From contig NZ_KB235933.1 of assembly GCF_000332315.1 (NCBI RefSeq), positions 586,856-650,855 on the forward strand: DNA of 64,000 nucleotides, written 5' to 3'. Under the pieces are notes generated by a model, which saw only the letters and a program-made list of their open reading frames with translations, did no database searches and had not been told where the DNA came from. Source of the stretch: Prochlorothrix hollandica PCC 9006 = CALU 1027. GTDB taxonomy: Bacteria > Cyanobacteriota > Cyanobacteriia > Prochlorotrichales > Prochlorotrichaceae. Made by a program: the position numbers and the translations under genes. Shown in pieces: positions 1 through 64,000 of the stretch (positions within the stretch are counted from its first letter, which is position 1; the number at the start of each line of letters is the position of its first letter).

Positions 1-153
1 GATGGTAATGCCGCCAAAAATATCGAAAAGTCTGGGTTGGGGCTAACCCAAGACTCTAAATGGACAAAGAACGGGCGTAAGACCAGGATGTCTGGCAATC
101 CGACTGCTTTGTCTAGCCATCCGTACAGCGAACAGCTTGGACTATTCGCCTAG
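1..153 (+). pseudogene. tnpB: TnpB C-terminal end (cut by window edge)
   Basis: The first 50 codons are open and end in TAG at 151-153. They begin DGNAAKNIEKSGLG, the third RuvC motif of TnpB, the RNA-guided nuclease of IS200/IS605/IS607 elements. The Asp and Asn of DxNAAxNI belong to the nuclease active site, and the Lys/Arg-rich tail is typical of the family. The start lies outside the window, so this cannot be judged intact or broken; it is typed as a fragment only because it is partial here. The characteristic element end follows immediately. Confidence 0.85.
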
Positions 154-192
154 CCGGAGAATCCCTGCACCTTTAGTTGGGGAGCATCTCAA
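154..192 (+). mobile_element. Right end of tnpB element / omegaRNA 3' region
   Basis: Directly after the tnpB stop comes a stretch with the core GAGAATCCCTGCACC then TTTAGTTGGGGAGCATCTCAA. This order (stop, GAATCCC, CACCTTTAG, GGGGAG, TCAA) is the usual right end of IS605/IS607 tnpB elements. In such elements the end of tnpB plus this segment is transcribed as the omegaRNA scaffold, and the bases just outside the end act as guide. The exact boundary is inferred from the motif. Confidence 0.6.
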
Positions 193-782
193 CAGTGGGG
201 ATGGGGGGCGGGGTTTTCTGGTTTTCTCCCTGCCTGCCCGTGCTGTTTGCCCTGACTGTTGGCCGATCGCTGTGCTTTCAGCCCCCTGCCTGTGCTATCT
301 GCCCTGACTATGGGCGTGAACTAGCCGGGGACCGCCCCAGGGACTAGAAATTTTTGAACGCATAAACCTTTGAGCGGGCACGGGCGGCGGTGCATGGGGC
401 GAAAAGCGTTAATCTCCCGGCGATCGCCCTGACCATGGGAGGCTGACAAGCGAAGACCGGCAACCCAGGGACTAGGGAACGGATTTGGGTCAACCTTTGG
501 CGGGGCGTAGCGACAAGGACAAGCGAAAACCACGACCCAACCCCACAGGATCGCCCCCGCAAAAAGATTCCAGCGATCGGGACCTATGGCTGACGCGAAG
601 CGTCAGAAACCCAGCAGGGCGGGAACAGGACCGCCCACGCCCCAACCCTGAAGGACTTGGACCTATGGCTGACGCGAAGCGTCAGAAACCCAGCAGGGCG
701 GGAACAGGACCGCCCCAGCGGAAACCCCCGGTGACCTGACCCGCAGCGATCGCAACCGTTGCAGCACCGCAATTTTCCCAAT
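193..782. other. Non-coding stretch beside the tnpB element
   Basis: I see no convincing gene. The stretch is GC-rich and built from degenerate partial repeats: CTGCCTG..GTGCT..TGCCCTGACT recurs near 229 and 287, and a 56-bp direct repeat lies at 581-715. ORFs here have repetitive composition and no recognisable motif. Confidence 0.5.
581..715. repeat. 56-bp direct repeat with internal palindrome
   Basis: The segment 581-636 recurs identically at 660-715, separated by 23 bp. Each copy contains CTGACGCGAAGCGTCAG, a 7-bp stem with a GAA loop, so each transcript strand could form a hairpin. Confidence 0.85.
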
Positions 783-813
783 AAAAAAGCCCGATCGCTG
801 CTAGAGATCGGGC
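783..813 (-). terminator. Rho-independent terminator of the minus-strand pair
   Basis: On the minus strand GCCCGATC pairs with GATCGGGC across a 9-nt loop and is followed by six T. It lies 76 bp after the stop of the small membrane protein gene ending at 889. Confidence 0.75.
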
Positions 814-888
814 CGTCATCTTGCATAGCCGAAAACTCAGAATCCCCAGCAGGGTTACTACTGAGGATCCACAATAATCAATAAATCA

Positions 889-1053
889 CTAGAACGGGGA
901 GCTTGTTGTATCGTGCCCTCCGGCCTTGTCCCCCAACGATACCACAATCAAGCCACCGATCGCCATGAGGTTTAGTGCTAGCAGGACGGCGATCGCTCTA
1001 ATCCAAAAGCTCCAGTGCCGTGTTGTTTCGTTTAGCGATCGCAGTTCCCTCAC
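889..1053 (-). CDS. Small single-pass membrane protein (54 aa)
   Basis: GTG start at 1053-1051, sharing one base with the TAG stop (1055-1053) of the upstream regulator; the reading frame closes with TAG at 889-891. The product has a charged N-terminus (RELRSLNETTRHW), one hydrophobic helix at about residues 17-39 (WIRAIAVLLALNLMAIGG onward) and a short polar tail. The stop/start overlap implies translational coupling, and the terminator at 783-813 closes the transcript. I recognise no family. The short length makes chance possible, but the overlap, helix and terminator together support a real gene. Confidence 0.55.
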   Translation of the reverse strand: MRELRSLNETTRHWSFWIRAIAVLLALNLMAIGGLIVVSLGDKAGGHDTTSSPF

Positions 1054-1661
1054 TACTTCACCGCCTCCCCGGTAAGCATCCTCTGCGACCCTGGCGATAT
1101 TCCAGGCAAGGCTTTGGGCTTCGATCGACGGAATTGCCGGATCATTCCCCCGATCGCCAACTCCCCCAAATCTTCTGCCCCTTTCGCCGCCATGTTTTGA
1201 CCAGCCTTGATCAGGATCTCGGCACAGATAGAGTCCGGGTGCATGGCATCCGCTAGCATCAGGCTCCGGTCTTCTATGTAGGCATCCCGTGCGTCCAGGG
1301 CAGTGGAGATCTGATCATCAATGGTGGTGGTCAGGTTAGAGAAGGATCGAAAGGCTTCATCAGCGGCCTCTCCCACCCGATCGCCGTCCGGCCTTGATCC
1401 ACCCTGCACCGGGGGCTGCTCTTCTTCCAACATACCCTCCCGATATTTGCGGATCACGTCAATATCGGAGGGCCGTAGATACCGGGTTTTCCCTTCGTAG
1501 TAACCCAGGGCCACGTTGTATTTAGTCAGGATTTCCCGGACCCAACGGTTCACCGTCTGGGGGGTGGTGTCGAAGATCTGCCCTGCCACCTCCGCTACTT
1601 TGAGATCAGCCTCGGCGATCGCCTCTCCATTGTCCATATCTGTCCTTGCATCATCGGCCAT
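1053..1661 (-). CDS. Helix-turn-helix regulator-like protein (202 aa)
   Basis: Residues about 22-75 (VAEVAGQIFDTTPQTVNRWV, then LGYYEGKTRYLRPSDIDVI) look like a helix-turn-helix with a wing, as in MerR-like and plasmid or island regulators: an Asp/Thr-rich turn, an RWV recognition helix, and a Tyr-Leu-Arg-Pro segment preceding the next helix. The remainder is helical and acidic, without a recognisable effector domain. The gene is coupled to the small membrane protein downstream, which suggests a regulator paired with a membrane partner. The DNA target is unknown. The call rests on motif appearance only. Confidence 0.55.
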   Translation of the reverse strand: MADDARTDMDNGEAIAEADLKVAEVAGQIFDTTPQTVNRWVREILTKYNVALGYYEGKTRYLRPSDIDVIRKYREGMLEEEQPPVQGGSRPDGDRVGEAADEAFRSFSNLTTTIDDQISTALDARDAYIEDRSLMLADAMHPDSICAEILIKAGQNMAAKGAEDLGELAIGGMIRQFRRSKPKALPGISPGSQRMLTGEAVK

Positions 1662-1838
1662 ATTCCAGACTCCCGTTCTGAACTATTCGGAATCACGTCC
1701 TAGACTATAGGGCACGGATTCTAAGCCTCACATTGGGCGTTCTCTGGACTGGAAACGGGCCGCGATCGCTCCCCCCACATCAGCACCCAATACATTGCTG
1801 CTACGGGCTTTGGAGTCCACGGCCCCCCGCTGTTCCGT

Positions 1839-2435
1839 TCACTGGGGATCGGTATTCTCAGAATCTGAGGCTGGGAGTTCTGATGTTGTTCCCCAGAGAC
1901 CCAAGCCCTGTTCTTTGGCCATTTCTTCCCACTGGGGCAGTACCTGATCCGTAAAACAAAGGCTATTGTCCAGGGTTGCCAGCCCCGCTAACACCATTTC
2001 CCCTGAGGGCATCCGTTCTGTTAGGGTCGGCTCAGTCTCAACGGGGATAAACACATCCCCCGCGATCGCTCCCGGTTTGGTCATATAGGGCACCACGATC
2101 GCCGTGCCGTCCATGCTCTGATCCAAGGCTTCCTGGAGGAAAGCAACAGCTTCACGGGCGTGGGGTTCTTGGGGGGGTGGCTTGATGCCACATAACAGCA
2201 CCTCCACTGGCTCCCCATCTTGCAGGGCCATGAACCGATCGCCGCTCTCCACCCCCACCCCCGGATCTAGGGTCAGGGTCACAGAATCGGGGGGGCCATT
2301 GCCCCGGTAAGTAATCCAGCCGGAAGGATCAGCGGCTTGGAATCGGGGGAGTAGGGGATACCAATGGGGAAAGGTGGCAACCCCGGCGATCGCCCCCAAT
2401 CCCCCCAAAATGGCCCAACGGTGTAGATGCTTCAT
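1839..2435 (-). CDS. Membrane-anchored thermonuclease-like (SNase-fold) protein
   Basis: 198 residues. The N-terminus (MKHLHRWAILGGLGAIAGVATF) is an uncleaved anchor or signal peptide, placing the rest outside the inner membrane. The remainder follows the staphylococcal nuclease order: VEVLLCGIKPP at about 80, AREAVAFLQEAL, VVPYMT, a GEMVLAGLATLD segment, and a final AKEQGLGLWG helix, the classic end of SNase domains. The usual catalytic Arg of the RLxGIDxPE motif is replaced (VLLCGIKPP), so activity on nucleic acid is doubtful. It may be a binding or scaffold version. It is monocistronic, with a HIP1-rich upstream region. Confidence 0.65.
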   Translation of the reverse strand: MKHLHRWAILGGLGAIAGVATFPHWYPLLPRFQAADPSGWITYRGNGPPDSVTLTLDPGVGVESGDRFMALQDGEPVEVLLCGIKPPPQEPHAREAVAFLQEALDQSMDGTAIVVPYMTKPGAIAGDVFIPVETEPTLTERMPSGEMVLAGLATLDNSLCFTDQVLPQWEEMAKEQGLGLWGTTSELPASDSENTDPQ

Positions 2436-2511
2436 GGTGGACTTATGGAATTACGGAATTACTTGTTATGGTAGGTCTGCGATCGCGTCCCCAACCATGT
2501 CCTAAACCATA

Positions 2512-2850
2512 ATGCACCAGCTCAACTGCTGCGCTTCTTGCCACTATTACGCCCGCAATCCCAACATCGTTTGCGCTCTCCATCCTGCGGGCCAATCCCA
2601 GGGCTACTGTGCCGATTATCAACAGGGGGAACTCCCATTAGCGGTAGCTTGGGCATCCCAGGGCACTACCCCAGAAGATGACCCCAGCGGGGATCCGGTG
2701 CAGGTGGCCCAACGACGGCAGCACCTTCTGGACTGGCATCCCCTCTTTACAGGCCGCTGTCCTGAATGTGAGATGCCGATCGCGGATCCCGGTGTTCCCC
2801 ATTGGGACTGCTCTCATTGCGGCTGGGGGTATGATTCTCCACAACTCTAG
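2512..2850 (+). CDS. Cysteine-rich zinc-ribbon protein (112 aa)
   Basis: Small soluble protein with two cysteine clusters. The N-terminal one has NCCASCHYYARNPN, then CALHP and YCADY; the C-terminal one is CPECEMPIADP..WDCSHCGWGYD, a clean CxxC..CxxC zinc ribbon. The linker carries an acidic PEDDPSGD segment. Proteins of this build are common hypothetical proteins in cyanobacteria, but I cannot assign a function. It stands alone on the plus strand between divergent genes. Confidence 0.7.
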   Translation: MHQLNCCASCHYYARNPNIVCALHPAGQSQGYCADYQQGELPLAVAWASQGTTPEDDPSGDPVQVAQRRQHLLDWHPLFTGRCPECEMPIADPGVPHWDCSHCGWGYDSPQL

Positions 2851-3154
2851 CGGATCCATCCCCCCGATCGCTCCAGGGGTCTGGTCTAGCGTACTACTCC
2901 CGCCCATAGTGCGTATGTTCTAGGGGAAGATCCGTGAATCTACTATCCCCACCGCCCGTTATCATCTGAGATATTAAATAAAGGCGCAATTGTGTAAATC
3001 CATCCCTCTTTCCCCCGGTGCCGGTGCAGGTGCAGGTGCCCATCCAACAGCCCCCCATTGACGTTCCCCTAGAACATCACGCCGCTTAGAATACTGTGGC
3101 GATCGCTCCCCCCGCCTCCCCTGCCTAAATGTCTCCCCCCATGACAGCAGCATC
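2851..3154. other. Non-coding gap before the pilin-like gene
   Basis: No gene seen. The gap contains two of the eight copies of the 13-mer TCCCCTAGAACAT (2915-2927, reversed, and 3065-3077). It also presumably contains the promoter of the pilin-like gene, for which I cannot place -35/-10 elements. Confidence 0.4.
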
Positions 3155-3682
3155 ATGAAAACTCAACCCCAAGGCTTCACCCTCCTAGAATTGCTGGTCG
3201 TGGTTCTCATGGCTGGAATCCTGGCCGCGATCGGAGCGGCGGGCTGGGCTGGATTTCTCAACCGCCAAAAGCTCAACACGGCTACAGAAGAAGCGGTGCA
3301 AGCCATCCGTTTAGCCCAAACCCAAGCTACCCAACGGCGACAAGCCTATCAAGTCAGTTTCCGCAGCGAAGATAACCAAGCTCAGTTTGCCGTTCATCCT
3401 GCCAACATCCCCCCCACCCGTTGGGAAAATCTGAATGATCAGGTTGCCCTGGATATGGGCGTAACCTTTGGCGATCGCATCACCGCCAGTCCAGATCCTG
3501 ATTATGATGCCCTGGTCTTCAGCCATCAGGGGTTTGTGGAGACGGCGATCGTGGGCCTGGAGCAGGACAGCCCCGCTGCCAATGCTGCCCTGGTCTTTGA
3601 GATGACCACTGGCACAGTTCAGCGTTGCGTTAAGCTCATGAATCTGCTGGGATCGATCCGGGTTGATGGGGACTGCGATTAA
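3155..3682 (+). CDS. Type IV pilin-like / pseudopilin protein (GspH/FimT type)
   Basis: 175 residues. The N-terminus has a short basic leader, MKTQPQG, followed by FTLLELLVVVLMAGILAAIG. This is the prepilin peptidase (PilD) site after Gly7, with the invariant Glu at mature position 5 and the hydrophobic pilus-assembly helix. The following QAIRLAQTQATQRRQAYQVSF segment is the helix-to-sheet join of GspH/FimT-type minor pilins. Two Cys near the C-terminus (RCVKLM..VDGDCD) could form the usual D-loop disulphide. It would be inserted in the inner membrane and assembled into a pilus or pseudopilus. No pilus operon is adjacent, so it probably acts as an orphan minor pilin. Confidence 0.85.
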   Translation: MKTQPQGFTLLELLVVVLMAGILAAIGAAGWAGFLNRQKLNTATEEAVQAIRLAQTQATQRRQAYQVSFRSEDNQAQFAVHPANIPPTRWENLNDQVALDMGVTFGDRITASPDPDYDALVFSHQGFVETAIVGLEQDSPAANAALVFEMTTGTVQRCVKLMNLLGSIRVDGDCD

Positions 3683-3821
3683 GCCCCTCACTCTGGGACC
3701 GGCGGCGATCGGTGGTCAGATTTAATACATAGGTACTATCCTAGGGCCAAAAAAATAGCCCCAAGCTGACCTGGGACTGGGGGAATTTTGCCGGGGCTAG
3801 ATGTCTCTAACCCCGATCTAA

Positions 3822-4986
<1,165 letters not shown>

Positions 4987-5294
4987 ACCTGCCATCTTAA
5001 ACCCAGACAGGGCGCGGTGTCTAGGGGCCGTTTGCGAACCCTCCGGTAAAGTGGGACAATACACAACATTTCCGAGACTCCAAAAACGCTGAAACCCTTA
5101 CCCAGTAAGGCTGCGAACCCTCCGACGCAATTACGTTGTTTGAGGCCGATCGCCCGACCCCTCGCAACTGTCACAAGGGCCGGGGTCTGGGGATGGCAAT
5201 ATTCCCAGCAGGGTAACCTTTGCGCCGGGAGCATTGGGCCGCGATCGGGTGCGGGGGAGTGGGTCATGGGGGAATGTTCTAGGGGACGGGGGAC
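4987..5294 (-). promoter_or_regulatory. Probable CRISPR leader
   Basis: This is the non-coding segment between repeat 16 and the nuclease-helicase stop codon. The 13-mer TGCGAACCCTCCG occurs twice (5033-5045 and 5112-5124; on the transcribed strand CGGAGGGTTCGCA), and the sequence is AT-rich just before the array. Repeat orientation puts the leader here, so new spacers would be added at the 4986 end. One copy of the island 13-mer lies at 5274-5286. Confidence 0.55.
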
Positions 5295-8200
5295 TCACTT
5301 TTGATTAACGCTATAGTCAGGCTCAAGAATTCGTACTTGATAGTTGCTAACCTCAACTTCAGCAATGGGAACTGTGCAAGTGTTTCGCAGTGTTTTCCAT
5401 AGAACAGCATCTTGATACTGTTCATGGTCTGGGGGAATGTAGTTCAAGAGACTATCAGAGCAAATGACAAATAATCGCTCTTGAGTGCGAGAAAAAGCTA
5501 CATTTGAGCGATTTAGATTCAAAATGAAACTCACCTCTTGAGAGATCGCCGTAGGATCACTAACAGCAGCAGAGACAATAATGTTAGGCCGCTCTCCCCC
5601 TTGAAGCTTTTCGACTGTATCAATGACCCCGATCGGCTTACCGGGTCCATAGTAGTCAGCTAACTGAAGTTTAAGTAGAGAGCGTTGGGCGCGGTGCGGT
5701 GTGACAATTGCTATGGAATCTGGCTCTAACTCAGGGGCTGCATCTAAAAGCTGCTGAATAATCGCGACTTCAGTAGTATTATTGCTCTGAGACTGTCGTT
5801 CGTTGTGAGCTAGCAGATATACCCCCTCAGAGTGCTGCCAAACTGCCTGAAACGCCTGTGATGGCTCAACCTGTTGGTTCTTTCCTTGGCAGGGTCGTCC
5901 CTGAAGACGGATATTGTCACGTTGGTAAACCAAGTCTAGGAGAGAGCGGATTATGGCGGGTAGGCGGAAGGTATAGGTCAGGGCTGAACTGCAAACTTGG
6001 CTGGGGTCAGGCGTGACAAGCCGGTGGACGGCCTCAAATGCACTGACAAAGGGTTGGTACTTTACCGTGGGGGGGCGATCCTCCCGTTCCCAATCGTGGG
6101 CAACGATCGGAGCCAACTGGCGGTGATCACCAGCTAGCATGATCTGGCCTGTCTCTTTAACTCCTGAAGCCAATGCCAGAAAATGAGAAAAGGGCATCAT
6201 GCTGGCTTCATCCACAACCAAGAGGGTGATATTAAGTTGTGGAAATTCCTTGAAAAGTTTGAGAATAGCATTAGTAGTACCACCAATAACTAGGATTTTG
6301 CTTTTATCTCTGGGAATACTGGAATATTCTTGGTTTTGTGGATAATCACTGACACACAAGATAGAAGACTGATGGCAGCCACTCTCATCACTTGGACTCA
6401 AGCGCATTAACTTTAGAGAAGGTCCAGACAAGTGAACGCTGTCGGCATGAGTCTGAAGCAGACCGAGACGCTCATGTAATCGCAACAATACTGTATCTAC
6501 AGCCGCATGGGTGTTGGCTGAGATAATCACAACTTCTCCGGGCTTGCAACGAGTCGCAACTCGGAGAAAAGTTGCCGTTGCTGTAGTTTCTGTTTTACCT
6601 GTTCCAGGTGGCCCCTGAAGCAACTGAATCCGTGCATTGAGTCCTTCTAGGATTGCCTGCTGCTGATCCGTGTCTAGGCCACTCTGAGAGGCAGGATAGA
6701 TAACAAGACTTTTCAATAAATTTTGTGTTATGGCAAGGTCTTGTGAATCTAATGGACTTTGACTAGGGATTTTTGGATTAGTTGGATCAAACCACTGGCT
6801 TATGGTTTGTTGCTGCTGAATTTCGGATAAGCGCTTATCTACTTTTCCAGCTACAAAGTCGGTAATACTTTCCTCTAAAACTGCGTGCCCTAATCCGCTA
6901 GGAGGAATAAAGTTGTTGAGGACATAAGGATCTGTAGAAGGTCGCGAACTCCCACGAATTGAGAGTTTAACTGTTCCGCAGTCATAGTCTATTGAGTCGA
7001 TATTACAGGTGACTCCGATGTTAGTCAGTTGTTTGAGGCTTTGGGTTCGCTGGGGATCAGCGTGAGAAGGTACAAGTCGAACAAAACTCCCTTCACCTAA
7101 TGTACAGTTATTTTCTAGTGTTTTGGGGGTTATGCCGTAAGCTTCATAGTCAATAGTGGCTTGATATTCCCGATTACCAACTTTGACATCTTTTAGCGGA
7201 ATCATTCGTCCTTGATTCAAGCGATACAGGGGAGGAGTGTTCAGACTCGCACTGAGCCAATTGCTCATTTTGATATAATGATCTAGACGTAGAAAATCTA
7301 ATGAAGACTGAGAAATATTATTAACTCCCAAGCTGAAGTTTTTTAATTTTGATAAGTCGAGGGATTCCTTCTTGATGTCCTCGTTTTTCCAGGTGATTCG
7401 TTCTTCAACCCAGCGTAGGGCATGAAGGCGGGCCAAAAGAAAAAGGTTAAGTTTTGATTGATCTCTGGCTACGTTATAGCGTTCAATCGCCTTGCCCAGC
7501 ATAGTTTCCACAGAATCTGGATTGGGTAAGGTTCCCCATAAAGCCCGGAAATAGGGGGCACTGAGGGAGCGCTGCATTCTGAGCCGCACCTCAAAAAGAT
7601 GTCGATTGCCTGTGTCTTGAGTGGTGAACTCGCCTCTTGAGTCAAGGTTTAGAGGGCGGCGATAGTCAAACAAGTCTTGGCGGAATTCGTGATCTAGCAC
7701 CACAACATTGCCTTCTATTTCTCGGTGCCAGTGATAGCGTTGGCCAAACCATTTCAAAGAGGTCACAACCATCAGATCTCGGCCTGTCCAACCCAGGGCA
7801 AAGCGATTATCCACCTCCTGTTGGAGACAAGAGTAAATGGGCTGTTCGAGACCTGCTCGACAGCCAAGTAGCTCCTTGAAGTGACCGAGCAACTGGGTAC
7901 TAGTGCGGGTGCAAGCTTCAATTAGCTGCTTTATTTCTTGGTGTGACCAGACATAGAAGTGTATAGGTACCTGAGTATTTTCTTCTCCTGCAACAGTTTG
8001 AATAGTCTTCACAAGCTTTTGGAAAAATTGCTCTAAAATTTTGCCCTCTTTGAGGCTATCCTTGGCCATGTCACCTGACCAAGAACTAGGAGAGCCTCTC
8101 CCTATAGTTCTTCCATTTATCTTCCCAGTTTGATCGTTGAGCTTTTCCCGAATCACTGGATCTGGAACCCAGCGATCTCCTTCCTGCTTAAAAGTAGTCT

Positions 8201-9377
8201 CCAGTAAACCCTCGCTATTGGTGATGTGCGCTGACAGGCATCCAATCCGGTTCTCCACATAGTCATAGTCCACCACAAGATATACCCGAATTAGTCGTTG
8301 CCCCTGCACTTCGTGGGGTGGTAATTGGCTTTGAATCTTACTAGGGAGAGCGGTGACTTCATAAGTCATTTCATCACGATTACCAGGTAACGTGGTACGG
8401 CGAGCAGCGGCTAGCACCTTGAGCCGATCGAGGTTATCGGTGAATCGATCGTCCTGACGAATCTGCTCAGCCTTTGCCCCCTCCAGGTTTAGGTCTGCTA
8501 AATCATCCAGCGTCTGGATCCCAGCAGTCTGTAAGACTCGAATTAGGGGTGGCTGGAGGCCCAAAAGTTCAAGGCGACGGCGGCGGGCACTCTCAGGGAG
8601 ACAATGAACAGCAAATTTGCAATCTGCGCACTTGCCATTGATGGTGTAGTCCAGTTCCTCCAGGGGATCCTGTAGAATTCGAGCGAAACTTCCATCCGGC
8701 TGTAACAAATATTGCAAGTCTGACTGCTCCAAAGTCAGGTCAAAGGCTGGAATCTCAACAAGGTTTTGGATAGTGCTGGTTTCCTCATCAATCCGCACCA
8801 CTAGCGCCTCAACCTGTTCTGGCATCAGACGGTGATGGCCAACCTGTACCCCGTTGGATAGAAGCTTTTGCACCATCATTTGGTACAAGGCTACCTGCAC
8901 CCGTTGGTAGGTCTGATCCTTGCGGCTGGCTTTACTCTCTACCAATCGCAGGTAGGGCTGATTGTCACGCCATTGCAACAGCACAAAGTCAATTTGTCCT
9001 CGAATATGAAAGCCTCTTAACTCCACCTCGATCGCAACCTCACGAGCATAGGCTAGCTGACCTGGTGTGAGGTCTTGAATCTCGCTAAGCCAGTCTAGCC
9101 AGAGCAACTTTTTAGCTTCTGGATCTGATGCTGCAATCTCTGCAAAACCAGACTCTATCAGGTACTTAGCACATTCATCCTCTCGCTGTCGCCCTGCCTC
9201 TTGTAGCACAGGATCTAAGAGGGTCTCTTGCATCATGCCCAAGGCAGGATGTTTGCGGGGGATTGCTTGGTTTTTGTGGGTATTGAGTTTGAAGCGGCGA
9301 TCGCAGCCGTGATAACGCACGTATTCGCCAACTTCAGTAACCCGGATTGACGGTAGATTAGAGATTGTAGATGTCAT
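5295..9377 (-). CDS. Cas4-like Fe-S nuclease fused to SF1 (Dna2/UPF1-type) helicase
   Basis: 1360 residues. The N-terminal ~290 residues are a RecB/Cas4-type PD-(D/E)XK nuclease: Cys25, Asp130 in RGQIDFVLL, Glu147-x-Lys149 in VESKAS, and a QxxxY-like segment at 161-165. Cys250, Cys253 and Cys259 together with Cys25 form the expected 4Fe-4S ligand set. A middle region of about 500 residues matches the TM0106-type RecB/RNase-H-like family in feel. The helicase has Walker A GPPGTGKT (~920), motif II VVDEAS (~1052), GDHRQLAP, and motif VI RSNVAFSRTQERL (~1290). It should unwind and cut DNA ends. It lies 16 bp downstream of the DnaQ remnant and next to the CRISPR leader, suggesting a role in DNA-end processing or defence. 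Confidence 0.88.
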   Translation of the reverse strand: MTSTISNLPSIRVTEVGEYVRYHGCDRRFKLNTHKNQAIPRKHPALGMMQETLLDPVLQEAGRQREDECAKYLIESGFAEIAASDPEAKKLLWLDWLSEIQDLTPGQLAYAREVAIEVELRGFHIRGQIDFVLLQWRDNQPYLRLVESKASRKDQTYQRVQVALYQMMVQKLLSNGVQVGHHRLMPEQVEALVVRIDEETSTIQNLVEIPAFDLTLEQSDLQYLLQPDGSFARILQDPLEELDYTINGKCADCKFAVHCLPESARRRRLELLGLQPPLIRVLQTAGIQTLDDLADLNLEGAKAEQIRQDDRFTDNLDRLKVLAAARRTTLPGNRDEMTYEVTALPSKIQSQLPPHEVQGQRLIRVYLVVDYDYVENRIGCLSAHITNSEGLLETTFKQEGDRWVPDPVIREKLNDQTGKINGRTIGRGSPSSWSGDMAKDSLKEGKILEQFFQKLVKTIQTVAGEENTQVPIHFYVWSHQEIKQLIEACTRTSTQLLGHFKELLGCRAGLEQPIYSCLQQEVDNRFALGWTGRDLMVVTSLKWFGQRYHWHREIEGNVVVLDHEFRQDLFDYRRPLNLDSRGEFTTQDTGNRHLFEVRLRMQRSLSAPYFRALWGTLPNPDSVETMLGKAIERYNVARDQSKLNLFLLARLHALRWVEERITWKNEDIKKESLDLSKLKNFSLGVNNISQSSLDFLRLDHYIKMSNWLSASLNTPPLYRLNQGRMIPLKDVKVGNREYQATIDYEAYGITPKTLENNCTLGEGSFVRLVPSHADPQRTQSLKQLTNIGVTCNIDSIDYDCGTVKLSIRGSSRPSTDPYVLNNFIPPSGLGHAVLEESITDFVAGKVDKRLSEIQQQQTISQWFDPTNPKIPSQSPLDSQDLAITQNLLKSLVIYPASQSGLDTDQQQAILEGLNARIQLLQGPPGTGKTETTATATFLRVATRCKPGEVVIISANTHAAVDTVLLRLHERLGLLQTHADSVHLSGPSLKLMRLSPSDESGCHQSSILCVSDYPQNQEYSSIPRDKSKILVIGGTTNAILKLFKEFPQLNITLLVVDEASMMPFSHFLALASGVKETGQIMLAGDHRQLAPIVAHDWEREDRPPTVKYQPFVSAFEAVHRLVTPDPSQVCSSALTYTFRLPAIIRSLLDLVYQRDNIRLQGRPCQGKNQQVEPSQAFQAVWQHSEGVYLLAHNERQSQSNNTTEVAIIQQLLDAAPELEPDSIAIVTPHRAQRSLLKLQLADYYGPGKPIGVIDTVEKLQGGERPNIIVSAAVSDPTAISQEVSFILNLNRSNVAFSRTQERLFVICSDSLLNYIPPDHEQYQDAVLWKTLRNTCTVPIAEVEVSNYQVRILEPDYSVNQK

Positions 9378-9392
9378 TAAATTAGGTGCCTC

Positions 9393-10169
9393 TCAAAAAG
9401 GAATATCATCGTAATTTGTGGGAATATCGGGGGATATAGCAGTCTGATTCTTAGGTGGAAGGGGAAGCATACTTGTTTTGAATGGCAACTCATTGAGAAA
9501 GTCCGTCAATCTGGAACTTGTCTCAAAATCACACCATCTCACATCCTTATACCAGATTTTTTCTGTAGCATTCCATTGGAACTCACGTTCTTTTGCTAAG
9601 TGTTTATCTTCAAACAATACCGTCGCAATAATCCTGACAATCCATGACTGAGATCGCTTAATTGCATCTTGAACTAAAGCATTGAGATTATCTACACGAC
9701 TAAAGAGAGATGCGATTAATTGACAATCAGTGAGGGCACGGTGAGCGCTGCTTACGCCAATTCCATAATCTAGAGCTAGTGCAACAAGATTTTGTTTGGA
9801 TTTTGCTGCCTCAGTCCAGACAAAATCATCATAAGTGCAAAGCTAAGGCTTCGAGCTATTGGGAATACCATGGAGACCAATCCACTTACGATCGAACTCA
9901 GCATTATGAGCTACAAGATAGTCTGCCTGCTGCATCCAGCGCCCGATCGGAACTAGCAAGTCTTGTTGAAAATTCTTGGCTGCTTGCGCTGCACCAGCAT
10001 TGATACGGTTAACCTTTTGGGCGGGATTGTCTTGGACTGGAATTAGAATTGAAGCCTGAGCCAGTGTTGTTTGATGCTCAACGCTATAGAGAATTGCTCC
10101 TAACTCAATTGGGAAGTGAGTTTGAGGGTCTAAGCCTGTAGTTTCAAAGTCAATGATGAGGAGAAGCAT
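9393..10169 (-). pseudogene. DnaQ-family 3'-5' exonuclease with one in-frame TAG stop
   Basis: Translating straight through 10169-9393 gives one 257-residue DEDDh exonuclease interrupted only by a TAG at 9843-9845. Before the stop are motif I (IDFETTGLD) and motif II (VAHNAEFDRKW). After it, in the same frame, come LCTYDDF and motif III SSAHRALTDCQ (H and D present). Every catalytic residue survives, so this looks like a recent nonsense mutation rather than decay. The C-terminal ~90 residues form an extra domain ending NYDDIPF. It is 15 bp upstream of the nuclease-helicase and probably its operon partner. Readthrough of the amber codon cannot be excluded. Confidence 0.8.
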
Positions 10170-10270
10170 GATATTTTAGGTGGAAACATTACCGGATCTT
10201 AAACCATTCGTAGCAAACCAATTAGATATCCTCACGGGTGATGATTTCTGAGAGTAGTAATGGTGATGTA

Positions 10271-10630
10271 TCACAGCAAATCCTCCACAAATTCAGAAAT
10301 GGGATCCACTCCCGTGATCAATAGTTCATCCCGTGCCCTGGTGCAGGCCACATAAAGCAAGTAGCGTTCTGTGTTGTAGGCATCCTCCATGTCGGATGCG
10401 TCACCGATCGTGGTTAGTCGTTCCTCCAAGGGCAGAACGTCATCATCACAGGCCATAGCTGCCACTGCCCTAAATTCCAAACCTTTAGCCAAGTGCATCG
10501 TGGACACAGCGATCGTCCCCGGCATCACTGCGTCCCATAGCTCTAGTTTCTGTGGGGTGTATTCATCGTATTGCTCGAAAGTGATTGGTGTGCGATCTGT
10601 TTGGGGTTCGGGGAGTGGTGGTTGGGGCAT
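10271..10630 (-). pseudogene. UvrD/PcrA-type helicase, C-terminal fragment
   Basis: 119 codons hold only the last two SF1A helicase motifs: IAVSTMHLAKGLEFRAVAAM (motif V) and YLLYVACTRARDELLITG (motif VI). The family is normally 600-800 residues with Walker A and B in the first half, which are absent here, and no continuing frame is visible upstream of 10630. It is therefore a truncated relic, or at best a separate 2B/RecA2 polypeptide. Its strand and spacing fit the neighbouring exonuclease, so a helicase-exonuclease pair may have existed. Confidence 0.7.
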
Positions 10631-10675
10631 GGTGATTTTCTACTAGAACAGATTGGGATATTGAGGGGGCGATCG

Positions 10676-11323
10676 CTATGGCTTTGATGAAAGAGAATGA
10701 TAGTTACTTATTGCTTTATCTCTATTAAGGATTTCGCGAGATATAAATGTAAATTTCATCGATCCATAAGTCTGTCTCCCCCTACCAGTAAAGTATTCGC
10801 CTTCAAGAATCTGACTATCTGGTGATAGTGTTAAATTTGCGTTTCCTCTGTGGATAGACATCGTTTGCACACTTTGAGCTATTGGTTCATTCATATACTC
10901 ATATTTAAGAGTTGAATCTGATGCTTCCAAAGTATTTACAGAAGCCATTGTTGAATAGGATTTAGAGGTTGCTGTTGCAATACAAATACTAATATTTGTC
11001 CAAGATTGATTAATGGATAAGTAGATGTCGTCATACGTGTTGTTATTGTATGAGGAGTGAATACAACCAACCCATGTACCTTGTAAGTCAGGTATCGTTG
11101 AAACTCTAATTTTTTTAAATTGCCATGACCAAATAAACTCATCAAATAGCTTATAAAAAATCCCATAAAATCCCATGACAGACGGTGCATCTACCCACCA
11201 AGGTATTTCAAAATGCAAAGCTTTTGTTGTTGAAGTTAACATTAAAGCAAAAGCAACTGCTATAAATGCTAACCATAAGGGAATAGTTTCTCTGTCTTTA
11301 GAATTTGTAGCGTATGAGTGCAT
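10676..11323 (-). CDS. CBASS effector, Cap15-like two-TM beta-barrel protein
   Basis: 215 residues. Two hydrophobic segments (about 15-37 and 45-66) are followed by IPDLQGTWVGCIHSS and a beta-rich domain to the end. This is the layout of Cap15 (SMODS-associating 2TM beta-strand-rich effectors), in which the barrel binds a cyclic nucleotide and the helices disrupt the inner membrane to kill infected cells. The PDLxGxWxG segment is the clearest family mark. The gene starts 13 bp after the CD-NTase stop, the expected partner. It is AT-rich compared with the flanks, as is the rest of the island, which supports transfer. Confidence is good on architecture and context; no alignment was run. Confidence 0.8.
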   Translation of the reverse strand: MHSYATNSKDRETIPLWLAFIAVAFALMLTSTTKALHFEIPWWVDAPSVMGFYGIFYKLFDEFIWSWQFKKIRVSTIPDLQGTWVGCIHSSYNNNTYDDIYLSINQSWTNISICIATATSKSYSTMASVNTLEASDSTLKYEYMNEPIAQSVQTMSIHRGNANLTLSPDSQILEGEYFTGRGRQTYGSMKFTFISREILNRDKAISNYHSLSSKP

Positions 11324-11336
11324 AAATACATCTCCA

Positions 11337-12275
11337 TTAATTCCATAAATTTACTAGTTGATTAACAAAGCATTTGGCAGAATAAAAATTCCAGTGATCT
11401 GCTTTATTTCCAAACAGATATAATTGTTCATTTTGGCAAATGAATTTTTTTGCAACTCCTGATTGAAACTGTTGGTGTAGCCAAAGGACAGTCTCTTGAT
11501 AAGTAGATTGTAAGGATGGCTTAAACTTTTCATCAGGAACGTTATAGAAAAGACATTCAAGAAAGTAAGAGGGAACAGATCCTTTAATGATTAAACCTTT
11601 TTCTTCAAGATAAAGCCTTGCATTTTTAAATAATCTAACAGTTGGCTTATATCTTTCTCCTGTCAAACTTTGGTTTTTATAAGTACCATTTTGATAATGC
11701 AACTTAGGGAAATTTATTATTTTTAAAGCAGCATTTTTTGTGTACAATGTCATGCCTTGTTTTGTGTACAATGTCATGCCTTGATGAAAGTTATTCAATG
11801 AATAGTACTTTCTATGCTGAATACACGGAATGACATCAACACCAAGTCTATTTGCACTTTTAGCTATTTTTAATGACTTATTACCCTGATTTACTTGTCT
11901 AGGAAGCTTACACTTCAATGATGCCAATACATGATTATAAAAAATCAACCAATGCAAATAGGGATCTGGACATCCTGTAAATCCATTGATTGCAAGGAAA
12001 CTCTGTTCGGCATCACTTAATAAGGAAAAATCATGTGTATATGCTCTATTGTATTGCACTAAAATATCGACATCACTGTCTGCTCTAATATTTGTAGCAT
12101 TTCTGTAAGATCCCTGAAGGTATATTTCGTAATCTCTACCTTCTTTATATCCTGTCAGAGTTAACACTGAATTGCTGGATGTAAGAACATTGCGAATTTG
12201 CTCATGTGTTTGTTTAGCGGTTACATCAGCACCTTTATTTGACCATGTTGCTAGTTGCGATTCTGAAATAGTCAT
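11337..12275 (-). CDS. CBASS CD-NTase (SMODS cyclic-nucleotide synthase)
   Basis: 312 residues with a nucleotidyltransferase core: LQGSYRNATNIR (GS at 55-56), SDVDILVQ (Asp68, Asp70) and GVDVIPC (Asp147) form the metal-binding triad. These enzymes make a cyclic di- or trinucleotide when phage is sensed. The next gene is a Cap15-like effector, so this is a minimal two-gene CBASS. The product nucleotide and clade cannot be read by eye. Oddity: residues QGMTLYTK occur twice in tandem (about 165-180), caused by a perfect 24-bp in-frame duplication at 11736-11783. The stop of the upstream methyltransferase is only 3 bp before this start. Confidence 0.85.
   Translation of the reverse strand: MTISESQLATWSNKGADVTAKQTHEQIRNVLTSSNSVLTLTGYKEGRDYEIYLQGSYRNATNIRADSDVDILVQYNRAYTHDFSLLSDAEQSFLAINGFTGCPDPYLHWLIFYNHVLASLKCKLPRQVNQGNKSLKIAKSANRLGVDVIPCIQHRKYYSLNNFHQGMTLYTKQGMTLYTKNAALKIINFPKLHYQNGTYKNQSLTGERYKPTVRLFKNARLYLEEKGLIIKGSVPSYFLECLFYNVPDEKFKPSLQSTYQETVLWLHQQFQSGVAKKFICQNEQLYLFGNKADHWNFYSAKCFVNQLVNLWN
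11736..11783. repeat. Perfect 24-bp tandem duplication inside the CD-NTase gene
   Basis: The 24 bases at 11736-11759 are repeated exactly at 11760-11783. The frame is kept, duplicating eight residues (QGMTLYTK) just after the third catalytic Asp region. Confidence 0.95.
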
Positions 12276-12278
12276 GAT

Positions 12279-15200
12279 TTAATCCTCCCCTCCATCATCT
12301 TTACCCATGCGGTACTTGATGTCATAGTTGATAATGAAATCTAGCTCTTCAGGAGAGAATCCGTAATGTTGGGCTAGAATGCGATCGATTTCGTCAATAA
12401 TGGGTTTTGATTTTTTAGGATAATATTCGTCGTATATAACATTTCCAGTTGCTTTATAGTAGGCTTCTTTTCGATACTTATTTTCCTCAAAATCTCTATT
12501 TAGTATTTCAAAAAGATCAACTAATTGTTGTGCAATCTGCTTTGAAATATTTTCTATTGTAAGTGGAAAAAAATCGATTTCTCTATTGTTTAAATGCCTG
12601 CTATCTGAAAAAGCAATAAACCACCAATAAAATAAATTTGAATTCAAAACAGATCCAGCAATGCGTGTCTTATGAGAGTTCCCAAAAGAAAGAGATTTTA
12701 TTTGTGTTGAAATTTTTTCCCCTTCTCTCTCATTCCAAAAATACGGTACTGTATCCATTACTCGAATAAAGTATCTTGGTGCATTATGAAAAAAGATCTT
12801 TGGTAGAGACAATTGTTGTTGCAATGAAAGAGGTGAATTTGATGTTATTTTTTCTAATATTCTTAATTCAACTTCACTACAAACTTTTGCTATAGAGTTT
12901 GGCACAATATTATTTGTTTCCAAACTAACATATTGTAATATTGAAAAAAGAAATGGTCTATACCCACTTGCCCATCTATGATATTTAGAGGTAAATAGAT
13001 TTTTATTACTAAAGGCTGTAATGTAAATAAGTAACCTTTGATCAACATCATCAAACAATTTAGAAGGTCTAACGTCATAAGATGAAAGCCATATATTTAT
13101 GTTTGCAAACAAATTGATAAGGCATTCCATTCTATCAGTGCAAATCGCTGAATGAGGAATTATCATTCCTGATTTTCCTTTCTTATTTGTTAAAGAAAAA
13201 CACCTTTCAATAACTGGTGCGTATAGGTTTCCAGATTTTTCTGTTGCATAACCTTTTAATACATATGTTAATTTCTTTAATTCTACATAAGGTGGATTTC
13301 CAATAATCACATCAAAACCATCTTGGCTAACAATCCCATAAAACTCAACAAACCAATGAAAAGGCTGGTGACTAGATTTCCACTTTTGAAATAATTCTGG
13401 TTTCTTTGATTGTCCTTTTTTATACTCATCTGCCAAGTAGCGATCTAACTCATCATTAAGTTTTCCAAGACTTGACCGTAATTCATTTTTCTTTGTTACT
13501 AGCTGTTTACTATCTGCATTATCAACAGACTGCAAAGACCTAAATTCTTGAAAAATCTGATCAACAGCTACCGCACTCTTTTCAATGCGTTCTAGGGTGT
13601 CATCAAAAATTAATTTGCCCTGTCCAGAAGACTCAGTGTTTACTGCTTTCCTGACTTCTTCTAAAGTCGCAAAGCCAACCAAAGTATTTCCAGCCCGAAT
13701 ATTAAAATCAATATCTGGTAATGGTTCTATCCCATAGTTGGGTTTCTTAGGATCAGCTTCAACCTGAGAAACCAATTTTAGAAATAATCGCAACTTACAA
13801 ATTTCCGTTGCCTCCTCCATGATGTCCACACCATAGAGGTTATTGATGATAATGGACTTGAGAATAAAATAGCGGCGATTGTTATGTTTACCAACGTTTT
13901 CAAGGATTTGTCTAAACTCTTGATGTCTCTGTGCTGCCTTCGGATCATCAGAGCGATCGCAGTCATCTATAAAGCCTTGCATCCTATCCAAACAAGCATC
14001 ATAGATAGGTTCAAGTATATTCAGTGCAGCAAACAAAAATGCACCAGATCCACAGGTCGGATCGAGTATTGATATCTTTTCGATCGCACGGTAAAAAGCC
14101 AAGAGAAAATCTGCACTCTCACAGCTACCGATCGCATCTTGGGCAAATTGCCTGATGTCGAGGTTATAGGTGATGAGGTCGTTAATTTTGGTGATTTCAC
14201 TCTTACTTAGTTTCTCTCGCAAATCAAGACAGCGTGTGCGCCTTGCAACGTGTTCGCGCCATGTCTCGGTAGGTAAGGCATAATCGGCGCTTGCCGACTT
14301 ATTCCAGTTAGTCCGCTTAGAAACATCGCTAATTCCTGCTTCAATATCATCGGGTAAGGGAATATCGACTCCCTTTCGCACAGCTTCATAGATGTAGAGA
14401 TCTGGACTATCTCGCAATAGTCGCCATAATGCCCCGTCAGACTCTTTCTGTGTTGCATCAAACAGGTAAGGAATAATGCAATTTTTACTGATGTACTCGG
14501 TGATATCCTCTTTGGTATAGTACGCTCCCATTTGTTTTTGGTTGATGTACTTCTCAAAGATGTATCCAAGCACATCAGGATTAATTTCTTTATCGCTACG
14601 AAGTGGGCGATCGTCTAGATGCCAGTCATACTGATCGAAAAAGTTAAAGATAGCGGTAAAGGCAATATCAGGAATTTGAATATCAGTATTTGCTTGTTCT
14701 AGTGGATGTTCTTCAAATAAACCGCCATTGAGATAAGGAATTTTCCCCAGTAATTTGTCTAGTTCTGGTGTACGGGCTTGCTTGCCTAGTCCATCATGAA
14801 ATAGTCTAAGCAGGAAATAGCGGTAAAAAGAGTAAAACTGGTCATTCCCATATTCTTTCTGACACAGTGCTAATCGTTCTTGCAGATAATTGATATTGCC
14901 GTCCAAGAAATGTTTTTTCTGCATGAAATAGATAAACATCAAGCGGTTAAGCATGAGGGATGCGTACCACTCTTGATCGAACTGAGACTGAATACCAGCA
15001 ATACGTTTAAGAAAGTCTTCATGCACTTTCTTAAATCGTTCATAAAACTTTTTCGTAACCTTATCAACGTCAAAAACTTTACTAGCTCGACTGGTTACAT
15101 CAACTAAAGTGATTTTTTCTTCTTCTTCAAAAGAGATCGCGATCGCATCTAACTTTTGTAGCAATGCTTCGCCTGACTGGTTAGCATAAACTTTCTGCTC

Positions 15201-15527
15201 CCGCCTTGCGATTGGTTTGCCCTGCTCTCGCTTTACCCATTGCCAAATCTGTTGATTGAGATCGTAGTAAACGATGAAATGCTCACGACTATATTTGAGA
15301 GCTTCCTTATCGATCTTTGTTCTTGTGGCATAGTCAGGCACACTATTACAGCCATAGACCATCATTCCCCGTTTTTGGGCGATCTGTTTTAGTAGAAAAT
15401 CTTGACCATCAATAGTTAGTAAAATCTCCTGACTTGAGGCTCTGTCCCACAATAATTCTTCAATGAATAGCGATTGAAAATCTAGCTGTTTGAGATAGTT
15501 ACTGGCTTTCTTGCGATTGATAGGCAT
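12279..15527 (-). CDS. Eco57I/PglX-like N6-adenine DNA methyltransferase
   Basis: 1082 residues, the size of type IIG/PglX/DISARM-type methyltransferases. SAM-binding motif I is LDPTCGSGAFLFAAL (~485-500) and the catalytic motif IV is IIGNPPYVELKK (~740), i.e. gamma-type N6-adenine methylation. About 450 residues precede motif I and a C-terminal half, presumably target recognition, follows. I see no obvious nuclease motif in the N-terminus. It lies 4 bp after the PLD-helicase gene, so it would modify host DNA while the helicase-nuclease cuts unmodified DNA. The closest known layouts are ATP-dependent PLD restriction systems (NgoAVII/CglI type) and DISARM; drmA and drmB are missing here. Confidence 0.85.
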   Translation of the reverse strand: MPINRKKASNYLKQLDFQSLFIEELLWDRASSQEILLTIDGQDFLLKQIAQKRGMMVYGCNSVPDYATRTKIDKEALKYSREHFIVYYDLNQQIWQWVKREQGKPIARREQKVYANQSGEALLQKLDAIAISFEEEEKITLVDVTSRASKVFDVDKVTKKFYERFKKVHEDFLKRIAGIQSQFDQEWYASLMLNRLMFIYFMQKKHFLDGNINYLQERLALCQKEYGNDQFYSFYRYFLLRLFHDGLGKQARTPELDKLLGKIPYLNGGLFEEHPLEQANTDIQIPDIAFTAIFNFFDQYDWHLDDRPLRSDKEINPDVLGYIFEKYINQKQMGAYYTKEDITEYISKNCIIPYLFDATQKESDGALWRLLRDSPDLYIYEAVRKGVDIPLPDDIEAGISDVSKRTNWNKSASADYALPTETWREHVARRTRCLDLREKLSKSEITKINDLITYNLDIRQFAQDAIGSCESADFLLAFYRAIEKISILDPTCGSGAFLFAALNILEPIYDACLDRMQGFIDDCDRSDDPKAAQRHQEFRQILENVGKHNNRRYFILKSIIINNLYGVDIMEEATEICKLRLFLKLVSQVEADPKKPNYGIEPLPDIDFNIRAGNTLVGFATLEEVRKAVNTESSGQGKLIFDDTLERIEKSAVAVDQIFQEFRSLQSVDNADSKQLVTKKNELRSSLGKLNDELDRYLADEYKKGQSKKPELFQKWKSSHQPFHWFVEFYGIVSQDGFDVIIGNPPYVELKKLTYVLKGYATEKSGNLYAPVIERCFSLTNKKGKSGMIIPHSAICTDRMECLINLFANINIWLSSYDVRPSKLFDDVDQRLLIYITAFSNKNLFTSKYHRWASGYRPFLFSILQYVSLETNNIVPNSIAKVCSEVELRILEKITSNSPLSLQQQLSLPKIFFHNAPRYFIRVMDTVPYFWNEREGEKISTQIKSLSFGNSHKTRIAGSVLNSNLFYWWFIAFSDSRHLNNREIDFFPLTIENISKQIAQQLVDLFEILNRDFEENKYRKEAYYKATGNVIYDEYYPKKSKPIIDEIDRILAQHYGFSPEELDFIINYDIKYRMGKDDGGED

Positions 15528-17523
15528 GACATTAACCTTTTGATAGACCTAGAGAACAAATAATTTGCGGTTCGTGGTGACGTTCATCTTCAGAGATAAT
15601 GCACAGTCGTTCATCGGTGCGTAGCGCTAAAACCAGATTGGCTAACTGTTCATCGTCTATCCCATCTTTGAACCTACGGTTAAGCGTATCGATCGCAGAC
15701 TGTCGCAATGGATAGCGGTAAATCTCTTCGACTGCCTTGGGTAAATCTGGCGGAACCAGTAAAGGATTACGCTCTGTCTCATGTTCTACATGGCGCTTGA
15801 GCCGTTCATAGGATCGAAACCTTGCACTCTTAGAACTGCCAAGCTGACCACCTGTATTCTTTTCTTCCTTGACCATCATCTTTGTCCCCTTGCTGACCAG
15901 TTCATGATGTTTTTCATCTCTAGGTATTGCTGGGGTGTTTGGTTCGCAAGCAGCAAGTCTAAGAATAGCTAACTGGGATTGAGTGACACTATTACCATTG
16001 CGATCGATATAGGCTAAAGCATCATTACCTTCTGCGGTGCGGACATAAACCATCACACCTTCCGGCTTGGTTGCTTCCGGACTATGCGATCGCGTTGAAT
16101 ACGAGACATTTGGCAATGACTCAATGGTTTTCTTCAATGCAGGGTTTTTATCAGTGGCATTTTTCCAGATTTGGTAAGCCTCAGAAGTAAGGTCAACTTC
16201 GTTGTCATCTTCGCTATCGTCATAGATACCAGACTTCTCGTTATACAAGTCTCTTACGGCTCTCGCCTCGTCATTTTCAAAGAAAGTTTCATCAGTACCA
16301 ACTACCTCGGAATTTTCTTCTAAACGTTTGCTTAGGCGGCTTCTGAGTTTAATCAATTCCTCCACGCCGTCGGCTGGCAAAAATGAGTAACAAAGGATTT
16401 TTTCTGACTGCTGACCGATACGGTCGATCCGTCCTGCCCTTTGGATGAGTCGGATAATTGCCCAAGGCAGATCATAATTAACAATGATGTCGCAGTCCTG
16501 TAAGTTCTGACCTTCGCTAAGTACATCGGTGGCGATTAGTACCCTTAGCTCACTGATAACCACACCTAAACGACTATTGCTCTTAGGACTAAACCGATAG
16601 GCAAGCTCGGTAGGATCATCGGTGCTACCTGTAACAGTGGCAATTTTATCAATCCCAGATTTAGATAACTGCTCGCCTAAATAGTTTGCTGTGTCAGCGA
16701 ACTGGGTAAATACCAACACTTTGCGATCGCTATGGTCAACTGTTAGTAATTTCACCAGTGCTGCCAACTTCCGATCTTTATTGGCTTGCCATTCTGGGCA
16801 TAAATCAATTACCCCAATCAAAGCTTGGGCATCGGCTAATAAAGCCTCTTTGATCGTCGGCTTAAATAGGTTTGAGCGAATCCACTTAAACCGTTTTTTA
16901 TATTTATTGGCATAGAGTTTATAGACAGCTTCGGCACGTTTTTGATAGTCACCTTCAGAAGTCCTTTCCACATCAGCACTTTCGCCCTCGGCTTCCACAT
17001 CAGCACTTGTCGATGCTAAAGAATCTGAGTCCTCATCAACATTTTTGGTATCTAACAGGTCTGCATCCTGAGCGCCGATGGGAATATCTAAATCATTGGC
17101 GATCGCATGAAGAAAAATGTAATTCCGTAAAATATGGCGATCAATCGACTGTAAAAAAGCTACCCCACTGCTTTCAAGACGTTTAAACAAGTTGGTACGA
17201 CAGAAACCCATTAACCGCTTTCCTGCGCGAGATAGACCGTCAAGAATCAGTTGCTCCCGTTCAGTGGTTTTTTTCATAGGCTTATCAATGGCAAAGTTAC
17301 CTAGACCATAGCGAGGCAAGTTCAGAGCATTGATTACATCAACTACGCGATCGCTATATAGCAGAGCATAGGGATCATCCTTTGCCGAACTGATTGCAAA
17401 CTTTGCAGTTTTTGGTATGCGATCGGGAAAATAAGATCGACTACCATCGGGAAATTCTAAATACTTGCGTCCTGATCCATCGGTTTCATCGGTTTTGGCA
17501 TAGTTAGTCTTGATAAAACTGCG

Positions 17524-18784
17524 GGCTCTCTGGGAATGAGGCCGTATAGTGTATAATAGGTTACGTCTTGAGTGAAGTCAGCTTATGTTCCTTTCTTTAA
17601 ATCAAATCATTAAGATTCCTGGCTGGGAAGTATGGAATACCAACATAGAGAGTGACCGTATTACCTTTTTGCTAAGGTATTTGAACGAGATAGAGGTTTG
17701 TCATTTTTGTGGCTCGAAACAGATTTCCGTCCATAAAATCCGCAAAGTATCAGTAAGAGACTTAGAGTTTTTAGACAAGAAAACCTTTTTAGAATTAGAG
17801 AGACACCAATACTACTGCAATGAGTGTCGTAAATATTTTACTGAATCGTCCAGCGACATCGACTTTCAACGCGGAATGACAGAAAGATACAAAAATAGAA
17901 TCTTTGAGAAAATTAAAAATTCAACGATTACCCATGTTGCTCAAGAAGAAGGTTTAACTTACGATCAAGTAAAAGGTATTTTAGAATCAAAATTTAATGG
18001 AAGCAACAATCTGAATTGCAATATCAATAAAATAAGTATAGATGAGTTCAGTCACCGTAAAGGTCAGGGAAACTTTGCGACAGTGATTTGTGATTTAGAA
18101 ACAGCAAATCTCATCGAAGTGATTGACTCTCACCAACAGGATAAAATCATCGAAATCCTTATGGAGTGGCCGTTAGAGGTAAGAGAGGCTATTACAGAGG
18201 TTAGTGTAGATATGTGGGGCGGATTTACAAAAGTCATCCAAACTGTGTTCCCAAATGCACGTATTGTATATGATCGTTTTCATGTCATGAAAATCTTGAA
18301 TGAAGAACTTAATAAAATACGAAAACAGTGTAATTCGGTGCTTAAAGATCTCAAAATAAAGCATATCCGTAGCCTTATTCTAAAAACGGAACAGATCTTA
18401 ATGACGAAGAAAAAAGCTCCTAGAAATCATCCTGAAATCCTCTGAAAGGCTAAGCAATGCCTATCAGCTAAAGGAAGATTTTCGTCAAATCTATGAAACA
18501 GATCAAGAACCTGAAGTGGCTAAAGTTAAATTAGAAGAATGGTTAGCCAAAGACATCCAAATTTTAATAGTCAAGTAATCACGACAATCAAAAATACATT
18601 TTGTATGGAATCTGTAATTACTTTTATAACCGTACAACTAGCGGTAAAATGGAGGGAATTAATAACAAAATAAAGGTTATCAAGCGTCAAGCTTATGGAT
18701 TCACAAACTTTGATCATCTGAGAATGAGACTCCTCATAGCCTGTTCTCATTAGTTTTACTTATCAGCCTCATTCCCAGAGAGCC
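17524..18784 (+). mobile_element. ISL3-family insertion sequence (1261 bp)
   Basis: The ends are perfect 19-bp inverted repeats: GGCTCTCTGGGAATGAGGC at 17524-17542 and its complement at 18766-18784. An 8-bp target duplication flanks them. The start GGCTCT and the 8-bp duplication are hallmarks of ISL3. Base composition is clearly AT-richer than its host gene. The element carries one transposase frame, now frameshifted, so it is probably no longer autonomous. Confidence 0.95.
17585..18753 (+). pseudogene. ISL3-family transposase, frameshifted twice
   Basis: The first frame runs 17585-18445 (286 codons). It has an N-terminal zinc-binding part (CHFCGS..YYCNECRKYF) and the first two catalytic Asp residues (SIDEFSHRKG, VSVDMWGGF). 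At the A6 run near 18412-18418 the frame changes: KLLEIILKSSERLSNAYQLK continues the family sequence in another frame. Near 18578-18605 it changes again, to NYFYNRTTSGKMEGINNKIK, which carries the catalytic Glu, ending at TAG 18751-18753. All three DDE residues exist, but in different frames, so the gene is inactive unless frameshifting happens twice. Confidence 0.9.
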
Positions 18785-20168
18785 AAACTGCGAGTACGTC
18801 TGACCATGAATAGCCTCATCAAATCTCGCCAATCATCGGGATTACCGCTAAAATCAAAGGCTTTAAGCGATCTCACATCGGCTTGATGCTTCTTTCTAAA
18901 TTCCAGTTCACCACCAATAGAATCTATGTACTTTTCAGGTCGTATGCCTAGATTCCGATCCTCTGGGATAAACAACTGGAACTGAGAAGAGAGATCGAGA
19001 AATGTTTTGTTATAGGGTGTCGCCGTGAGCAAAATACATTTGCTTTCGTTGGTGTCGATGTACTCCTGAATAGCTCTAAACCTTTTGCCTTCCCGGTTGC
19101 GTAGGTTATGACTTTCATCAATCAATACCACACGATAACGGCGTAAGTCCTTGAGTTCATCCTGTACGCGACTAATCGACATGACCTTAGCAATTAATCG
19201 ATACTCAGCTACATAGTCCTCCCACATGGGGACAAGGTTCTTGGGGCAAATGATCAGGGTCTCTAGAAATGAGTCATCCTGCAACACTCTGGCCAGGGCT
19301 GTAGCAATCATGGTTTTACCAAGTCCCACAACATCGGCAATCATCACGCCGCCGCGTCTGTTGACATGGTGAGCCGCAATTTTGACGGCAGCTTCTTGAA
19401 ACTTAAACAGCTTAAATTCCTTCGGTAATCGGTACTCCGATATTCCTGCCCTTGCCTCTTGAGACAAGTGATAAACCATCTTTAAGTAGATGTGATATGG
19501 CGGTGTCAGTTCTTCCCTAGCCCAACTCTCATCAATGACTTCCGCTAGTTCCTTAGAAATATCAACACAAAATTTATCTGTCCATTTATCTTCAAACCAT
19601 TCTTCTAGCGTTGCTGTTGCCACATGGTCATTAACATCTATGTTGAGTTCACCTTGTTTCGACAGTCCCGAAAAAGTGAGGTTGCTACTCCCCAAAAAAC
19701 CGAGGCGTGGTGTTTTCTCTGGTACATGGACTAGATACAGCTTGGCATGAAGTGTATGACGCAAAAACAATTGAACCGTAACTTTTCCCGCTTTTAGTTG
19801 AGCGCTTAACCTCCTTAGCGCCGCTTCATCTTGGTTATTTGGTGCACCATAGGTTAATTGGGCGCGAAACTCTTCCACATACCTACGTTTGCGCCTCGCT
19901 GCCTCTTGAAGATCTATACCTTTATATTCGCTATTCAAACTTAAAAAAGCTTGAAGATCTTCTTTTGGTAAGGTCTGCATTCCCACTAGCAAACGACATT
20001 GTGAGTCTTCGGTTCCCGCAAATTTCTCGATCTCATCTTCGATAGATCGCCATCCCCTCAAATTGACATAGCCAACGCAAAAATCAGCCCTAGTCGCACC
20101 ATCTAAGGTACTTTTTAACTCTGGGAGTAGCCGTTGCTGCATATTGTCAAAAATTCTTGGCATCGTCC

Positions 20169-20588
20169 CTATCCCCTTAACTCAAATACTCGTTGCCATT
20201 GCTCCGCCGTCACCTTGAAATTCGTCGAATTTGGCTGGCGAATCACCATCAAATCTTTCAAAACCGGATCTTGCTGCAATTCACTTCTCAGGAGCGGGCG
20301 ATCGAGCAGCTTTTGGTTAAACCGGATGCGGGAGCAAGGCTTCTGCACCCAGCTTCTCTGATCGATCCAATAGCCGATATCAGGTGGGTTGGGAATCAGT
20401 TCTGGCAAGCCAACGATCGCAGCAATGGCATAGATCCCAGCTTTGGCTCCAGATTGCCAAACCAAGACCCCTTCGCCTAGCTGCATCTCCTTGGCATAGC
20501 GGGTTACCGTCCAGGGCACCTGTTCAAAGTCTCGGATGGCTTCTGTCACTTTGTAATACTTGGGATTGCCTTGAAACAGCCAGAACAT
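20169..20588 (-). CDS. EVE-domain protein (putative modified-base reader)
   Basis: 139 residues from the ATG at 20588, chosen because the protein then begins MFWLFQGNPKYYKV, the normal start of EVE proteins; a longer frame reaches 20657 but adds an unrelated hydrophobic stretch. The domain shows WTVTRYAKEMQLGEGVLVWQ and AGIYAIAAIVG, the beta-strand core of the PUA-like EVE fold, which binds modified bases. EVE domains are often attached to or beside restriction enzymes. Here it is the first gene of the operon, 5 bp before the PLD-helicase, so it may let the nuclease recognise modified or unmodified DNA. No clear ribosome site is seen. Confidence 0.8.
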   Translation of the reverse strand: MFWLFQGNPKYYKVTEAIRDFEQVPWTVTRYAKEMQLGEGVLVWQSGAKAGIYAIAAIVGLPELIPNPPDIGYWIDQRSWVQKPCSRIRFNQKLLDRPLLRSELQQDPVLKDLMVIRQPNSTNFKVTAEQWQRVFELRG

Positions 20589-20869
20589 AAGCAGGGAGTT
20601 AACCACTAAAAAAGCCGCTGCTACGCCAAGGCAGTACGGCTCCAGAACAAAATGCAACAGTCGCTAAACACTCGAATAAACTGGAAAAATAACCCATAAT
20701 CATCTGATTTACACCGAAGTCCTTAAACAACGGGCAAACAGAACCATTGAGCCTGTATCGACCCATGTAACGCCGTCCGATCGCAACACCATAGAAATTA
20801 AGGGGCATATTCCATCCATAAGATGCCCCCCCATGATAATTACCATTACGCAATTACGCAACTAATGAT

Positions 20870-21073
20870 TTATGCAATCTGACTTTGTAAAGATTCACGA
20901 AGTAACTGGCGGATAATTGCTGCCTTAGATGTGCGCCTGATCACAGCTTCCATGGCTAAAGCCTGGTGGAGGGACACGGGCAAATCAATGGTATAGCGGA
21001 CCGTTTCCTCTGATTCGGGGGTCTGGGCTGCGATCGCTGGGTTCACGGGAGTTCGATTAGGCTTAGGGGTCAT
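20870..21073 (-). CDS. Ribbon-helix-helix DNA-binding protein (67 aa)
   Basis: The segment VRYTIDLPVSLHQALAMEAV, followed by RRTSKAAIIRQLLRESL, is a standard RHH/CopG-like domain: a beta strand of alternating residues, then two helices. The first 25 residues are a Pro/Asn/Ser-rich arm like those of plasmid ParG-type and antitoxin proteins. It is probably a small dimeric repressor. No toxin or ParA gene is adjacent, so its partner is unknown. Confidence 0.7.
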   Translation of the reverse strand: MTPKPNRTPVNPAIAAQTPESEETVRYTIDLPVSLHQALAMEAVIRRTSKAAIIRQLLRESLQSQIA

Positions 21074-21172
21074 GGCTGATGCGTAAATACAGATTTATTC
21101 AAATCCAGACTAACCCAGGATTTTGGTTCCCCAAACGTCCCCTAGAACATTTGGGCCGGTTAACCTCGCTGA

Positions 21173-21985
21173 TCACCGATAGCCATTCTGGGGAAAATCC
21201 CAGCCCGATCGCTCTTCCAGCCTCTCCAGGGAAATCACTCCCCCCCCTGCCCCGTCATAGTCTTGGCCCTGGTCAAACAACCAAGCCTGGATCTCTCTGT
21301 CCTGGGCTGTGATGACCTTCCAGACCGCTGAGGGGATCCGGTGTTGTTCATCGGCCTTGGGCAAGGTGCCCATTTCCTTCTCGTAGGCCGTGCCCACAAT
21401 CACCCAAACATTTCCCTTTGCAGCTAGCGATCGCTCCAGCCGCTCCACCTCCAACCATGCTCCCCGGTTCAAGCTGGAATCCTGGGGAATGATGTTGCTG
21501 AGATAATTGACCTGTTCCCAGTTGGCCCCCCTGAAGCTGGCTAACGGTGCCAAGTGCCCGCGATCGACCTTCAAGGCTCCATAGGCTCCGGTGTAATCTT
21601 CCGGCTCCAGGGTTTCCCCCGGTGGCAATTCGGGATCCGCCTTCCAGACCCGATCCTGCTCTACTTCCGCCCCCTGCCCCACGATCGCGGCGTTCAGGCG
21701 ATAGGCAACCCAGTCCGCAAACTTAGTTTCTGGATTATTCGAGAGGCAGTAAATGTCTCGCACTACCAGACTCCCGCTGCTACCCTCCTTGATGGGTTCC
21801 CCCTGGGGTAGATGTTGGGGACAGGCTAGGGATTCAATTCCCGCGATCGCCTGAATCGTTCCACCCTGATCAGTTCCACCCTGACTGGTGATCCCCTGGG
21901 GTGTACTCCACACGGTCCAAGCCCACAATGCAAACCCCCCGACGGCGGATAGGGTGGCGATCGTTTCGTTGACGAATTTTGCCAT
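21173..21985 (-). CDS. Exported or membrane-anchored DNA/RNA non-specific endonuclease (NUC1 family)
   Basis: 270 residues. The N-terminal hydrophobic segment (about 10-27, LSAVGGFALWAWTVW) is a signal anchor. The catalytic motif DRGHLAP (~140) of the Serratia nuclease family is intact, followed by NYLSNIIPQDSSLNRGAWLEVE, which supplies the Asn for the metal site. It would cut DNA or RNA in the periplasm or medium, for example in nutrient scavenging, against incoming DNA or in competition. The gene is divergent from the secreted protein at 22048, with starts 63 bp apart, so promoters share one short region. Confidence 0.88.
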   Translation of the reverse strand: MAKFVNETIATLSAVGGFALWAWTVWSTPQGITSQGGTDQGGTIQAIAGIESLACPQHLPQGEPIKEGSSGSLVVRDIYCLSNNPETKFADWVAYRLNAAIVGQGAEVEQDRVWKADPELPPGETLEPEDYTGAYGALKVDRGHLAPLASFRGANWEQVNYLSNIIPQDSSLNRGAWLEVERLERSLAAKGNVWVIVGTAYEKEMGTLPKADEQHRIPSAVWKVITAQDREIQAWLFDQGQDYDGAGGGVISLERLEERSGWDFPQNGYR

Positions 21986-22047
21986 TTTTGTGTGATTTGA
22001 TGAAATTGCCCATTAAGAGGGGATCTCTATCATTGGGAGGATCCCCC

Positions 22048-22689
22048 ATGCAATTAAAATCGATTTTTTCCACCCTCACACTTTCTCTTGTTGCCCTGGG
22101 TTCCCTGGGACCCGCGATCGCTCAAACCTTCGAGCGTGACAGTACTGGGACGCGGGTTGTCGTTTCTGAGTTAACCCCTTACGAATCCTATAAGACGACC
22201 TACGCTATTCCCAAAACTCGCACGGTCTCCAATAATGCCTGCGGATTCTATACCCTGAGTTCTACGTCCGCCTACCCCTTCACCACGGGGCACGTTATCA
22301 ACATCAACGGCACCAACCAGACGGTTGGATCCCTAACCTCTGTCGTTACTCCCCGTTGCACCGATGGGCAGATCGTGGACAATCCTGGAAACGGGATTTA
22401 CCAGAACAGTGACGGGAAGATCTTTGTGATGGGCGGCGCTCCTTATGGCCAAATCACCCTCTCCTATAACAATATTCCCCTGGTTCGCAGCAGCAAGGCT
22501 AATTCTTGCGGGCATATCCTTCTGTCCCATACCACCGGATCCTATTCCGGTTACACCGGCGCGTTAACCGTCCGCGACTCTACCAATACCACCACCGTTG
22601 GCTCTGCTACCGTCTCCAGTCTCAGCCCTGGCGCTACTGCCATTTGTCGGTCTGGGGTGACCTACGTTCCTGCGGGTTCCAACCCGTAA
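22048..22689 (+). CDS. Secreted protein of unknown function (213 aa)
   Basis: The start is the ATG at 22048, preceded by GGGAGGATCCCCC; an upstream frame-mate at 21979 is less likely because it lies before the signal peptide. MQLKSIFSTLTLSLVALGSL then GPAIAQ is a clear signal peptide with AxA-type cleavage. The mature part is rich in Ser, Thr, Gly and Tyr with two similar halves: NNACGFYTLSS and ANSCGHILLSHTTG, each followed by a beta-rich segment and a second Cys. This suggests a duplicated beta-sandwich with one disulphide each. No family was recognised. Confidence 0.65.
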   Translation: MQLKSIFSTLTLSLVALGSLGPAIAQTFERDSTGTRVVVSELTPYESYKTTYAIPKTRTVSNNACGFYTLSSTSAYPFTTGHVININGTNQTVGSLTSVVTPRCTDGQIVDNPGNGIYQNSDGKIFVMGGAPYGQITLSYNNIPLVRSSKANSCGHILLSHTTGSYSGYTGALTVRDSTNTTTVGSATVSSLSPGATAICRSGVTYVPAGSNP

Positions 22690-22723
22690 TCCTTTCCGCT
22701 TGTTCATTGCAGCATTCCGGTTT

Positions 22724-22750
22724 AGCCCGATCTTCGGATCGGGCTTTTTT
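22724..22750 (+). terminator. Rho-independent terminator
   Basis: AGCCCGATC-TTCG-GATCGGGCT followed by six T: a 9-bp stem with a stable UUCG loop, 35 bp after the secreted-protein gene. Its end abuts the stop of the convergent gene at 22750. Confidence 0.9.
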
Positions 22751-23835
22751 CATGGATGCCACGATCGCACCATCCCATCCCGGCCCATCCACCGGATCCC
22801 CAAGTTGGTCCAGTCTTCCCCCGCGTTTTCCTGCAACCATGACACCTCCCACCCGTCCCCTAGAACATTGGTTTCGTGATATTCCACCGATCGCCGGTCG
22901 TAACTGGGGTGAGTCTGCTGGATTACCTGGGGCTGAGTCCGTCTCTGGGCCAAGGCGATCGCGTCCGGGCTGGGTTCCCAAGATGAGGTCGCCACATAAA
23001 TCCATTCGGGATCAGGCTCTGGCTCTGGTGCATCACCGAAATAAATCCAGAACAGCCCCGCCGCCCTGGAACCATCACCATAGAACCGTTTAGTCGGGTG
23101 CCCCCATGTGCCCTGCCAGTATTTGATAGCCGCCCGATCGCTGTACCATTCCAACATTCTGGCCGCCGCTGCCCTGATCTCTTCATCCTGGGCAAAGTCC
23201 CACAGGTTCAACCAACAAACAAAGCCCTGGCCGTGGTAGGCCGCGCTATTCCACTCTGCTAGGCCCATGGTTTCGGTGAGTCGCGATCGCTCCAATAATC
23301 GCTCCCTGTAGTCCCCTAGAACATCGTCCGCCCCAACCTCTTCCGCCATCAGGAACAGGGAAGATTCCACCATTAACCCGAGGTTTTCGGTTCCCCTGCA
23401 ATCCACTAGGGTCCGGCACGATTCCCCGCCTTCCCAGAACTCCCTGATCCCCGTCGCCGGCGTGGGTTTTTGGGCCGCTAGCGCCATGGCATTCTTCACC
23501 CGATCGCAATGTTCTAGGGGAAGCCTGTAACCCTTGCACAGTAGGAAATACGCCCTAACCTGCGCCTTTAGCGTAAACCCAGAAAACAGGTCTATTCCCA
23601 GGGTCAGCGCCTGGGGGTCTGGCTGGGTTAGGGTGGCAGTGCCCATGGGGTTCCCCTCCAGCACTTGGGCGATCGCTACCGGGTAGGACCGCTTCTCATA
23701 TTCATATTCAATGCTGGCCCATGACTGAACTGCCAGAATCCCGATCGCTCTCTCTTTCCGTTCTCCAGGACTGGATAGCGTCGGCAATTGCCAGCAGATC
23801 AATAACATCAGGGCACTCGTCCAGGTCTTCAGCAT
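22750..23835 (-). CDS. Exported protein, unknown (361 aa)
   Basis: The N-terminus MLKTWTSALMLLICWQLPTL is a signal peptide. The mature protein is helical with repeated Trp/Tyr/Asp-rich segments (AEWNSAAYHGQGFVCWLNLW, RMLEWYSDRAAIKYWQGTWG), which resemble an alpha/alpha-toroid of the kind found in polysaccharide lyases and glycosidases. I see no decisive catalytic motif, so this is a guess. It is the last gene of the overlapping minus-strand train and overlaps its upstream neighbour by 128 bp. It also contains three copies of the island 13-mer (22856, 23312 and 23509). Confidence 0.6.
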   Translation of the reverse strand: MLKTWTSALMLLICWQLPTLSSPGERKERAIGILAVQSWASIEYEYEKRSYPVAIAQVLEGNPMGTATLTQPDPQALTLGIDLFSGFTLKAQVRAYFLLCKGYRLPLEHCDRVKNAMALAAQKPTPATGIREFWEGGESCRTLVDCRGTENLGLMVESSLFLMAEEVGADDVLGDYRERLLERSRLTETMGLAEWNSAAYHGQGFVCWLNLWDFAQDEEIRAAAARMLEWYSDRAAIKYWQGTWGHPTKRFYGDGSRAAGLFWIYFGDAPEPEPDPEWIYVATSSWEPSPDAIALAQRRTQPQVIQQTHPSYDRRSVEYHETNVLGDGWEVSWLQENAGEDWTNLGIRWMGRDGMVRSWHP

Positions 23836-24199
23836 TTACCGGCTTCAACTTTAGTTCCTTGATCAGCATTTCCCCCACAGTTTCCCAGTCAATAGCTGCC
23901 GGGTCGATCGCGGGGGGTGGGTAGCACCTCAGGATGTTCTGTTGGCTGGTCCAGTCATCCCAACTCAACTGGCCCAACTCTTCCAGACTGTCCCGATCGC
24001 TCCCCAGCCGGTAAGTGTCTATGGTTTCCTGCTCTCGCTCTCTGGCTTCTTCATAGTGATATCCGATCACATACCTGAACCACTCCAGCAGTTCCAGTGT
24101 CGTTGGTGCCCTGTCCTCCTCGATCGCATCGATGAGCAATAAACCCGTCTTGGGCCGTAGCCAGGATGATAATAATTCCAGAATATTGGGCGCTTTCAT
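23708..24199 (-). CDS. Small acidic protein, unknown (163 aa)
   Basis: Soluble and acidic, with helical segments (TTLELLEWFRYVIGYHYEEA, DSLEELGQLSWDDW) and no recognisable domain. The frame overlaps the O-antigen-ligase-like gene by 149 bp and the next gene by 128 bp. The long overlaps make the start uncertain; a GTG at about 24073 (RYVIGYHY) would leave only a 23-bp overlap. Position in the train suggests a helper of the exported proteins. Confidence 0.5.
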   Translation of the reverse strand: MKAPNILELLSSWLRPKTGLLLIDAIEEDRAPTTLELLEWFRYVIGYHYEEAREREQETIDTYRLGSDRDSLEELGQLSWDDWTSQQNILRCYPPPAIDPAAIDWETVGEMLIKELKLKPVNAEDLDECPDVIDLLAIADAIQSWRTERESDRDSGSSVMGQH

Positions 24200-25214
24200 G
24201 CCAAAACATCATAAAAAACAAATGATAAGCCAGTATCCCTAGCGGTAGCTTCCGAATACTCCACCATAGGGCCGCGCCATGGAATACCATACCGGGCCAT
24301 CCTCCGGCGATCGCTGCATCTAGGAACCAATTGCCCGCCCTGGTGTTGTAGATCGGATCCCCCTGCTCCAGGAACCAATGAGCTAGGCCGTCAAAGCCCC
24401 AACCGGTAACTGGTCTCTGCTGGATAGCTTTCAGGGCTTCCCCCCACAGCCAGATCCGATCGCTGGTGAAGTTCTTGATCCACTGACTTGATCCAATGCT
24501 CCGCCCTGCACTCCAATAAGCTGCCAGCCCTGCCGCCGTCAATAGAATCCCCGCTGCCCATGGATTCCTCCGCCATTGGCACCACAGGGCTAACCCCAGC
24601 CCCATCACCACGATTCTGGTCTGGGTCATTGCAGCCCCCATCGTTCCGATCGCCAAGGCCAACCAATAATCCGCCCCCATCTCCAGGGCCACGATCGCCC
24701 CCAACCCTGAGACATATCCAGCCTGTCCCCGGTGAGCGAATAGTCCGTTAGGCAGTCCCCCTGGGTCTGCCGGGAAGGGTGCAATGTTCCAGAGTGCTGC
24801 AACCGACGCGATCGCACATCCCCAGACAATCCCCCGCACCATCGCCCGTTTCTCGTCCTGGTTCAGGCCGTCCCCGGTGAGCAATACCCAGGCCGCTACA
24901 TTCCACCACAGCAGTCCCGCGCCATAGCCGCCCGCTCCCCAGACACTCATTCCGGGAACGGGCGAAACCGCAGTGCTGCACGTCATCCACAGCAGGAAGG
25001 CGCTCCACAGCCCCAAGGTCTTCCACCATTCGGGATCTATTCTTGGCGATCGCGTCCACACTGCAACAGTCTGGACCAGGGCGATCGCTGCCAACACCGC
25101 CAGCCGGGGCAATACCAGCATTTCCCCGACATTCTGGCCCCATGGCCACACCGCTAGCACCTCCAGCGCCGCTAGGCCCATTAGCAGCCCTGGGGTGAAT
25201 TTGCCGATCTTCAT
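24051..25214 (-). CDS. O-antigen ligase/Wzy-like multi-pass membrane protein
   Basis: The start is the ATG at 25214, which overlaps the preceding stop as ATGA and has GGAGG just upstream (387 residues). About ten hydrophobic helices are seen, with a larger loop near 270-315 holding SSQWIKNFTSDRIWLWGEAL then RPVTGWGFDGLAHWF, the segment typical of the Wzy/WaaL O-antigen ligase superfamily (RxxxW and GxGxG-like loop). Such enzymes join or polymerise glycans on the periplasmic side. It is translated with the upstream coiled-coil and HlyD-like genes, so an envelope or exopolysaccharide role for the whole train is plausible. Confidence 0.7.
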   Translation of the reverse strand: MKIGKFTPGLLMGLAALEVLAVWPWGQNVGEMLVLPRLAVLAAIALVQTVAVWTRSPRIDPEWWKTLGLWSAFLLWMTCSTAVSPVPGMSVWGAGGYGAGLLWWNVAAWVLLTGDGLNQDEKRAMVRGIVWGCAIASVAALWNIAPFPADPGGLPNGLFAHRGQAGYVSGLGAIVALEMGADYWLALAIGTMGAAMTQTRIVVMGLGLALWCQWRRNPWAAGILLTAAGLAAYWSAGRSIGSSQWIKNFTSDRIWLWGEALKAIQQRPVTGWGFDGLAHWFLEQGDPIYNTRAGNWFLDAAIAGGWPGMVFHGAALWWSIRKLPLGILAYHLFFMMFWHESAQYSGIIIILATAQDGFIAHRCDRGGQGTNDTGTAGVVQVCDRISL

Positions 25215-26329
25215 GTTCCCTCCGTGCCCAACACTAACAACTGGATTCGGGTAAGCTGCGATCGCATCTTGGCCCAAGCTCTGTAGGCGTTCCCCTTCTC
25301 CCGGTCGATTGCACTCAGCCCGGTCAAATATTGGCTCGTGTCATAGTTGCCAAAGCGGTAATCGATCGCAAACAACTGGTGCTGCACCGTCTGGCGCTTC
25401 GCTATTTCCTGGGAGATCTGGAAGTCTCGGCGGTAAACATCGAAATCAATCACCTGTAACACCACCTGCTCGGCTATGGTGTCCGCGATCTTCTGCCGCT
25501 CCGCCTCAACTTGGGCGATCTTCACCTGTAGATCACTGATCGCGATCTCCCTGGCTTGGGAAGCGTCACCGATCCTGAAGGTGCCGTTAAAGAGGGGAAC
25601 GCCAACAAAGGACAACAATTCATTGATTCCCTGCAATGGGTTGGCGATCGCCCTGGCTATTTTCTGGAAAAATCCGATCTCCCGTTCCTGGTTCTGTACC
25701 CTGGACTGCCCGGTGAGTAAGTCCGAGACAATGACTTGCTCTGTCTCCACCTCCAGCCGTACCAGACTTTCAATGTAGGGGGTAAAGCTTCCCAGGGTTA
25801 TCGATCGCTGGTTCCTGGCCCTGGCTTCATCGATCTTCTCACTGACAAGCTCTACCCGTTCATCGATCGCAGATAACGCCCTGTGATTCCTCACCGCTAG
25901 GTTTTGCAGTTGCTGGATACATTCGCTGGAACTGTCCAGGCAGGGCAGATCTCCCAGCATGGATTCCCAGAGATCATCATTGATCGTGGTCTGTATCAGT
26001 TGCTCCAGGTTCCCCCCCACAGGGTTCAGTGGGTTGGGGCTGGGCTTTCCCGGCAAGTCTTCCAACCCCCCCTGAAAACTTTCACCCTCGCTGTCGCCAT
26101 ATTCTTCGTCGAACCCGTCTTCCGTGAACTCCTCAAAATCCTCCTCAAAAACTTCTTCTTCCTCGACAAACTCTTCTTCCACCGGCTCCTCCCCGTCATC
26201 CTGGGCGATCACCACTGGGACTGGGAAGCCGTTACTCTGGGCCGTCGCCACTGGGGCGATCGTCGTCACCACTAAACAGATCAGAGCCGCTGTCGCTAGT
26301 TCCGATCGTGACCTCAACGTTAAGTTCAT
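25211..26329 (-). CDS. Exported acidic coiled-coil protein (372 aa)
   Basis: The ATG at 26329 is preferred because MNLTLRSRSELATAALICLV then VTTIAPVATAQ is a proper signal peptide; an upstream frame reaches 26383. Residues about 40-85 are an extreme acidic tract (runs of E/D with V and F), followed by long amphipathic helices (SAIDERVELVSEKIDEARAR, LQVKIAQVEAERQKIADTIA) like the periplasmic helices of TolC-type or adaptor-associated proteins. The family is not recognised. It overlaps the HlyD-like gene by 98 bp and is coupled through ATGA to the ligase-like gene. Confidence 0.6.
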   Translation of the reverse strand: MNLTLRSRSELATAALICLVVTTIAPVATAQSNGFPVPVVIAQDDGEEPVEEEFVEEEEVFEEDFEEFTEDGFDEEYGDSEGESFQGGLEDLPGKPSPNPLNPVGGNLEQLIQTTINDDLWESMLGDLPCLDSSSECIQQLQNLAVRNHRALSAIDERVELVSEKIDEARARNQRSITLGSFTPYIESLVRLEVETEQVIVSDLLTGQSRVQNQEREIGFFQKIARAIANPLQGINELLSFVGVPLFNGTFRIGDASQAREIAISDLQVKIAQVEAERQKIADTIAEQVVLQVIDFDVYRRDFQISQEIAKRQTVQHQLFAIDYRFGNYDTSQYLTGLSAIDREKGNAYRAWAKMRSQLTRIQLLVLGTEGT

Positions 26330-27194
26330 TATCTTTCTGCCCCAACCATTTAATTCTGCGGACCACGCCATCATAGGGGGCAATTACAGTTGATAACGTG
26401 GCTAGCTCCCCCTCCACCCCCCGCAACTTCTCTTCTAGCTGGGCCAACTGAAAATCCCGATCGCGGCGTTGCTGTTCACTGGCCTGTAGCTGGAACCTAT
26501 AGCTCAGTCTGGCCTGGTTAGCTTCCTCCTGCCGTCGCGCTACTTCCACGCTGTAGCGGTATTCTTCAGCCTGTCGATCGCTTTGGGCTTTACTGAGTGC
26601 TGCCCGCTTTTCGTCGGCGGCGTGGCGTAAGTCCTCCAACACCACCTGCTCATGCTGCATCACCACCGGGGGAACTGATTCCCCCACCAGTAACCCGATC
26701 GCGTCTACCTTCCGTTCCTGGAGATCAACTAGTCTGGCCGCCGTAGCAATGGCCCGCTCTTCCTCTTCATAGTTGGCTGGCTGTAGCTCTGCGATCGGAT
26801 TCACCGGCAATGGTGCGATCGGATCCAAAATCTCCCGCGCCTTAATCTGCTTAATGGATAGGGTAATGGCCCCCTTTTGTCGCAGTAACAATTCCCGCTG
26901 GCGGGTGCGATCGCTGAGAGCCTGTCCCGCCTCCACCAAATCGCCCTTGGCTACTTTTAGATCTGCTGGTTCGCTCAGAGTCAAATCGAATTTCAGGATC
27001 TTGGGCCTGTCGTCGTTGGGTTCTGCCGGTGGCAGGTCGTCTGGGGGGTCGCTTACCAGGTCTGTGGTGTCAGCTTGGGCGATCGCTAACACTTCCCAAT
27101 TAGCCCAAATCGCTATGCTCCATCCCCCCACTATTCCCAGGGTGAGGACGGTTACCAGCAACTCCCCGATCGTGATCTGCCCGATCCGCTTCAT
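26232..27194 (-). CDS. HlyD-like membrane fusion / adaptor protein
   Basis: 320 residues from the ATG at 27194, coupled as ATGA to the upstream stop. One N-terminal membrane helix (IGELLVTVLTLGIVGGWSIA) is followed by a split biotinyl-lipoyl motif: PADLKVAKGDLVEAGQALSD near 85 and VIAPYDGVVRRIKW near 285, with long coiled-coil helices between. This is the plan of HlyD/EmrA adaptors that bridge an inner-membrane transporter and an outer-membrane channel. No transporter ATPase of ABC type is in the train, so the partner may be elsewhere or the protein may be structural. Confidence 0.75.
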   Translation of the reverse strand: MKRIGQITIGELLVTVLTLGIVGGWSIAIWANWEVLAIAQADTTDLVSDPPDDLPPAEPNDDRPKILKFDLTLSEPADLKVAKGDLVEAGQALSDRTRQRELLLRQKGAITLSIKQIKAREILDPIAPLPVNPIAELQPANYEEEERAIATAARLVDLQERKVDAIGLLVGESVPPVVMQHEQVVLEDLRHAADEKRAALSKAQSDRQAEEYRYSVEVARRQEEANQARLSYRFQLQASEQQRRDRDFQLAQLEEKLRGVEGELATLSTVIAPYDGVVRRIKWLGQKDNELNVEVTIGTSDSGSDLFSGDDDRPSGDGPE

Positions 27195-28225
27195 GCGGAC
27201 CCCCTGATCCGTTCCCGGATAATTACGTCGCCCTCTAATATCCAAAAATCCCTTAGCGCCTCCCACACTTGCGTTCTGGTGGCCCATGTCAGCACCACAT
27301 CAGTTCCCGATATTTCCACCCTGGGATATTGCTCCGGATCCTTGGCGATCAATACTTCCTCCACATCATCGATCGCCAACCTCCCGGAAATATACCCGGT
27401 CTTGGGTAGCGATCGGATCCATTCATCGGCCCCAACTTCCCTGGGTGCCTGGGTTTCGTATTGGGTCGTTAGTGGTTCCCCCAATGTGGATTTAACCCGC
27501 TGGGCGTAGATCTGCACTCCCGCGCCCTGGCCAACCTGGTAGATCTTCCCTTCGCTGTCCATGGCTAAGACATTGCTGCCCATGGCTTCCAGCACCTCTA
27601 GCCGCTCCCCTATGGGCTGGCCGCTGAGTTGGTGGGAGCCTTTCACCTCAACCCAAACCACCTGGCTTCCACCGTATTTGTTCAGCATCTCCGCCGCTGT
27701 TGAGGTTTGCAGCACTAGCCCTCGACCGACGATCTCAGATATTCCCCCGGAACTGTTTAGGTTTACTAGGCCAATAGTGGCGATCGTGGCCATGGCTAAG
27801 ATCCAATATTCCGCCTTACTCCCCGATCGCAGTCGTGCCCGTGGATTGCCCGGAATAACCAATCTGGCATCGTCCGGCCAAAATGCTTCGACACCTGCTC
27901 TGGTGTAACTGTCTGCCAGCCATCCCACAAAGTAGCCAATCACGGCACAGCCCCACCAATGCCACTGGCCCCAATATCCCAGGGGTAGGGCCGCGATCGC
28001 TATTGCTCCAGTCGCCACAAAACTATGAGTGGCGGACCTGTGGGGGTAACGCTGCTCGATCCAATTCGAGATCGGCCAAAGGACTCTACCAGAAAGGCTG
28101 GTGGTGGTGTCTACGTCCGGTAACTGGGACGCGATCGCCGCTATCCCCAGAGAAACCGGATCAGATATCCCCATCACTCCCGCTGCTGCCGCCATTGATA
28201 GAAATGCGTGAGTTGCTGCAAACAT
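27191..28225 (-). CDS. DUF457/YdjM-type membrane-bound metal-dependent hydrolase-like protein
   Basis: 344 residues. The N-terminal half has the family marks: HAFLSMAAAAG at the start, QLPDVDTTTS near 34 and YPHRSATHSF near 60, giving the His/Asp metal set on a bundle of four or five membrane helices (LADSYTRAGVEAFWP follows). The C-terminal half is a soluble extension without a known domain (VEISGTDVVLTW and so on). It is coupled by overlap with the AAA ATPase gene before it and the HlyD-like gene after it. Confidence 0.75.
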   Translation of the reverse strand: MFAATHAFLSMAAAAGVMGISDPVSLGIAAIASQLPDVDTTTSLSGRVLWPISNWIEQRYPHRSATHSFVATGAIAIAALPLGYWGQWHWWGCAVIGYFVGWLADSYTRAGVEAFWPDDARLVIPGNPRARLRSGSKAEYWILAMATIATIGLVNLNSSGGISEIVGRGLVLQTSTAAEMLNKYGGSQVVWVEVKGSHQLSGQPIGERLEVLEAMGSNVLAMDSEGKIYQVGQGAGVQIYAQRVKSTLGEPLTTQYETQAPREVGADEWIRSLPKTGYISGRLAIDDVEEVLIAKDPEQYPRVEISGTDVVLTWATRTQVWEALRDFWILEGDVIIRERIRGSA

Positions 28226-29061
28226 TACTGCCTACCTAGTCGCGTTGATTTCTTGTTGATCGCTCCCAATAGGGTCCGCAGCACATACATCAAGGTCATG
28301 GCTACGCCCCCAAGAATATAGAGGGAGCGATCGCCCAAACCCAACCCCACAAACCGGACGATCGCCACTGTGCCAAGGGCCGCAACTAAAAACGGTGTGC
28401 CGTCTACATAGCGGTAATGGTCTGTTCCCGCCTGATCTTCCCCCATCCCCAGGGCGTATTCCCTAACCACCCTCCGGGCTAGGGCTGGGTTCCCCCCTAC
28501 TCGCTCTTGCAGTGCTGCCAAGTCCTTGACCTTGAGGCTCACCCCCAAGGTACTGGCTTCCTCTGCCATCACCGATCGCGCCTGATCTGGGCTTACCCTG
28601 TCCAGACTGATCCGGGGAATCTTCACAAATATCCCGCTGGCCTGGGGCCGATCCGCGATCATCATCAGCAGCGCCTTATCCTTCCAGCAAGCTTCCAGCC
28701 AATAGCGGGCGCTCTGGGGCCACCTCTCGGCATCGTCGCAGATCAGCAGCACCTTATCCCGCTTCAGCTCATACCCAATTTCCCGCCGTAGATCATCCGC
28801 CGATAGCTGCCGGGTTTTGCCGCTCTCCGTTTCCTGCTCCAGGGGAATACCCAAGGCTTCCGCTATCTCTATCAGCAGCGCCTTTGATGCGCCCAAATAG
28901 GTGGAGTTGGCCACCGTGTAACCCTGCTCTTCCATGGCAAACTGCACCGATCGCGCAACAGTGGACTTCCCACTACCCGGCTCCCCGAGTAGCAGGATCG
29001 ATTCCCCTTCTAGTAGGGCCGCGATCGCCTGATCGATTTGCTCCTGATGCAATGCCAGCAT
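28225..29061 (-). CDS. AAA ATPase with C-terminal membrane helices (ExeA/TniB-like)
   Basis: 278 residues. Walker A is LLGEPGSGKSTVA (~25-36) and Walker B is VLLICDDAERW (~105), followed by an Arg-containing lid region (VGGNPALARRVVREYALG) as in ExeA/TniB-type ATPases. Two hydrophobic stretches near the end (TPFLVAALGTVAIVRFVGLG, SLYILGGVAMTLMYVL) would anchor it in the inner membrane. ExeA-like ATPases energise assembly of envelope machines, which fits the HlyD-like and DUF457 neighbours. It overlaps the next gene by one base. Confidence 0.75.
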   Translation of the reverse strand: MLALHQEQIDQAIAALLEGESILLLGEPGSGKSTVARSVQFAMEEQGYTVANSTYLGASKALLIEIAEALGIPLEQETESGKTRQLSADDLRREIGYELKRDKVLLICDDAERWPQSARYWLEACWKDKALLMMIADRPQASGIFVKIPRISLDRVSPDQARSVMAEEASTLGVSLKVKDLAALQERVGGNPALARRVVREYALGMGEDQAGTDHYRYVDGTPFLVAALGTVAIVRFVGLGLGDRSLYILGGVAMTLMYVLRTLLGAINKKSTRLGRQ

Positions 29062-29305
29062 CGTAATACCTCCAACTTCTGCAAATTCGGACGGATCTCA
29101 GAATCCCCGCTGCCACTAGGATTTTGCAACCCCGCCTTACCTGTTTATAGGTAAGCTCCGATCGCTCCACCATCTGCCAGCGGGTTATCCCTGGGCAATC
29201 ACTGACTAGCTCGATAATCGCCGCCCTGGTTTTCCGCCCCCTGCTTTGTCCCTCGACAATAATTCCCGCGATCGCTTCCATCTCAACACAGAATCCTTCC
29301 CGCAC
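28973..29305 (-). CDS. Small winged-helix protein (110 aa)
   Basis: The segment TRAAIIELVSDCPGITRWQM then SELTYKQVRRGCKILVAAGI-LRSVRICRSWRYY is a winged helix-turn-helix of MarR/GntR-like build: helix, turn, recognition helix, then a beta wing. A short basic tail overlaps the ATPase start by 89 bp. It is probably the local transcription regulator of this train. An alternative start at MEAIAGIIVEG eight codons later is possible. Confidence 0.6.
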   Translation of the reverse strand: MREGFCVEMEAIAGIIVEGQSRGRKTRAAIIELVSDCPGITRWQMVERSELTYKQVRRGCKILVAAGILRSVRICRSWRYYDAGIASGANRSGDRGPTRRGIDPATRGAG

Positions 29306-29742
29306 GGCTTTCCACTCGCTTTCGCTACAGCTTGCCGGTATCCCTCCAGGGTAGTACCGGGCTTCTTTTTGTACGTCCGATCGCAGATCTGATAGATCAG
29401 TTGCAGCCTGGGGGATAGGTGTTCCTTCCCCACCCTGGGATCCACGGTTGGATCCAATGTTCTAGGGGACAGCTTTGGGGCTGGATCAGAACCTGGGTCG
29501 ATCGCTGGGTCTGGGAGGACTGGGAGGACTGGTGCAGGGGGTGGGGGTGGTAGGGGCGATCGCAGCTTGGGGACTGGTGTTGGTAGGGGTGCTGGTAGGG
29601 GGACAGTTCCGGGGCGATTCCCCAGGCGGGCTGGGTTCTTGGTGGTCGCCTTTGGCTCGGCGATCGCTGGGGGAAACAACCATTTCCAGATCTCCTCCAA
29701 GGTGTACTGAGTCCAGGGCTTACGCTGCTTTGTGGTGACCAT
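29206..29742 (-). CDS. Proline-rich protein, unknown (178 aa)
   Basis: The start is the ATG at 29742 (MVTTKQRKPWTQYTLEEIWK). A folded-looking N-terminal 30 residues precede a long Pro/Leu/Ala linker (KLRSPLPPPPPAPVLPVLPD) and a basic C-terminal part (SPRLQLIYQICDRTYKKKPG, EGYRQAVAKASGKPCGKDSV) that may bind DNA. One island 13-mer (29457-29469) lies inside the gene. Function unknown. It overlaps both neighbours. Confidence 0.5.
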   Translation of the reverse strand: MVTTKQRKPWTQYTLEEIWKWLFPPAIAEPKATTKNPARLGNRPGTVPLPAPLPTPVPKLRSPLPPPPPAPVLPVLPDPAIDPGSDPAPKLSPRTLDPTVDPRVGKEHLSPRLQLIYQICDRTYKKKPGTTLEGYRQAVAKASGKPCGKDSVLRWKRSRELLSRDKAGGGKPGRRLSS

Positions 29743-30262
29743 GGCTCCCCCCCTTCCACCAATCTTCTGCCGATAGAAAAGCCACCCCTGCATTGCGGGC
29801 TGCTTCCGCGTCCTCTGGGCGATCGCCCACCATCAAGCATTCTTCAGTGATGTCGGTTCGCATATCCAGCGCTAGGCGCAACATTCCCGGCTCTGGTTTC
29901 CGAAAGCTGCCAACCCAGGGCAACCCCGATTTATGGCCGTGGAGGGGAAAGGGTTCGAGCGATCGGCGCACAATCCAGCACTCTTTCCCCCCGTAGTCCG
30001 GGCAAAACAAGATCAACTCCAACTCTGGAAACAGCCTGAGCTTCCATCGCTGTTCGATCACACAGTCGTTGAAACTTTTGTGGCCCGCTCCCACTCCCCC
30101 CTGGTTTGTGATGCCCACAACAAATCGTTCGGGTTCAGCGACCTTCACCTGTCTCAATGCGATCGCGGCCTCTGGGATCGCCCTGTAGTCATGGGGGTTC
30201 TGCCCAAAATTCGCTCCCGATGCTGTGGTGGTTAACGTTCCGTCAATATCAACTAAAAGCAT
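29720..30262 (-). CDS. HAD-family phosphatase (HisB-N / PNKP-3'-phosphatase-like)
   Basis: The ATG at 30262 gives MLLVDIDGTLTTT, the HAD motif I DxDGT, right at the start as usual; the longer frame to 30313 has no support. Motif II is VVGITNQGG, motif III lies near FRKPEPGMLRLAL, and motif IV is VGDRPEDAEAARNAG. The size (180 aa) and absence of a large cap resemble the HisB N-terminal and polynucleotide-3'-phosphatase group. It is the first gene of the minus-strand train; its substrate is unknown. Confidence 0.8.
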   Translation of the reverse strand: MLLVDIDGTLTTTASGANFGQNPHDYRAIPEAAIALRQVKVAEPERFVVGITNQGGVGAGHKSFNDCVIEQRWKLRLFPELELILFCPDYGGKECWIVRRSLEPFPLHGHKSGLPWVGSFRKPEPGMLRLALDMRTDITEECLMVGDRPEDAEAARNAGVAFLSAEDWWKGGSHGHHKAA

Positions 30263-30832
30263 GGTGTTGTCCAAAACAAGTCCCCATCTTAAATCACGAT
30301 CTATTGGTCTCAATTCTCCATTCGTGATTGTATGGTTATTGTTGAACGAGTTAACTGAGTTTAACCCATACCATTCTCAGGGATTAAGAGGATATTGAGG
30401 GACTTTAGGCAACTGGGTAGATTAGGGTGAGCTGCCCAACACCCCCGGTACACTGCCCCAACCTATCGGGCGAAACCCAACGGGGAATGAGGGCGATCGC
30501 CCCAACCTCTGCCTATGGCACGGTCCCTTGTTGGGTTTCGTTCCTCTATCCCGACGATCGCAAGCTATCACGTCCCCATGTTTGATTTCACCTATCTATT
30601 AGTAGGTAGGTGCTTGCGCAAAATGTAACCCTCTTCAACCTAGGGTTGGGGGTGTTTCTTAGGTCACCACCGAAACCACCCTAGCCTTGGGCTAACCGTC
30701 AGCAGAAACACCCTCACCAGGGGGTTAGCTGGCCCGATCGCTAGCCCAATCCCCTAACCCTGGGGAAAATTCCCAGACCGGGGGAGGCATTTGGAACAAA
30801 GTAAGCTACACTCAGGGGCAAATTGTCCTCGG
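30263..30832. other. Non-coding gap at the island/backbone border
   Basis: It holds a degenerate copy of the GTAGGTTGGGTT palindromic repeat (30418-30553) and several short inverted motifs (for example CTATTAGTAGGTAGG and the GGGGTTAG/CTAACCCC pair near 30730-30765). No gene seen. It separates the minus-strand train from the plus-strand backbone. Confidence 0.5.
30418..30553 (+). repeat. GTAGGTTGGGTT-family dispersed repeat, degenerate copy
   Basis: The core GAGCTGCCCAACACC, the central GGGCGAAACCCAACGGGG and TTGTTGGGTTTCGTTCCTCTA match the copies at 44617, 49829 and 54082, with diverged ends. Confidence 0.8.
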
Positions 30833-31573
30833 ATGGTGAGAGCCGTGAATATTCCCCGCTTTCCTGAAGCGCATCACCCCCTGGTGCAAGGGTTGGCCCA
30901 ACGCAGCGACCAGGATTTACTGACCCTGTTCCAACGCCACCCGGAACAGGGGCGATACTTTGCGGCCCTCTTCTGTCGCTATACCCCCGTGGTCTATACC
31001 CTGGTGCGCCATTCCGTGCCCTCCCCCGTCCAGGCCGACTATCTTTTTGCCCTCACCTGGCGACACCTCTACTATGAACTGGGGGGGGTAGACCTGCGCT
31101 GCGCTGACCCCGCCACAACCCCCAAGGCCACCCTCCAGGGCTGGCTGATCCAAGTTACGGCCCAGTGTATCAACCAGGCCAAGTTACCCCCGGTGGAGTC
31201 GATCGCCTACAACCTAGACACTGCGCCCCCGGTGTTGTGGTGCTATGTCAACCAAGCCCTCGATCGAATCGATCCCCTGGGCCGTTTAATCCTGATCATG
31301 GCTCAAACCTTCCGCTGGAGCGAAACCCGGATCTCGGCTTACCTGCGGGCGGAAGGGGAAAAGTTGGCCCCGGCGGAGGTGCGACAGCAGTTACACCAGG
31401 CCCACAGTGACTTGCTGGGGGAAATGCCCCAGGATATTTGCGCCATCTATAGCGCTGTTCTCCATCCTGCTGCTGCCCCAGAGGAAACTGTTGCTCCTGA
31501 ACTCTATGGCCCGGTTCATGACTCCCCCCTGACCTATGCTGTGGCTGGCTCCTTGGCGGGTCTAGCGGTTTAA
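30833..31573 (+). CDS. Sigma-70-like (ECF-type) factor
   Basis: The ATG at 30833 is chosen over a TTG at 30791. Residues about 25-90 (RSDQDLLTLFQRHPEQGRYF, AALFCRYTPVVYTLVRHSVP) look like sigma region 2 of ECF factors: an acidic helix, then an aromatic-rich helix that melts the -10 element. Residues 160-200 (ALDRIDPLGRLILIMAQTFR, WSETRISAYLRAEGEKLAP) resemble the sigma-4 helix-turn-helix. The C-terminal 40 residues with VAGSLAGLAV are non-canonical. The assignment is by appearance; it could be a degenerate sigma homologue. Confidence 0.55.
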   Translation: MVRAVNIPRFPEAHHPLVQGLAQRSDQDLLTLFQRHPEQGRYFAALFCRYTPVVYTLVRHSVPSPVQADYLFALTWRHLYYELGGVDLRCADPATTPKATLQGWLIQVTAQCINQAKLPPVESIAYNLDTAPPVLWCYVNQALDRIDPLGRLILIMAQTFRWSETRISAYLRAEGEKLAPAEVRQQLHQAHSDLLGEMPQDICAIYSAVLHPAAAPEETVAPELYGPVHDSPLTYAVAGSLAGLAV

Positions 31574-31655
31574 TCTAGGGTGCGGCAAATGTGGGGTGGG
31601 CACCTCAAAACATCCCTGCGATCGAGTTCAGGATTGACTATCCGGAGGGTAACCC

Positions 31656-32600
31656 ATGCGCTTTCTTGACCCTAAAACTGACTTTGCCTTCAAAAAAATC
31701 TTTGGTTCAGCGGAAAGCAAGCCTATTCTGATTGAGTTCCTCAATGCTTTGGTTTATGACAGCCAACCGATCGTCCAAGACTTAGAAATTCTCGACCCCT
31801 ACCAAGCCCCCCAGCTTCAAGGCGTAAAAGACACCTTTCTAGACGTGAAAGCCCAGCTAGCGGACGGGACAATGGTGTTGATTGAAATGCAGGTGTTGAA
31901 CCCCCTAGATTTTAATAAACGGGTGTTGTACAACGTAGCCAAAGCCTACTCCCTGCAACTGCAACGGGGCCAGGGCTACAGTCGCCTGCGTCCAGTCATT
32001 GGTCTGACCATTACGGACTTTGTGCTGTTTCCCGAACGCGATCGCTTTCTCTCCCATTATCAGTTGCTCGATCGGGAAGACGGCCTACCCTATGGCGATG
32101 ACATAGAACTAGTCTTTGTGGAATTACCCAAATTTGCCAAGTCCCTAGGCGATCTGGAGACCCTCACAGATCTCTGGACATTTTTTCTCCAGCAAGCCGG
32201 TGACCTAGAGGACATTCCATCCCCTCTGGACTCCAGTCCCAACCTGGATCATGCGTTTCACATTGCCGAGACCGTCAACTTGAGCATGGAGGAATTTGAC
32301 CTGCTGGAGAAGCAAGCCTTCCGGGTGGAAGACGGTCGCAATGTGGTGCGGCGGGCGCTCCTGGAAGGGCGACAGCAGGGGCGGGAAGAAGGCCGCGAAG
32401 AAGGCCGCGAAGAAGGCCGCGAAGAAGGCCGCGAAGAAGGCCGCGAAGTAGGGCGCACGGAGGGAGAGCAGCAGCGGAGTCGAGACATTGCCCGATCGCT
32501 GCGGGGATTGTTACCGGTGGCGGTGATTGCAGAGCGGACGGGGCTAACCCTGGCGGAGGTGGAAACGCTAGCGGCGGCAGATGCAGCAGCGGGCACCTGA
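31656..32600 (+). CDS. Rpn family PD-(D/E)XK nuclease, copy 1 of 4
   Basis: 314 residues starting MRFLDPKTDFAFKKIFGSAE, the standard start of Rpn/PDDEXK_2 proteins. The nuclease core is VKDTFLDVKAQLADGTMVLI then EMQVLNPLDFNKRVLYNVAK (Asp in DTFLDV, Glu-x-Gln in IEMQ). A charged linker of GREE units, five full units plus GREV here, leads to a C-terminal helix pair (SLRGLLPVAVIAERTGLTLA). Rpn proteins cut DNA and promote RecA-independent recombination. GGAGGGTAACCC precedes the ATG. It forms a tandem block with three near-identical copies. Confidence 0.9.
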   Translation: MRFLDPKTDFAFKKIFGSAESKPILIEFLNALVYDSQPIVQDLEILDPYQAPQLQGVKDTFLDVKAQLADGTMVLIEMQVLNPLDFNKRVLYNVAKAYSLQLQRGQGYSRLRPVIGLTITDFVLFPERDRFLSHYQLLDREDGLPYGDDIELVFVELPKFAKSLGDLETLTDLWTFFLQQAGDLEDIPSPLDSSPNLDHAFHIAETVNLSMEEFDLLEKQAFRVEDGRNVVRRALLEGRQQGREEGREEGREEGREEGREEGREVGRTEGEQQRSRDIARSLRGLLPVAVIAERTGLTLAEVETLAAADAAAGT

Positions 32601-32716
32601 GGACTGGTTTTTTGGGTTTGGTATGATGTCGGAGCGATCGATCTTGCGATCGCTGAACCACCCCAGCCGCCAGTGTCGGCGATCGAGTTCAGGTTTGACT
32701 ATCTAGAGGGTAACCC

Positions 32717-33601
32717 ATGCGCTTTCTTGACCCTAAAACTGACTTTGCCTTCAAAAAAATCTTTGGTTCAGCGGAAAGTAAGCCCATTCTGATTGAGTTT
32801 CTTAATGCCTTGGTTTATGACAGCCAACCGATCGTCCAAGACCTAGAGATTCTCGACCCCTACCAAGCGCCCCAACTCCAGGGTGTGAAAGACACCTTTC
32901 TAGACGTGAAAGCCCAGCTAGCGGACGGAACCATGGTGTTGATCGAAATGCAGGTATTAAACCCCCTGGACTTTAACAAGCGCGTCCTCTACAACGTGGC
33001 CAAAGCCTACTCCCTGCAACTGCAACGGGGCCAGGGCTACAGTCGCCTGCGTCCGGTCATTGGCCTGACCATTACGGACTTTGTGCTGTTTCCAGAACGC
33101 GATCGCTTTCTCTCCCATTATCAACTCCTCGATCGGGAAGACGGCCTACCCTACGGTGATGACATAGAACTAGTCTTTGTGGAATTACCCAAATTTGCCA
33201 AGTCCCTAGGCGATCTGGAGACCCTCACAGATCTCTGGACATTTTTTCTCCAGCAAGCCGGTGATCTAGAGGACATTCCATCCCCTCTGGACTCCAGTCC
33301 CAACCTGGATCATGCGTTTCACATTGCCGAGACCGTCAACTTGAGCATAGAGGAATTTGACCTGCTGGAGAAGCAAGCCTTCCGGGTGGAAGACGGTCGC
33401 AATGTGGTGCGGCGGGCGCTCCTGGAAGGGCGACAGCAGGGGCGGGAAGAAGGGCGCACGGAGGGAGAGCAGCAGCGGAGTCGAGACATTGCTCGATCGC
33501 TGCGGGGATTGTTACCGGTGGCGGTGATCGCGGAGAAGACGGGGTTGACGGTGGCGGAGGTGGAGGCGCTGGCGGCGGCAGATGCAGCAGCGGAAACCTG
33601 A
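32717..33601 (+). CDS. Rpn family PD-(D/E)XK nuclease, copy 2 of 4
   Basis: 294 residues, almost identical to copy 1 over the first 230. It has the shortest charged linker (one GREE unit before GRTEGEQQ) and small changes near the end (IAEKTGLTVAEVEAL). The 116-bp intergenic segment, with its own ribosome site GAGGGTAACCC, is repeated between all copies, so each unit includes its upstream sequence. Synonymous differences cluster in patches, as expected from gene conversion. Confidence 0.9.
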   Translation: MRFLDPKTDFAFKKIFGSAESKPILIEFLNALVYDSQPIVQDLEILDPYQAPQLQGVKDTFLDVKAQLADGTMVLIEMQVLNPLDFNKRVLYNVAKAYSLQLQRGQGYSRLRPVIGLTITDFVLFPERDRFLSHYQLLDREDGLPYGDDIELVFVELPKFAKSLGDLETLTDLWTFFLQQAGDLEDIPSPLDSSPNLDHAFHIAETVNLSIEEFDLLEKQAFRVEDGRNVVRRALLEGRQQGREEGRTEGEQQRSRDIARSLRGLLPVAVIAEKTGLTVAEVEALAAADAAAET

Positions 33602-33717
33602 GGACTGGTTTTTTGGGTTTGGTATGATGTCGGAGCGATCGATCTTGCGATCGCTGAACCACCCCAGCCGCCAGTTCTGGCGATCGAGTCCAGGTTTGAC
33701 TATCCAGAGGGTAACCC

Positions 33718-34638
33718 ATGCGCTTTCTTGACCCTAAAACTGACTTTGCCTTCAAAAAAATCTTTGGTTCAGCGGAAAGTAAGCCCATTCTGATTGAGTT
33801 TCTTAATGCCTTGGTTTATGACAGCCAACCGATCGTCCAAGACTTAGAAATTCTCGACCCCTACCAAGCCCCCCAGCTTCAAGGCGTAAAAGACACCTTT
33901 CTAGACGTGAAAGCCCAGCTAGCGGACGGGACAATGGTGTTGATTGAAATGCAGGTGTTGAACCCCCTAGATTTTAATAAACGGGTGTTGTACAACGTAG
34001 CCAAAGCCTACTCCCTGCAACTGCAACGGGGTCAGGGCTACAGTCGCCTACGTCCAGTTATTGGCCTGACCATTACGGACTTTGTGCTGTTTCCCGAACG
34101 CGATCGCTTTCTCTCCCATTATCAGTTGCTCGATCGAGAAGATGGCCTACCCTATGGCGATGACATAGAACTCGTTTTTGTGGAATTACCCAAGTTTGCC
34201 AAGTCCTTAGGCGATCTGGAGACCCTAACGGATCTCTGGACATTCTTTCTCCAGCAAGCCGGTGATCTAGAGGACATTCCATCCCCTCTGGACTCCAGTC
34301 CCAACCTGGATCATGCGTTTCACATTGCCGAGACCGTCAACTTGAGCATGGAGGAATTTGACCTGCTGGAGAAGCAAGCCTTCCGGGTGGAAGACGGTCG
34401 CAATGTGGTGCGGCGGGCGCTCCTGGAAGGGCGACAGCAGGGGCGGGAGGAAGGCCGCGAAGAAGGCCGCGAAGAAGGCCGCGAAGTAGGGCGCACGGAG
34501 GGAGAGCAGCAGCGGAGTCGAGACATTGCTCGATCGCTGCGGGGATTGTTACCGGTGGCGGTGATCGCGGAGAAGACGGGGTTGACGGTGACGGAGGTGG
34601 AGGCGCTGGCGGCGGCAGATGCAGCAGCGGAAACCTGA
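33718..34638 (+). CDS. Rpn family PD-(D/E)XK nuclease, copy 3 of 4
   Basis: 306 residues with three GREE units plus GREV in the linker, otherwise like copies 1 and 2. The central block (about 33838-34000) matches copy 1 at the DNA level while the upstream ~120 bp matches copy 2, so this copy is a mosaic of its neighbours. Confidence 0.9.
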   Translation: MRFLDPKTDFAFKKIFGSAESKPILIEFLNALVYDSQPIVQDLEILDPYQAPQLQGVKDTFLDVKAQLADGTMVLIEMQVLNPLDFNKRVLYNVAKAYSLQLQRGQGYSRLRPVIGLTITDFVLFPERDRFLSHYQLLDREDGLPYGDDIELVFVELPKFAKSLGDLETLTDLWTFFLQQAGDLEDIPSPLDSSPNLDHAFHIAETVNLSMEEFDLLEKQAFRVEDGRNVVRRALLEGRQQGREEGREEGREEGREVGRTEGEQQRSRDIARSLRGLLPVAVIAEKTGLTVTEVEALAAADAAAET

Positions 34639-34754
34639 GGATTGGTTTTTTGGGTTTGGTATGATGTCGGAGCGATCGATCTTGCGATCGCTGAACCACC
34701 CCAGCCGCCAGTGTCGGCGATCGAGTCCAGGTTTGACTATCCAGAGGGTAACCC

Positions 34755-35662
34755 ATGCGCTTTCTTGACCCTAAAACTGACTTTGCCTTCAAAAAATCTT
34801 TGGTTCAGCGGAAAGTAAGCCCATTCTGATTGAGTTTCTTAATGCCTTGGTTTATGACAGCCAACCGATCGTCCAAGACCTAGAGATCCTCGACCCCTAC
34901 CAAGCCCCCCAACTCCAGGGGGTCAAAGATACCTTTCTGGACGTAAAGGCCCAGCTAGCGGACGGAACCATGGTGTTGATCGAGATGCAGGTGTTGAATC
35001 CCCTGGACTTTAATAAACGGGTGTTGTATAACGTAGCCAAAGCCTACTCCCTGCAACTGCAACGGGGTCAGGGCTACAGTCGCCTGCGTCCAGTCATTGG
35101 TCTGACCATTACGGACTTTGTTCTTTTTCCCGAACGAGATCGCTTTCTCTCCCATTATCAGTTGCTCGATCGAGAAGACGGCCTACCCTACGGTGATGAC
35201 ATAGAACTAGTCTTTGTGGAATTACCCAAATTTGCTAAGTCCCTAGGCGATCTGGAGACCCTAACGGATCTCTGGACATTTTTTCTCCAGCAAGCCGGTG
35301 ACCTAGAGGACATTCCATCCCCTCTGGACTCCAGTCCCAACCTGGATCATGCGTTTCACATTGCCGAGACCGTCAACTTGAGCCTGGAGGAATTTGACCT
35401 GCTGGAGAAGCAAGCCTTCCGGGTGGAAGACGGTCGCAATGTGGTGCGGCGGGCGCTCCTGGAAGGGCGACAGCAGGGGCGGGAGGAAGGCCGCGAAGAA
35501 GGTCGCGAAGAAGGCCGCACGGAGGGAGAGCAGCAGCGGAGTCGAGATATTGCTCGATCTCTGCGGGGATTGTTACCAGTGGCGGTGATTGCGGAGAAGA
35601 CGGGGTTGACGGTGGCGGAGGTGGAGGCGCTGGCGGCGGCAGATGCAGCAGCGGGGATCTGA
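34755..35662 (+). pseudogene. Rpn family nuclease, copy 4, frameshifted in an A-tract
   Basis: The same ATG context as the other copies is found at 34755, but the TTCAAAAAAATC tract (seven A in copies 1-3) has six A here (34791-34796), shifting the frame after codon 12. The remainder, open from an internal ATG at 34847 to 35662 (271 codons), keeps the nuclease core residues, linker (three GREE units) and C-terminus. Regaining one A by slippage would restore a 302-residue protein, so this is either a young pseudogene or a phase-variable ON/OFF allele. Confidence 0.88.
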
Positions 35663-35801
35663 GGACTCGGTTTTTGGGTTTGGTATGATGGTGGGCTAAG
35701 ACCATTAACCTGGGCTGAAAAAGGCTGAAGCTTTTTCTCTGAACGGGGAGAGCTGCAGCCCTGACTCTGAATTGCTGGTTTATTATCCCTTTTTGATTAT
35801 C

Positions 35802-35900
35802 GGGCACCTCGAAAAATCCAAATTTTCGCCCAGTGTCCGACGTAAAAATAGGGGTTGTGGCGAGTGGCGAAGCCGCCCGCCACAATTAATCGAGGTGCCC
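35802..35900. mobile_element. MITE family 1, complete copy (99 bp)
   Basis: The ends are GGGCACCTCGA and TCGAGGTGCCC (11-bp terminal inverted repeats). TATC flanks both sides (35798-35801 and 35901-35904), a 4-bp target duplication. A second 99-bp copy with its own duplication lies at 58383. No ORF, so it needs a transposase in trans. Confidence 0.85.
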
Positions 35901-35928
35901 TATCCTTTGTTCCTTAGCCGTAGAGACC

Positions 35929-37056
35929 GTGATCATGTTCCCCCTTCAGCCTCTGTCCTTGCGTACTTTTTTGCGGACTTGCCTCGGCGCTAGTCTGGGG
36001 GTGGTGGGGTGTGCCCTCGCCCTGGCTCCCGTAGCGGCCCAACCCCAGCCCTTTCCCATCACCATCGAGCGCAGCAGTGACACCGGTTCCCTCCTGGATC
36101 AGCTGCAACCGGTGCGCAACAATGGCACCGCCAGCCCCCAGCGGGACCAAGGGGACCAACTGGTGCGCCTGGGGGATCAGCATTATCGCCAGGGGGCTTA
36201 TGCCAAGGCGATCGCCACCTGGCGGCAAGCCCTCGCCCTGTACCAAGACATCGGCGACGATGAGGGCATCGGGGTCACCCTGGACTTAATTGGGCTGACC
36301 TACGGCGATCGCGGGGACTATCCGGAAGCAGAACAAGCCCTGCGACAACGGCTCTCCATCGCCCGCTTGCGCAAAGACTTTCAGGGGCAACTTTATGCGT
36401 TGAATAACTTGGGGACTATGTTGATTCAGGGGGGCCGAGGGGCCAACTTGGATGCGGCAGAAGTTGCCTTTGACGAAGCCCGCACCATTGCCGAGGACAT
36501 TGGGGATCTGGAAGGCCAGGGGCTGTCCCTCAGTAATTTGGGCTTGGTGGCGCAGGGCCGGGGGGAGTATGCCAAGGCGGTGAAACGCTATGAAGAGGCG
36601 CTGCTGTTTCGGCAACGGGGCGATAATCCTGCTGGGGAACTGAATACCCTCAATAATTTGGGCCATGCCTACTGGTCGCTGCAAGACTATGATGAGGCGA
36701 TCGGTGCCTATGGAGCGGCCCTCAATCTGGCGGAAACCCTGGAGAAACCCTATGCCCAGTTGCGGGCCATGGATGGTCTGATTACGGCCCATGGGACGGT
36801 GGGTCGGGTTGATCGGGCCATGGATCTGATGACGGAGCGCCTGACGGTGGCCCAGGATTTGGGGGATATCTACCAACAGTTTTTGGCGGTGAAGGGGTTT
36901 TATACCTTTTACCGCTCCCAGGGGGAGTTGCGGACGGCCCGCAGTTTTCTGGAGCGCACCATTGGTTTGGCCCAGGTGCTGGAGGATACCCAAGTGGAAA
37001 CCCTGCTCTTGGATGAGTTGTTGCAGTTAAATTTGACCTTGGCCGCCGATCGCTAG
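35929..37056 (+). CDS. Exported TPR-repeat protein (375 aa)
   Basis: The signal peptide at about 12-38 (TFLRTCLGASLGVVGCALAL) ends at VAAQ. After a short disordered stretch come about six tetratricopeptide repeats of the longer, GGDEF-sensor/Rapsyn-like kind: GDQHYRQGAYAKAIATWRQA, GLTYGDRGDYPEAEQALRQR, NNLGTMLIQ.., GLVAQGRGEYAKAVKRYEEA and NNLGHAYWSLQDYDEAIGAY. These form a superhelical protein-binding surface in the periplasm. No enzyme domain. Neighbouring genes give no hint of its partner. Confidence 0.85.
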   Translation: MIMFPLQPLSLRTFLRTCLGASLGVVGCALALAPVAAQPQPFPITIERSSDTGSLLDQLQPVRNNGTASPQRDQGDQLVRLGDQHYRQGAYAKAIATWRQALALYQDIGDDEGIGVTLDLIGLTYGDRGDYPEAEQALRQRLSIARLRKDFQGQLYALNNLGTMLIQGGRGANLDAAEVAFDEARTIAEDIGDLEGQGLSLSNLGLVAQGRGEYAKAVKRYEEALLFRQRGDNPAGELNTLNNLGHAYWSLQDYDEAIGAYGAALNLAETLEKPYAQLRAMDGLITAHGTVGRVDRAMDLMTERLTVAQDLGDIYQQFLAVKGFYTFYRSQGELRTARSFLERTIGLAQVLEDTQVETLLLDELLQLNLTLAADR

Positions 37057-37174
37057 GGGGCTAATCCCCAGGGGCTGCTGCCGCTTCTCTAGCCCATCCT
37101 CCCCCATTCACCGACCCGAACCCTGGAGTTAGGCTTGCCCTAGTCCTCTGTTGCTGTTTCTGAGGAGTTCCGCC

Positions 37175-37807
37175 ATGGATACCGTAACCCTTGCTGCTTT
37201 CCCCCAGGCTGTGGCCTTGCCCCCGGAACCGGTGTGGCGGCTGACCTTGGATCAGTACCAGGCCATGGTGCGATCGCAGATCCTCACGGAAGCAGATGCC
37301 TTGGAGTTTCTGGATGGTTTTCTGATCCCCAAAATGATTAAAAATCCCCCCCACCGCATCAGTACCCAACTGCTACGCCAGGTGCTGGAAGCCTGGATTC
37401 CAGAGGGCTACTATGTGGACTCCCAAGAACCCATTACCTTGGCCACCAGTGAACCGGAACCTGATGGGGCGGTGATCCAAGGCAAAACTACGGACTACCG
37501 CGATCGCCATCCGGGGGGAGCGGAGGTGCTGTTGGTGGTGGAGGTGGCCGATGCGACCTTGGCCCGCGATCGGGGGCTGAAACAACGGCTCTATAGCGCT
37601 GCGGGCATTCCCCATTACTGGATTTTGAATTTGGTCGATCGTCAACTGGAATGCTACAGCAATCCTCAACCCGGGGCAGCGGGGGGCACCTATGGGGATT
37701 ATGCCGTGGTGGGAGAGGGGGAAGCCATCGTTTTTCCCTGGGAACCAGACGGGGAGAGGCAAGAGGCGACCGATAAGACTCGGCCCGTGGTGGGGGATCT
37801 GCTGTAG
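37175..37807 (+). CDS. Uma2 family PD-(D/E)XK endonuclease, copy 1
   Basis: 210 residues from the ATG at 37175, preceded by GAGGAGTTCCGCC (a good ribosome site). The Uma2/DUF820 pattern is complete: LTLDQYQAMVRSQILTEADA, SEPEPDGAVI (Asp of the motif), LVVEVADATLARDRGLKQRL (Glu, and Lys in the helix), then GIPHYWILNLVDRQLECY. Such genes are very numerous in cyanobacteria and their role is unsettled (nuclease, recombination or toxin-like). The next gene is a paralogue with the same upstream sequence. Confidence 0.88.
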   Translation: MDTVTLAAFPQAVALPPEPVWRLTLDQYQAMVRSQILTEADALEFLDGFLIPKMIKNPPHRISTQLLRQVLEAWIPEGYYVDSQEPITLATSEPEPDGAVIQGKTTDYRDRHPGGAEVLLVVEVADATLARDRGLKQRLYSAAGIPHYWILNLVDRQLECYSNPQPGAAGGTYGDYAVVGEGEAIVFPWEPDGERQEATDKTRPVVGDLL

Positions 37808-37911
37808 GCTGTTGACCTCAACTGGCCCAAAACCACCCCTGAAACCCTGTCTGACGGGGTAACCTTGAGGCTGACCCTAGTCTCCTGTTGCTGTTTCTGA
37901 GGAGTTCCGCC

Positions 37912-38544
37912 ATGGATACCCTAACCCTTGCTGCTTCCCCCCAGGCTGTGGCCTTGCCCCCGGAACCGGTGTGGCGGCTGACCTTGGATCAGTACCAGGC
38001 CATGGTGCGATCGCAGATCCTCACGGAAGCAGATGCCTTGGAGTTTCTGGATGGTTTTCTGATCCCCAAAATGATTAAAAATCCCCCCCACCGCCTGTCC
38101 ACTGGCTTATTGCAAGATGTTCTGCTGGCTTGGCTCCCCCCCGGTTTTCACCTCAATGTTCAGGAACCCATGACCCTGGTCACCAGTGAACCGGAACCGG
38201 ATCTCGCGGTGGTGCGGGGTCAACGGCGGGACTACCGCGATCGCCATCCGGGGGGGGCGGAGGTGCTGTTGGTGGTGGAGGTGGCCGATGCGACCTTGGC
38301 CCGCGATCGGGGGCTGAAACAACGGCTCTATAGCGCTGCGGCCATTCCCCATTACTGGATTTTGAATTTGGTCGATCGTCAATTGGAATGCTACAGCAAT
38401 CCCCAATCGCAGGCAGCGGGGTCTAGTTATGGGGATTATGCCCTGGTGGGGGAGGGGGAGGCCATCATCTTTCCCTGGGAACCAGAGGGGCAGGGGGGAG
38501 AGGCGACCGATCGGACCCGGCCCGTGGTGGGGGATCTGCTGTAG
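37912..38544 (+). CDS. Uma2 family PD-(D/E)XK endonuclease, copy 2
   Basis: 210 residues, identical to copy 1 over about the first 58 except single changes, then clearly different between residues 59 and 97 (LSTGLLQDVLLAWLPPGFHL versus ISTQLLRQVLEAWIPEGYYV), then nearly identical again from YRDRHPGGAEVLL. The upstream 37 bp (CTGTTGCTGTTTCTGAGGAG and on) also matches. Catalytic residues are kept. The patchwork points to recombination with a third paralogue. Confidence 0.88.
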   Translation: MDTLTLAASPQAVALPPEPVWRLTLDQYQAMVRSQILTEADALEFLDGFLIPKMIKNPPHRLSTGLLQDVLLAWLPPGFHLNVQEPMTLVTSEPEPDLAVVRGQRRDYRDRHPGGAEVLLVVEVADATLARDRGLKQRLYSAAAIPHYWILNLVDRQLECYSNPQSQAAGSSYGDYALVGEGEAIIFPWEPEGQGGEATDRTRPVVGDLL

Positions 38545-38551
38545 GCGGTGG

Positions 38552-40000
38552 TTAGGGTAACTGGTTTTTGGCCAGTTGGCCTAGGGTGGCCATGGCTTGG
38601 TCTAAGGCCGGTGACCAGGGCAGAGCGGTGTTGAGGCGGAAACAGTTTTGGTAATAGCGACCCGACGGGGAAAAGATAATCCCCGGTGCAATGCTGATGT
38701 TGTGGCTGAGGGCCGCATGGTAGAGGGCAAGGGCATCAAAACCGGCGGGCATTTCCAACCACAACACATGGCCCCCCTGGGGACGGGTCACACAGGTTTC
38801 AGGGGGGAAATAATCACACACCGCTTGGATCATGCGGTTCATTTGTTGGTGATAGGCTTGGCGCAGGTGGCGCAGGTGGCGATCGCAGCCCCCATGGGCC
38901 AAAAACGCCGCCACCGTCAACTGATTGGGGGTTGCGGTGCATTGATTGACAATGGACTTCATTTGGGACACCCGGCGGTGATAGCGACCCCCCGCACACC
39001 ACCCCACCCGCAGACCAGGGGACAGAATCTTGCTGACGGAGGAACAGTACAGCACCCGCTGTTCCGTATCAAAGGCTTTGATGGCCTTGGGCCGAGTGCC
39101 CCCAAAATACAACTCTCCATACACGTCATCTTCAATCAGGGGAATATCGTAGTAGTTGAGCAAGGCAACCAGGCTTTTTTTCTTAACATCATCCATGCAA
39201 CTGCCCAAGGGATTGCTGAAGTTAGACACCACTAAACAGGCTTGTACCTGCTTTTGTTGTAGGGCCGTCTCCAAATGCTCCAGGCTTAAGCCAGTGCGGG
39301 GATGGGTGGGCAGGGCCAGGGCTTTCAGTTGCAACGCCTTCATGGCCTCTAGCATGGCGAAATAGGTGGGGGATTCAATGGCGATGGTGTCCCCCGGTTG
39401 GGTCAGGGCTTGGAGGGCGAAATAAATGGCCTCGTTGGTCCCATTGGTGATCACCAGTTGCTCTGGGGACAGGGAACAGCCCGCATCCAACATCCGCTTG
39501 GCCAGTTCAGCCTGGAGAACGTCGCACCCCAGGGGGGATCCGTAACCATGGCTGAGGGTGGGATTGTCCCGTAGAACTTTGCCCGTGAGGCGGTTGAGCT
39601 TTGCTAAGGGCATGAGATCCAGGGCTGGGATGGCGGCTCCCAGTTGGATTAACTGGCGATCGCGCATGGCATTCATGACCTGGAAGGCCAGGGAAATATC
39701 AATGGCACAGGCGTGGCGGGGGGGCTGGGTGACGGTGGGTTCTTGGGGCAGGCTGAGGGCGGTGGCTTTGACGTAATAGCCCGATTGGGGACGGGCCAGG
39801 ATCAGTCCCCGATCTTCCAGGAGGCGATAGGCTTCGAGGACGGTGGAGGTGCTGATGGACAGTTGTTCCCGCAGTTTGCGGACGGAGGGGAGGCGATCGC
39901 CCGGTTGGAGGGTGCGATCGTGGATCAGAGCCTGCAAGCGTTCCGCCACTTGTTCATAGAGCACTTGTTGGGGATGGAGGGCAATGGGGGTGAGGTTCAT
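38552..40000 (-). CDS. MocR-type regulator: GntR winged helix fused to PLP aminotransferase
   Basis: 482 residues from the ATG at 40000; the open frame extends to 40162 without family similarity. The N-terminal 75 residues (LYEQVAERLQALIHDRTLQP, GDRLPSVRKLREQLSISTST) are a GntR-family winged helix. The rest is a fold-type I aminotransferase: GYGSPLGCDVLQAEL, VITNGTNEAIYFALQAL, SNFSNPLGSCM, the PLP lysine in SSVSKILSPGLRVGW, and RLNTALPW at the end. It is probably a transcription factor that senses PLP or an amino acid. It is divergent from the gene at 40195, a likely site of its operator. Confidence 0.9.
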   Translation of the reverse strand: MNLTPIALHPQQVLYEQVAERLQALIHDRTLQPGDRLPSVRKLREQLSISTSTVLEAYRLLEDRGLILARPQSGYYVKATALSLPQEPTVTQPPRHACAIDISLAFQVMNAMRDRQLIQLGAAIPALDLMPLAKLNRLTGKVLRDNPTLSHGYGSPLGCDVLQAELAKRMLDAGCSLSPEQLVITNGTNEAIYFALQALTQPGDTIAIESPTYFAMLEAMKALQLKALALPTHPRTGLSLEHLETALQQKQVQACLVVSNFSNPLGSCMDDVKKKSLVALLNYYDIPLIEDDVYGELYFGGTRPKAIKAFDTEQRVLYCSSVSKILSPGLRVGWCAGGRYHRRVSQMKSIVNQCTATPNQLTVAAFLAHGGCDRHLRHLRQAYHQQMNRMIQAVCDYFPPETCVTRPQGGHVLWLEMPAGFDALALYHAALSHNISIAPGIIFSPSGRYYQNCFRLNTALPWSPALDQAMATLGQLAKNQLP

Positions 40001-40194
40001 GGGACTGGGCCAGGGTGAGGGGGAGGTGAGGGGTACAGTTGGGGGGATTCGTGACCCGTACAGTGAGTAAAACCAAAACTGTACCCGTAACAATTTAACG
40101 CAATTGCCTCTGTTGCGATCGAGGTTCAGGGGGCACACTAAACCTAGGCCGAATCGATTCACCTGTGCATTCCGCCGTTGCTGAGGACAGCCCC

Positions 40195-40488
40195 ATGAAA
40201 AATCCCCACCTTTATGCCCACCTAGAACAACTGCCCCTAGAGTGGGTCACTGCTCAGTTTCCCCAACCCTTCACATTGGGATCAACGCTGGGGCAACGCC
40301 TCAGCCAGTGGGTCCAAACCCTGTGGCTGTGGAGCACGGGGTCCAGGGAACCGCGCATTGTGGAGAAGTACACGCCTGAGGGTCAGTGTTTTTATGAGGT
40401 GTATGACCCCGTCAGCGATCGCCGTCAGTCTTTTGCCACGGCTCAAGCGGTGCGCCAGTGGCTAGAGCAGCGCTATTACCAGGGGTAG
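40195..40488 (+). CDS. Small conserved-looking protein (97 aa)
   Basis: The start is the ATG at 40195 with GAGGACAGC upstream; the frame could extend to a GTG at 40165. It is Trp- and Gln-rich (LSQWVQTLWLWSTGSREPRI, VEKYTPEGQCFYEVYDPVSD, RQWLEQRYYQG), predicted soluble alpha/beta. It reads like a cyanobacterial hypothetical family of about 100 residues, but I cannot name it. Divergent from the MocR gene. Confidence 0.6.
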   Translation: MKNPHLYAHLEQLPLEWVTAQFPQPFTLGSTLGQRLSQWVQTLWLWSTGSREPRIVEKYTPEGQCFYEVYDPVSDRRQSFATAQAVRQWLEQRYYQG

Positions 40489-40674
40489 TGATGGGTAATT
40501 TGGGATAACCCTGAGGGGGGATAACCACTGAAGTGGTTATTACGAACCTTCGGGGGAAGGGGTTGTTACGAACTTTTGGTTTGTTAGGAAGGACTAAAGT
40601 CCTTCCTGATCCCGTTTTGTTACCCTGATGGTTGGGCAGCTTAACCTAGCTTACTGGCTACCAATCACAGCCCA
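40489..40674. repeat. Cluster of short perfect hairpins
   Basis: Between converging genes lie AACCACTGAAGTGGTT, CCTTCGGGGGAAGG and AGGAAGGACTAAAGTCCTTCCT, plus two TTACGAAC motifs. They are typical dispersed palindromes of cyanobacterial intergenic DNA and may also terminate transcription from either side. Confidence 0.6.
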
Positions 40675-42123
40675 TTACAGTTGGATCATGTCGGGATATT
40701 CCGTTAGTAACTCGTCCCCGGTCAAATTATCCCCTTCGGCTTGGGGAGTCCATAACAACTCAAAAATAGCCAAATAGGCTTCGGTTACGGCGGCTAGGCG
40801 CTCTAATGCTTGCCCTAGGGAGTCAGAATCATAGAGCTTCGTGAGTAGGGGTTTATCGTCTTCTGTGCCCACCAACAGCGTCACCACGATATATTCTGCG
40901 ATATCGCCGGTGAACTCATCGGCCAGGGGGGCGATCGCTGCGCGGTTTTGAACTCGGCCCTTGACATTGGTTAGGGTTTCAGCACTGAATTTACGACGTT
41001 CTTGCACGGATAACTCTTGATAGCGCTGGCTAGCCCCTTCGCGGTTGGGGAAGCTCTCCGAGATAACCTTGACATGGCTCCAATACTCCGGTAGGCGCAG
41101 CAGGAGTAATGCAATATTTTGCAGTTCCTCCACTAAGCCCTCGGTGCTGCTAGTATCCGCTTCTGTGGCTAAATCTGCGAGATTCTGCTGTAACTGGGGC
41201 GCATTGGCCAATAGTGCCACCTGGAGCAGGGTAATAGTGACCCGATCGTTGTCCAGTTCCCGGACACCGGTTTTCATCCCCTGAGCTAAGCCAGAGTTAC
41301 TGCGGTTTCCTTGGCTCGATCGCTGGGCGTAAACAAACGCCACGATTAGGATGCCTAGCATAAAGGCAACTAGACCCAAGACAGCCCAGGGAAACCCCCG
41401 ATTGCTGCCCACGGTGGCACTGGCGGGGTAAGCATTGGGGGACAGCAGCACGCCACTGGTTCCGGAACGACCGGCAGGGATGGGCACTGGAATGGGCACC
41501 GGCACAATAGCGGGACGGGGGGGGCTGGTTATCGTGCCGCTGGTGGGTCGGGGGGTGGCCGTCGGGCTAGGACGGGGAGTGCTGGTTATCGTGCCGCTGG
41601 TGGGTCGGGGGGTGGCCGTTGCAACGGGTCGGGGGGTACTGGGACGGGGAATGCTGGGGGCGGGAGTGCTGGCACTGGAGCCACTGGAGCCACTGGAGCC
41701 ACTGGAGCCACCGGAGCGCTGGGTCGAGTTAGAACTTCCAGAACTTCCAGAACTTCCAGAACCGGAACTGCCCGAACCGGAGCCACTGCGCCCAAAGGAT
41801 CCCCCCGACGATCGGCCTCCGGATTTTTTGCCCCAGGCGGGAGCCAGCCAACGGGACTGGAAGTCTGCGGTGATGGCCCGATCGTCGGGGGAGAAATCCC
41901 CCTTAGCCTCGGTAACCAGGGGTCGGTTGTTCTGGCGATCGCCCGCTGCCCTGAGCCGCTCCAGCAGGGGAGCCGGGGACAGCATCCACACGCTCCCCAG
42001 GGTCATCAGGGCCAGTAACCCCGTCAGTCTACGGGATCGCCGCCGCCCAGGGTTCAGGACACCCGACCCAGGGGCAGCAGGGGAGGGGAATTGCGGGGGG
42101 ACAGGGGAGGGAGGTTGCTTCAC
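40675..42123 (-). CDS. DUF1517 membrane protein with Ser/Gly and Pro-rich linkers
   Basis: 482 residues. A first membrane segment (about 32-50, RLTGLLALMTLGSVWMLSPA) is followed by GKKSGGRSSGGSFGRSG, the start of DUF1517 proteins, then a long low-complexity region of GSGSSG units and TPRP/TATPRPTSGTIT repeats. A second helix lies near 250 (PWAVLGLVAFMLGILIVAFV). The C-terminal ~210 residues are the conserved soluble DUF1517 domain (VTITLLQVALLANAPQLQQN to LFELLW). The function in cyanobacteria is unknown; plastid relatives are thylakoid or envelope proteins. The linker length is unusual and driven by repeats. Confidence 0.85.
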   Translation of the reverse strand: MKQPPSPVPPQFPSPAAPGSGVLNPGRRRSRRLTGLLALMTLGSVWMLSPAPLLERLRAAGDRQNNRPLVTEAKGDFSPDDRAITADFQSRWLAPAWGKKSGGRSSGGSFGRSGSGSGSSGSGSSGSSGSSNSTQRSGGSSGSSGSSGSSASTPAPSIPRPSTPRPVATATPRPTSGTITSTPRPSPTATPRPTSGTITSPPRPAIVPVPIPVPIPAGRSGTSGVLLSPNAYPASATVGSNRGFPWAVLGLVAFMLGILIVAFVYAQRSSQGNRSNSGLAQGMKTGVRELDNDRVTITLLQVALLANAPQLQQNLADLATEADTSSTEGLVEELQNIALLLLRLPEYWSHVKVISESFPNREGASQRYQELSVQERRKFSAETLTNVKGRVQNRAAIAPLADEFTGDIAEYIVVTLLVGTEDDKPLLTKLYDSDSLGQALERLAAVTEAYLAIFELLWTPQAEGDNLTGDELLTEYPDMIQL

Positions 42124-42302
42124 GGGAAAGCCTGATTCTCACGAAACTTAAAACAAAACTTAAAACGAAACTTAAGGGGGTCTAGCACCATGTGGCCCCT
42201 TACTCGATCTTGACCCCTACTATAGCCGACGGTCCGCAGACCGTACCCGTCTCCCCTATATTTCTCCAACTGATTATGTCTCTAACGGTTCCAGCCTCAT
42301 GG

Positions 42303-43226
42303 TTATTGCAATGGCTCCGGGGGCGCACAGACCCACTCTTGCCAGTGGCTCGATCGGGGATGCTCGAACCCCAAACGATGGGCGTGGAGCCAGTAGCCAC
42401 CGTCCCCCGGCACCGGCATCCGTTCCCCCGGCAGCACCGTCACCGGCACTCCCCCCACCCCATAGAGGGGATCGCCGAGGAGGGGGTATCCCAGGCTGGC
42501 TAAATGGATGCGGATTTGGTGGGGACGGCCCGTGTGGATCTGGACTTCCACTAAGGTTCGATCGCCCTGCCGCCGCAGCACCCAGCCGTCACTGTGGGCA
42601 GGGCGACCCTGGGGACTGGCACTGTGGACGGTTCCTAAACTGGGGTGGGGCACGGGTCCGATGGGCTGGGTACAGGTGAAGCGATCGGGCAAAATTTGCA
42701 CCGACCCTGGGCCAGCCACCACTAAAGCCCGGTAAATTTTAGTGATGCGGTGTTGTCGCAGGGCTTCGCTAAAGTGGGATCGGGCGAGGGGCGATCGGGC
42801 TAGCACCATCAAGCCTGAGGTACCCCGACCCAATCGATGAATAGGAACCGGAGTATCCTGGGGATAGAGCCGCCGTAACTGGTGCAAAAGCGTATGATCT
42901 AAAAACGGCCCACCGGGTAACACCGGCAACCCCGAAGGCTTGGCCACAATCCAAAAATCTGGATCCTGGTGCACAATCTCAACGTCTAAGGGAACCTCTG
43001 GCTCAAGCCAGGGGGGGCGATGATAGGTCAGGGTTTGCCCCGATCGCAGGGGAGTTTCAGGGGAACTGGGGCAGTGATCCAGGTGGATTTGGCCGCTGAC
43101 AATGCGATCGTGCCACTGTTCCGGGGTGGAGTGGTGGTAGTGGTGACAGTAGTAGTTCCATAGGGTCATACCAGCGGCGGCGGGTTTCACCTGTTCTTGG
43201 TAAGTCCAGCCTTGATTAAGGGCCAT
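42303..43226 (-). CDS. RluA-family RNA pseudouridine synthase
   Basis: 307 residues. The catalytic motif HRLGRGTSGLMVLARS is present near 135; it normally carries the nucleophilic Asp as HRLDxxTSG, and here position 4 is Gly. Other motifs fit: VHQDPDFWIVAKPSGLPVLP, IYRALVVAG, and GRPHQIRIHLASLGYPLLGD at the end. An S4-like N-terminal part is seen at RIVSGQIHLD. Loss of the Asp would abolish isomerisation, so the enzyme may be inactive or use another residue. The gene is isolated, downstream of MITE 1. Confidence 0.85.
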   Translation of the reverse strand: MALNQGWTYQEQVKPAAAGMTLWNYYCHHYHHSTPEQWHDRIVSGQIHLDHCPSSPETPLRSGQTLTYHRPPWLEPEVPLDVEIVHQDPDFWIVAKPSGLPVLPGGPFLDHTLLHQLRRLYPQDTPVPIHRLGRGTSGLMVLARSPLARSHFSEALRQHRITKIYRALVVAGPGSVQILPDRFTCTQPIGPVPHPSLGTVHSASPQGRPAHSDGWVLRRQGDRTLVEVQIHTGRPHQIRIHLASLGYPLLGDPLYGVGGVPVTVLPGERMPVPGDGGYWLHAHRLGFEHPRSSHWQEWVCAPPEPLQ

Positions 43227-43261
43227 AGTGCCATGGATCCAGTGAGTAGAGACATGATAGA

Positions 43262-43335
43262 GGGCACCTCAAAAAATCCAAATTCTCGCCCCTGTACCAA
43301 GGCAAGAATAGGGGGTGTGGCGGGCGGCGTTACCT
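43262..43335. mobile_element. MITE family 1, truncated copy
   Basis: The left end GGGCACCTCAAAAAATCCAA and the internal CAAGAATAGGGGGTGTGGCG match the copies at 35802 and 58383. The right inverted end is missing, the sequence diverging after about 43335. Confidence 0.75.
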
Positions 43336-43395
43336 GCTGCGGGCTTCCTCGTTTGAGCTGGTTGAGCAATAATCAATATTGGCCTGTCGGTAGTC

Positions 43396-44346
43396 CTAGC
43401 GAGGTACGGGCACTTGGCTCAACAGACCCCGGATAATGCTATCCACCGTAATGCCATCCAATTGGGCTTCGGGGCGCAAAATCAAGCGATGGCGCAGCAG
43501 CGGCAGGGCCACTGTTTTGAGGTCGTCAGGGGTCAGGAAGCTACGATCGGCCAGCCAAGCCGTCGCCTTGGCCGCTGTTAACCAGGCCACCGTCGATCGC
43601 GGCGAAGCCCCCAACAGCAGATCCCCATGGTGGCGGGTTCGTTCCACCAACTCCAGCAGGTAATCCAGCAACGTGTCCTGGACTTCCAACTGCTGCACCT
43701 GTTGTCGTGCCGCCAGAATATGCTGCACCGTGGCCACCGTCTTCAGTCGTTCCAAGTCCATGCGCCGCCCCTGAAATCCCCCCTGATTATTGAGGAGCAT
43801 TTGCTTTTCCGCCGCTTTATCGGGGTAGTCGATGCTGAGTTTGAATAAAAAGCGATCGAGTTGGGCTTCCGGCAAGGGATAGGTTCCCTCAAACTCCAGG
43901 GGGTTTTGGGTGGCAATGACCCAGAACAGGGGCGACAGGGTCCAACTGGTGCCATCCAGGGTCACCTGCTGTTCCTGCATTGCCTCCAGCAGGGCGGATT
44001 GGGTTTTGGGGGGCGTGCGGTTGATTTCATCGGCCAACAGGATTTCGGTGAAAACCGGCCCTTTTTTGAGGCTAAAGTCCTTGGTGTTGAGATCAAAAAT
44101 ATTGGTGCCCAAAATATCCGAGGGCAACACATCGGGAGTCAGTTGCACTCGGCGAAAGTCTGCCTGCACAAGCTGGGCCAGGAGCTTGACTAACAGGGTT
44201 TTGCCGGTGCCCGGAACCCCCTCCACAATGACATGGCCTCCAGCCAGCAGGGCAATCAGCAGTTGGTTCACCACCGCTCCTTGACCGACTAAGAGGCGAT
44301 CGAGGGCAGTGCGAAGACGATGAAAGACAGCGTTAAGTTCAGCCAT
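43396..44346 (-). CDS. MoxR-family AAA ATPase
   Basis: 316 residues. Walker A GVPGTGKTLLVK (~43), Walker B ILLADEINRTPPKTQSALLE (~107, with the MoxR-typical NRTPPKTQ), sensor VIATQNPLEFEGTYPLPEAQ and arginine-finger segment LDRFLFKLSIDYP are all present. MoxR proteins act as chaperones that activate partner proteins with a VWA or DUF58 domain; none is adjacent in the window. It is monocistronic, with MITE 1 close after the stop. Confidence 0.92.
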   Translation of the reverse strand: MAELNAVFHRLRTALDRLLVGQGAVVNQLLIALLAGGHVIVEGVPGTGKTLLVKLLAQLVQADFRRVQLTPDVLPSDILGTNIFDLNTKDFSLKKGPVFTEILLADEINRTPPKTQSALLEAMQEQQVTLDGTSWTLSPLFWVIATQNPLEFEGTYPLPEAQLDRFLFKLSIDYPDKAAEKQMLLNNQGGFQGRRMDLERLKTVATVQHILAARQQVQQLEVQDTLLDYLLELVERTRHHGDLLLGASPRSTVAWLTAAKATAWLADRSFLTPDDLKTVALPLLRHRLILRPEAQLDGITVDSIIRGLLSQVPVPR

Positions 44347-44478
44347 AGGGGGCAGGGGAAATAGGGGTAGTTGAGGAACCGATCGCTAGGCCATTATCCC
44401 CTGAGGACGCGATCTCGCCCACTGCCCCAGTAGACTGGGGCTTAAATATCACTATCATCTGACAACCCCTGAAGCCCC

Positions 44479-44581
44479 TACAGCAGTCCTAAATGGGTCG
44501 TGTGGTGTGCCCCCGCCGGGGGCACACCACACCAAGGGTTTCAGCCGTCGAGATCCTTACAACTGATTTAGGGTTGCTGTA
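44479..44581. mobile_element. MITE family 2 (TACAGCA ends), copy 1
   Basis: 103 bp with ends TACAGCAGTCCTAAA and TTTAGGGTTGCTGTA; the centre is a long palindrome GTGTGGTGTGCCCCC/GGGGGCACACCACAC. Copies occur at 58072 (inverted) and 60400. TA at both ends resembles IS630/Tc1-derived MITEs. Confidence 0.8.
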
Positions 44582-44616
44582 TGCCGATGCTCTGGAATTT
44601 TGACTAGTAGTGACTC

Positions 44617-44758
44617 GTAGGTTGGGTTGAGCTGCCCAACACCCCAGGCACACCGCCCCGACCTACCGGGCGAAACCCAACGGGGGATTAGGGCGATCGC
44701 CCCCACCGCTGCGTATTGCCAGGTCTCTTGTTGGGTTTCGTTCCTCTACCCAACCTAC
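44617..44758 (+). repeat. GTAGGTTGGGTT-family repeat, full copy (142 bp)
   Basis: The ends GTAGGTTGGGTTGAG and CTACCCAACCTAC are inverted repeats, with two inner AAACCCAAC/GTTGGGTTT pairs and a HIP1 site. Full relatives lie at 49829 and 54082 (inverted), and degenerate ones at 30418 and 60208. Confidence 0.85.
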
Positions 44759-44779
44759 GGGATGAAAAACCTCGCAATC

Positions 44780-44854
44780 GTAGGTTGGGTTGAGCCTTGC
44801 CAAACCCAACACAACCCTTGTGGCTGTTGGGTTTCGTTGCTTTATTCAACCTAC
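44780..44854 (+). repeat. Short GTAGGTTGGGTT-family element (75 bp)
   Basis: It keeps the outer ends GTAGGTTGGGTTGAG and TTCAACCTAC and the inner AAACCCAAC/GTTGGGTTTCG pair but lacks the centre of the 142-bp form, so it is an internal deletion derivative. Confidence 0.75.
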
Positions 44855-44969
44855 AGGGACGACATCGACCAAAACCCGGTAGGGACTGGGTTTCCCCGCC
44901 CAAAGCAACCTCTGGTGTCAGTCAACCAGGATCCCCGGTTTTTGATTAAATAACGGCCAAGCCCTCAAA

Positions 44970-45149
44970 ATCTTAGCTTAAATCTCAGCTTAAGTCTCAA
45001 CTTAAGTCTTAGCTTAAGTTTTAGCTTAAGTTTTAGCTTAAGTTTTAGCTTAAGTTTTAGCTTAAGTTTTAGCTTAAGTTTTAGCTTAAGTTTTAGCTTA
45101 AATCTTAGCTTAAGTCTCAGCTTTAAGTCTCAGCTTAAATCTCAACTGA
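44970..45149. repeat. 12-bp tandem repeat array, about 15 units
   Basis: Unit AGCTTAAGTTTT with variants (TTAGCTTAAATC, CTCAGCTTAAGT). The CTTAAG palindrome recurs every 12 bp, about one helical turn, over 180 bp. Edge units are more diverged than central ones. Purely non-coding. Confidence 0.9.
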
Positions 45150-45206
45150 GAAACCGTGGATCTCTGCCCTTGGCAACAATCCCAAAACCTAAAAATTTAA
45201 GCCCAA

Positions 45207-45241
45207 AAACCGGGAATATCTGTTCAGATACCCGGTTATTA
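45207..45241 (-). terminator. Hairpin terminator of the 1418-aa gene
   Basis: On the minus strand AACCGGGTATCTG pairs with CAGATATTCCCGGTT (one bulged base) and is followed by TTTGGGC. It lies about 13 bp after the stop at 45254. Confidence 0.6.
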
Positions 45242-45253
45242 GGATCTTAATCA

Positions 45254-48200
45254 CTACTGCCACTGTTCTAGTTCTGTGGCCCAAGTTTGCAGCACCGTGC
45301 GAATTTGTTCCCGGCGGGTCTCAAAGGTAGCAGCCACCCAGATCAGTACCATGCCCGCCACCAGACCCACCGCCCACTTCAGCAGGGATTGGGCCGACAC
45401 CAGCACCACCAACTGATCGAACACCGTCCAGAGGAAACTGAGAGTCCCCACAAACAGAAACGCTCGCACCTGTAAAGCCAAACCCAGCAGCACAGCCCCC
45501 AGACTGAGGGCAGGGACCAACCACGGCCCATGATCCGGCAGCAGCGCCACCCCACAGATCAAGGCTAAACCCGCCATGCGCAAACTGTGGCGGGGTTCCC
45601 GTTGGTCAGGCTCAGCCAAATGGGGATCCAGTTGGGCGATCCAAAGCAGGGAGAGACCCAGGGGCAAGGTGTACCAGAGGAGGGCCGATCGATCCGCCGC
45701 CACCGCCCAGCGCCAGACCCCCAAATCCAGAAAAATCAAGCTGACATAGGTGAGGCGCAATTGTCCCGTGCGCCACCCCAGCACCCCATAGCTCACCGCC
45801 GCGATCCAAAGACTGGGAACCGCTAGATTGGCCCAAGTGGTCCAGGCCACCACCAGGGGCAGACCTAAGCTCAACTGCCGCCAAGGTTGGAGGGTCCAAC
45901 CCCAGCGCCGCCAGGGCAAAAACCAGAGGGGGGCACAGCCAGAGGCCACGATCGCCAGCAACCAAGGCAAAATCTGGGCCTGTCGGCTGGGGGGCACCAG
46001 ATCCCAAATATAAAAGCGCAACAGCAATCCAGAGAAAAAGCCCAGGTAAGTCCAGAACGCCGGGGCAAAGGCGGGGCGCTGGGGGGCGGCAGTGATGCGG
46101 CCCTGGAGTAGGGCATAGGCACACAGCACCACCCCCGTCCCAATCTTGAGGGGAGCCAGGGTGGGGTTGCTCAGGTCATCGCTGAAGCTGGACAGCAGCA
46201 GGCCACCAGCCAGGAGCCAATGGCCATGGCCCATGCGCCGCAGGGTGACGGGGGAGAGACAGAGGAAAGATCCCTGGGACACCAAAACCAGACGGTACAG
46301 CACCGCCAACAGCGTCGTCAGGCAGGCCAGGGCGGGCAGTTGCCCATCCAGGGGTTGCGATCGCAGACTATACAACAGCAGTTCCCAGGTGCCCAGGGTG
46401 GCCAGGGCCAACCCCAGCACCGTCATCAGGCTCCAGGGGCGCTGTGGTGGCTCGGTTTGCAGTTTTCCGGTTTGCAGTTTTCCGGTTTGCAGTTTTCCGG
46501 TTTGCAGGTTTCCAGTTTGCATCCGTCCCGATTGGATCACCAGGGCCGCAGTGGTGAGGGTGCTGAAGCCCGTCCAGAGGCTAACGGTGCCGATGCGGCT
46601 GAGGAAAGCCAAGGCGCAAAAGGTGAGGATCAGTCCCGGCCAGAGGGTGAGGTGGGGAAAACGGCGATCGGGGTAGGCCGGACGATCGCCCCCAGCGCCC
46701 GCAATCCCAGCGCCCGCAACCCCAGCCCCAGCAACCCACCGCTGCCACAGCCCTTGACCGATCAGGGTGGTCCCGGCCAACCCCAGGTGGCCCAGGGTGA
46801 AGACCAGGGGACTGATCCAGTCTTGGATCCGTAGGGTTTCCAGCAGTACCAGTTCCAAGGCCCAAGCCAGGAACCCCAAGGCCGTGTTGTGGGGCCGTTG
46901 CACCAAGGCCAGGGCCAAGGCTACAGCCAGCAGGTAGGCTGACACCACCACCATCCGGGGCAGATCATCCCAGGTGTTGATGTCCACATTATGGACAGTG
47001 AGGCTAATGAGCAGCAGGGTCGCGATCGCGCCGCCCCAGTACCACGCGCCCCGGCGCAGCAGTGGCCCAAATCCCAGGCCAGCGGTGTGTTGTCTAATGG
47101 ACCCCAAGGTGGAATTGAGGGGAATGCCTCGGCCATAGCGGGCGATCGCCCATAACCCTTGGAGCGCCAACCCCATCACCAGGAACCAGTCCGCCCCCCG
47201 CACCGCCGGTAACAGCCCAGAACCCTCCCCCAGGGCCAACCCCAGGGCCAGCAACCCAAAGCCCCAGGTGGCCAGGGCCAGCAGCAGCCGGGGACGGAGG
47301 TAAGTATTAACCCCCATCAACCCCAGGGCCAGCACCAGGCTGGGGATGCGGATGGAGTCCGTGGGCAGGGTCAGCAGTGGCCATAATCCCAAGGCCAGGG
47401 CACTCCAGGGAATCACGACGGGCCGCAGCGATCGCCGTCGCACCGCCCCCAGGGTCAAGGCCAGGGGAATGGCCAGCCAGCCCAAGGCCCAGCGGGGATC
47501 GGACCCTAACCCCGTGGCACTGCTGACCAAGCCGTAAATTTGCCAGATCCAGAGACCATAACTCCAGAGGGCAAGGCCCAGACCAGCGGCCACTGCACTG
47601 GTGCGCCACTGGCTCAGGGTCAGGTTCCCCACTGCCGCTGCCTGGGGGGAGGGCGATCGCAGCCGAAATGCCATGGCCCACTCTGCCACTGCCAAGCCGG
47701 TGCCCAGGCTAGCCCACAGCCCCCAGGGAGCCTGGGGCAGTTGCCAATGCATCCCCAGGATGATGCTGAGTAGCCCTAAACCATGGCAGAGGTAAATGGC
47801 GCTGCCCTGGCCCTGCACCCCAGGCCGACGGCTGGCAAACCAGGCGCACACCGCCGCTGCCGCCAGGGTACAGGTGCGCACACCGGGACTGGGCCAGCTC
47901 AGGGTAATCAAGACGCTGCCCAAGCCCAGGGCCAATAGATCGGAAAAGGCGGCTAATTTGGGTTGTTGTCGCCGTTCAAACCAGAAGGCGCTGGCCACCA
48001 ACCCCCCCACATAGGGAAACAGACCTAAGCCCCAGGCGGTCCAGGTGCGATCGGCGGATCCCGCCAAGAACACCACCCCCCGCATGAAGGGCACCGGCAG
48101 GGGATGGGGCAACAGCCGCCAGCCTTGGATGGCCAGTTGGAGGGCAATCAGCACCCACAGCAACCAGTCCCGCCGCCGCCAAACGTGGATCAGGCGCTGG

Positions 48201-49510
48201 CCCCAAAACCCTAGGGCAATGACACTGATCACCGCCGCCTGTCCCGGCAGGGTTTCCACGGTCCAGAGCCAACCCAGGCCAATTAAGCCCCCCCCCAGCA
48301 GTTCCGCCAGGGTGGGCACAAAGGGAACAGCGGAGGCAGGGTTCGGTGTCGGTTGCCCCCAGGTATCTCGACGCACCGATGCCGCCACCATCGCCCCCGC
48401 CAAGGCAATGGCAATGCCCAACTGGGGCAGGGCCACCCCCACCCCAAAAATGGCCCGCAACAGCAAAATAGCCAGGGCATAAATTAATAAACTGCGCTGA
48501 AGGGTTAGACCCGCTGGGGAACCCCCTGGGGAGGCGCGGCGGGGGGGGCGGTTTAAGACCAGGGCTAGGGGACCCAGCAATCCGCAATAGACTGCCACCA
48601 GGGGCCAAATCCCAATGGCCCAGCCCCACTGCAACAGACTGAGACCGACAAAGAAAACCAGGGACGATCGCCCGCCAAGGGCTGATGGGTCTACATCATT
48701 CGGGGCCGATCGCAACAAAGGCCGCAACAAAGGCCGCAACACCGCCACCAGCAGGGGCGTGGCCAGCCCCACCGTCAGCCACCCCAGGGGCGATCGCCAC
48801 AGCCCCAAACTATCCATGGCCCAAAAGTTCACCGGCACCAGCAAACAGGTGACAATCTCTAGGGTGCGGGTGGTGAGGTGCAACTGAGTTTGGCGACCAG
48901 ACCAGCGCCCCACCCCAAAAAAGGCCAGGGTATAGGCCAGGAGGATGGTGTATTGCCCCACCCCGTTAAAGCGCTGCCACTGGCTGGCGGCCAGCACCCC
49001 GGAGGACAGCACCACCAAAAACACCCCCAAGAACAGCAACCACCGCAAACTTAATTCCGCCATCAGACCTTGGATGGCCCGATTGAGGCGAGAGGGGGGG
49101 GCGATGGCAGGGACAGACTGGGGCAGCGGCGGCGGGACACTAGATCGACGAGGGACGCTGGGGATAGTGGATGGTTGACCCCGATCGCCCTGGGCAGCGG
49201 GCCGGGTGGGATCGAAGGCATCCGGTTCCAGAAAGTCATTGTCCAGAAAGTCATGGTCCAGGGCGGGGTACACCCCCGATCGCCCCAGATTCACTGCCGC
49301 CGGTCGGGGATCGCTGAGGTGGCTGGCACAAAACTGGCGCACCTGGCCATCGGTCACCAAGCCCCGCAGAAACAAATCCTCAATGCCCAGGAGCAGTTGG
49401 GGATGGTGGCGGGGAACCCGGAAGGATAGGGTCAAGAAGTCAGGGGAACGATCGGGGGAACGGCCTGGGGAACGGCCTGGGGAACGGGGAACGGACATAG
49501 GCAACGCCAA
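45254..49510 (-). CDS. Very large multi-pass membrane protein (1418 aa)
   Basis: An N-terminal cytosolic part of ~155 residues starts with SPGRSPGRSPDRSPD repeats and a helix pair (RHHPQLLLGIEDLFLRGLVT), followed by a Pro/Ser linker. From residue ~155 to the end there are roughly thirty-five to forty hydrophobic helices, beginning RWLLFLGVFLVVLSSGVLAA. The layout resembles large cyanobacterial DUF2157-like membrane proteins, but the family is not certain. Residues about 1005-1025 are a repeat of TGKLQ units encoded by a 15-bp minisatellite (46450-46520). No transport or enzymatic motif is seen. Closed by the terminator at 45207. Confidence 0.75.
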   Translation of the reverse strand: MALPMSVPRSPGRSPGRSPDRSPDFLTLSFRVPRHHPQLLLGIEDLFLRGLVTDGQVRQFCASHLSDPRPAAVNLGRSGVYPALDHDFLDNDFLEPDAFDPTRPAAQGDRGQPSTIPSVPRRSSVPPPLPQSVPAIAPPSRLNRAIQGLMAELSLRWLLFLGVFLVVLSSGVLAASQWQRFNGVGQYTILLAYTLAFFGVGRWSGRQTQLHLTTRTLEIVTCLLVPVNFWAMDSLGLWRSPLGWLTVGLATPLLVAVLRPLLRPLLRSAPNDVDPSALGGRSSLVFFVGLSLLQWGWAIGIWPLVAVYCGLLGPLALVLNRPPRRASPGGSPAGLTLQRSLLIYALAILLLRAIFGVGVALPQLGIAIALAGAMVAASVRRDTWGQPTPNPASAVPFVPTLAELLGGGLIGLGWLWTVETLPGQAAVISVIALGFWGQRLIHVWRRRDWLLWVLIALQLAIQGWRLLPHPLPVPFMRGVVFLAGSADRTWTAWGLGLFPYVGGLVASAFWFERRQQPKLAAFSDLLALGLGSVLITLSWPSPGVRTCTLAAAAVCAWFASRRPGVQGQGSAIYLCHGLGLLSIILGMHWQLPQAPWGLWASLGTGLAVAEWAMAFRLRSPSPQAAAVGNLTLSQWRTSAVAAGLGLALWSYGLWIWQIYGLVSSATGLGSDPRWALGWLAIPLALTLGAVRRRSLRPVVIPWSALALGLWPLLTLPTDSIRIPSLVLALGLMGVNTYLRPRLLLALATWGFGLLALGLALGEGSGLLPAVRGADWFLVMGLALQGLWAIARYGRGIPLNSTLGSIRQHTAGLGFGPLLRRGAWYWGGAIATLLLISLTVHNVDINTWDDLPRMVVVSAYLLAVALALALVQRPHNTALGFLAWALELVLLETLRIQDWISPLVFTLGHLGLAGTTLIGQGLWQRWVAGAGVAGAGIAGAGGDRPAYPDRRFPHLTLWPGLILTFCALAFLSRIGTVSLWTGFSTLTTAALVIQSGRMQTGNLQTGKLQTGKLQTGKLQTEPPQRPWSLMTVLGLALATLGTWELLLYSLRSQPLDGQLPALACLTTLLAVLYRLVLVSQGSFLCLSPVTLRRMGHGHWLLAGGLLLSSFSDDLSNPTLAPLKIGTGVVLCAYALLQGRITAAPQRPAFAPAFWTYLGFFSGLLLRFYIWDLVPPSRQAQILPWLLAIVASGCAPLWFLPWRRWGWTLQPWRQLSLGLPLVVAWTTWANLAVPSLWIAAVSYGVLGWRTGQLRLTYVSLIFLDLGVWRWAVAADRSALLWYTLPLGLSLLWIAQLDPHLAEPDQREPRHSLRMAGLALICGVALLPDHGPWLVPALSLGAVLLGLALQVRAFLFVGTLSFLWTVFDQLVVLVSAQSLLKWAVGLVAGMVLIWVAATFETRREQIRTVLQTWATELEQWQ
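46450..46520. repeat. 15-bp coding minisatellite (TGKLQ units)
   Basis: On the plus strand GTTTGCAGTTTTCCG is repeated about four times, with a diverged fifth unit, inside the 1418-aa gene. It adds pentapeptides between two membrane segments without changing frame. Confidence 0.85.
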
Positions 49511-49645
49511 AGCAAAGGGTTACAAAAAGAGATATGGCGAATAAATAGGAAAAATAAGGCTTCAACTAGCCGAGAGTTAGCCAATAACTCAAAAAAGAAT
49601 CGATAACTAGTGTCGATTCAAGATCGGGGTATCAACTTAAGCCGG

Positions 49646-49674
49646 GACAGCGGGGCATGGAGCGCCCCACTGTC
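49646..49674. repeat. 29-bp hairpin in a conserved context
   Basis: GACAGCGGGGC pairs with GCCCCACTGTC (imperfect), preceded by GGGTATCAACTTAAGCCGG. The same context and a perfect 13-bp stem occur at 57896-57924, so it is a small dispersed family. Confidence 0.7.
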
Positions 49675-49828
49675 CCATTAATCTTGTCCTGCTTTAAGGG
49701 GCAACCCAAAGATCGATCGATGTAAGATCGATCGATTTCAGATCGAAACTTCATGGCCTCTGCAACTGGATGGGCGCATCAGCAGAGGCTCGACGTTGCC
49801 GTTGCTGAGTTGCCGCTGCTGAGTCGCT

Positions 49829-49972
49829 GTAGGTTGGGTTGAGCTGCCCAAGACCCCAGACACACCGCCCCGACCTACCGGGCGAAACCCAACAGGGGAC
49901 TAGGGCGATCGCCCAAACCTTTGGGTATTGCAAGGTCCCTTGGTGGGTTTCGCAAGGCTCTACCCAACCTAC
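49829..49972 (+). repeat. GTAGGTTGGGTT-family repeat, full copy (144 bp)
   Basis: Ends GTAGGTTGGGTTGAG and CTACCCAACCTAC, with the same internal order as the copy at 44617. A half element (GTAGGTTGGGTTGAG to AAACCCAACAG) follows at 49995. Confidence 0.85.
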
Positions 49973-50427
49973 GCGATGAACAACCTCGAAACTGTAGGTT
50001 GGGTTGAGGTATGAAACCCAACAGCCACCGTTGCTGAGTTGCCGTTGCTGATAGTGAGTCCCTGGATCAATCCTCGATCCTAAGCTGCTTCCAGGGTGCC
50101 CCAGGGGGCGATCGGGGCAGGGATCCCCCCGACCAGGAAATGATCTGGCCCACGGGTTGGGATTAATCTCCCATTAATCTTGCCTCTCCCATTAATCTTG
50201 CATCTCGCACCAATCTCGCACCAATCTCGCATCTCCCATTAGGGAGCATCCCAGTTTGGCAACTTGCTCTTCATCCCTCATCCCCCAGCCCCTTCTCCCA
50301 GGGCGGGAGAAGGGGAGCCAGAACGTTCAAAGTCCCTCTCCCGTTCTGGGAGAGGGATTTAGGGTGAGGGCAACCAAAGTGGGATGCATCTCCCATTAAT
50401 CTTGCACTGAACCCCTCGCTAGCCCCC

Positions 50428-51461
50428 CTAACCGGGCAACGTTCCCAGCAACCGTTGGATTAAATCTAGCCCCAAAAACAAGACGATCGCCCCGCCCCCC
50501 AACAAACTTAAAGGTCGCAAGACCCCCAGTGCCTGCTGCAACCGCAACTCCAACTGCTCCCCATAGAACTCCCCCATCTTGGCCAACATCTCCGGCAGGG
50601 TGCCCGAAGCCTCCCCCGTGCGCACATACTGCACCGCCCGTGCCGGTAACCGCCCCTCCAAGCTCTCCGTCAGGGTTTTGCCCCCCTTCACCTGCACCGT
50701 CGCCGCCCCCACAATGGCCCGCAGGGTGGGATGGGGGATGTGGGGCTGGAGCAGTTCCAAGGCACTGATGATGGGCACCCCACACTCTAGGGGTAAGGCC
50801 AACTGGGCCAACTGCACCATGGACTGGGTTTGCAAGATTCCCTTCAGCACCGGCACCTGTAAGCGCAGCGGCTGCAACCCCGGAGCCAGCAGCAGGGCCA
50901 CCGTTCCCCCCCCCAGAGCCACCCCCCCAGCCCCATCAGCCCCAGATTCCAGCGCCCCAGGGTCCCCACCACCGCCCCCGCCCCCATGACACAGAGGATC
51001 AACGACCAGGCCGCCGATCGCTGGGACCGCCCCTGGCGACGTTGGGTCTCCAGCAGGGTCACCACTTGGTCACAGAGGCGATCGAGGGCACCGCTATATT
51101 CTCCCACCACAATCAACGCCTGAACCCAGGGAGAAAAGGGGGCAACCGGTTCAGCGGCGAGGGCATCCCCCAAGCTGTCACCCGCCTTCACCCGCTGATA
51201 GAGGCGTTGGACACAGCGATCCAGGGGCGATCGCCCTTTACCGTCGCTGATCAACCCCAGGCTTTGGCCCAAGGACAAACCAGCCCCCAACCCCTTAGCC
51301 AAGAGGCGAAAAAATTGAATTTGATCCTTGATGGGAATGGGGGAATGCGGCAACTGCATGGAAACGGCCTCCAGAACCGAGGTTTGTAAACTTTTATGGC
51401 TCAACTTTGTTTTTTTGCCAAAAACCGACCCGTTCATGGCCCAACACCCGCCACACTGCAA
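50428..51461 (-). pseudogene. T2SS-F / PilC-like membrane protein, frameshifted in a G-tract
   Basis: Two overlapping frames make up one type II secretion F-domain protein. The first (51461 to about 50900) gives IQFFRLLAKGLGAGLSLGQS, RVKAGDSLGDALAAEPVAPF and VVGEYSGALDRLCDQVVTLL, the first F domain and its membrane helix. The second (to 50428) gives LALPLECGVPIISALELLQP, SLEGRLPARAVQYVRTGEAS and GTLPEMLAKMGEFY, the second F domain with the final helix. The join falls at a G9 tract (50906-50914) or the nearby G7 tract (50922-50928), so a one-base slip explains the split. Likely starts are 51437 or 51359. It would sit in the inner membrane of a pilus or secretion machine. Confidence 0.8.
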
Positions 51462-51569
51462 GGCGATGCGGCACGATCGAAACTACAGGATTACAGGATT
51501 ACAGGTCCCAGACCCAACCCCCAAATCCCTCGTTGGCAACCCCTTTAGAGAACCCTTTAGACAACCCCT

Positions 51570-52151
51570 ATGGCCTACCCCATCACCGTTGCCCCCGCCC
51601 CTGTGTCCCTTTCCTCCGTGGCGACACCAGTCCCCTCTGTCCCCCCCGCCAGACCCGATCGCCCCCCGGTCCAGGAGGTTAGGTCTGCCAATTGTATGAT
51701 CCCCGTCCTCAAGTCTCCCCAAGATTATCAAGGGTTCCGCATTAGCCCAGAAGACAAAAACCGTATCGCGATCGTCTTTGACCCCTCCCATGCCGATATT
51801 TCCCTGGCGGTTTGTGTGGAAATCTTTGATCCCGGTGGCCACACCCCCCGCCACCGCCACCCTAGGGCCGCTGAAATGTTTTGGATCCTGAAGGGGGAAG
51901 GGCAGGTGTTTTGTGACGGTAAGTCCGCCCCCCTCAGAACCGGGGACAGTGTGATGGTGCCCCCCAATGGCAACCATGCCCTCTACAACAACAGCAACCA
52001 GCGCCTCTATGCCCTCTGTATCATGGTGCCCAATGAAGACTTCATTGAGCTAGTCCGCCATGGCATTCCCATCGATCTAGACGCTGAGGATTTAGCGGTG
52101 CTGAGGGGGTTGGGATCAGGACCCCTAGGGGGCAGCTTTGGGAAGGCTTAA
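51570..52151 (+). CDS. Cupin-domain protein (193 aa)
   Basis: A low-complexity Pro/Ala/Val N-terminus of ~40 residues precedes the cupin. Motif 1 is FDPGGHTPRHRHPRAAEMFW-ILKGEG, supplying three His and one Glu for the metal. Motif 2 is GDSVMVPPNGNHALYN with the fourth His. The rest is a short helical tail. The substrate is unknown; small cupins of this kind are isomerases, dioxygenases or sensors. The true start may be the ATG before IPVLKSPQDYQGF (51696), since the first 42 residues look unstructured. Confidence 0.85.
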   Translation: MAYPITVAPAPVSLSSVATPVPSVPPARPDRPPVQEVRSANCMIPVLKSPQDYQGFRISPEDKNRIAIVFDPSHADISLAVCVEIFDPGGHTPRHRHPRAAEMFWILKGEGQVFCDGKSAPLRTGDSVMVPPNGNHALYNNSNQRLYALCIMVPNEDFIELVRHGIPIDLDAEDLAVLRGLGSGPLGGSFGKA

Positions 52152-52451
52152 ACCAGGACTGGTAGAATGACAAGGTTCGATCGGGGTTCGATCGCGCCAT
52201 CGTTATCGGTGTGCCTAAATTAAGGTGTTCCTAAGTTAAGGTGTGCCTAAATTAGGCGTATCTGAACTTAAATGAGGGATATCTGAATAGGTGTATATCA
52301 AGGTGTACCTGACCCTGACCTTACATCAGATCAACCCTTACATCAGCTCAACTCTCAGTTTCTAATCCTAGTGCTTAATCCTAGTTTCCGATCCTGATAC
52401 AATCCTGCCCCATTGCTCCCCCTACCTGATTTCCAGACCTCCTGAATCCCT
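52152..52451 (+). promoter_or_regulatory. Upstream region of malQ with short repeats
   Basis: No gene. Degenerate 17-bp units (GTGCCTAAATTAAGGT type) repeat three to four times at 52211-52258, followed by ACATCAG.TCAAC twice (52324-52353) and TCCTAGT motifs. GATACAAT near 52397 is a plausible -10. The repeats could be regulator sites, but none is recognised. Confidence 0.35.
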
Positions 52452-53969
52452 ATGAGCCTACAACGCGCCAGTGGAGTGCTGCTCCACCCCACCAGTCTTC
52501 CTAGTCGCCATGGTATTGGTGATTTAGGTAAATCAACCTATGAATTCCTAGAATTTTTGCAGGCTTCGGGCCAGAAATACTGGCAAATTCTGCCCCTCGG
52601 ACCCACGGGTTACGAGCATTCGCCTTATATCATGAATTTCAGTAGTTTTGCGGGGAATCCTCTCCTGATTAGCCTGGAAAAACTGGTGGATCAGGGCTTG
52701 CTGGAGACAGGAGATCTGAGTCCCCTGATGCCCACCGCCACCACTCAGCCCCATCAGGTGGAATACGATCGCGTCATCGCCCACAAAACTCCCCTCCTGA
52801 CCAAAGCAGCCCAGGCTTTTTTTGAGCAGTTTCCCCCCGGTGTTCACCACGACTACGAGCAATTTTGCCGCAGTCAGCCCTGGCTAGAGGACTTTGCCCT
52901 GTTCATGGCCTTAGTGGAAGAAAATCCCGATAAAACCTGGAATCAGTGGGAACCGGGCCTCGCCCGCCGTAACCGCCCCGCCATGGCCACCAAGCGCCAG
53001 GAATTACGCGATCGCGTCAACTACCACAAATTTACCCAATATATCTTTTTTGATCAATGGCGACAGTTGCGCGAGTTCGCCCACGATCGGGGCATCCAAA
53101 TCATCGGCGACATCTCCATCTACGTTTGCTTTAACAGTGCTGATGTGTGGGCCAACCCGGATCTCTTCCAACTGCACCCCGATAGCCTAGAACCCGCCTA
53201 CATTGCCGGAGTACCGCCGGATTATTTCAGCGAAACCGGCCAACTGTGGGGTAATCCCGTTTATAACTGGGAAAAACTACAGGAAACTGGCTTTGCCTGG
53301 TGGATCGATCGCTTCCGGGCCACCCTCAACTATGCGGATTTAGTGCGCATTGACCATTTCCGAGGCTTTGAAGCCTATTGGCGGGTTCCCGGCGGCGAAA
53401 CCACCGCCATTCATGGGGAATGGGTGAAAGCCCCCGGTCAAGCCTTTTTTGAGACACTGCGGGATTCTTTGGGCCATTTACCGGTCTTGGCGGAAGATTT
53501 AGGGCTGATTACCCCCGAAGTGGAGGAATTACGCGATCGCTTTAACTTCCCCGGCATGAAGATTCTCCAATTTGCCTTTGGGGATGACCTGACCACCAAC
53601 CCCCACTTACCCCACAACTCCCCCTGCAATGCGGTGATCTACCCCGGCACCCATGACAATGACACGGCCCTGGGCTGGTGGCACAGCTTGGACGACACCA
53701 CTCGCCTGCGGGTGACCCACTATCTGGGCTACGATCGCCCGGAACAGGTGAAAGAAGTCCATTGGGACTTGATTCGGGTGGCCCTGGCTTCCATTGCCAA
53801 TTTAGCCATTCTTCCCCTCCAGGATGTGTTGGGTCTCGATAGCGAGGGGCGCATGAATGATCCCAGTATCAATGCTGGGAACTGGCGCTGGCGCTATCCC
53901 TCCAACCACCTGCTGGGGCAGGATCTCAGCCAACGGTTACAGCACCTAACCCAGATCTACCGCCGCTAA
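52452..53969 (+). CDS. malQ: 4-alpha-glucanotransferase
   Basis: 505 residues, the usual length of bacterial MalQ. It begins MSLQRASGVLLHPTSLPSRHGIGDLG and shows the family signatures YWQILPLGPTGYEHSPY, IIGDISIYVCFNSADVWANP, PDYFSETGQLWGNPVYNW, the nucleophile region LVRIDHFRGFEAYW (Asp), the acid/base VLAEDLGLITPEV (Glu) and VIYPGTHDNDTALGWW (third Asp). It transfers alpha-1,4-glucan segments in glycogen and maltodextrin turnover in the cytosol. The neighbouring GH57/DUF3536 gene may act in the same alpha-glucan metabolism. Confidence 0.97.
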   Translation: MSLQRASGVLLHPTSLPSRHGIGDLGKSTYEFLEFLQASGQKYWQILPLGPTGYEHSPYIMNFSSFAGNPLLISLEKLVDQGLLETGDLSPLMPTATTQPHQVEYDRVIAHKTPLLTKAAQAFFEQFPPGVHHDYEQFCRSQPWLEDFALFMALVEENPDKTWNQWEPGLARRNRPAMATKRQELRDRVNYHKFTQYIFFDQWRQLREFAHDRGIQIIGDISIYVCFNSADVWANPDLFQLHPDSLEPAYIAGVPPDYFSETGQLWGNPVYNWEKLQETGFAWWIDRFRATLNYADLVRIDHFRGFEAYWRVPGGETTAIHGEWVKAPGQAFFETLRDSLGHLPVLAEDLGLITPEVEELRDRFNFPGMKILQFAFGDDLTTNPHLPHNSPCNAVIYPGTHDNDTALGWWHSLDDTTRLRVTHYLGYDRPEQVKEVHWDLIRVALASIANLAILPLQDVLGLDSEGRMNDPSINAGNWRWRYPSNHLLGQDLSQRLQHLTQIYRR

Positions 53970-54081
53970 CGACCCCAGGGCGGGGGATTCCCTGGGCTGA
54001 CCAGAACACCCCTCCTCTGCCATCCTTCCTCTGCCATCCTTCCTCTGCCATCCCTCCCCTGCCGATCATCGATCGTCGATC

Positions 54082-54222
54082 GTAGGTTGGCTAGAAGCAC
54101 GAAACCCAACGAGCAACCTGGCAATACCCAGAGTTTTGGGCGATCGCCAAGTTTTCTGTTGGGTTTCGCCCGTTAGGTCGGGGCGGTGTGCCTGGGGTTT
54201 TGGGCAGCTCAACCCAACCTAC
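54082..54222 (-). repeat. GTAGGTTGGGTT-family repeat, inverted full copy (141 bp)
   Basis: Same element as at 44617 and 49829 in the opposite orientation: it ends GGGCAGCTCAACCCAACCTAC and contains AAACCCAACGAGCAACCTGG. Confidence 0.85.
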
Positions 54223-54248
54223 GGTTGCTACGGTTGCTACGGTTGCTG

Positions 54249-54289
54249 AAAAAAAGGACCGCCAAGGTCAGGGTGAGTCTACCTTGGCG
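54249..54289 (-). terminator. Rho-independent terminator of the GH57/DUF3536 gene
   Basis: On the minus strand CGCCAAGGT pairs with ACCTTGGCG over a 12-nt loop, followed by GTCC and seven T. It lies about 100 bp after the stop at 54393. Confidence 0.75.
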
Positions 54290-54392
54290 ATCGCGCCTGT
54301 GTCATCCAGATTTATAGTACATCAGAACTAGTGTATTGGCAATTAAAATCCTAGCCTCCCAGCCGGAGCCGGGGACGGGAGCAGATCCGGGG

Positions 54393-57300
54393 TTAGGTCA
54401 AGACCATGCGAAACAACCGCCCTAGCTCCCGTTGATAGGACAGGAGGGCTTGGCACCAGGGATGACGACGGGACTCATAGAGGAGTTCTTGGGCCTGGGC
54501 TAGGGAGGGATCGATGTGTAGCTGTTGCCCCACCGCCAGCAGTCGGTTCAACAGGCGGAAATGTTTGGGCAGGAGTTGGGGGTCTGATTCCTGGAGCAGG
54601 TGCCACAGCGATCGCCAGATCAGCCGTTCTAAAATGCGTTGGGCTTCCGGTAGGTTCAGGGGACAGTGGAAGTGCATCACCTCTAGGGCCAGTTCTTCCA
54701 GTTCGGTCAAATAGTGATGGTGCCTCTGCACCCACTCCGTCCCTGGATGATGGGTCAGATGGGGATCTAGGGCTTCTTCCCAGCGGCTCAGCACCTTCTG
54801 AATGCGGTAGCCGAGGGCAATTTCCGCTGCCACTTGCAACTCGCGGGGAGCCGCCAGCCCATCCCGGTGAAACGCCATTAAAATGCCATAATTGCTGCGA
54901 TAAACCTGGTTATAAATCTGATTAAGGCGATCGAGGGTTTCGTCGGTCAAATACCGCATAATGCGGTGGCGTTCCTCCGCAAAGAGACTTTGGAGGTTGT
55001 AGGTTTGGGAACTGTCAAAGAGATGGTTCATGGCCAAAATACTGTGGGCCGCACTCCCCGCCTGGAGGGATTGCAACAGTTCTTGCTTCAGTTTGCTGTA
55101 GTTCAGCCGCCCACTGAACCGTTCCACACAGCAATGGAAGTCCCAGCCCCCCAGGTGTAACACGGCAAAAACCACATGGGCACTTTCCCAGGTGATGGCG
55201 GAGACTAAACGCAGTTGGCCCACGGCTAGGGTGAGGTTGCCCAGGCGCTGGAGCTGGTAGTCTTCCTCATGGGTTAGGTAGCAGTACAGGGACTGTTGTG
55301 GGTCCTGGAGTTCCGGGGGGACGAGGGCATAGGCAGGGGGCTGGGGAGCGAGGCTCTGGCTGGGGGAGGCATCTAGGGTGGGATGATGGGGCGGGGGGGG
55401 TAAGGGAGCGGCGATCGCCCAGGGGTGCCCGACTCCGGGTTGACTGTTCTCTGAGACGGCTGTGGCTAGGGCATCGCTAGAGGTTCGATCTTTGCTTCTG
55501 TTCCCTTGCAAGCTATTGCCCTGCAAGCTGTTCTCCTGCAAGCTACTGCCCTGCAAGCTGTTCCCCTGCAAGCTGTTCCCCTGCAAGCTATTGCCCTGCA
55601 AGCTATTGCCCTGCAAGCTGTTCCCCTGCAAGCTATTGCCCTGCAAGCTGTTTCCCTGCAAGCCGTGCCCTTGCAAGCTGTTCCCCGCTCCATAGAAGTC
55701 TGGGTTGTGGGGTTGGGAACCCTGGGCTGGGTGCAGGGGGGACTGGGCAACCTGTCCCACGGCGGGGTAATGCCCTGGTGGGCTGAGGGGATAACCGTTG
55801 CCAGCGTTGAGGGGGTGAACCCCTGCCTGGGAGGGAACCCTGGGGGTTTGGCAGAGGGATCGCATGGCATGGTGAGCAGCAATTTGTTCCAGGGACACCT
55901 GGGCCGTCTTGACTAATTGCCTATAAAGATCCGCTCCATCGCTGAAATGGGGGGAGTTGCTGGGGGCTAAGGTCAACCGTTCCAGAAACTCCGGTTCCAG
56001 TTGTGTCCCCGTCAGTTCCCCCGCCAATTCCAAAGCCCTTGCGGCGTAACAGAGAATCTGTACCCCTTCAGGGCGGGAGATCTCCTCGAAAAACCAGCCG
56101 CAACTGGTGTACATCAGCAGGCTATAGCGTTGCATTTCCAGCAGGCAGAGGGCATCCACCTGTTCTTCTTGGTCTAGCCCATAGGCTTGGTGGTGTTGCA
56201 GAAAGGCGAGAACCCGATCGGGGCAACGATCGCCCAGGACGGCAATATAGCTATCCCGTACCATCCAGGGATCCAAAAACAGCCGACTCCCCTGTTCTTC
56301 GTAAATATCCGCCAACTGATCGCGGAGCCAGTCCAGCGCCTGCCGCAGGGGTTGCCGCCAGTGTTGGTGGGTGTCCCCCTCTTGGCCACAGCCACAGTGG
56401 CGCTGCCAGCGATCGACCCCATGGCTACAGCTCCAGGCCGTCACCGGTTTCAGCTCCACTTCCCAGGTGGGAGCTTGGAGACTGAGGTAATGGGCAAAGT
56501 TGGTCACCGTCCAGCCCCGTTGGGGAAAGCTGCGGCTAAAGCCATAGCTCAGGCACTTTTCCGCCCCTTTGCGGTGGTGGCCAAAGGTTTCTCCGTCGAT
56601 GGCCATGCTCAGGAGTTGGGCCGATCGCTGATCTCCCTTAATGGCGGTGTTGAGGCGATCGCTCCACACTTGGGCATCACTCAGTAAATCGGAAAAGCTC
56701 ATATCCCGCGAAATCGGGCCGTCATAGAAGAAAATATCAATATAGGGGGCAGCATAGAACCCAGACGGCTGTCCCGCATTAGTGCCGTTTTTAGTGCCGT
56801 TTTTAGTGCCGTCTTTATCTTTAGTGCCGTCTTTAGTGCCACTTAAGGGAGGCCACAGGGTAGACGAAGCCGTGGTGGGGTGTTGCCCCTTCAGAAAACA
56901 GCGGTAGGGCCGGGTGGGATCAATTTGGCCCCCATTGACGGTGTACCAGAGGGGGTTACTATGGCTCGCGCTGGGCAAGGATCGGCACCGTTGGGCCTGG
57001 GACGGGGCCAAAATAATAAAGCGAATACCTTCCGCCACGAGGGCTTCCAGGGTGGGATAGTCCACCGCCGTTTCCGCCAACCACATCCCCTCAGGGGGAC
57101 GACCAAAGTGGGATTCAAAATCGGCCTTGCCCCAACGAATTTGGGTAATCTTGTCCCGCTCACTGGCCAGGGGCAAAATCATGTGGTTATAGACCTGGGC
57201 GATGGCATTGCCGTGGCCGTGGAGCCGCCGACAACTGTGGCGATCGCCCTCCACAATGCGCTCATACACCTCCGGATCATAGATCTTCAGCCACCGCATC

Positions 57301-57806
57301 AGGGTTGGCCCAATATTAAAGCTCAGGTATTCAAAATTATTGACGATCGCCTCCACCTCCCCCGTGCTGGACAGAATGCGGGAAAAGGCATTGGGGCGAT
57401 AGCACTCCCAATAAATGCGCTCGTTCCAGTTGTGGAAGGGTTCAGCCCCTGGTTGCCGCTCAATGCTTTCCAGATAAGGGTTTTCCCTGGGGGGTTGGTA
57501 GAAGTGACCATGGATAGCCACATAGACCCCCTTAGCGGTCAGGGTGGGATCCATCAAGGGGGTTTGCTGGTTCTGTTGGGATGGGGGCTTGGGGGCAGGG
57601 GATCCAGGGATGGGATGGGGCAAGCAGGGCGGCGAACTAGCCACAGCGAAGGGACTGGAGGCGGGGCGATCGGCCTGGGTTGGCAGTAGGGTATCTGGGT
57701 CTGGGTCAGTCATGGCCAGGGGAGTGCCAAGGTTGTGTAAGGGAGGACGAGGGGGCATAACAAGGTCACGGTTAATGGCCTCAATGGAGCTAGAGTTACG
57801 GACCAT
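54393..57806 (-). CDS. GH57-like glycoside hydrolase with DUF3536 and LQGNS repeat insert
   Basis: 1137 residues. After a ~90-residue Pro/Ser N-terminus, KGVYVAIHGHFYQPPRENPY opens the family-57 catalytic barrel; NNFEYLSFNIGPTLMRWLKI, GKADFESHFGRPPEGMWLAE and MAIDGETFGHHRKGAEKCL follow. The last ~500 residues are the DUF3536 helical domain (LYTSCGWFFEEISRPEGVQI to LGRLFRMVLT). Between them, near residues 705-770, is an insert of about twelve LQGNS pentapeptides encoded by a 15-bp minisatellite. A smaller GTK/NGT repeat lies near 335. It is predicted to act on alpha-glucans, near malQ. The real start could be downstream, at MDPTLTAKGVY. Confidence 0.85.
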   Translation of the reverse strand: MVRNSSSIEAINRDLVMPPRPPLHNLGTPLAMTDPDPDTLLPTQADRPASSPFAVASSPPCLPHPIPGSPAPKPPSQQNQQTPLMDPTLTAKGVYVAIHGHFYQPPRENPYLESIERQPGAEPFHNWNERIYWECYRPNAFSRILSSTGEVEAIVNNFEYLSFNIGPTLMRWLKIYDPEVYERIVEGDRHSCRRLHGHGNAIAQVYNHMILPLASERDKITQIRWGKADFESHFGRPPEGMWLAETAVDYPTLEALVAEGIRFIILAPSQAQRCRSLPSASHSNPLWYTVNGGQIDPTRPYRCFLKGQHPTTASSTLWPPLSGTKDGTKDKDGTKNGTKNGTNAGQPSGFYAAPYIDIFFYDGPISRDMSFSDLLSDAQVWSDRLNTAIKGDQRSAQLLSMAIDGETFGHHRKGAEKCLSYGFSRSFPQRGWTVTNFAHYLSLQAPTWEVELKPVTAWSCSHGVDRWQRHCGCGQEGDTHQHWRQPLRQALDWLRDQLADIYEEQGSRLFLDPWMVRDSYIAVLGDRCPDRVLAFLQHHQAYGLDQEEQVDALCLLEMQRYSLLMYTSCGWFFEEISRPEGVQILCYAARALELAGELTGTQLEPEFLERLTLAPSNSPHFSDGADLYRQLVKTAQVSLEQIAAHHAMRSLCQTPRVPSQAGVHPLNAGNGYPLSPPGHYPAVGQVAQSPLHPAQGSQPHNPDFYGAGNSLQGHGLQGNSLQGNSLQGNSLQGNSLQGNSLQGNSLQGNSLQGSSLQENSLQGNSLQGNRSKDRTSSDALATAVSENSQPGVGHPWAIAAPLPPPPHHPTLDASPSQSLAPQPPAYALVPPELQDPQQSLYCYLTHEEDYQLQRLGNLTLAVGQLRLVSAITWESAHVVFAVLHLGGWDFHCCVERFSGRLNYSKLKQELLQSLQAGSAAHSILAMNHLFDSSQTYNLQSLFAEERHRIMRYLTDETLDRLNQIYNQVYRSNYGILMAFHRDGLAAPRELQVAAEIALGYRIQKVLSRWEEALDPHLTHHPGTEWVQRHHHYLTELEELALEVMHFHCPLNLPEAQRILERLIWRSLWHLLQESDPQLLPKHFRLLNRLLAVGQQLHIDPSLAQAQELLYESRRHPWCQALLSYQRELGRLFRMVLT
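55500..55690. repeat. 15-bp coding minisatellite (LQGNS units)
   Basis: CAAGCTATTGCCCTG and close variants (CAAGCTGTTCCCCTG) repeat about twelve times in frame inside the GH57/DUF3536 gene. Variation is mainly T/C changes, so units differ at synonymous or single positions. Confidence 0.9.
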
Positions 57807-57895
57807 CTGTGGACAGATCCACCTCCAATCTTGCCTCGCCTATCCTCGTTTAGACAAAGTTATTCATAATTAAATCGGGTATCAACCTAAGCCGG

Positions 57896-57924
57896 GATAG
57901 TGGGGCGCGGAGCGCCCCACTATC
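57896..57924. repeat. Perfect 13-bp-stem hairpin
   Basis: GATAGTGGGGCGC, loop GGA, GCGCCCCACTATC, preceded by GGGTATCAACCTAAGCCGG as at 49646. It may be a dispersed palindrome or a bidirectional terminator. Confidence 0.75.
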
Positions 57925-58071
57925 TCGTTAATTGGTAGTGATCCAAACGTAGTGAAGTCGTACCGGTACGACAAGGCTTGAGATCTGTCTTTTCACTACC
58001 TAAACAGCACTACCCATTAATCTTGTCCCCCTTACAGCGGAAACCCATTAAATCTAAATCAACCCTGCCCC

Positions 58072-58174
58072 TACAGCAACCCTAAATCAGTTGTAAGGAT
58101 CTCGACGGCTGAAACCCTTGGTGTGGTGTGCCCCCGGAGGGGGCACACCACACGACCCATTTAGGACTGCTGTA
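58072..58174. mobile_element. MITE family 2, copy 2 (inverted, 103 bp)
   Basis: TACAGCAACCCTAAATC and AGGACTGCTGTA ends, with the same central GTGTGGTGTGCCCCC palindrome as the copy at 44479, in opposite orientation and of equal length. Confidence 0.8.
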
Positions 58175-58382
58175 GCAGTCTGTGAAGGGCGCATGTCAGG
58201 GTTGGGGGGGTGCATCGTAGGGGCGAAGCATGGGTGGCAAAACTTGGGGCGATCACCCAGAGAATACCTGCGCCCATGCTTCGCCCGTACCCAAAATGGG
58301 GGCATTGACCTCCCCTGATTTCAATCCGATCCTGCCCCCCCCAATGACGAGATGCGCCCGTCTGTGAACCCTGAATCCCCTA

Positions 58383-58481
58383 GGGCACCTCAAAAAATCC
58401 AAAGTCTCGCCCCTGTAGCAACGCAAGAATAAGGGATGTGGCGGGAGGCGAAGTCGCCCAACCCAATTAATCGAGGTGCCC
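58383..58481. mobile_element. MITE family 1, complete copy (99 bp)
   Basis: GGGCACCTCAAAAAATCC to AATCGAGGTGCCC, the same 99 bp length as at 35802. CCTA occurs on both sides (58379-58382 and 58482-58485), a 4-bp target duplication. Confidence 0.85.
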
Positions 58482-58508
58482 CCTAGGCAAAAACAGCTAA
58501 AAACAGGC

Positions 58509-58537
58509 AAAAATAAAGGGCGGTTACACAACCGCCC
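58509..58537 (-). terminator. Rho-independent terminator of the CaCA exchanger gene
   Basis: On the minus strand GGGCGGTT-GTGT-AACCGCCC is followed by TTTATTTTT, about 70 bp past the stop at 58607. Confidence 0.85.
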
Positions 58538-58606
58538 CATCTGCTTCTAGGGGGCATACCTCAGGGGATACTAGACTCAGGCTGTGAGGCAAGATGGACT
58601 GATGCC

Positions 58607-59782
58607 CTAGAAGATTGCAGCCAGGGTTGTTTCAGTGACGGGATGGAAATAGAAGGCAAAAGCCAACAGGGCATAGGTGGCCAGCAACAGGGTTCCTTCC
58701 AGCCAGTTGGAGCTGCCGTCACTGCTGATGGAATTGCAAATGAGCACCGACACCATCACGGCCACCAATTCAAAGGGGTTGAAGTTGAGATCCATGGGTT
58801 GCCCCACAAACCAGCCCGTCAACACCAACACCGGAGCCACAAACAGGGAGATTTGGAGGCTAGATCCCATGGCCACAGAAATGGATAGATCCATCTTGTT
58901 TTTCATGGCAACGGTGACGGCTGTAGCATGTTCCGCCGCATTACCAATGATGGGGAGCAGAATAACGCCGGTAAACAGTTCCGACAGACCCAGGGTGGTG
59001 GTGGCTGCTTCCAAGGAACCCACCAGCAGTTCTGATTCCACGGCGACCAAAACCGTTGCCCCCAACAGGACCCCCACCCAGAGCCAAATATTGGGGGGTT
59101 CTTCGTGACCTTCGTGACCTTCGTGACCTTCGCTGACTGGGGCGGTGCCTTCAGGGGCGATCGGGCCATCCATTCCCTCAGTCGGTGCCGGTGCTAAATC
59201 TGCGTTGCCCACATCATAGAGATAGGAATGGGTACGCATGGAGAACAGGAGGGTGAGTCCATAGACCAGAATTAAGACCACAGCCACGGCAGTGGAGAGT
59301 TTCTGGATGGCGGGCTGGGTTAAACCCGTGGAGGTATATTGCACCGCCGTGGGCAGTAACAGGGCGATGACGGCCAAGTTCATGGCAGAGGCATTGAGCC
59401 GCGCTGCCACGGGCTGGAAGTCTTGCTCCTTGTAGCGCAGCCCCCCCAGCAACATGGACAGGCCCAGCACCAGCAACAGGTTGCCAATAATCGAACCGGT
59501 CAAGCTGGCTTTGACCACATCCAGCAAGCCGGCATTGAGGGCAATAATGGCAATAATCAGTTCTGTGGCGTTGCCGAAGGTGGCATTCAGCAGTCCCCCC
59601 AAGGTGGGACCGGACACCACGGCAATTTCTTCGGTGGCGGTACCCATGACCGCCGCTAGGGGCACAATGCCCAGGCCGGCGGTGATGAAAATGACCAAGG
59701 GATCCAAATGCTGGAACTCAGCAACAACGGAGATGGGGATGAAAAGGAGCAGGGCGAGGAGAATTGGATTTTTGATGAGCAT
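58607..59782 (-). CDS. Ca2+/H+ antiporter, CaCA superfamily (CAX/ChaA type)
   Basis: 391 residues and about eleven membrane helices in two homologous halves. The two alpha-repeat motifs are LGGLLNATFGNATELIIAII (~60-80) and GVILLPIIGNAAEHATAVTV (~270-290), with the essential Glu in GNATE and GNAAEH. Both are diagnostic for CAX exchangers that use the proton gradient to expel Ca2+. The central loop holds an acidic/His stretch, SEGHEGHEGHEEP, which could bind or sense a divalent metal and derives from a 9-bp tandem repeat. Monocistronic, closed by the terminator at 58509. Confidence 0.93.
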   Translation of the reverse strand: MLIKNPILLALLLFIPISVVAEFQHLDPLVIFITAGLGIVPLAAVMGTATEEIAVVSGPTLGGLLNATFGNATELIIAIIALNAGLLDVVKASLTGSIIGNLLLVLGLSMLLGGLRYKEQDFQPVAARLNASAMNLAVIALLLPTAVQYTSTGLTQPAIQKLSTAVAVVLILVYGLTLLFSMRTHSYLYDVGNADLAPAPTEGMDGPIAPEGTAPVSEGHEGHEGHEEPPNIWLWVGVLLGATVLVAVESELLVGSLEAATTTLGLSELFTGVILLPIIGNAAEHATAVTVAMKNKMDLSISVAMGSSLQISLFVAPVLVLTGWFVGQPMDLNFNPFELVAVMVSVLICNSISSDGSSNWLEGTLLLATYALLAFAFYFHPVTETTLAAIF

Positions 59783-60207
59783 AAATGATCTAGCTACGGT
59801 GGACTGGATCCGATGGGAAACCTGGCTTGGACCGGGATCGAGCGATCGATTGCCACTCCCCTGGGACTCTAGGTCTTTGTTCCCAAAATTCTAGGGTTCT
59901 CCCTGGGGATTCTAACAAGTCTTAAGGAAAGTAAAGGATCTTGATCCCATGGGGCTGGGCAGCGATCCCGGGTTGGGTGGGCGATCGGTCGGCTGAACTA
60001 CCCCAGGGCTTTCGGGTCATAGGGGCTGTGCCCCCGGATTTTAGGGGAGACTGCGATCGTCCTCCGCTCCTGGTCGGGGTTCGGGGTGGGTTAACCTTGG
60101 CGATCGCCGCCGGACATTGAAAGACTGCCAGCTATGGGTACACGATCGAGTCAAAGACAAAAACCATGCTACTTGACTGAAAAAACGTCTGAAAGACTCA
60201 TGTTTCC

Positions 60208-60321
60208 GTAGGTTGAGTTGAGCTTGCGACCCGTCTTAGTTGATGCCCAAGATTCATGGGGCGAAACCCAACGGCAAGTTATGCCAGGTTCCTTGTTGGG
60301 TTTGGTTCCTCTACCCGACAT
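60208..60321 (+). repeat. GTAGGTTGGGTT-family repeat, degenerate copy
   Basis: GTAGGTTGAGTTGAGCTTGC, then GGGGCGAAACCCAACGG and TTGTTGGGTTTGGTTCCTCT; the right end has decayed (CTACCCGACATTC). Confidence 0.7.
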
Positions 60322-60399
60322 TCAGCAGGGTTCGCAAGGCAAAAAAGAATTTTCACGAACATAGGTGATTCCATTAGGTAATTCCATTGGCACTATTGA

Positions 60400-60501
60400 T
60401 ACAGCAGTCCGATATGGGTCGTGTGGTGTGCCCCCGGAGGGGCAGACCACACCAAGGGTTTCAGCCATCGAGATGCCTACAACTGGTTTAGGGTTGCTGT
60501 A
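60400..60501. mobile_element. MITE family 2, copy 3 (102 bp)
   Basis: TACAGCAGTCCGATATG to TTTAGGGTTGCTGTA, in the orientation of the copy at 44479. One arm of the central palindrome is decayed (GGCAGACCACACC). Confidence 0.75.
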
Positions 60502-60680
60502 TTATTCTCAATTTCTTGGGATAACGATCGCACCAAGGTGGCCGGAACTTGGAATTGCAACAGCCACCATGCCTACACCAAAAATGGGCTGAATTTGGGC
60601 TATGCCGCCACTTTGTTCGATGCAGCATTATTAATTGTCCAGTAGAACCCCAGTAGAACCATTAAGCCCCATCACACCCC

Positions 60681-61136
60681 ATGAACTCCGCCCCCCCCAC
60701 ATCCCTCTATGACCGCGATATTCTCCTTTGGGTGGAGGATACCGTCGCTAAACTTAAAGCAAAAGACTTTGAGCATCTTGATCTAGAAAATCTAATCGAG
60801 GAGGTGGAATCCTTGGGCATTTCCCAGCGCAACGCCCTAGTGAGCCGCCTGATGGTGATGTTGGAACATTTGCTCAAACGGCTCTATGTGGATTCCCCCT
60901 ACGATTACAACGGCTGGGAACGCACCATCCGCACCCAACGCCTAGAAATCAGCTTTTTACTGGAAGATACCCCCAGCCTCAAGGCCCACTGGGAAGCCAG
61001 TTTTACTAAGGCATGGAGCCGCGCCCTCAAAATCGTGCGCCAAGACTATCCCGATACCCCTTTTCCCGATGAGTGGCCCTTTGAGGCTGATCTGGAGGCG
61101 CTGCTCGATCGTCCCTTCTGGCAAACCCCCCCTTAA
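60681..61136 (+). CDS. DUF29 family protein (151 aa)
   Basis: Helical soluble protein with the family pattern throughout: SLYDRDILLWVEDTVAKLKA, DLENLIEEVESLGISQRNAL, RLMVMLEHLLKRLYVDSPYD then W..TIRTQRLEISFLLEDTP, and YPDTPFPDEWPF near the end. DUF29 genes occur in many copies in cyanobacteria, often in accessory regions; their function is unknown. The length is normal and the gene looks intact. The stop is followed at once by two CTCTCC hairpin repeats. Confidence 0.9.
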   Translation: MNSAPPTSLYDRDILLWVEDTVAKLKAKDFEHLDLENLIEEVESLGISQRNALVSRLMVMLEHLLKRLYVDSPYDYNGWERTIRTQRLEISFLLEDTPSLKAHWEASFTKAWSRALKIVRQDYPDTPFPDEWPFEADLEALLDRPFWQTPP

Positions 61137-61262
61137 CCCCTCTTGCTCCCCTCTCCCCCCTGGGAGAGGGGCTGGGGGTGAGGGTCTTCAACTCCCATCC
61201 CCAACAACCCGATCCTCTTGCTCCCCTCTCCCTCCTGGGAGAGGGGCTGGGGGTGAGGGAAA
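61137..61262. repeat. Two tandem hairpin repeats
   Basis: CTTGCTCCCCTCTCC followed by CCTGGGAGAGGGGC and TGGGGGTGAGGG occurs at 61141-61182 and again at 61217-61259. The CCCCTCTCC/GGGAGAGGGG arms form a strong stem; a related form is at 50290-50360. Confidence 0.8.
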
Positions 61263-61316
61263 TCCCACTTTCTGCAACGGGCCTTGAAATCGGCAAAACC
61301 TTGGGTATTTCCCTGG

Positions 61317-61418
61317 ATGGCGATGCCCGATGCCACCCGCGACATGTTGTGTTTTGCGGGAACTTGGCAGGGGGATAATTTTGAAGAGTGTCTCCAGGAG
61401 GTCTATGCCCAGTCATAG
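61317..61418 (+). pseudogene. Antitoxin-like C-terminal remnant
   Basis: 33 codons end FAGTWQGDNFEECLQEVYAQ-S. A tail of type FAGTWxGDDFEECLxxVY resembles the C-termini of small cyanobacterial antitoxin-like proteins, as far as I recall the pattern. No N-terminal DNA-binding domain or toxin is nearby, and hairpin repeats sit just upstream, so it is probably a relic. Weak call. Confidence 0.3.
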
Positions 61419-61486
61419 CCTTGAACCGTGGTAGGTAGGGCATAATGGGGATATTTTATAGATGAAGCAACGGGAGGATCGGACGA

Positions 61487-63670
61487 GTGCTATTTGAATT
61501 GGGGTTTGGGCTGGCGGAAGTGGTCTGGGGCGTGGGGATGGCCATGCTGGAGAATTTTGGCGAGAAGGCGGGCGAGGGGCTGGTGGAAGGCTTGGTAGAT
61601 AAGGTGTTTGGGGGCGGGGAGGCGCTGGAGCAAGACCGGGCGCTGGCCCTAGCGTTAGAGCAGAATAAGGAGTTGGCGGCGCAGTTTACGGCGGCGCAGC
61701 AGAATTTAGCCCAGGTTCAGGCCCAGCAGAATCGCTTGAAGCGGGAGGAGTTGGAACTGGCAGCGCAGCAGGGGGCGATGAGTTTGGCGCTGACCCAGCG
61801 GCTGGCGGAAGCGAATTTGGATTTGGGCTGGCGGAAGTTGGAGCAGGATGGCCTCATTGAACGGGAAAAGCTGGACCAGCAGCGGCAGTTGGCCCAGCAG
61901 GAGATGCAGTTACAGGCGTGGCTCCAGGGGCAGAGTTTGCAGTTGCAGGAGCGGCACCATGGGGAAATCCTAGCGGCGCGGCAACGGGAACAGGCAATCC
62001 AGATCCAAGCGGATTGGGATTTGCAGGGAAATCTGGGAACGATTTTTAGCCGTGCTGAGTTGGAGCAAATGCAGAGGGATGCGCGTCTGAAGCTGATTTG
62101 TGCCCAAATGCAGGTGACTAATAATTGTCCTGGCCATTTTCAGGAAGATGTGGCTATGGAGGTGGAAAGTCAGATGTTTGAGGCGGACTTTGGGCCAGAT
62201 GTGCAGTGTTTAGCCAAGTTTTTCAAGGATCAAAGTGTTTTTGACACCCATGCCAGCCGCCTCAAGGGAATTCTGACCAATTCTCCGGTGATTATGGCTT
62301 TTAGCCGCATGATGTCTCCTCGGATCTATTTTCATTATGTGCTGTGGAATAGCAAGAGTGCGGAGTTTCTGCGGCAGGGGGATGGCAAGTTTAACCGCAA
62401 GGTCAACTGGAAGCAGCTTAAGCGCAAGCTGGAGGATAAGGCGCAGGAACAGGGAAAGGCGGTGCCGGAGGAGGATATTTTGGAGGTGCTGGGTAATTAT
62501 GTGATTGCGTTGCACAAGCTCTTTGCCTGTTATCTGCTGGATCTCCATGCGGTGGTGGATGGGCCGATCCCCTTTGTGCAGCTACGGCTGGAGCAGGAGG
62601 ATTGGGGCGATCTGCGGGGGCTGGTGTGGCCGGAGTTGCAGCCGCTGTTGGATCAGTTGCAGAAGCTGAAGGCGGCGCGGGAGGAGGCGTTTGAGCGGCT
62701 GCGGGGGGCAGAAAAGCTGCGGGAAGCGGAGGAACAGCGGCGCAAGAAGGAAGAAGAGCGGGAACGGCGGCGGCAGGAGCAGCAGCAGGAGCAACAGGCG
62801 GAGGCGAAGCGGCAGGCGGCGCAGGAGGCGGAACGGATGTGGCAGGAACGGGAGGAACGGCGGCGGCAGGAGGAGGAGCGGCAACGGCAACGGGAGGGGG
62901 CGGAGGCCCAACGCCGAGAGGCGGAGCGCCGCAAGCAGTTGAGCTTTGCTTTGCCCGGTGAGGGGGGAACCCTGGAGTTTGTCTGGGTGCCGTCGGGTGA
63001 GTTAATTATGGTGAAGGGAAGCCACCGGGTGCAGGTGCCAGAGTTCCGCATCGGCAAGTTTCCGGTGACCCAGCGCCAGTACCAGGCGATCATGAAAACG
63101 AATCCTTCCTACTTTCAGGCCGATGATCTCACCCCTAAGGAGCAAAAAAAGAAGCTGACTCCTTGGGATCGCCCCGTGGAAAAGGTCACCTGGCATCAAG
63201 CCGTGGAATTTTGCGAAGAACTGACGAAGATCCTCAAAATTGAGGGTTATGCGGTGCGGCTCCCCAGCGAGACGATGTGGGAGTGGGCGGCACGGGATGG
63301 GGAGAACAGCAGCTTGACCTTTGCGGGCAGCAATGACCTCAATGAGGTGGGCTGGTACTACGGCAATGCGGGCGGCAAAACCCATCCGGTGGGGCAAAAG
63401 CAGGCCAATAAGTTAGGAATCTATGACATGAGCGGCAACGTTTGGGAGTGGTGCTGGGATCACTGGAGTAGTGATTCAAACGTACTACTCAAGAATGGTA
63501 AACCTTTGTTAGAGGGGGGTGACAACACCAAACGCGCCGTTCGTGTTGGTTCCTGGAACGACGTCGCAGACGATTGCAGTTCTGGGAATCGCTACTACTA
63601 CTATCCGTGCTGCAGCTTCTTCAACCTAGGTTTTCGTGTTTTTTTGCTGCCGGTTGGTTTTGTGCCCTGA
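61487..63670 (+). CDS. Coiled-coil protein with C-terminal FGE/CLec-fold domain, probable DGR target
   Basis: 727 residues from a GTG with GGGAGGATC upstream. Residues 1-190 are an amphipathic N-terminus and coiled coil. Residues 200-400 form a helical domain without a known name. Residues 400-485 are an extreme E/R/Q coiled coil. The last ~245 are a formylglycine-generating-enzyme (SUMF1, C-type-lectin-fold) domain: FVWVPSGELIMVKG, FRIGKFPVTQRQYQAIMKTN, VRLPSETMWEWAARDG, MSGNVWEWCWDHW and a final NLGFRVFL. The last 45 residues read VRVGSW..DCSSGNRYYYYP-CCSFFNLGFRV, with codons almost all of N-N-C/T form, as left by adenine mutagenesis in retroelement targets. It is likely a displayed or sensory binding protein. 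Confidence 0.75.
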   Translation: MLFELGFGLAEVVWGVGMAMLENFGEKAGEGLVEGLVDKVFGGGEALEQDRALALALEQNKELAAQFTAAQQNLAQVQAQQNRLKREELELAAQQGAMSLALTQRLAEANLDLGWRKLEQDGLIEREKLDQQRQLAQQEMQLQAWLQGQSLQLQERHHGEILAARQREQAIQIQADWDLQGNLGTIFSRAELEQMQRDARLKLICAQMQVTNNCPGHFQEDVAMEVESQMFEADFGPDVQCLAKFFKDQSVFDTHASRLKGILTNSPVIMAFSRMMSPRIYFHYVLWNSKSAEFLRQGDGKFNRKVNWKQLKRKLEDKAQEQGKAVPEEDILEVLGNYVIALHKLFACYLLDLHAVVDGPIPFVQLRLEQEDWGDLRGLVWPELQPLLDQLQKLKAAREEAFERLRGAEKLREAEEQRRKKEEERERRRQEQQQEQQAEAKRQAAQEAERMWQEREERRRQEEERQRQREGAEAQRREAERRKQLSFALPGEGGTLEFVWVPSGELIMVKGSHRVQVPEFRIGKFPVTQRQYQAIMKTNPSYFQADDLTPKEQKKKLTPWDRPVEKVTWHQAVEFCEELTKILKIEGYAVRLPSETMWEWAARDGENSSLTFAGSNDLNEVGWYYGNAGGKTHPVGQKQANKLGIYDMSGNVWEWCWDHWSSDSNVLLKNGKPLLEGGDNTKRAVRVGSWNDVADDCSSGNRYYYYPCCSFFNLGFRVFLLPVGFVP
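63537..63660 (+). other. Candidate DGR variable region (VR)
   Basis: Codons in this stretch include TAC TAC TAC TAT, TGC TGC AGC TTC TTC AAC, i.e. all the outcomes expected from AAC/AAT template codons with A changed. Flanking invariant codons GGT TCC TGG and GGT TTT CGT match the conserved GSW...GFR frame of known targets. The template repeat and reverse transcriptase are not in the window. Confidence 0.55.
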
Positions 63671-63732
63671 GGACTCCCTTCTTTGCACTTTTTCCCTTTT
63701 CTTTTTTCCCTTTTTCTTTTATTTTCTCCTTT

Positions 63733-63754
63733 AGCGCCTTTGGCGCTTTTTTTT
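63733..63754 (+). terminator. Hairpin / terminator after the FGE-fold gene
   Basis: AGCGCC-TTT-GGCGCT followed by a T-rich tract, 63 bp after the stop. In retroelement systems a hairpin just after the VR can also aid retrohoming, so it may have two roles. Confidence 0.75.
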
Positions 63755-63759
63755 ATTTT

Positions 63760-64000
63760 GAGTTAGAACCCCGGTTTCTTCTCGACGTAATCCAACCAAT
63801 CAACAGTTCTTGCCAGAGAAACCGGGGTTCTCGACACCCAGCAGCCAACTTTCCGGCGGGGGCACATGAGTTAGAACCCCGGTTTCTTCTCGATGGAAGC
63901 CAACCAATTAACAGTTCCTGCCAGGGAAACCGGGGTTCTCGACACCCAGCAGCCAACTTTCCGGCGGGGGCACATGAGTTAGAACCCCGGTTTCTTCTCG
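63760..64000. repeat. 108-bp tandem repeat reaching the window edge
   Basis: Units begin at 63760, 63868 and 63976 (GAGTTAGAACCCCGGTTTC). Each unit holds inverted arms AGAACCCCGGTTTC and GAAACCGGGGTTCT about 40 bp apart. The first two units differ at only a few positions. The array continues beyond 64000. Confidence 0.9.

Follow-up and report, generated by a model that had tools for sequence, protein, structure and literature searches.

A conserved cyanobacterial gene cassette, apparently undescribed, that may encode an envelope-spanning machine for DNA

The described systems closest to the locus reported here are tripartite efflux and type I secretion systems, conjugative T4SS, HerA-type defense ATPases, and the Thermus element ICETh1. 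In TolC, each chain contains two OEP repeats. DNA donation in Thermus requires TdtA, an FtsK-HerA ATPase whose gene lies next to that of a NurA-like nuclease (PMC5365140). In this study, we analyzed a 64,000-nucleotide stretch of DNA from Prochlorothrix hollandica PCC 9006 (the window), which contains a chromosomal, motor-less version of a conserved cassette (Table 1).

A first-pass annotation of the window had proposed a ten-gene overlapping train at positions 22750 to 30262. All ten open reading frames (ORFs) are present there on the minus strand, successive ORFs overlap, and both proposed ATGA junctions (27194 and 25214) can be read in the sequence. In addition, ydjM is translationally coupled to the AAA gene. 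The boundaries were drawn too narrowly, however, as the cassette extends downstream to approximately 21173 and includes the SPP gene on the opposite strand and a nuclease gene, neither of which had been recognized as a member. Instead of the several exported nucleases described at that stage, a single nuclease gene was found next to the train. The cassette of the window has restriction-type genes in its vicinity and a CBASS pair at a distance of about 9 kb.

Table 1. Genes of the train and the adjoining SPP and nuclease genes (window positions)
Feature	Position	Strand	Evidence
HAD-family phosphatase, PNK3P-like; doubtful member	29720..30262	-	Pfam HAD 1.7e-9, PNK3P 1.3e-8
Pro-rich basic protein; possible cassette head gene	29206..29793	-	weak phmmer relatives, best 2.8e-5
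Small winged-helix DNA-binding protein (wHTH), cassette head	28973..29305	-	cassette wHTH profile E=3.2e-14
AAA protein, intact Walker A, conserved C-terminal two-TM hairpin	28225..29061	-	AAA_22 2e-9
YdjM/DUF457 membrane protein, extra C-terminal region	27191..28225	-	Pfam YdjM 1.6e-20
HlyD-like periplasmic adaptor, N-terminal TM	26232..27194	-	CzcB-like adaptor is best solved match, only E=0.063
CC, probable single-repeat TolC/OEP-type exported protein, acidic N-terminal linker, 372 aa	25211..26329	-	OEP matches in relatives; model
Wzy_C/O-antigen-ligase-like membrane protein, accessory	24051..25214	-	Pfam Wzy_C 9.5e-10
u163	23708..24199	-	no significant Pfam, no PHROG; phmmer matches itself only
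u361, travels with Wzy gene in two Nostoc loci	22750..23835	-	phmmer 3e-59, 6e-59 (L153, L168)
SPP, secreted two-domain Cys-containing beta protein	22048..22689	+	cassette SPP profile 9.1e-58
DNA/RNA nonspecific endonuclease, N-terminal hydrophobic stretch	21173..21985	-	Pfam Endonuclease_NS 1.1e-32

The train is more than a chance grouping. Profiles of the HlyD-like, CC, and SPP proteins each had a single match in the 5.65-Mb genome, all within the cassette, and the gene order recurs in dozens of genomes; genome-wide uniqueness of these three profiles served as the chance control in place of random neighborhoods. The YdjM/DUF457 protein (PF04307) scored 73.8 bits against a gathering score of 29, and two hydrophobic segments (residues 224 to 242 and 247 to 265) were identified toward the C-terminus of the AAA protein. 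No significant Pfam match was obtained for the HlyD-like, coiled-coil, Pro-rich, u163, or u361 proteins, nor did the wHTH protein match any Pfam family above the cut-off. A phage origin of the train was rejected: apart from weak ATPase matches, the core proteins had no PHROG match of weight, and, within the sensitivity of the search, relatives of the AAA protein are encoded on no IMG/VR viral contig.

The core of the cassette comprises genes for the membrane AAA protein, the YdjM membrane protein, the HlyD-like adaptor, and the single-repeat TolC-like protein, in a recurring order on one strand, contrary to the possibility, raised at the outset, that these genes would show no recurring order elsewhere. 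From 64 loci, one (L113) without a long YdjM ORF was removed, as were 14 of the remaining 63 that lay too near contig ends, leaving 49 well-covered cyanobacterial loci. Among these, the AAA gene was located upstream of ydjM in 43, the adaptor gene downstream in 46, and the TolC-like gene beside it in 37. HTH proteins were encoded upstream in 33/49 (in some loci overlapping the membrane AAA gene), a nuclease with either of two folds downstream in 29/49, SPP antisense in 22/49, and a HerA/FtsK-family ATPase in 17/49. The YdjM profile had matches in 74 of 388 cyanobacterial genomes; the 60 surveyed loci represent the better full-length matches, a subset of the total. Hand reading of the search output identified eight genomes with two or more full-length ydjM matches. 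Related cassettes were found on Thermus and Acidobacteriota DNA, and the AAA-YdjM pair alone on gammaproteobacterial DNA. Relatives of the HAD protein were detected by phmmer in two loci (L065 and L150; 3.7e-15), a HAD-IIIA gene is annotated on the carrier plasmid p1-NIES88, and weak phmmer relatives of the Pro-rich protein occur in several loci, some directly upstream of the AAA gene. The cassette is conserved and apparently undescribed; no paper on it was found in the open PMC literature, subscription journals being outside that search.

Many relatives of the cassette include a HerA/FtsK-type ATPase, which could not be seen from the window. This protein has conserved Walker A and B motifs, a conserved DGRKYGL-type stretch, and the HerA/VirD4-type core of the FtsK-HerA superfamily. 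Its best solved relative is DptH (3.5e-19), and its best NCBIfam match is the CedD DNA-translocating ATPase (3.6e-12), followed by antiphage HerA, CedB DNA import, and VirB4; the defense ATPases mad8 (7.4e-22) and DndH (8.3e-19) score equally well or better. The AAA P-loop was intact in all 56 AAA rows from HerA-bearing loci, and all 23 rows with eroded or truncated P-loops came from loci without HerA, although these rows are related and some derive from the same contigs (L056-L115 and L116-L185 overlap partly), so that the counts are not independent; a looser P-loop test differs slightly from the one behind both counts. In one clade, HerA is missing and the AAA P-loop is not intact either, and a motor is therefore not obligatory. 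A HerA-like gene was expected in the window's own genome, but neither the query nor the profile found a match there. Among 30 genomes with a HerA-less cassette, HerA was also absent from the rest of the genome in 29, with a distant match in the other (G373).

In a check that the first-pass annotation had suggested, the cassette proved to be present on many cyanobacterial plasmids; it also occurs on cyanobacterial chromosomes and in a few other bacteria. Of 72 carrier plasmids, 68 were typed as non-mobilizable. In 21 complete carrier plasmids, the relaxase models PF03432 (Relaxase) and PF08751 (TrwC) had no matches over the cut-off, with PF03389 and other MOB types outside the search, and the VirB4/TraG P-loop (PF19044) had none either; PF01076 was likewise absent from all 21, but this model matched no control genome. 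In near-complete genomes (seven contigs or fewer), hand reading placed 13 of 22 cassettes on contigs above 1 Mb, and these are chromosomal.

We tentatively favor, with somewhat less than even confidence, the interpretation that the cassette encodes a machine that spans the envelope, moves or processes DNA, and was powered in its ancestral form by the HerA-like motor. The recurring order and strand, the HerA/FtsK-family ATPase, its tie to the AAA P-loop, and the nuclease slot filled by two folds all point in this direction, as do the upstream HTH genes, the carrier plasmids without known transfer genes, and the multiple ydjM copies in some genomes, with TdtA of Thermus as a precedent. The train would then represent a mobile cassette in a chromosomal form that lacks the motor. 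In the machine, AAA and YdjM may form the inner-membrane base and the adaptor and TolC-like rings a conduit to the outer membrane. We infer that the cargo is DNA, which the HerA-like motor would have pumped in the ancestral machine, while the anchored nuclease may trim it on the periplasmic side and SPP may act at the cell surface. Cells could in this way donate plasmid or chromosomal DNA, which neighbors would take up by competence, similar to transjugation in Thermus. Within the motor-less clade to which the window belongs, the AAA protein with its intact P-loop would have to power the machine, or the task has changed. Counted against a DNA machine are the lack of HerA in over half of the loci, that of the window among them, the eroded AAA P-loop in some motor-less loci, the defense ATPases among the HerA relatives, the chromosomal position of most cassettes in near-complete genomes, the Sec-exported appearance of SPP and most nucleases, and the narrowness of a TolC-type pore for DNA. 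The full proposal, a so far undescribed DNA exporter that works without a relaxase and consists of an AAA-YdjM base, a HerA-like pump, an adaptor, and a single-repeat TolC-like ring, together with a surface protein and an anchored nuclease, is doubtful as a whole.

The first-pass proposal of an envelope machine that includes an adaptor and a coiled coil is supported. Acidobacteriota relatives of the adaptor have lipoyl Pfam matches (3.7e-5 and 0.0056). The supposed exported acidic coiled coil stands as an ORF, but it is better read as a single-repeat TolC/OEP-type protein: the window CC has no OEP match itself, whereas relatives match Pfam OEP (PF02321) at 9.8e-5, 8.2e-6, and 1.7e-9, and further relatives at 0.0009 to 0.009. 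Pfam OEP covers one repeat in these relatives, and the structural model of CC contains one helix/beta-hairpin/long-helix unit, so that the chain has one repeat rather than two. The top Foldseek rows were OprJ/OprM (probability 1.0, but E of 0.045 or worse). VIA-align gave OprM a Z of 10.5 (189 residues, rmsd 10.8), which does not discriminate, because unrelated long-helix proteins reach an equal Z. The Thermus TolC-like protein was expected to match the cyanobacterial CC profile and did not (E=0.05), so its link to CC comes through Pfam OEP only.

SPP has a signal-type N-terminus, and its AlphaFold model (pLDDT 82) is all beta. No solved relative was found, and the fold search returned nothing significant (Foldseek best E 0.046; best Z 5.8 over 72 residues, rmsd 2.6). 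The nuclease slot holds either an SNase or an Endonuclease_NS protein, whose folds are unrelated, and by a simple score 28/31 nucleases have an N-terminal hydrophobic stretch or lipobox. SPP and most nucleases look Sec-exported and would need no cytoplasmic pump. They could be the substrates of a tripartite protein exporter, partly similar to MacAB-TolC, in which both reach the periplasm by Sec and leave via the adaptor and TolC-like ring on an AAA/YdjM base, to form a structure at the cell surface or to act as a weapon against neighbors. Such an exporter would agree with the frequency of adaptor (46/49) and TolC-like (37/49) genes, with SPP and nuclease genes adjoining those of the conduit, with the retention of conduit parts in versions without HerA and the P-loop, and with the Wzy_C gene beside SPP, on the SPP strand, in two Nostoc loci, which could mean SPP glycosylation. 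However, neither SPP nor the nuclease is an obligatory substrate, as they are found in only 22/49 and 29/49 loci, the N-terminal stretches would anchor many of the nucleases, and the HerA-like ATPase and its tie to the AAA P-loop would be unexplained. We regard protein export as rather unlikely.

The nucleases of this slot, which are of an anchored type and belong to two folds, might instead, together with an envelope complex, cut transforming or phage DNA and shield the resident replicon. HerA relatives occur in defense systems, the CBASS pair and restriction-type genes lie close to the window copy, and natural competence is described for Synechocystis 6803 and Thermus. Others are naturally competent as well. 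Such a barrier is nevertheless improbable, as only the HerA-like cassette protein resembles a PADLOC family well and a HlyD/TolC-type conduit would be superfluous. Still less probable is a tether between replicon and envelope for partition or copy control; HTH genes upstream of the membrane AAA gene and several co-resident copies in some genomes would fit it, but ParA-type genes lie beside some cassettes, chromosomal copies exist, and the outer-membrane parts and nucleases would have no reason.

Glycan handling, the original theme, was rejected, as the Wzy-like gene and u361 are accessory. Outside the window, Wzy relatives were found by phmmer in two fetched Nostoc loci only (L153 and L168), between CC and SPP, and an O-antigen ligase family gene is annotated beyond CC on a third Nostoc plasmid, pNOS7524.01. 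A glycan export machine is very improbable despite the Wzy_C gene in the window, since by Pfam none of the ten train proteins is a glycosyltransferase, flippase, or ABC transporter, the first and last of which had already been noted as missing; for the same lack of a glycosyltransferase or flippase, a Wzy-dependent capsule or O-antigen locus does not match.

If the DNA-machine interpretation holds, cyanobacterial (and Thermus) plasmids classed as immobile could donate DNA to competent neighbors, and motor-less versions such as that of the window would be derived or borrow another motor. The cassette may help to explain the spread of plasmids without known transfer genes. Its presence on many plasmids, in part with a DNA-pump-type ATPase, makes it a testable candidate for plasmid spread or self-defense, and the well-studied pSYSX (Synechocystis 6803) and pAQ5 (Picosynechococcus 7002), which both carry it, allow such tests at once. 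On pSYSX, the AAA, ydjM, HerA-like, adaptor, and TolC-like genes occupy positions 4346 to 9449 of locus L015.

Compared with known systems, the cassette resembles conjugative T4SS in its occurrence on plasmids, its envelope-spanning design, and, in relatives, an ATPase of the coupling-ATPase superfamily, but differs in that the complete carrier plasmids lack relaxase and VirB4/TraG matches over the cut-off. In sequence, the HerA-like ATPase is closest to the HerA-type defense ATPases DptH, DndH, and mad8; its cassette partners, in contrast, are envelope proteins, and the window lacks a HerA-like gene. With ICETh1, part of the cassette relatives share an FtsK-HerA superfamily ATPase and a nuclease on a mobile element without relaxase or T4SS. 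However, TolC is not mentioned in the main text of that paper, and no adaptor, YdjM, or secreted partner was seen in the part consulted. The cassette nucleases are of the SNase or Endonuclease_NS type, and the window genome, with no HerA-like match and an Endonuclease_NS nuclease, does not have the TdtA-type HerA and NurA pair of a transjugation element. No ABC, RND, or MFS transporter was found among the ten train proteins or the recurring neighbor clusters examined. The cassette shares with tripartite efflux and type I secretion systems an operon that joins adaptor-like and TolC-like parts to a base in the inner membrane. It differs from these systems in that the base would consist of AAA and YdjM, joined in some loci by a HerA-like ATPase, and the TolC-like part has one repeat instead of two.

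The ten overlapping minus-strand genes described in the first-pass annotation were borne out in the sequence, together with their overlaps. Pfam matches within this train were to YdjM, Wzy_C, AAA_22 and HAD/PNK3P, and no significant match was obtained for the HlyD-like, coiled-coil, Pro-rich, u163 and u361 proteins (the last two being ORFs of 163 and 361 aa). The AAA, ydjM, HlyD-like adaptor and TolC-like (coiled-coil) genes, with an antisense gene for a secreted beta protein (SPP) and a nuclease gene, make up a cassette. Profiles of the adaptor, the TolC-like protein and SPP each had a single match in the 5.65-Mb genome, and all three matches fall within the cassette.

Gene train and nearby features of the window
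Feature	Position	Strand
CBASS pair: Cap15-type 2TM effector (PADLOC 9.2e-73) and oligonucleotide cyclase (1.3e-95)	10676-12275	-
Eco57I-type methylase and helicase gene, in AT-rich DNA	12279-17319	
Protein with PLD-like and SNF2/helicase domains, restriction-helicase type	18769-20163	-
Ten-gene train	22750-30262	-
Tandem array of three nearly identical genes (294-314 aa)	31656-34638	+

The CBASS pair adjoins the methylase and helicase gene. The tandem genes, which we take to resemble Rpn-type recombination-promoting nucleases, are 91-97% identical in 300-nt blocks and differ mainly in the count of short EGREEGR-type repeats near the C terminus.

Searches of 72,556 plasmid records by tblastn identified 72 carriers of YdjM and 42 of AAA, mostly cyanobacterial; YdjM matches outside the cyanobacteria came from Thermus, Nitrosococcus, Allochromatium, Methylobacter, Desulfocapsa and Thiospirochaeta. 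At 1e-10, 74 of the 388 cyanobacterial genomes searched, from 45 of 160 genera, matched a YdjM profile. Sixty loci were fetched from the better profile matches and annotated with profiles from the window and from previously fetched plasmid and genome loci. Among the 49 cyanobacterial loci that extend 1.5 kb or more upstream and 8 kb or more downstream of ydjM, AAA (43/49) and HTH (33/49) genes were found upstream and HlyD-like (46/49) and TolC-like (37/49) genes downstream, with AAA, HlyD-like and TolC-like genes all present in 33; HerA-like, antisense SPP and nuclease genes were present in 17, 22 and 29, respectively. A separate named-genome search returned 70 loci, from cyanobacteria and three Acidobacteriota MAGs. 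Three gammaproteobacterial plasmids (L013, L022 and L023) keep the AAA-YdjM pair with no recognizable adaptor or TolC-like gene within the fetched stretch, so the real core of the cassette may be just these two genes.

The cassette is not confined to plasmids: in genomes of at most seven contigs, 9 of 22 cassettes lay on contigs below 1 Mb and the other 13 on contigs above that size (counted by hand). Of all genomes matched by the YdjM profile, eight held two or more full-length ydjM matches (also counted by hand). PLSDB typed 68 of the 72 YdjM carrier plasmids as non-mobilizable. In 21 complete carrier plasmids, relaxases PF03432 and PF08751 and the TraG/VirB4 P-loop gave nothing over cut-off; PF01076 was likewise without a match (0/21), as was its control. 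On the 19.4-kb Microcystis plasmid p1-NIES88, YdjM and AAA occur with two thermonucleases, and tblastn also detects the TolC-like gene there.

The predicted parts show a putative envelope machine with nucleic-acid enzymes. The AAA protein combines a cytoplasmic AAA domain with a C-terminal two-helix hairpin, its most conserved part, common in outline to a Thermus relative (hhalign 8.6e-14). In the window, as in several relatives, the AAA stop and the ydjM start overlap. YdjM and the adaptor probably act together, as supported by a Thermus YdjM protein whose C-terminal end resembles the adaptor (E=3.2e-8 across 30 columns). TolC-like relatives match Pfam OEP, and the predicted model, in which a beta-hairpin and long helices accompany a single helix, corresponds to half a TolC chain, with OprJ and OprM as top Foldseek rows at E values no better than 0.045. 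SPP is secreted, with two domains and conserved cysteines; it has no Pfam family, and its confident all-beta model had no fold match in structure searches. The window nuclease is an Endonuclease_NS (Pfam 1.1e-32), and that of most other loci an SNase. A simple score assigns an N-terminal hydrophobic stretch or lipobox to 28 of the 31 nucleases in the cyanobacterial loci; the window nuclease falls just below threshold.

Wzy and u361 recur in two Nostoc loci between the TolC-like and SPP genes, there on the SPP strand, and a gene of the O-antigen ligase family lies, with a hypothetical gene, beyond the TolC gene of pNOS7524.01; u163 had no relative in a search of the fetched loci. Because O-antigen-ligase-like enzymes include protein O-glycosylases, a reasonable guess is that SPP is glycosylated.

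In many relatives, the interval from ydjM to the adaptor gene also encodes a soluble ~360-aa ATPase whose Walker motifs are strictly conserved. This ATPase is closest to DptH (3.5e-19) and HerA proteins; NCBIfam gave CedD (3.6e-12) and, more weakly, CedB and VirB4, and PADLOC gave mad8 (7.4e-22) and DndH (8.3e-19). The Gloeocapsa and Stanieria proteins carry a GIY-YIG-like nuclease segment inserted mid-ATPase (L014, 16047-17462; L020, 14151-15611). No HerA-like ATPase was found in the window genome, nor elsewhere in 29 of 30 genomes with a HerA-less cassette, while two positive controls matched. On the YdjM tree (81 rows), the HerA label required 3 changes versus 15.8 in shuffles, and the window grouped with the 22 rows that form a HerA-less clade (100/100). 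The AAA P-loop was intact in 56/56 AAA rows from loci with HerA. Rows from loci without HerA comprised 52 intact, 16 eroded and 7 truncated P-loops; as the rows share ancestry and some derive from the same contigs, this is a pattern rather than a test. These counts suggest that AAA activity matters where the motor is present and that some lineages lost both. In the P-loop-eroded clade (L018, L074, L089, L092, L094, L099 and L107), the AAA-ydjM gap varies in content (transposase-like genes and other unrelated ORFs), in the manner of an insertion hotspot.

DNA transfer or processing is the best reading of the cassette, held tentatively. A protein export machine is a live, if rather unlikely, rival, and a barrier to DNA is another, less probable still. 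DNA pumping is less sure for the window copy than for its relatives, because that copy is motor-less. Synechocystis 6803 carries the cassette on pSYSX; small-plasmid transfer in this strain is described as DNase sensitive and via natural transformation (PMC10667661). No account of the cassette was found in the open-access literature (PMC).

For DNA transfer, the nearest tested precedent is Thermus transjugation: the FtsK-HerA ATPase TdtA, whose gene neighbours that of a NurA-like nuclease, drives DNA out of the donor, and the recipient takes it up by competence (PMC5365140). The parts of the cassette are known folds; their combination corresponds to none of the systems compared (type I secretion/tripartite efflux, a conjugative T4SS, ICETh1-type transjugation and a Wzy-dependent capsule/O-antigen locus).

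Follow-up and report, generated by a model that had tools for sequence, protein, structure and literature searches.

A diversity-generating retroelement target in Prochlorothrix hollandica with its template and probable reverse transcriptase on other contigs

The last long gene of the window (the whole 64,000-nt stretch of the Prochlorothrix hollandica PCC 9006 genome analysed here) is, with near certainty, a genuine target of a diversity-generating retroelement (DGR). Its final 139 nt form a variable region (VR), for which the template is almost as surely TR2, a repeat on another contig with no reverse transcriptase (RT) beside it. The window gene is probably a remote DGR target, written from this stand-alone template with an RT encoded on a third contig. 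The features are collected in Table 1.

Table 1. Features of the target gene, its variable region and the reverse transcriptase (window positions unless a contig is named)
Feature	Position	Strand	Details
DGR target gene (variable protein)	61487..63670	+	ORF list; GTG start, 727 aa
Conserved front module, coiled coil and globular stretch	61787..62686	+	35–50% identical in relatives
FGE-sulfatase/C-type-lectin-fold domain	63017..63640	+	PF03781, aa 511-718
VR, repeat of template TR2 (C4:225514-225652)	63533..63671	+	139 nt, stop codon included
Two of four non-adenine differences from TR2, GG>TT	63546..63547	+	
Span of adenine-templated variable sites	63557..63627	+	14 of 32 template adenines differ in the window VR
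AGGACTC, 3' boundary (IMH-like)	63670..63676	+	G at 63672 vs T in TR2
Terminator-like hairpin after target gene	63733..63747	+	6 bp, then T-tract
DGR-type RT	C9:101797-102882		362 aa, motifs IGNLTSQ and YVDD

The open reading frame, with the run of variable codons at its 3' end, is present as the initial annotation described it, and the C-terminal FGE/CLec domain named there is borne out by PF03781 (E = 2e-34). The closest solved structure to this domain is that of TvpA, itself a DGR variable protein, from Treponema denticola (2y3c, E = 5e-33), which has no sequence match to the front of the window protein. The VR closes this C-type-lectin-fold gene at its 3' end and occupies, as had been proposed, the C-terminus of the target protein, where the repeat runs through the stop codon; the extent first given for it, 63537-63660, covers the right region and falls short of the repeat unit. 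The front of the protein had been described as coiled coil and helical. A coiled coil is indeed present; it is not the whole of the front, since residues ~100-400 form a conserved module, 35–50% identical in relatives, where it is joined to C-terminal FGE, GUN4, WD40 or TPR domains. Further proteins encoded in this genome contain the module as well (e.g., one ending at C9:1009921). It has no Pfam, PADLOC or PDB match, and PADLOC has no match to the whole protein either. An alignment-free AlphaFold2 model of a portion of the front reached a pLDDT of 43, from which no structural reading is drawn. Searched against the contigs of the named genomes, the full protein returned only four distant FGE loci, all in other phyla.

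A search with the last 132 nt of the target gene against the whole genome yielded five further copies of 84–87% identity. No template lies after position 64000, where the initial annotation had suggested looking for one; it is TR2, on contig C4, which carries AAC or AAT wherever the other copies vary. Against TR2, 65 of 69 mismatches in the five dispersed VRs fall on template adenines: 14/18 in the window copy, and 10/10, 15/15, 13/13 and 13/13 in the others, the two VRs with 13/13 being identical to each other. For the window copy, with 32 template adenines among 139 sites, the bias is significant by Fisher's test (p = 1.4e-7). When any of the other copies is taken as template the adenine pattern vanishes, and only TR2 behaves as a template. 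Besides the window gene, the targets served by TR2 include those at C4:219989, C9:1201103 and C1:1488326. The VRs at C12:83410-83548 and C1:1488326-1488464 are identical, and the C12 copy, which lies beside masked sequence, resembles a duplicate of the C1 target that has lost its 5' part.

The sequences flanking the VRs indicate how recently they were rewritten. In the 100 nt upstream of the VR, three of the targets (C4a, C9t and C1b) differ from each other by 29–36%, yet none of the 107 non-adenine sites inside their VRs differs, which argues that TR2 rewrote all three recently. The window target differs by 27% from C4a and C9t in the same upstream stretch and lies close to C1b (3–8% difference). 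Its VR differs from those of the three at 4 of 107 non-adenine sites, so that it has not been rewritten lately and is the least recently refreshed copy. These four differences from TR2 (at 63546, 63547, 63608 and 63641) are all G>T; they hit three codons (Gly>Val, Gly>Cys and Val>Phe) and touch the otherwise constant RGGSW motif. For comparison, 20 RT-linked template–VR pairs contain 9 core mismatches off adenine out of 286, three of them G>T. At the 3' boundary, AGG in the window VR faces AGT in TR2, an IMH/IMH*-like arrangement; a switch from C, T or A in the template to G in the VR is seen in the 20 RT-linked pairs listed and is common to the TR2 system and to that of TR1, a different template described below. 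The hairpin reported after the gene exists, but shuffled sequences contain such hairpins at least as often (3.9 expected vs 1 observed); we rejected it as a DGR cruciform, and it looks like a plain terminator. Direct repeats follow at 63760-64000 (GAGTTAGAACCCCGGTTTCTTCTCG...), and the same repeats stand 3' of the C1 and C12 targets.

Two RT searches agree that the genome, available as an unclosed assembly of 13 contigs (99.16% complete), encodes exactly one DGR-type RT. It lies on contig C9, is intact, matches the PHROG RT family at 1.7e-117 and is accompanied by the accessory protein Avd (NF033474, 8.6e-40; PF22296). The template TR1 lies just 3' of this RT, and three VRs nearby differ from TR1 with an adenine bias. 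A second RT-like match, on C6, scores only 1.5e-8 against RVT_1; the DGR RT does not match it, it has no spacer RNA, and it was set aside. The genome therefore holds a near-repeat with adenines at the variable sites as well as an intact DGR-type RT with Avd, so that the inference of a DGR target holds, and neither of the two absences that the initial annotation had named as speaking against it is found. The parts do not share one locus: the window VR is on C1, TR2 on C4 and the RT on C9.

The surroundings of TR2 look like a DGR locus from which the enzyme is gone. Neither RT nor Avd occurs in the surrounding 19 kb, and on the 414-kb contig no RT is present in the ~13 kb before TR2 or in the 5 kb after it. 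TR2 and the target at C4:219989 are arranged and oriented as in a canonical DGR locus, and the gap between them, where Avd and RT normally sit, is filled with transposase remnants and unrelated genes; TR2 has probably lost a linked RT-Avd. The ~160 nt that precede the repeat are also common to the two, apart from a single mismatch (L020 13356-13513 and 7832-7989). They begin with TGGGGCAG, a sequence similar to a candidate leader motif, GGG(G/A)CAGGC, found 5' of most relatives' templates. A crossover at the leader motif between the TR2 locus and the C4 target would be the simplest reading of the shared stretch, and by it TR2's own conserved leader seems to have been displaced by ~150 nt.

What TR2 does retain is a complete, structured spacer RNA of 150 nt on its 3' side. 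A conserved RNA of ~150 nt occupies the same position in relatives' RT-linked DGRs and at TR1. We built a covariance model from 14 RT-linked copies, TR1's included and TR2's left out, with a structure of 36 pairs in which 95.6% of cells are paired and 25 of 36 pairs show two-sided changes (13.2 in shuffles); the structure was drawn by hand on these same 14 sequences, which favours its own statistics. The genome contains exactly two matches to the model, at TR1 (134.5 bits) and at TR2 (112.5 bits, E = 1.2e-27), the latter being a fair test because TR2 is absent from the model. The TR2 RNA keeps 34 of the 36 pairs, 12 of them by two-sided changes relative to the model consensus. The Rfam family RT-14 (RF02921) provides independent full-length matches, albeit weak, to the spacers of TR2 (38.5 bits) and of the linked DGR L099 (39.1 bits), both below the gathering cut-off of 48.1; Rfam lists RT-14 as an RNA gene, and its tie to DGR templates comes from the position and covariation described here. 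The nearest relatives of the TR2 spacer RNA do not include TR1's; it groups weakly with RT-linked copies of other genomes (support 0.39), so that the C9 RT need not recognise it.

The positions of spacer RNAs were crossed with those of RTs in 242 genomes of the class. Of the 103 spacer RNAs, which are spread over 68 genomes, 42 adjoin an intact RT and 11 an RT fragment; among the unlinked ones, 19 share their genome with an intact RT and 31 are in genomes where none was found. The two unlinked classes are inflated by contig breaks and include two cases in which a closer look revealed RT fragments. In genomes of at most 15 contigs the corresponding numbers are 14, 3, 7 and 13. The 31 of 103 in genomes with no intact RT suggest that spacer RNAs may outlive their RT. 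Several of the unlinked RNAs belong to compact cassettes of target, template and spacer with adenine-only differences between template and VR. Among RT-less cassettes in genomes with an intact RT elsewhere, the mismatches on adenine number 17/17 in G244, 10/10 in G006, 8/8 in G096 (9/12 over a longer stretch) and 18/20 in G087. Adenine-only differences persist in some draft genomes that lack an RT, among them G088, G081, G153 and G065, and in G184, a genome of few contigs with no intact RT, one cassette has visibly decayed (11/18). On a tree of 100 spacer RNAs, linked and unlinked states change 20 times, against 27.9 with shuffled labels (0 of 1000), a clustering to which kinship among the genomes also contributes. 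One clade of 11 (support 0.84, inner node 0.92; one member at a contig edge) has no RT-linked member. At L167, L168, L175, L177 and L181, the spacer RNA directly follows VR-like sequence that is not AAC-rich, with no adjoining RT; such an arrangement could be the product of recombination between VR and template that deleted the RT.

We consider it likely, by a little less than the reading as a whole, that the RT for TR2 is supplied in trans from C9. TR2 RNA would be transcribed from a stand-alone template-RNA gene on C4; the C9 RT-Avd would bind it by way of the spacer and copy it with random bases opposite adenine, and the cDNA would replace VRs in trans. Trans supply is favoured by the adenine-specific differences between TR2 and its VRs, by the lack of divergence at the non-adenine sites of three of them, by the sole DGR-type RT with its Avd, by the conserved spacer RNA of TR2, by the boundary switch common to the TR1 and TR2 systems, and by the RT-less cassettes of other RT-bearing genomes, in which all or nearly all differences fall on adenine. 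Against it count the distance between the TR2 and TR1 spacer RNAs, the displaced leader, the four non-adenine changes in the window VR, the spacer RNAs in genomes with no intact RT found, and the RT-lacking drafts whose differences are still adenine-only. More tentatively, these cassettes of target, template and spacer RNA, with neither RT nor Avd, may represent a lineage of non-autonomous DGR satellites that persists as a clade of its own and draws in trans on a resident RT-Avd, in the way that non-autonomous transposons depend on autonomous ones, with TR2 and the window target as a dispersed instance; we put this at somewhat short of an even chance.

It is unlikely, if still worth weighing, that the C9 RT plays no part, and that a linked RT-Avd of TR2's own wrote the five VRs and was then lost, so recently that non-adenine sites have not drifted. 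The transposase remnants in the place of Avd and RT, the displaced leader, a spacer RNA that is not near TR1's and the many RT-lacking genomes that retain such RNAs all agree with such a loss. However, adenine-only RT-less cassettes recur, those of G244 and G006 within the clade that has no RT-linked member, and repeated, very recent RT loss explains them poorly; the decayed cassette of G184 likewise speaks against it. That TR2's RT exists in a gap or on a plasmid missing from the assembly is very improbable: the assembly is unclosed and incomplete, but TR2 lies well inside its contig with no RT in the flanks, and both searches show only the RT on C9. Ordinary gene conversion among paralogous FGE domains, which do share modules and swap domains, has a negligible chance of accounting for the repeats with no DGR at all, given mismatches confined to the adenines of one copy, zero non-adenine divergence beside strongly divergent flanks, and the RT, Avd and spacer RNA that the genome encodes.

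Trans supply from C9 has partial counterparts in known systems. Remote VRs are known in cyanobacterial DGRs, for which the cis locus is usual and not required (Vallota-Eastman et al. 2020, PMC7517822). Those systems likewise have dispersed FGE/CLec targets matching a template elsewhere, signalling-type N-terminal fronts and nearby transposases; their remote targets are tied to a DGR that has an RT, whereas TR2 is RT-less with its own spacer RNA. Trans-diversified targets have been reported in Thiohalocapsa PB-PSB1 (Dore et al. 2024, PMC10907252), where, among DGRs 2, 4 and 5, targets in loci that no longer have an RT appear to be diversified in trans and transposons broke the loci; there, DGR 2 gives its own components to remote VRs, whereas here RT and TR2 would come from two loci. 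In the reconstituted DGR of phage BPP-1, the spacer RNA recruits RT-Avd (PMC12875486). That system shares with ours the template, the structured spacer, adenine mutagenesis and a VR ending a lectin-fold gene, but its natural parts lie in one locus, with the spacer between template and RT.

As for the protein, the rewritten lectin-fold face would be the variable ligand-binding end of a sensor-like molecule, with the front module signalling onward; the domain partners of this module in other proteins are consistent with the sensor role first suggested for the front. In conflict systems of cyanobacteria, FGS and GUN4 are listed with the domains that take the effector position (Kaur et al. 2020, PMC7159879), and DGR targets of such systems have been proposed as antigen sensors (Dore et al., PMC10907252). 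By analogy, the window protein may work similarly. Membership in a VMAP-type MoxR-vWA ternary conflict system (PMC7159879) was rejected; the target has no vWA domain, and the MoxR-like AAA ATPase (43399-44346) lies 17 kb away. Elsewhere in the window are a CBASS-type pair at 10679-12275 (2TM effector and oligonucleotide cyclase, PADLOC), a type IIG restriction-modification protein followed by a helicase and PLD-like proteins that are similar to split defence helicases (12282-20163), and a PDDEXK_2 nuclease-family gene in four tandem copies at 31656-35662, the family being taken from a scan of the first copy.

In experimentally characterised DGRs, enzyme, template and target are kept together (PMC10907252), and we found no account of stand-alone or non-autonomous DGR templates in the literature searched, a search that most subscription papers fall outside. 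If stand-alone templates are served in trans, one RT could diversify several independent sensor families across a genome, and surveys centred on the RT would overlook some of the hypervariable genes. The spacer-RNA model offers a direct way of finding such templates.
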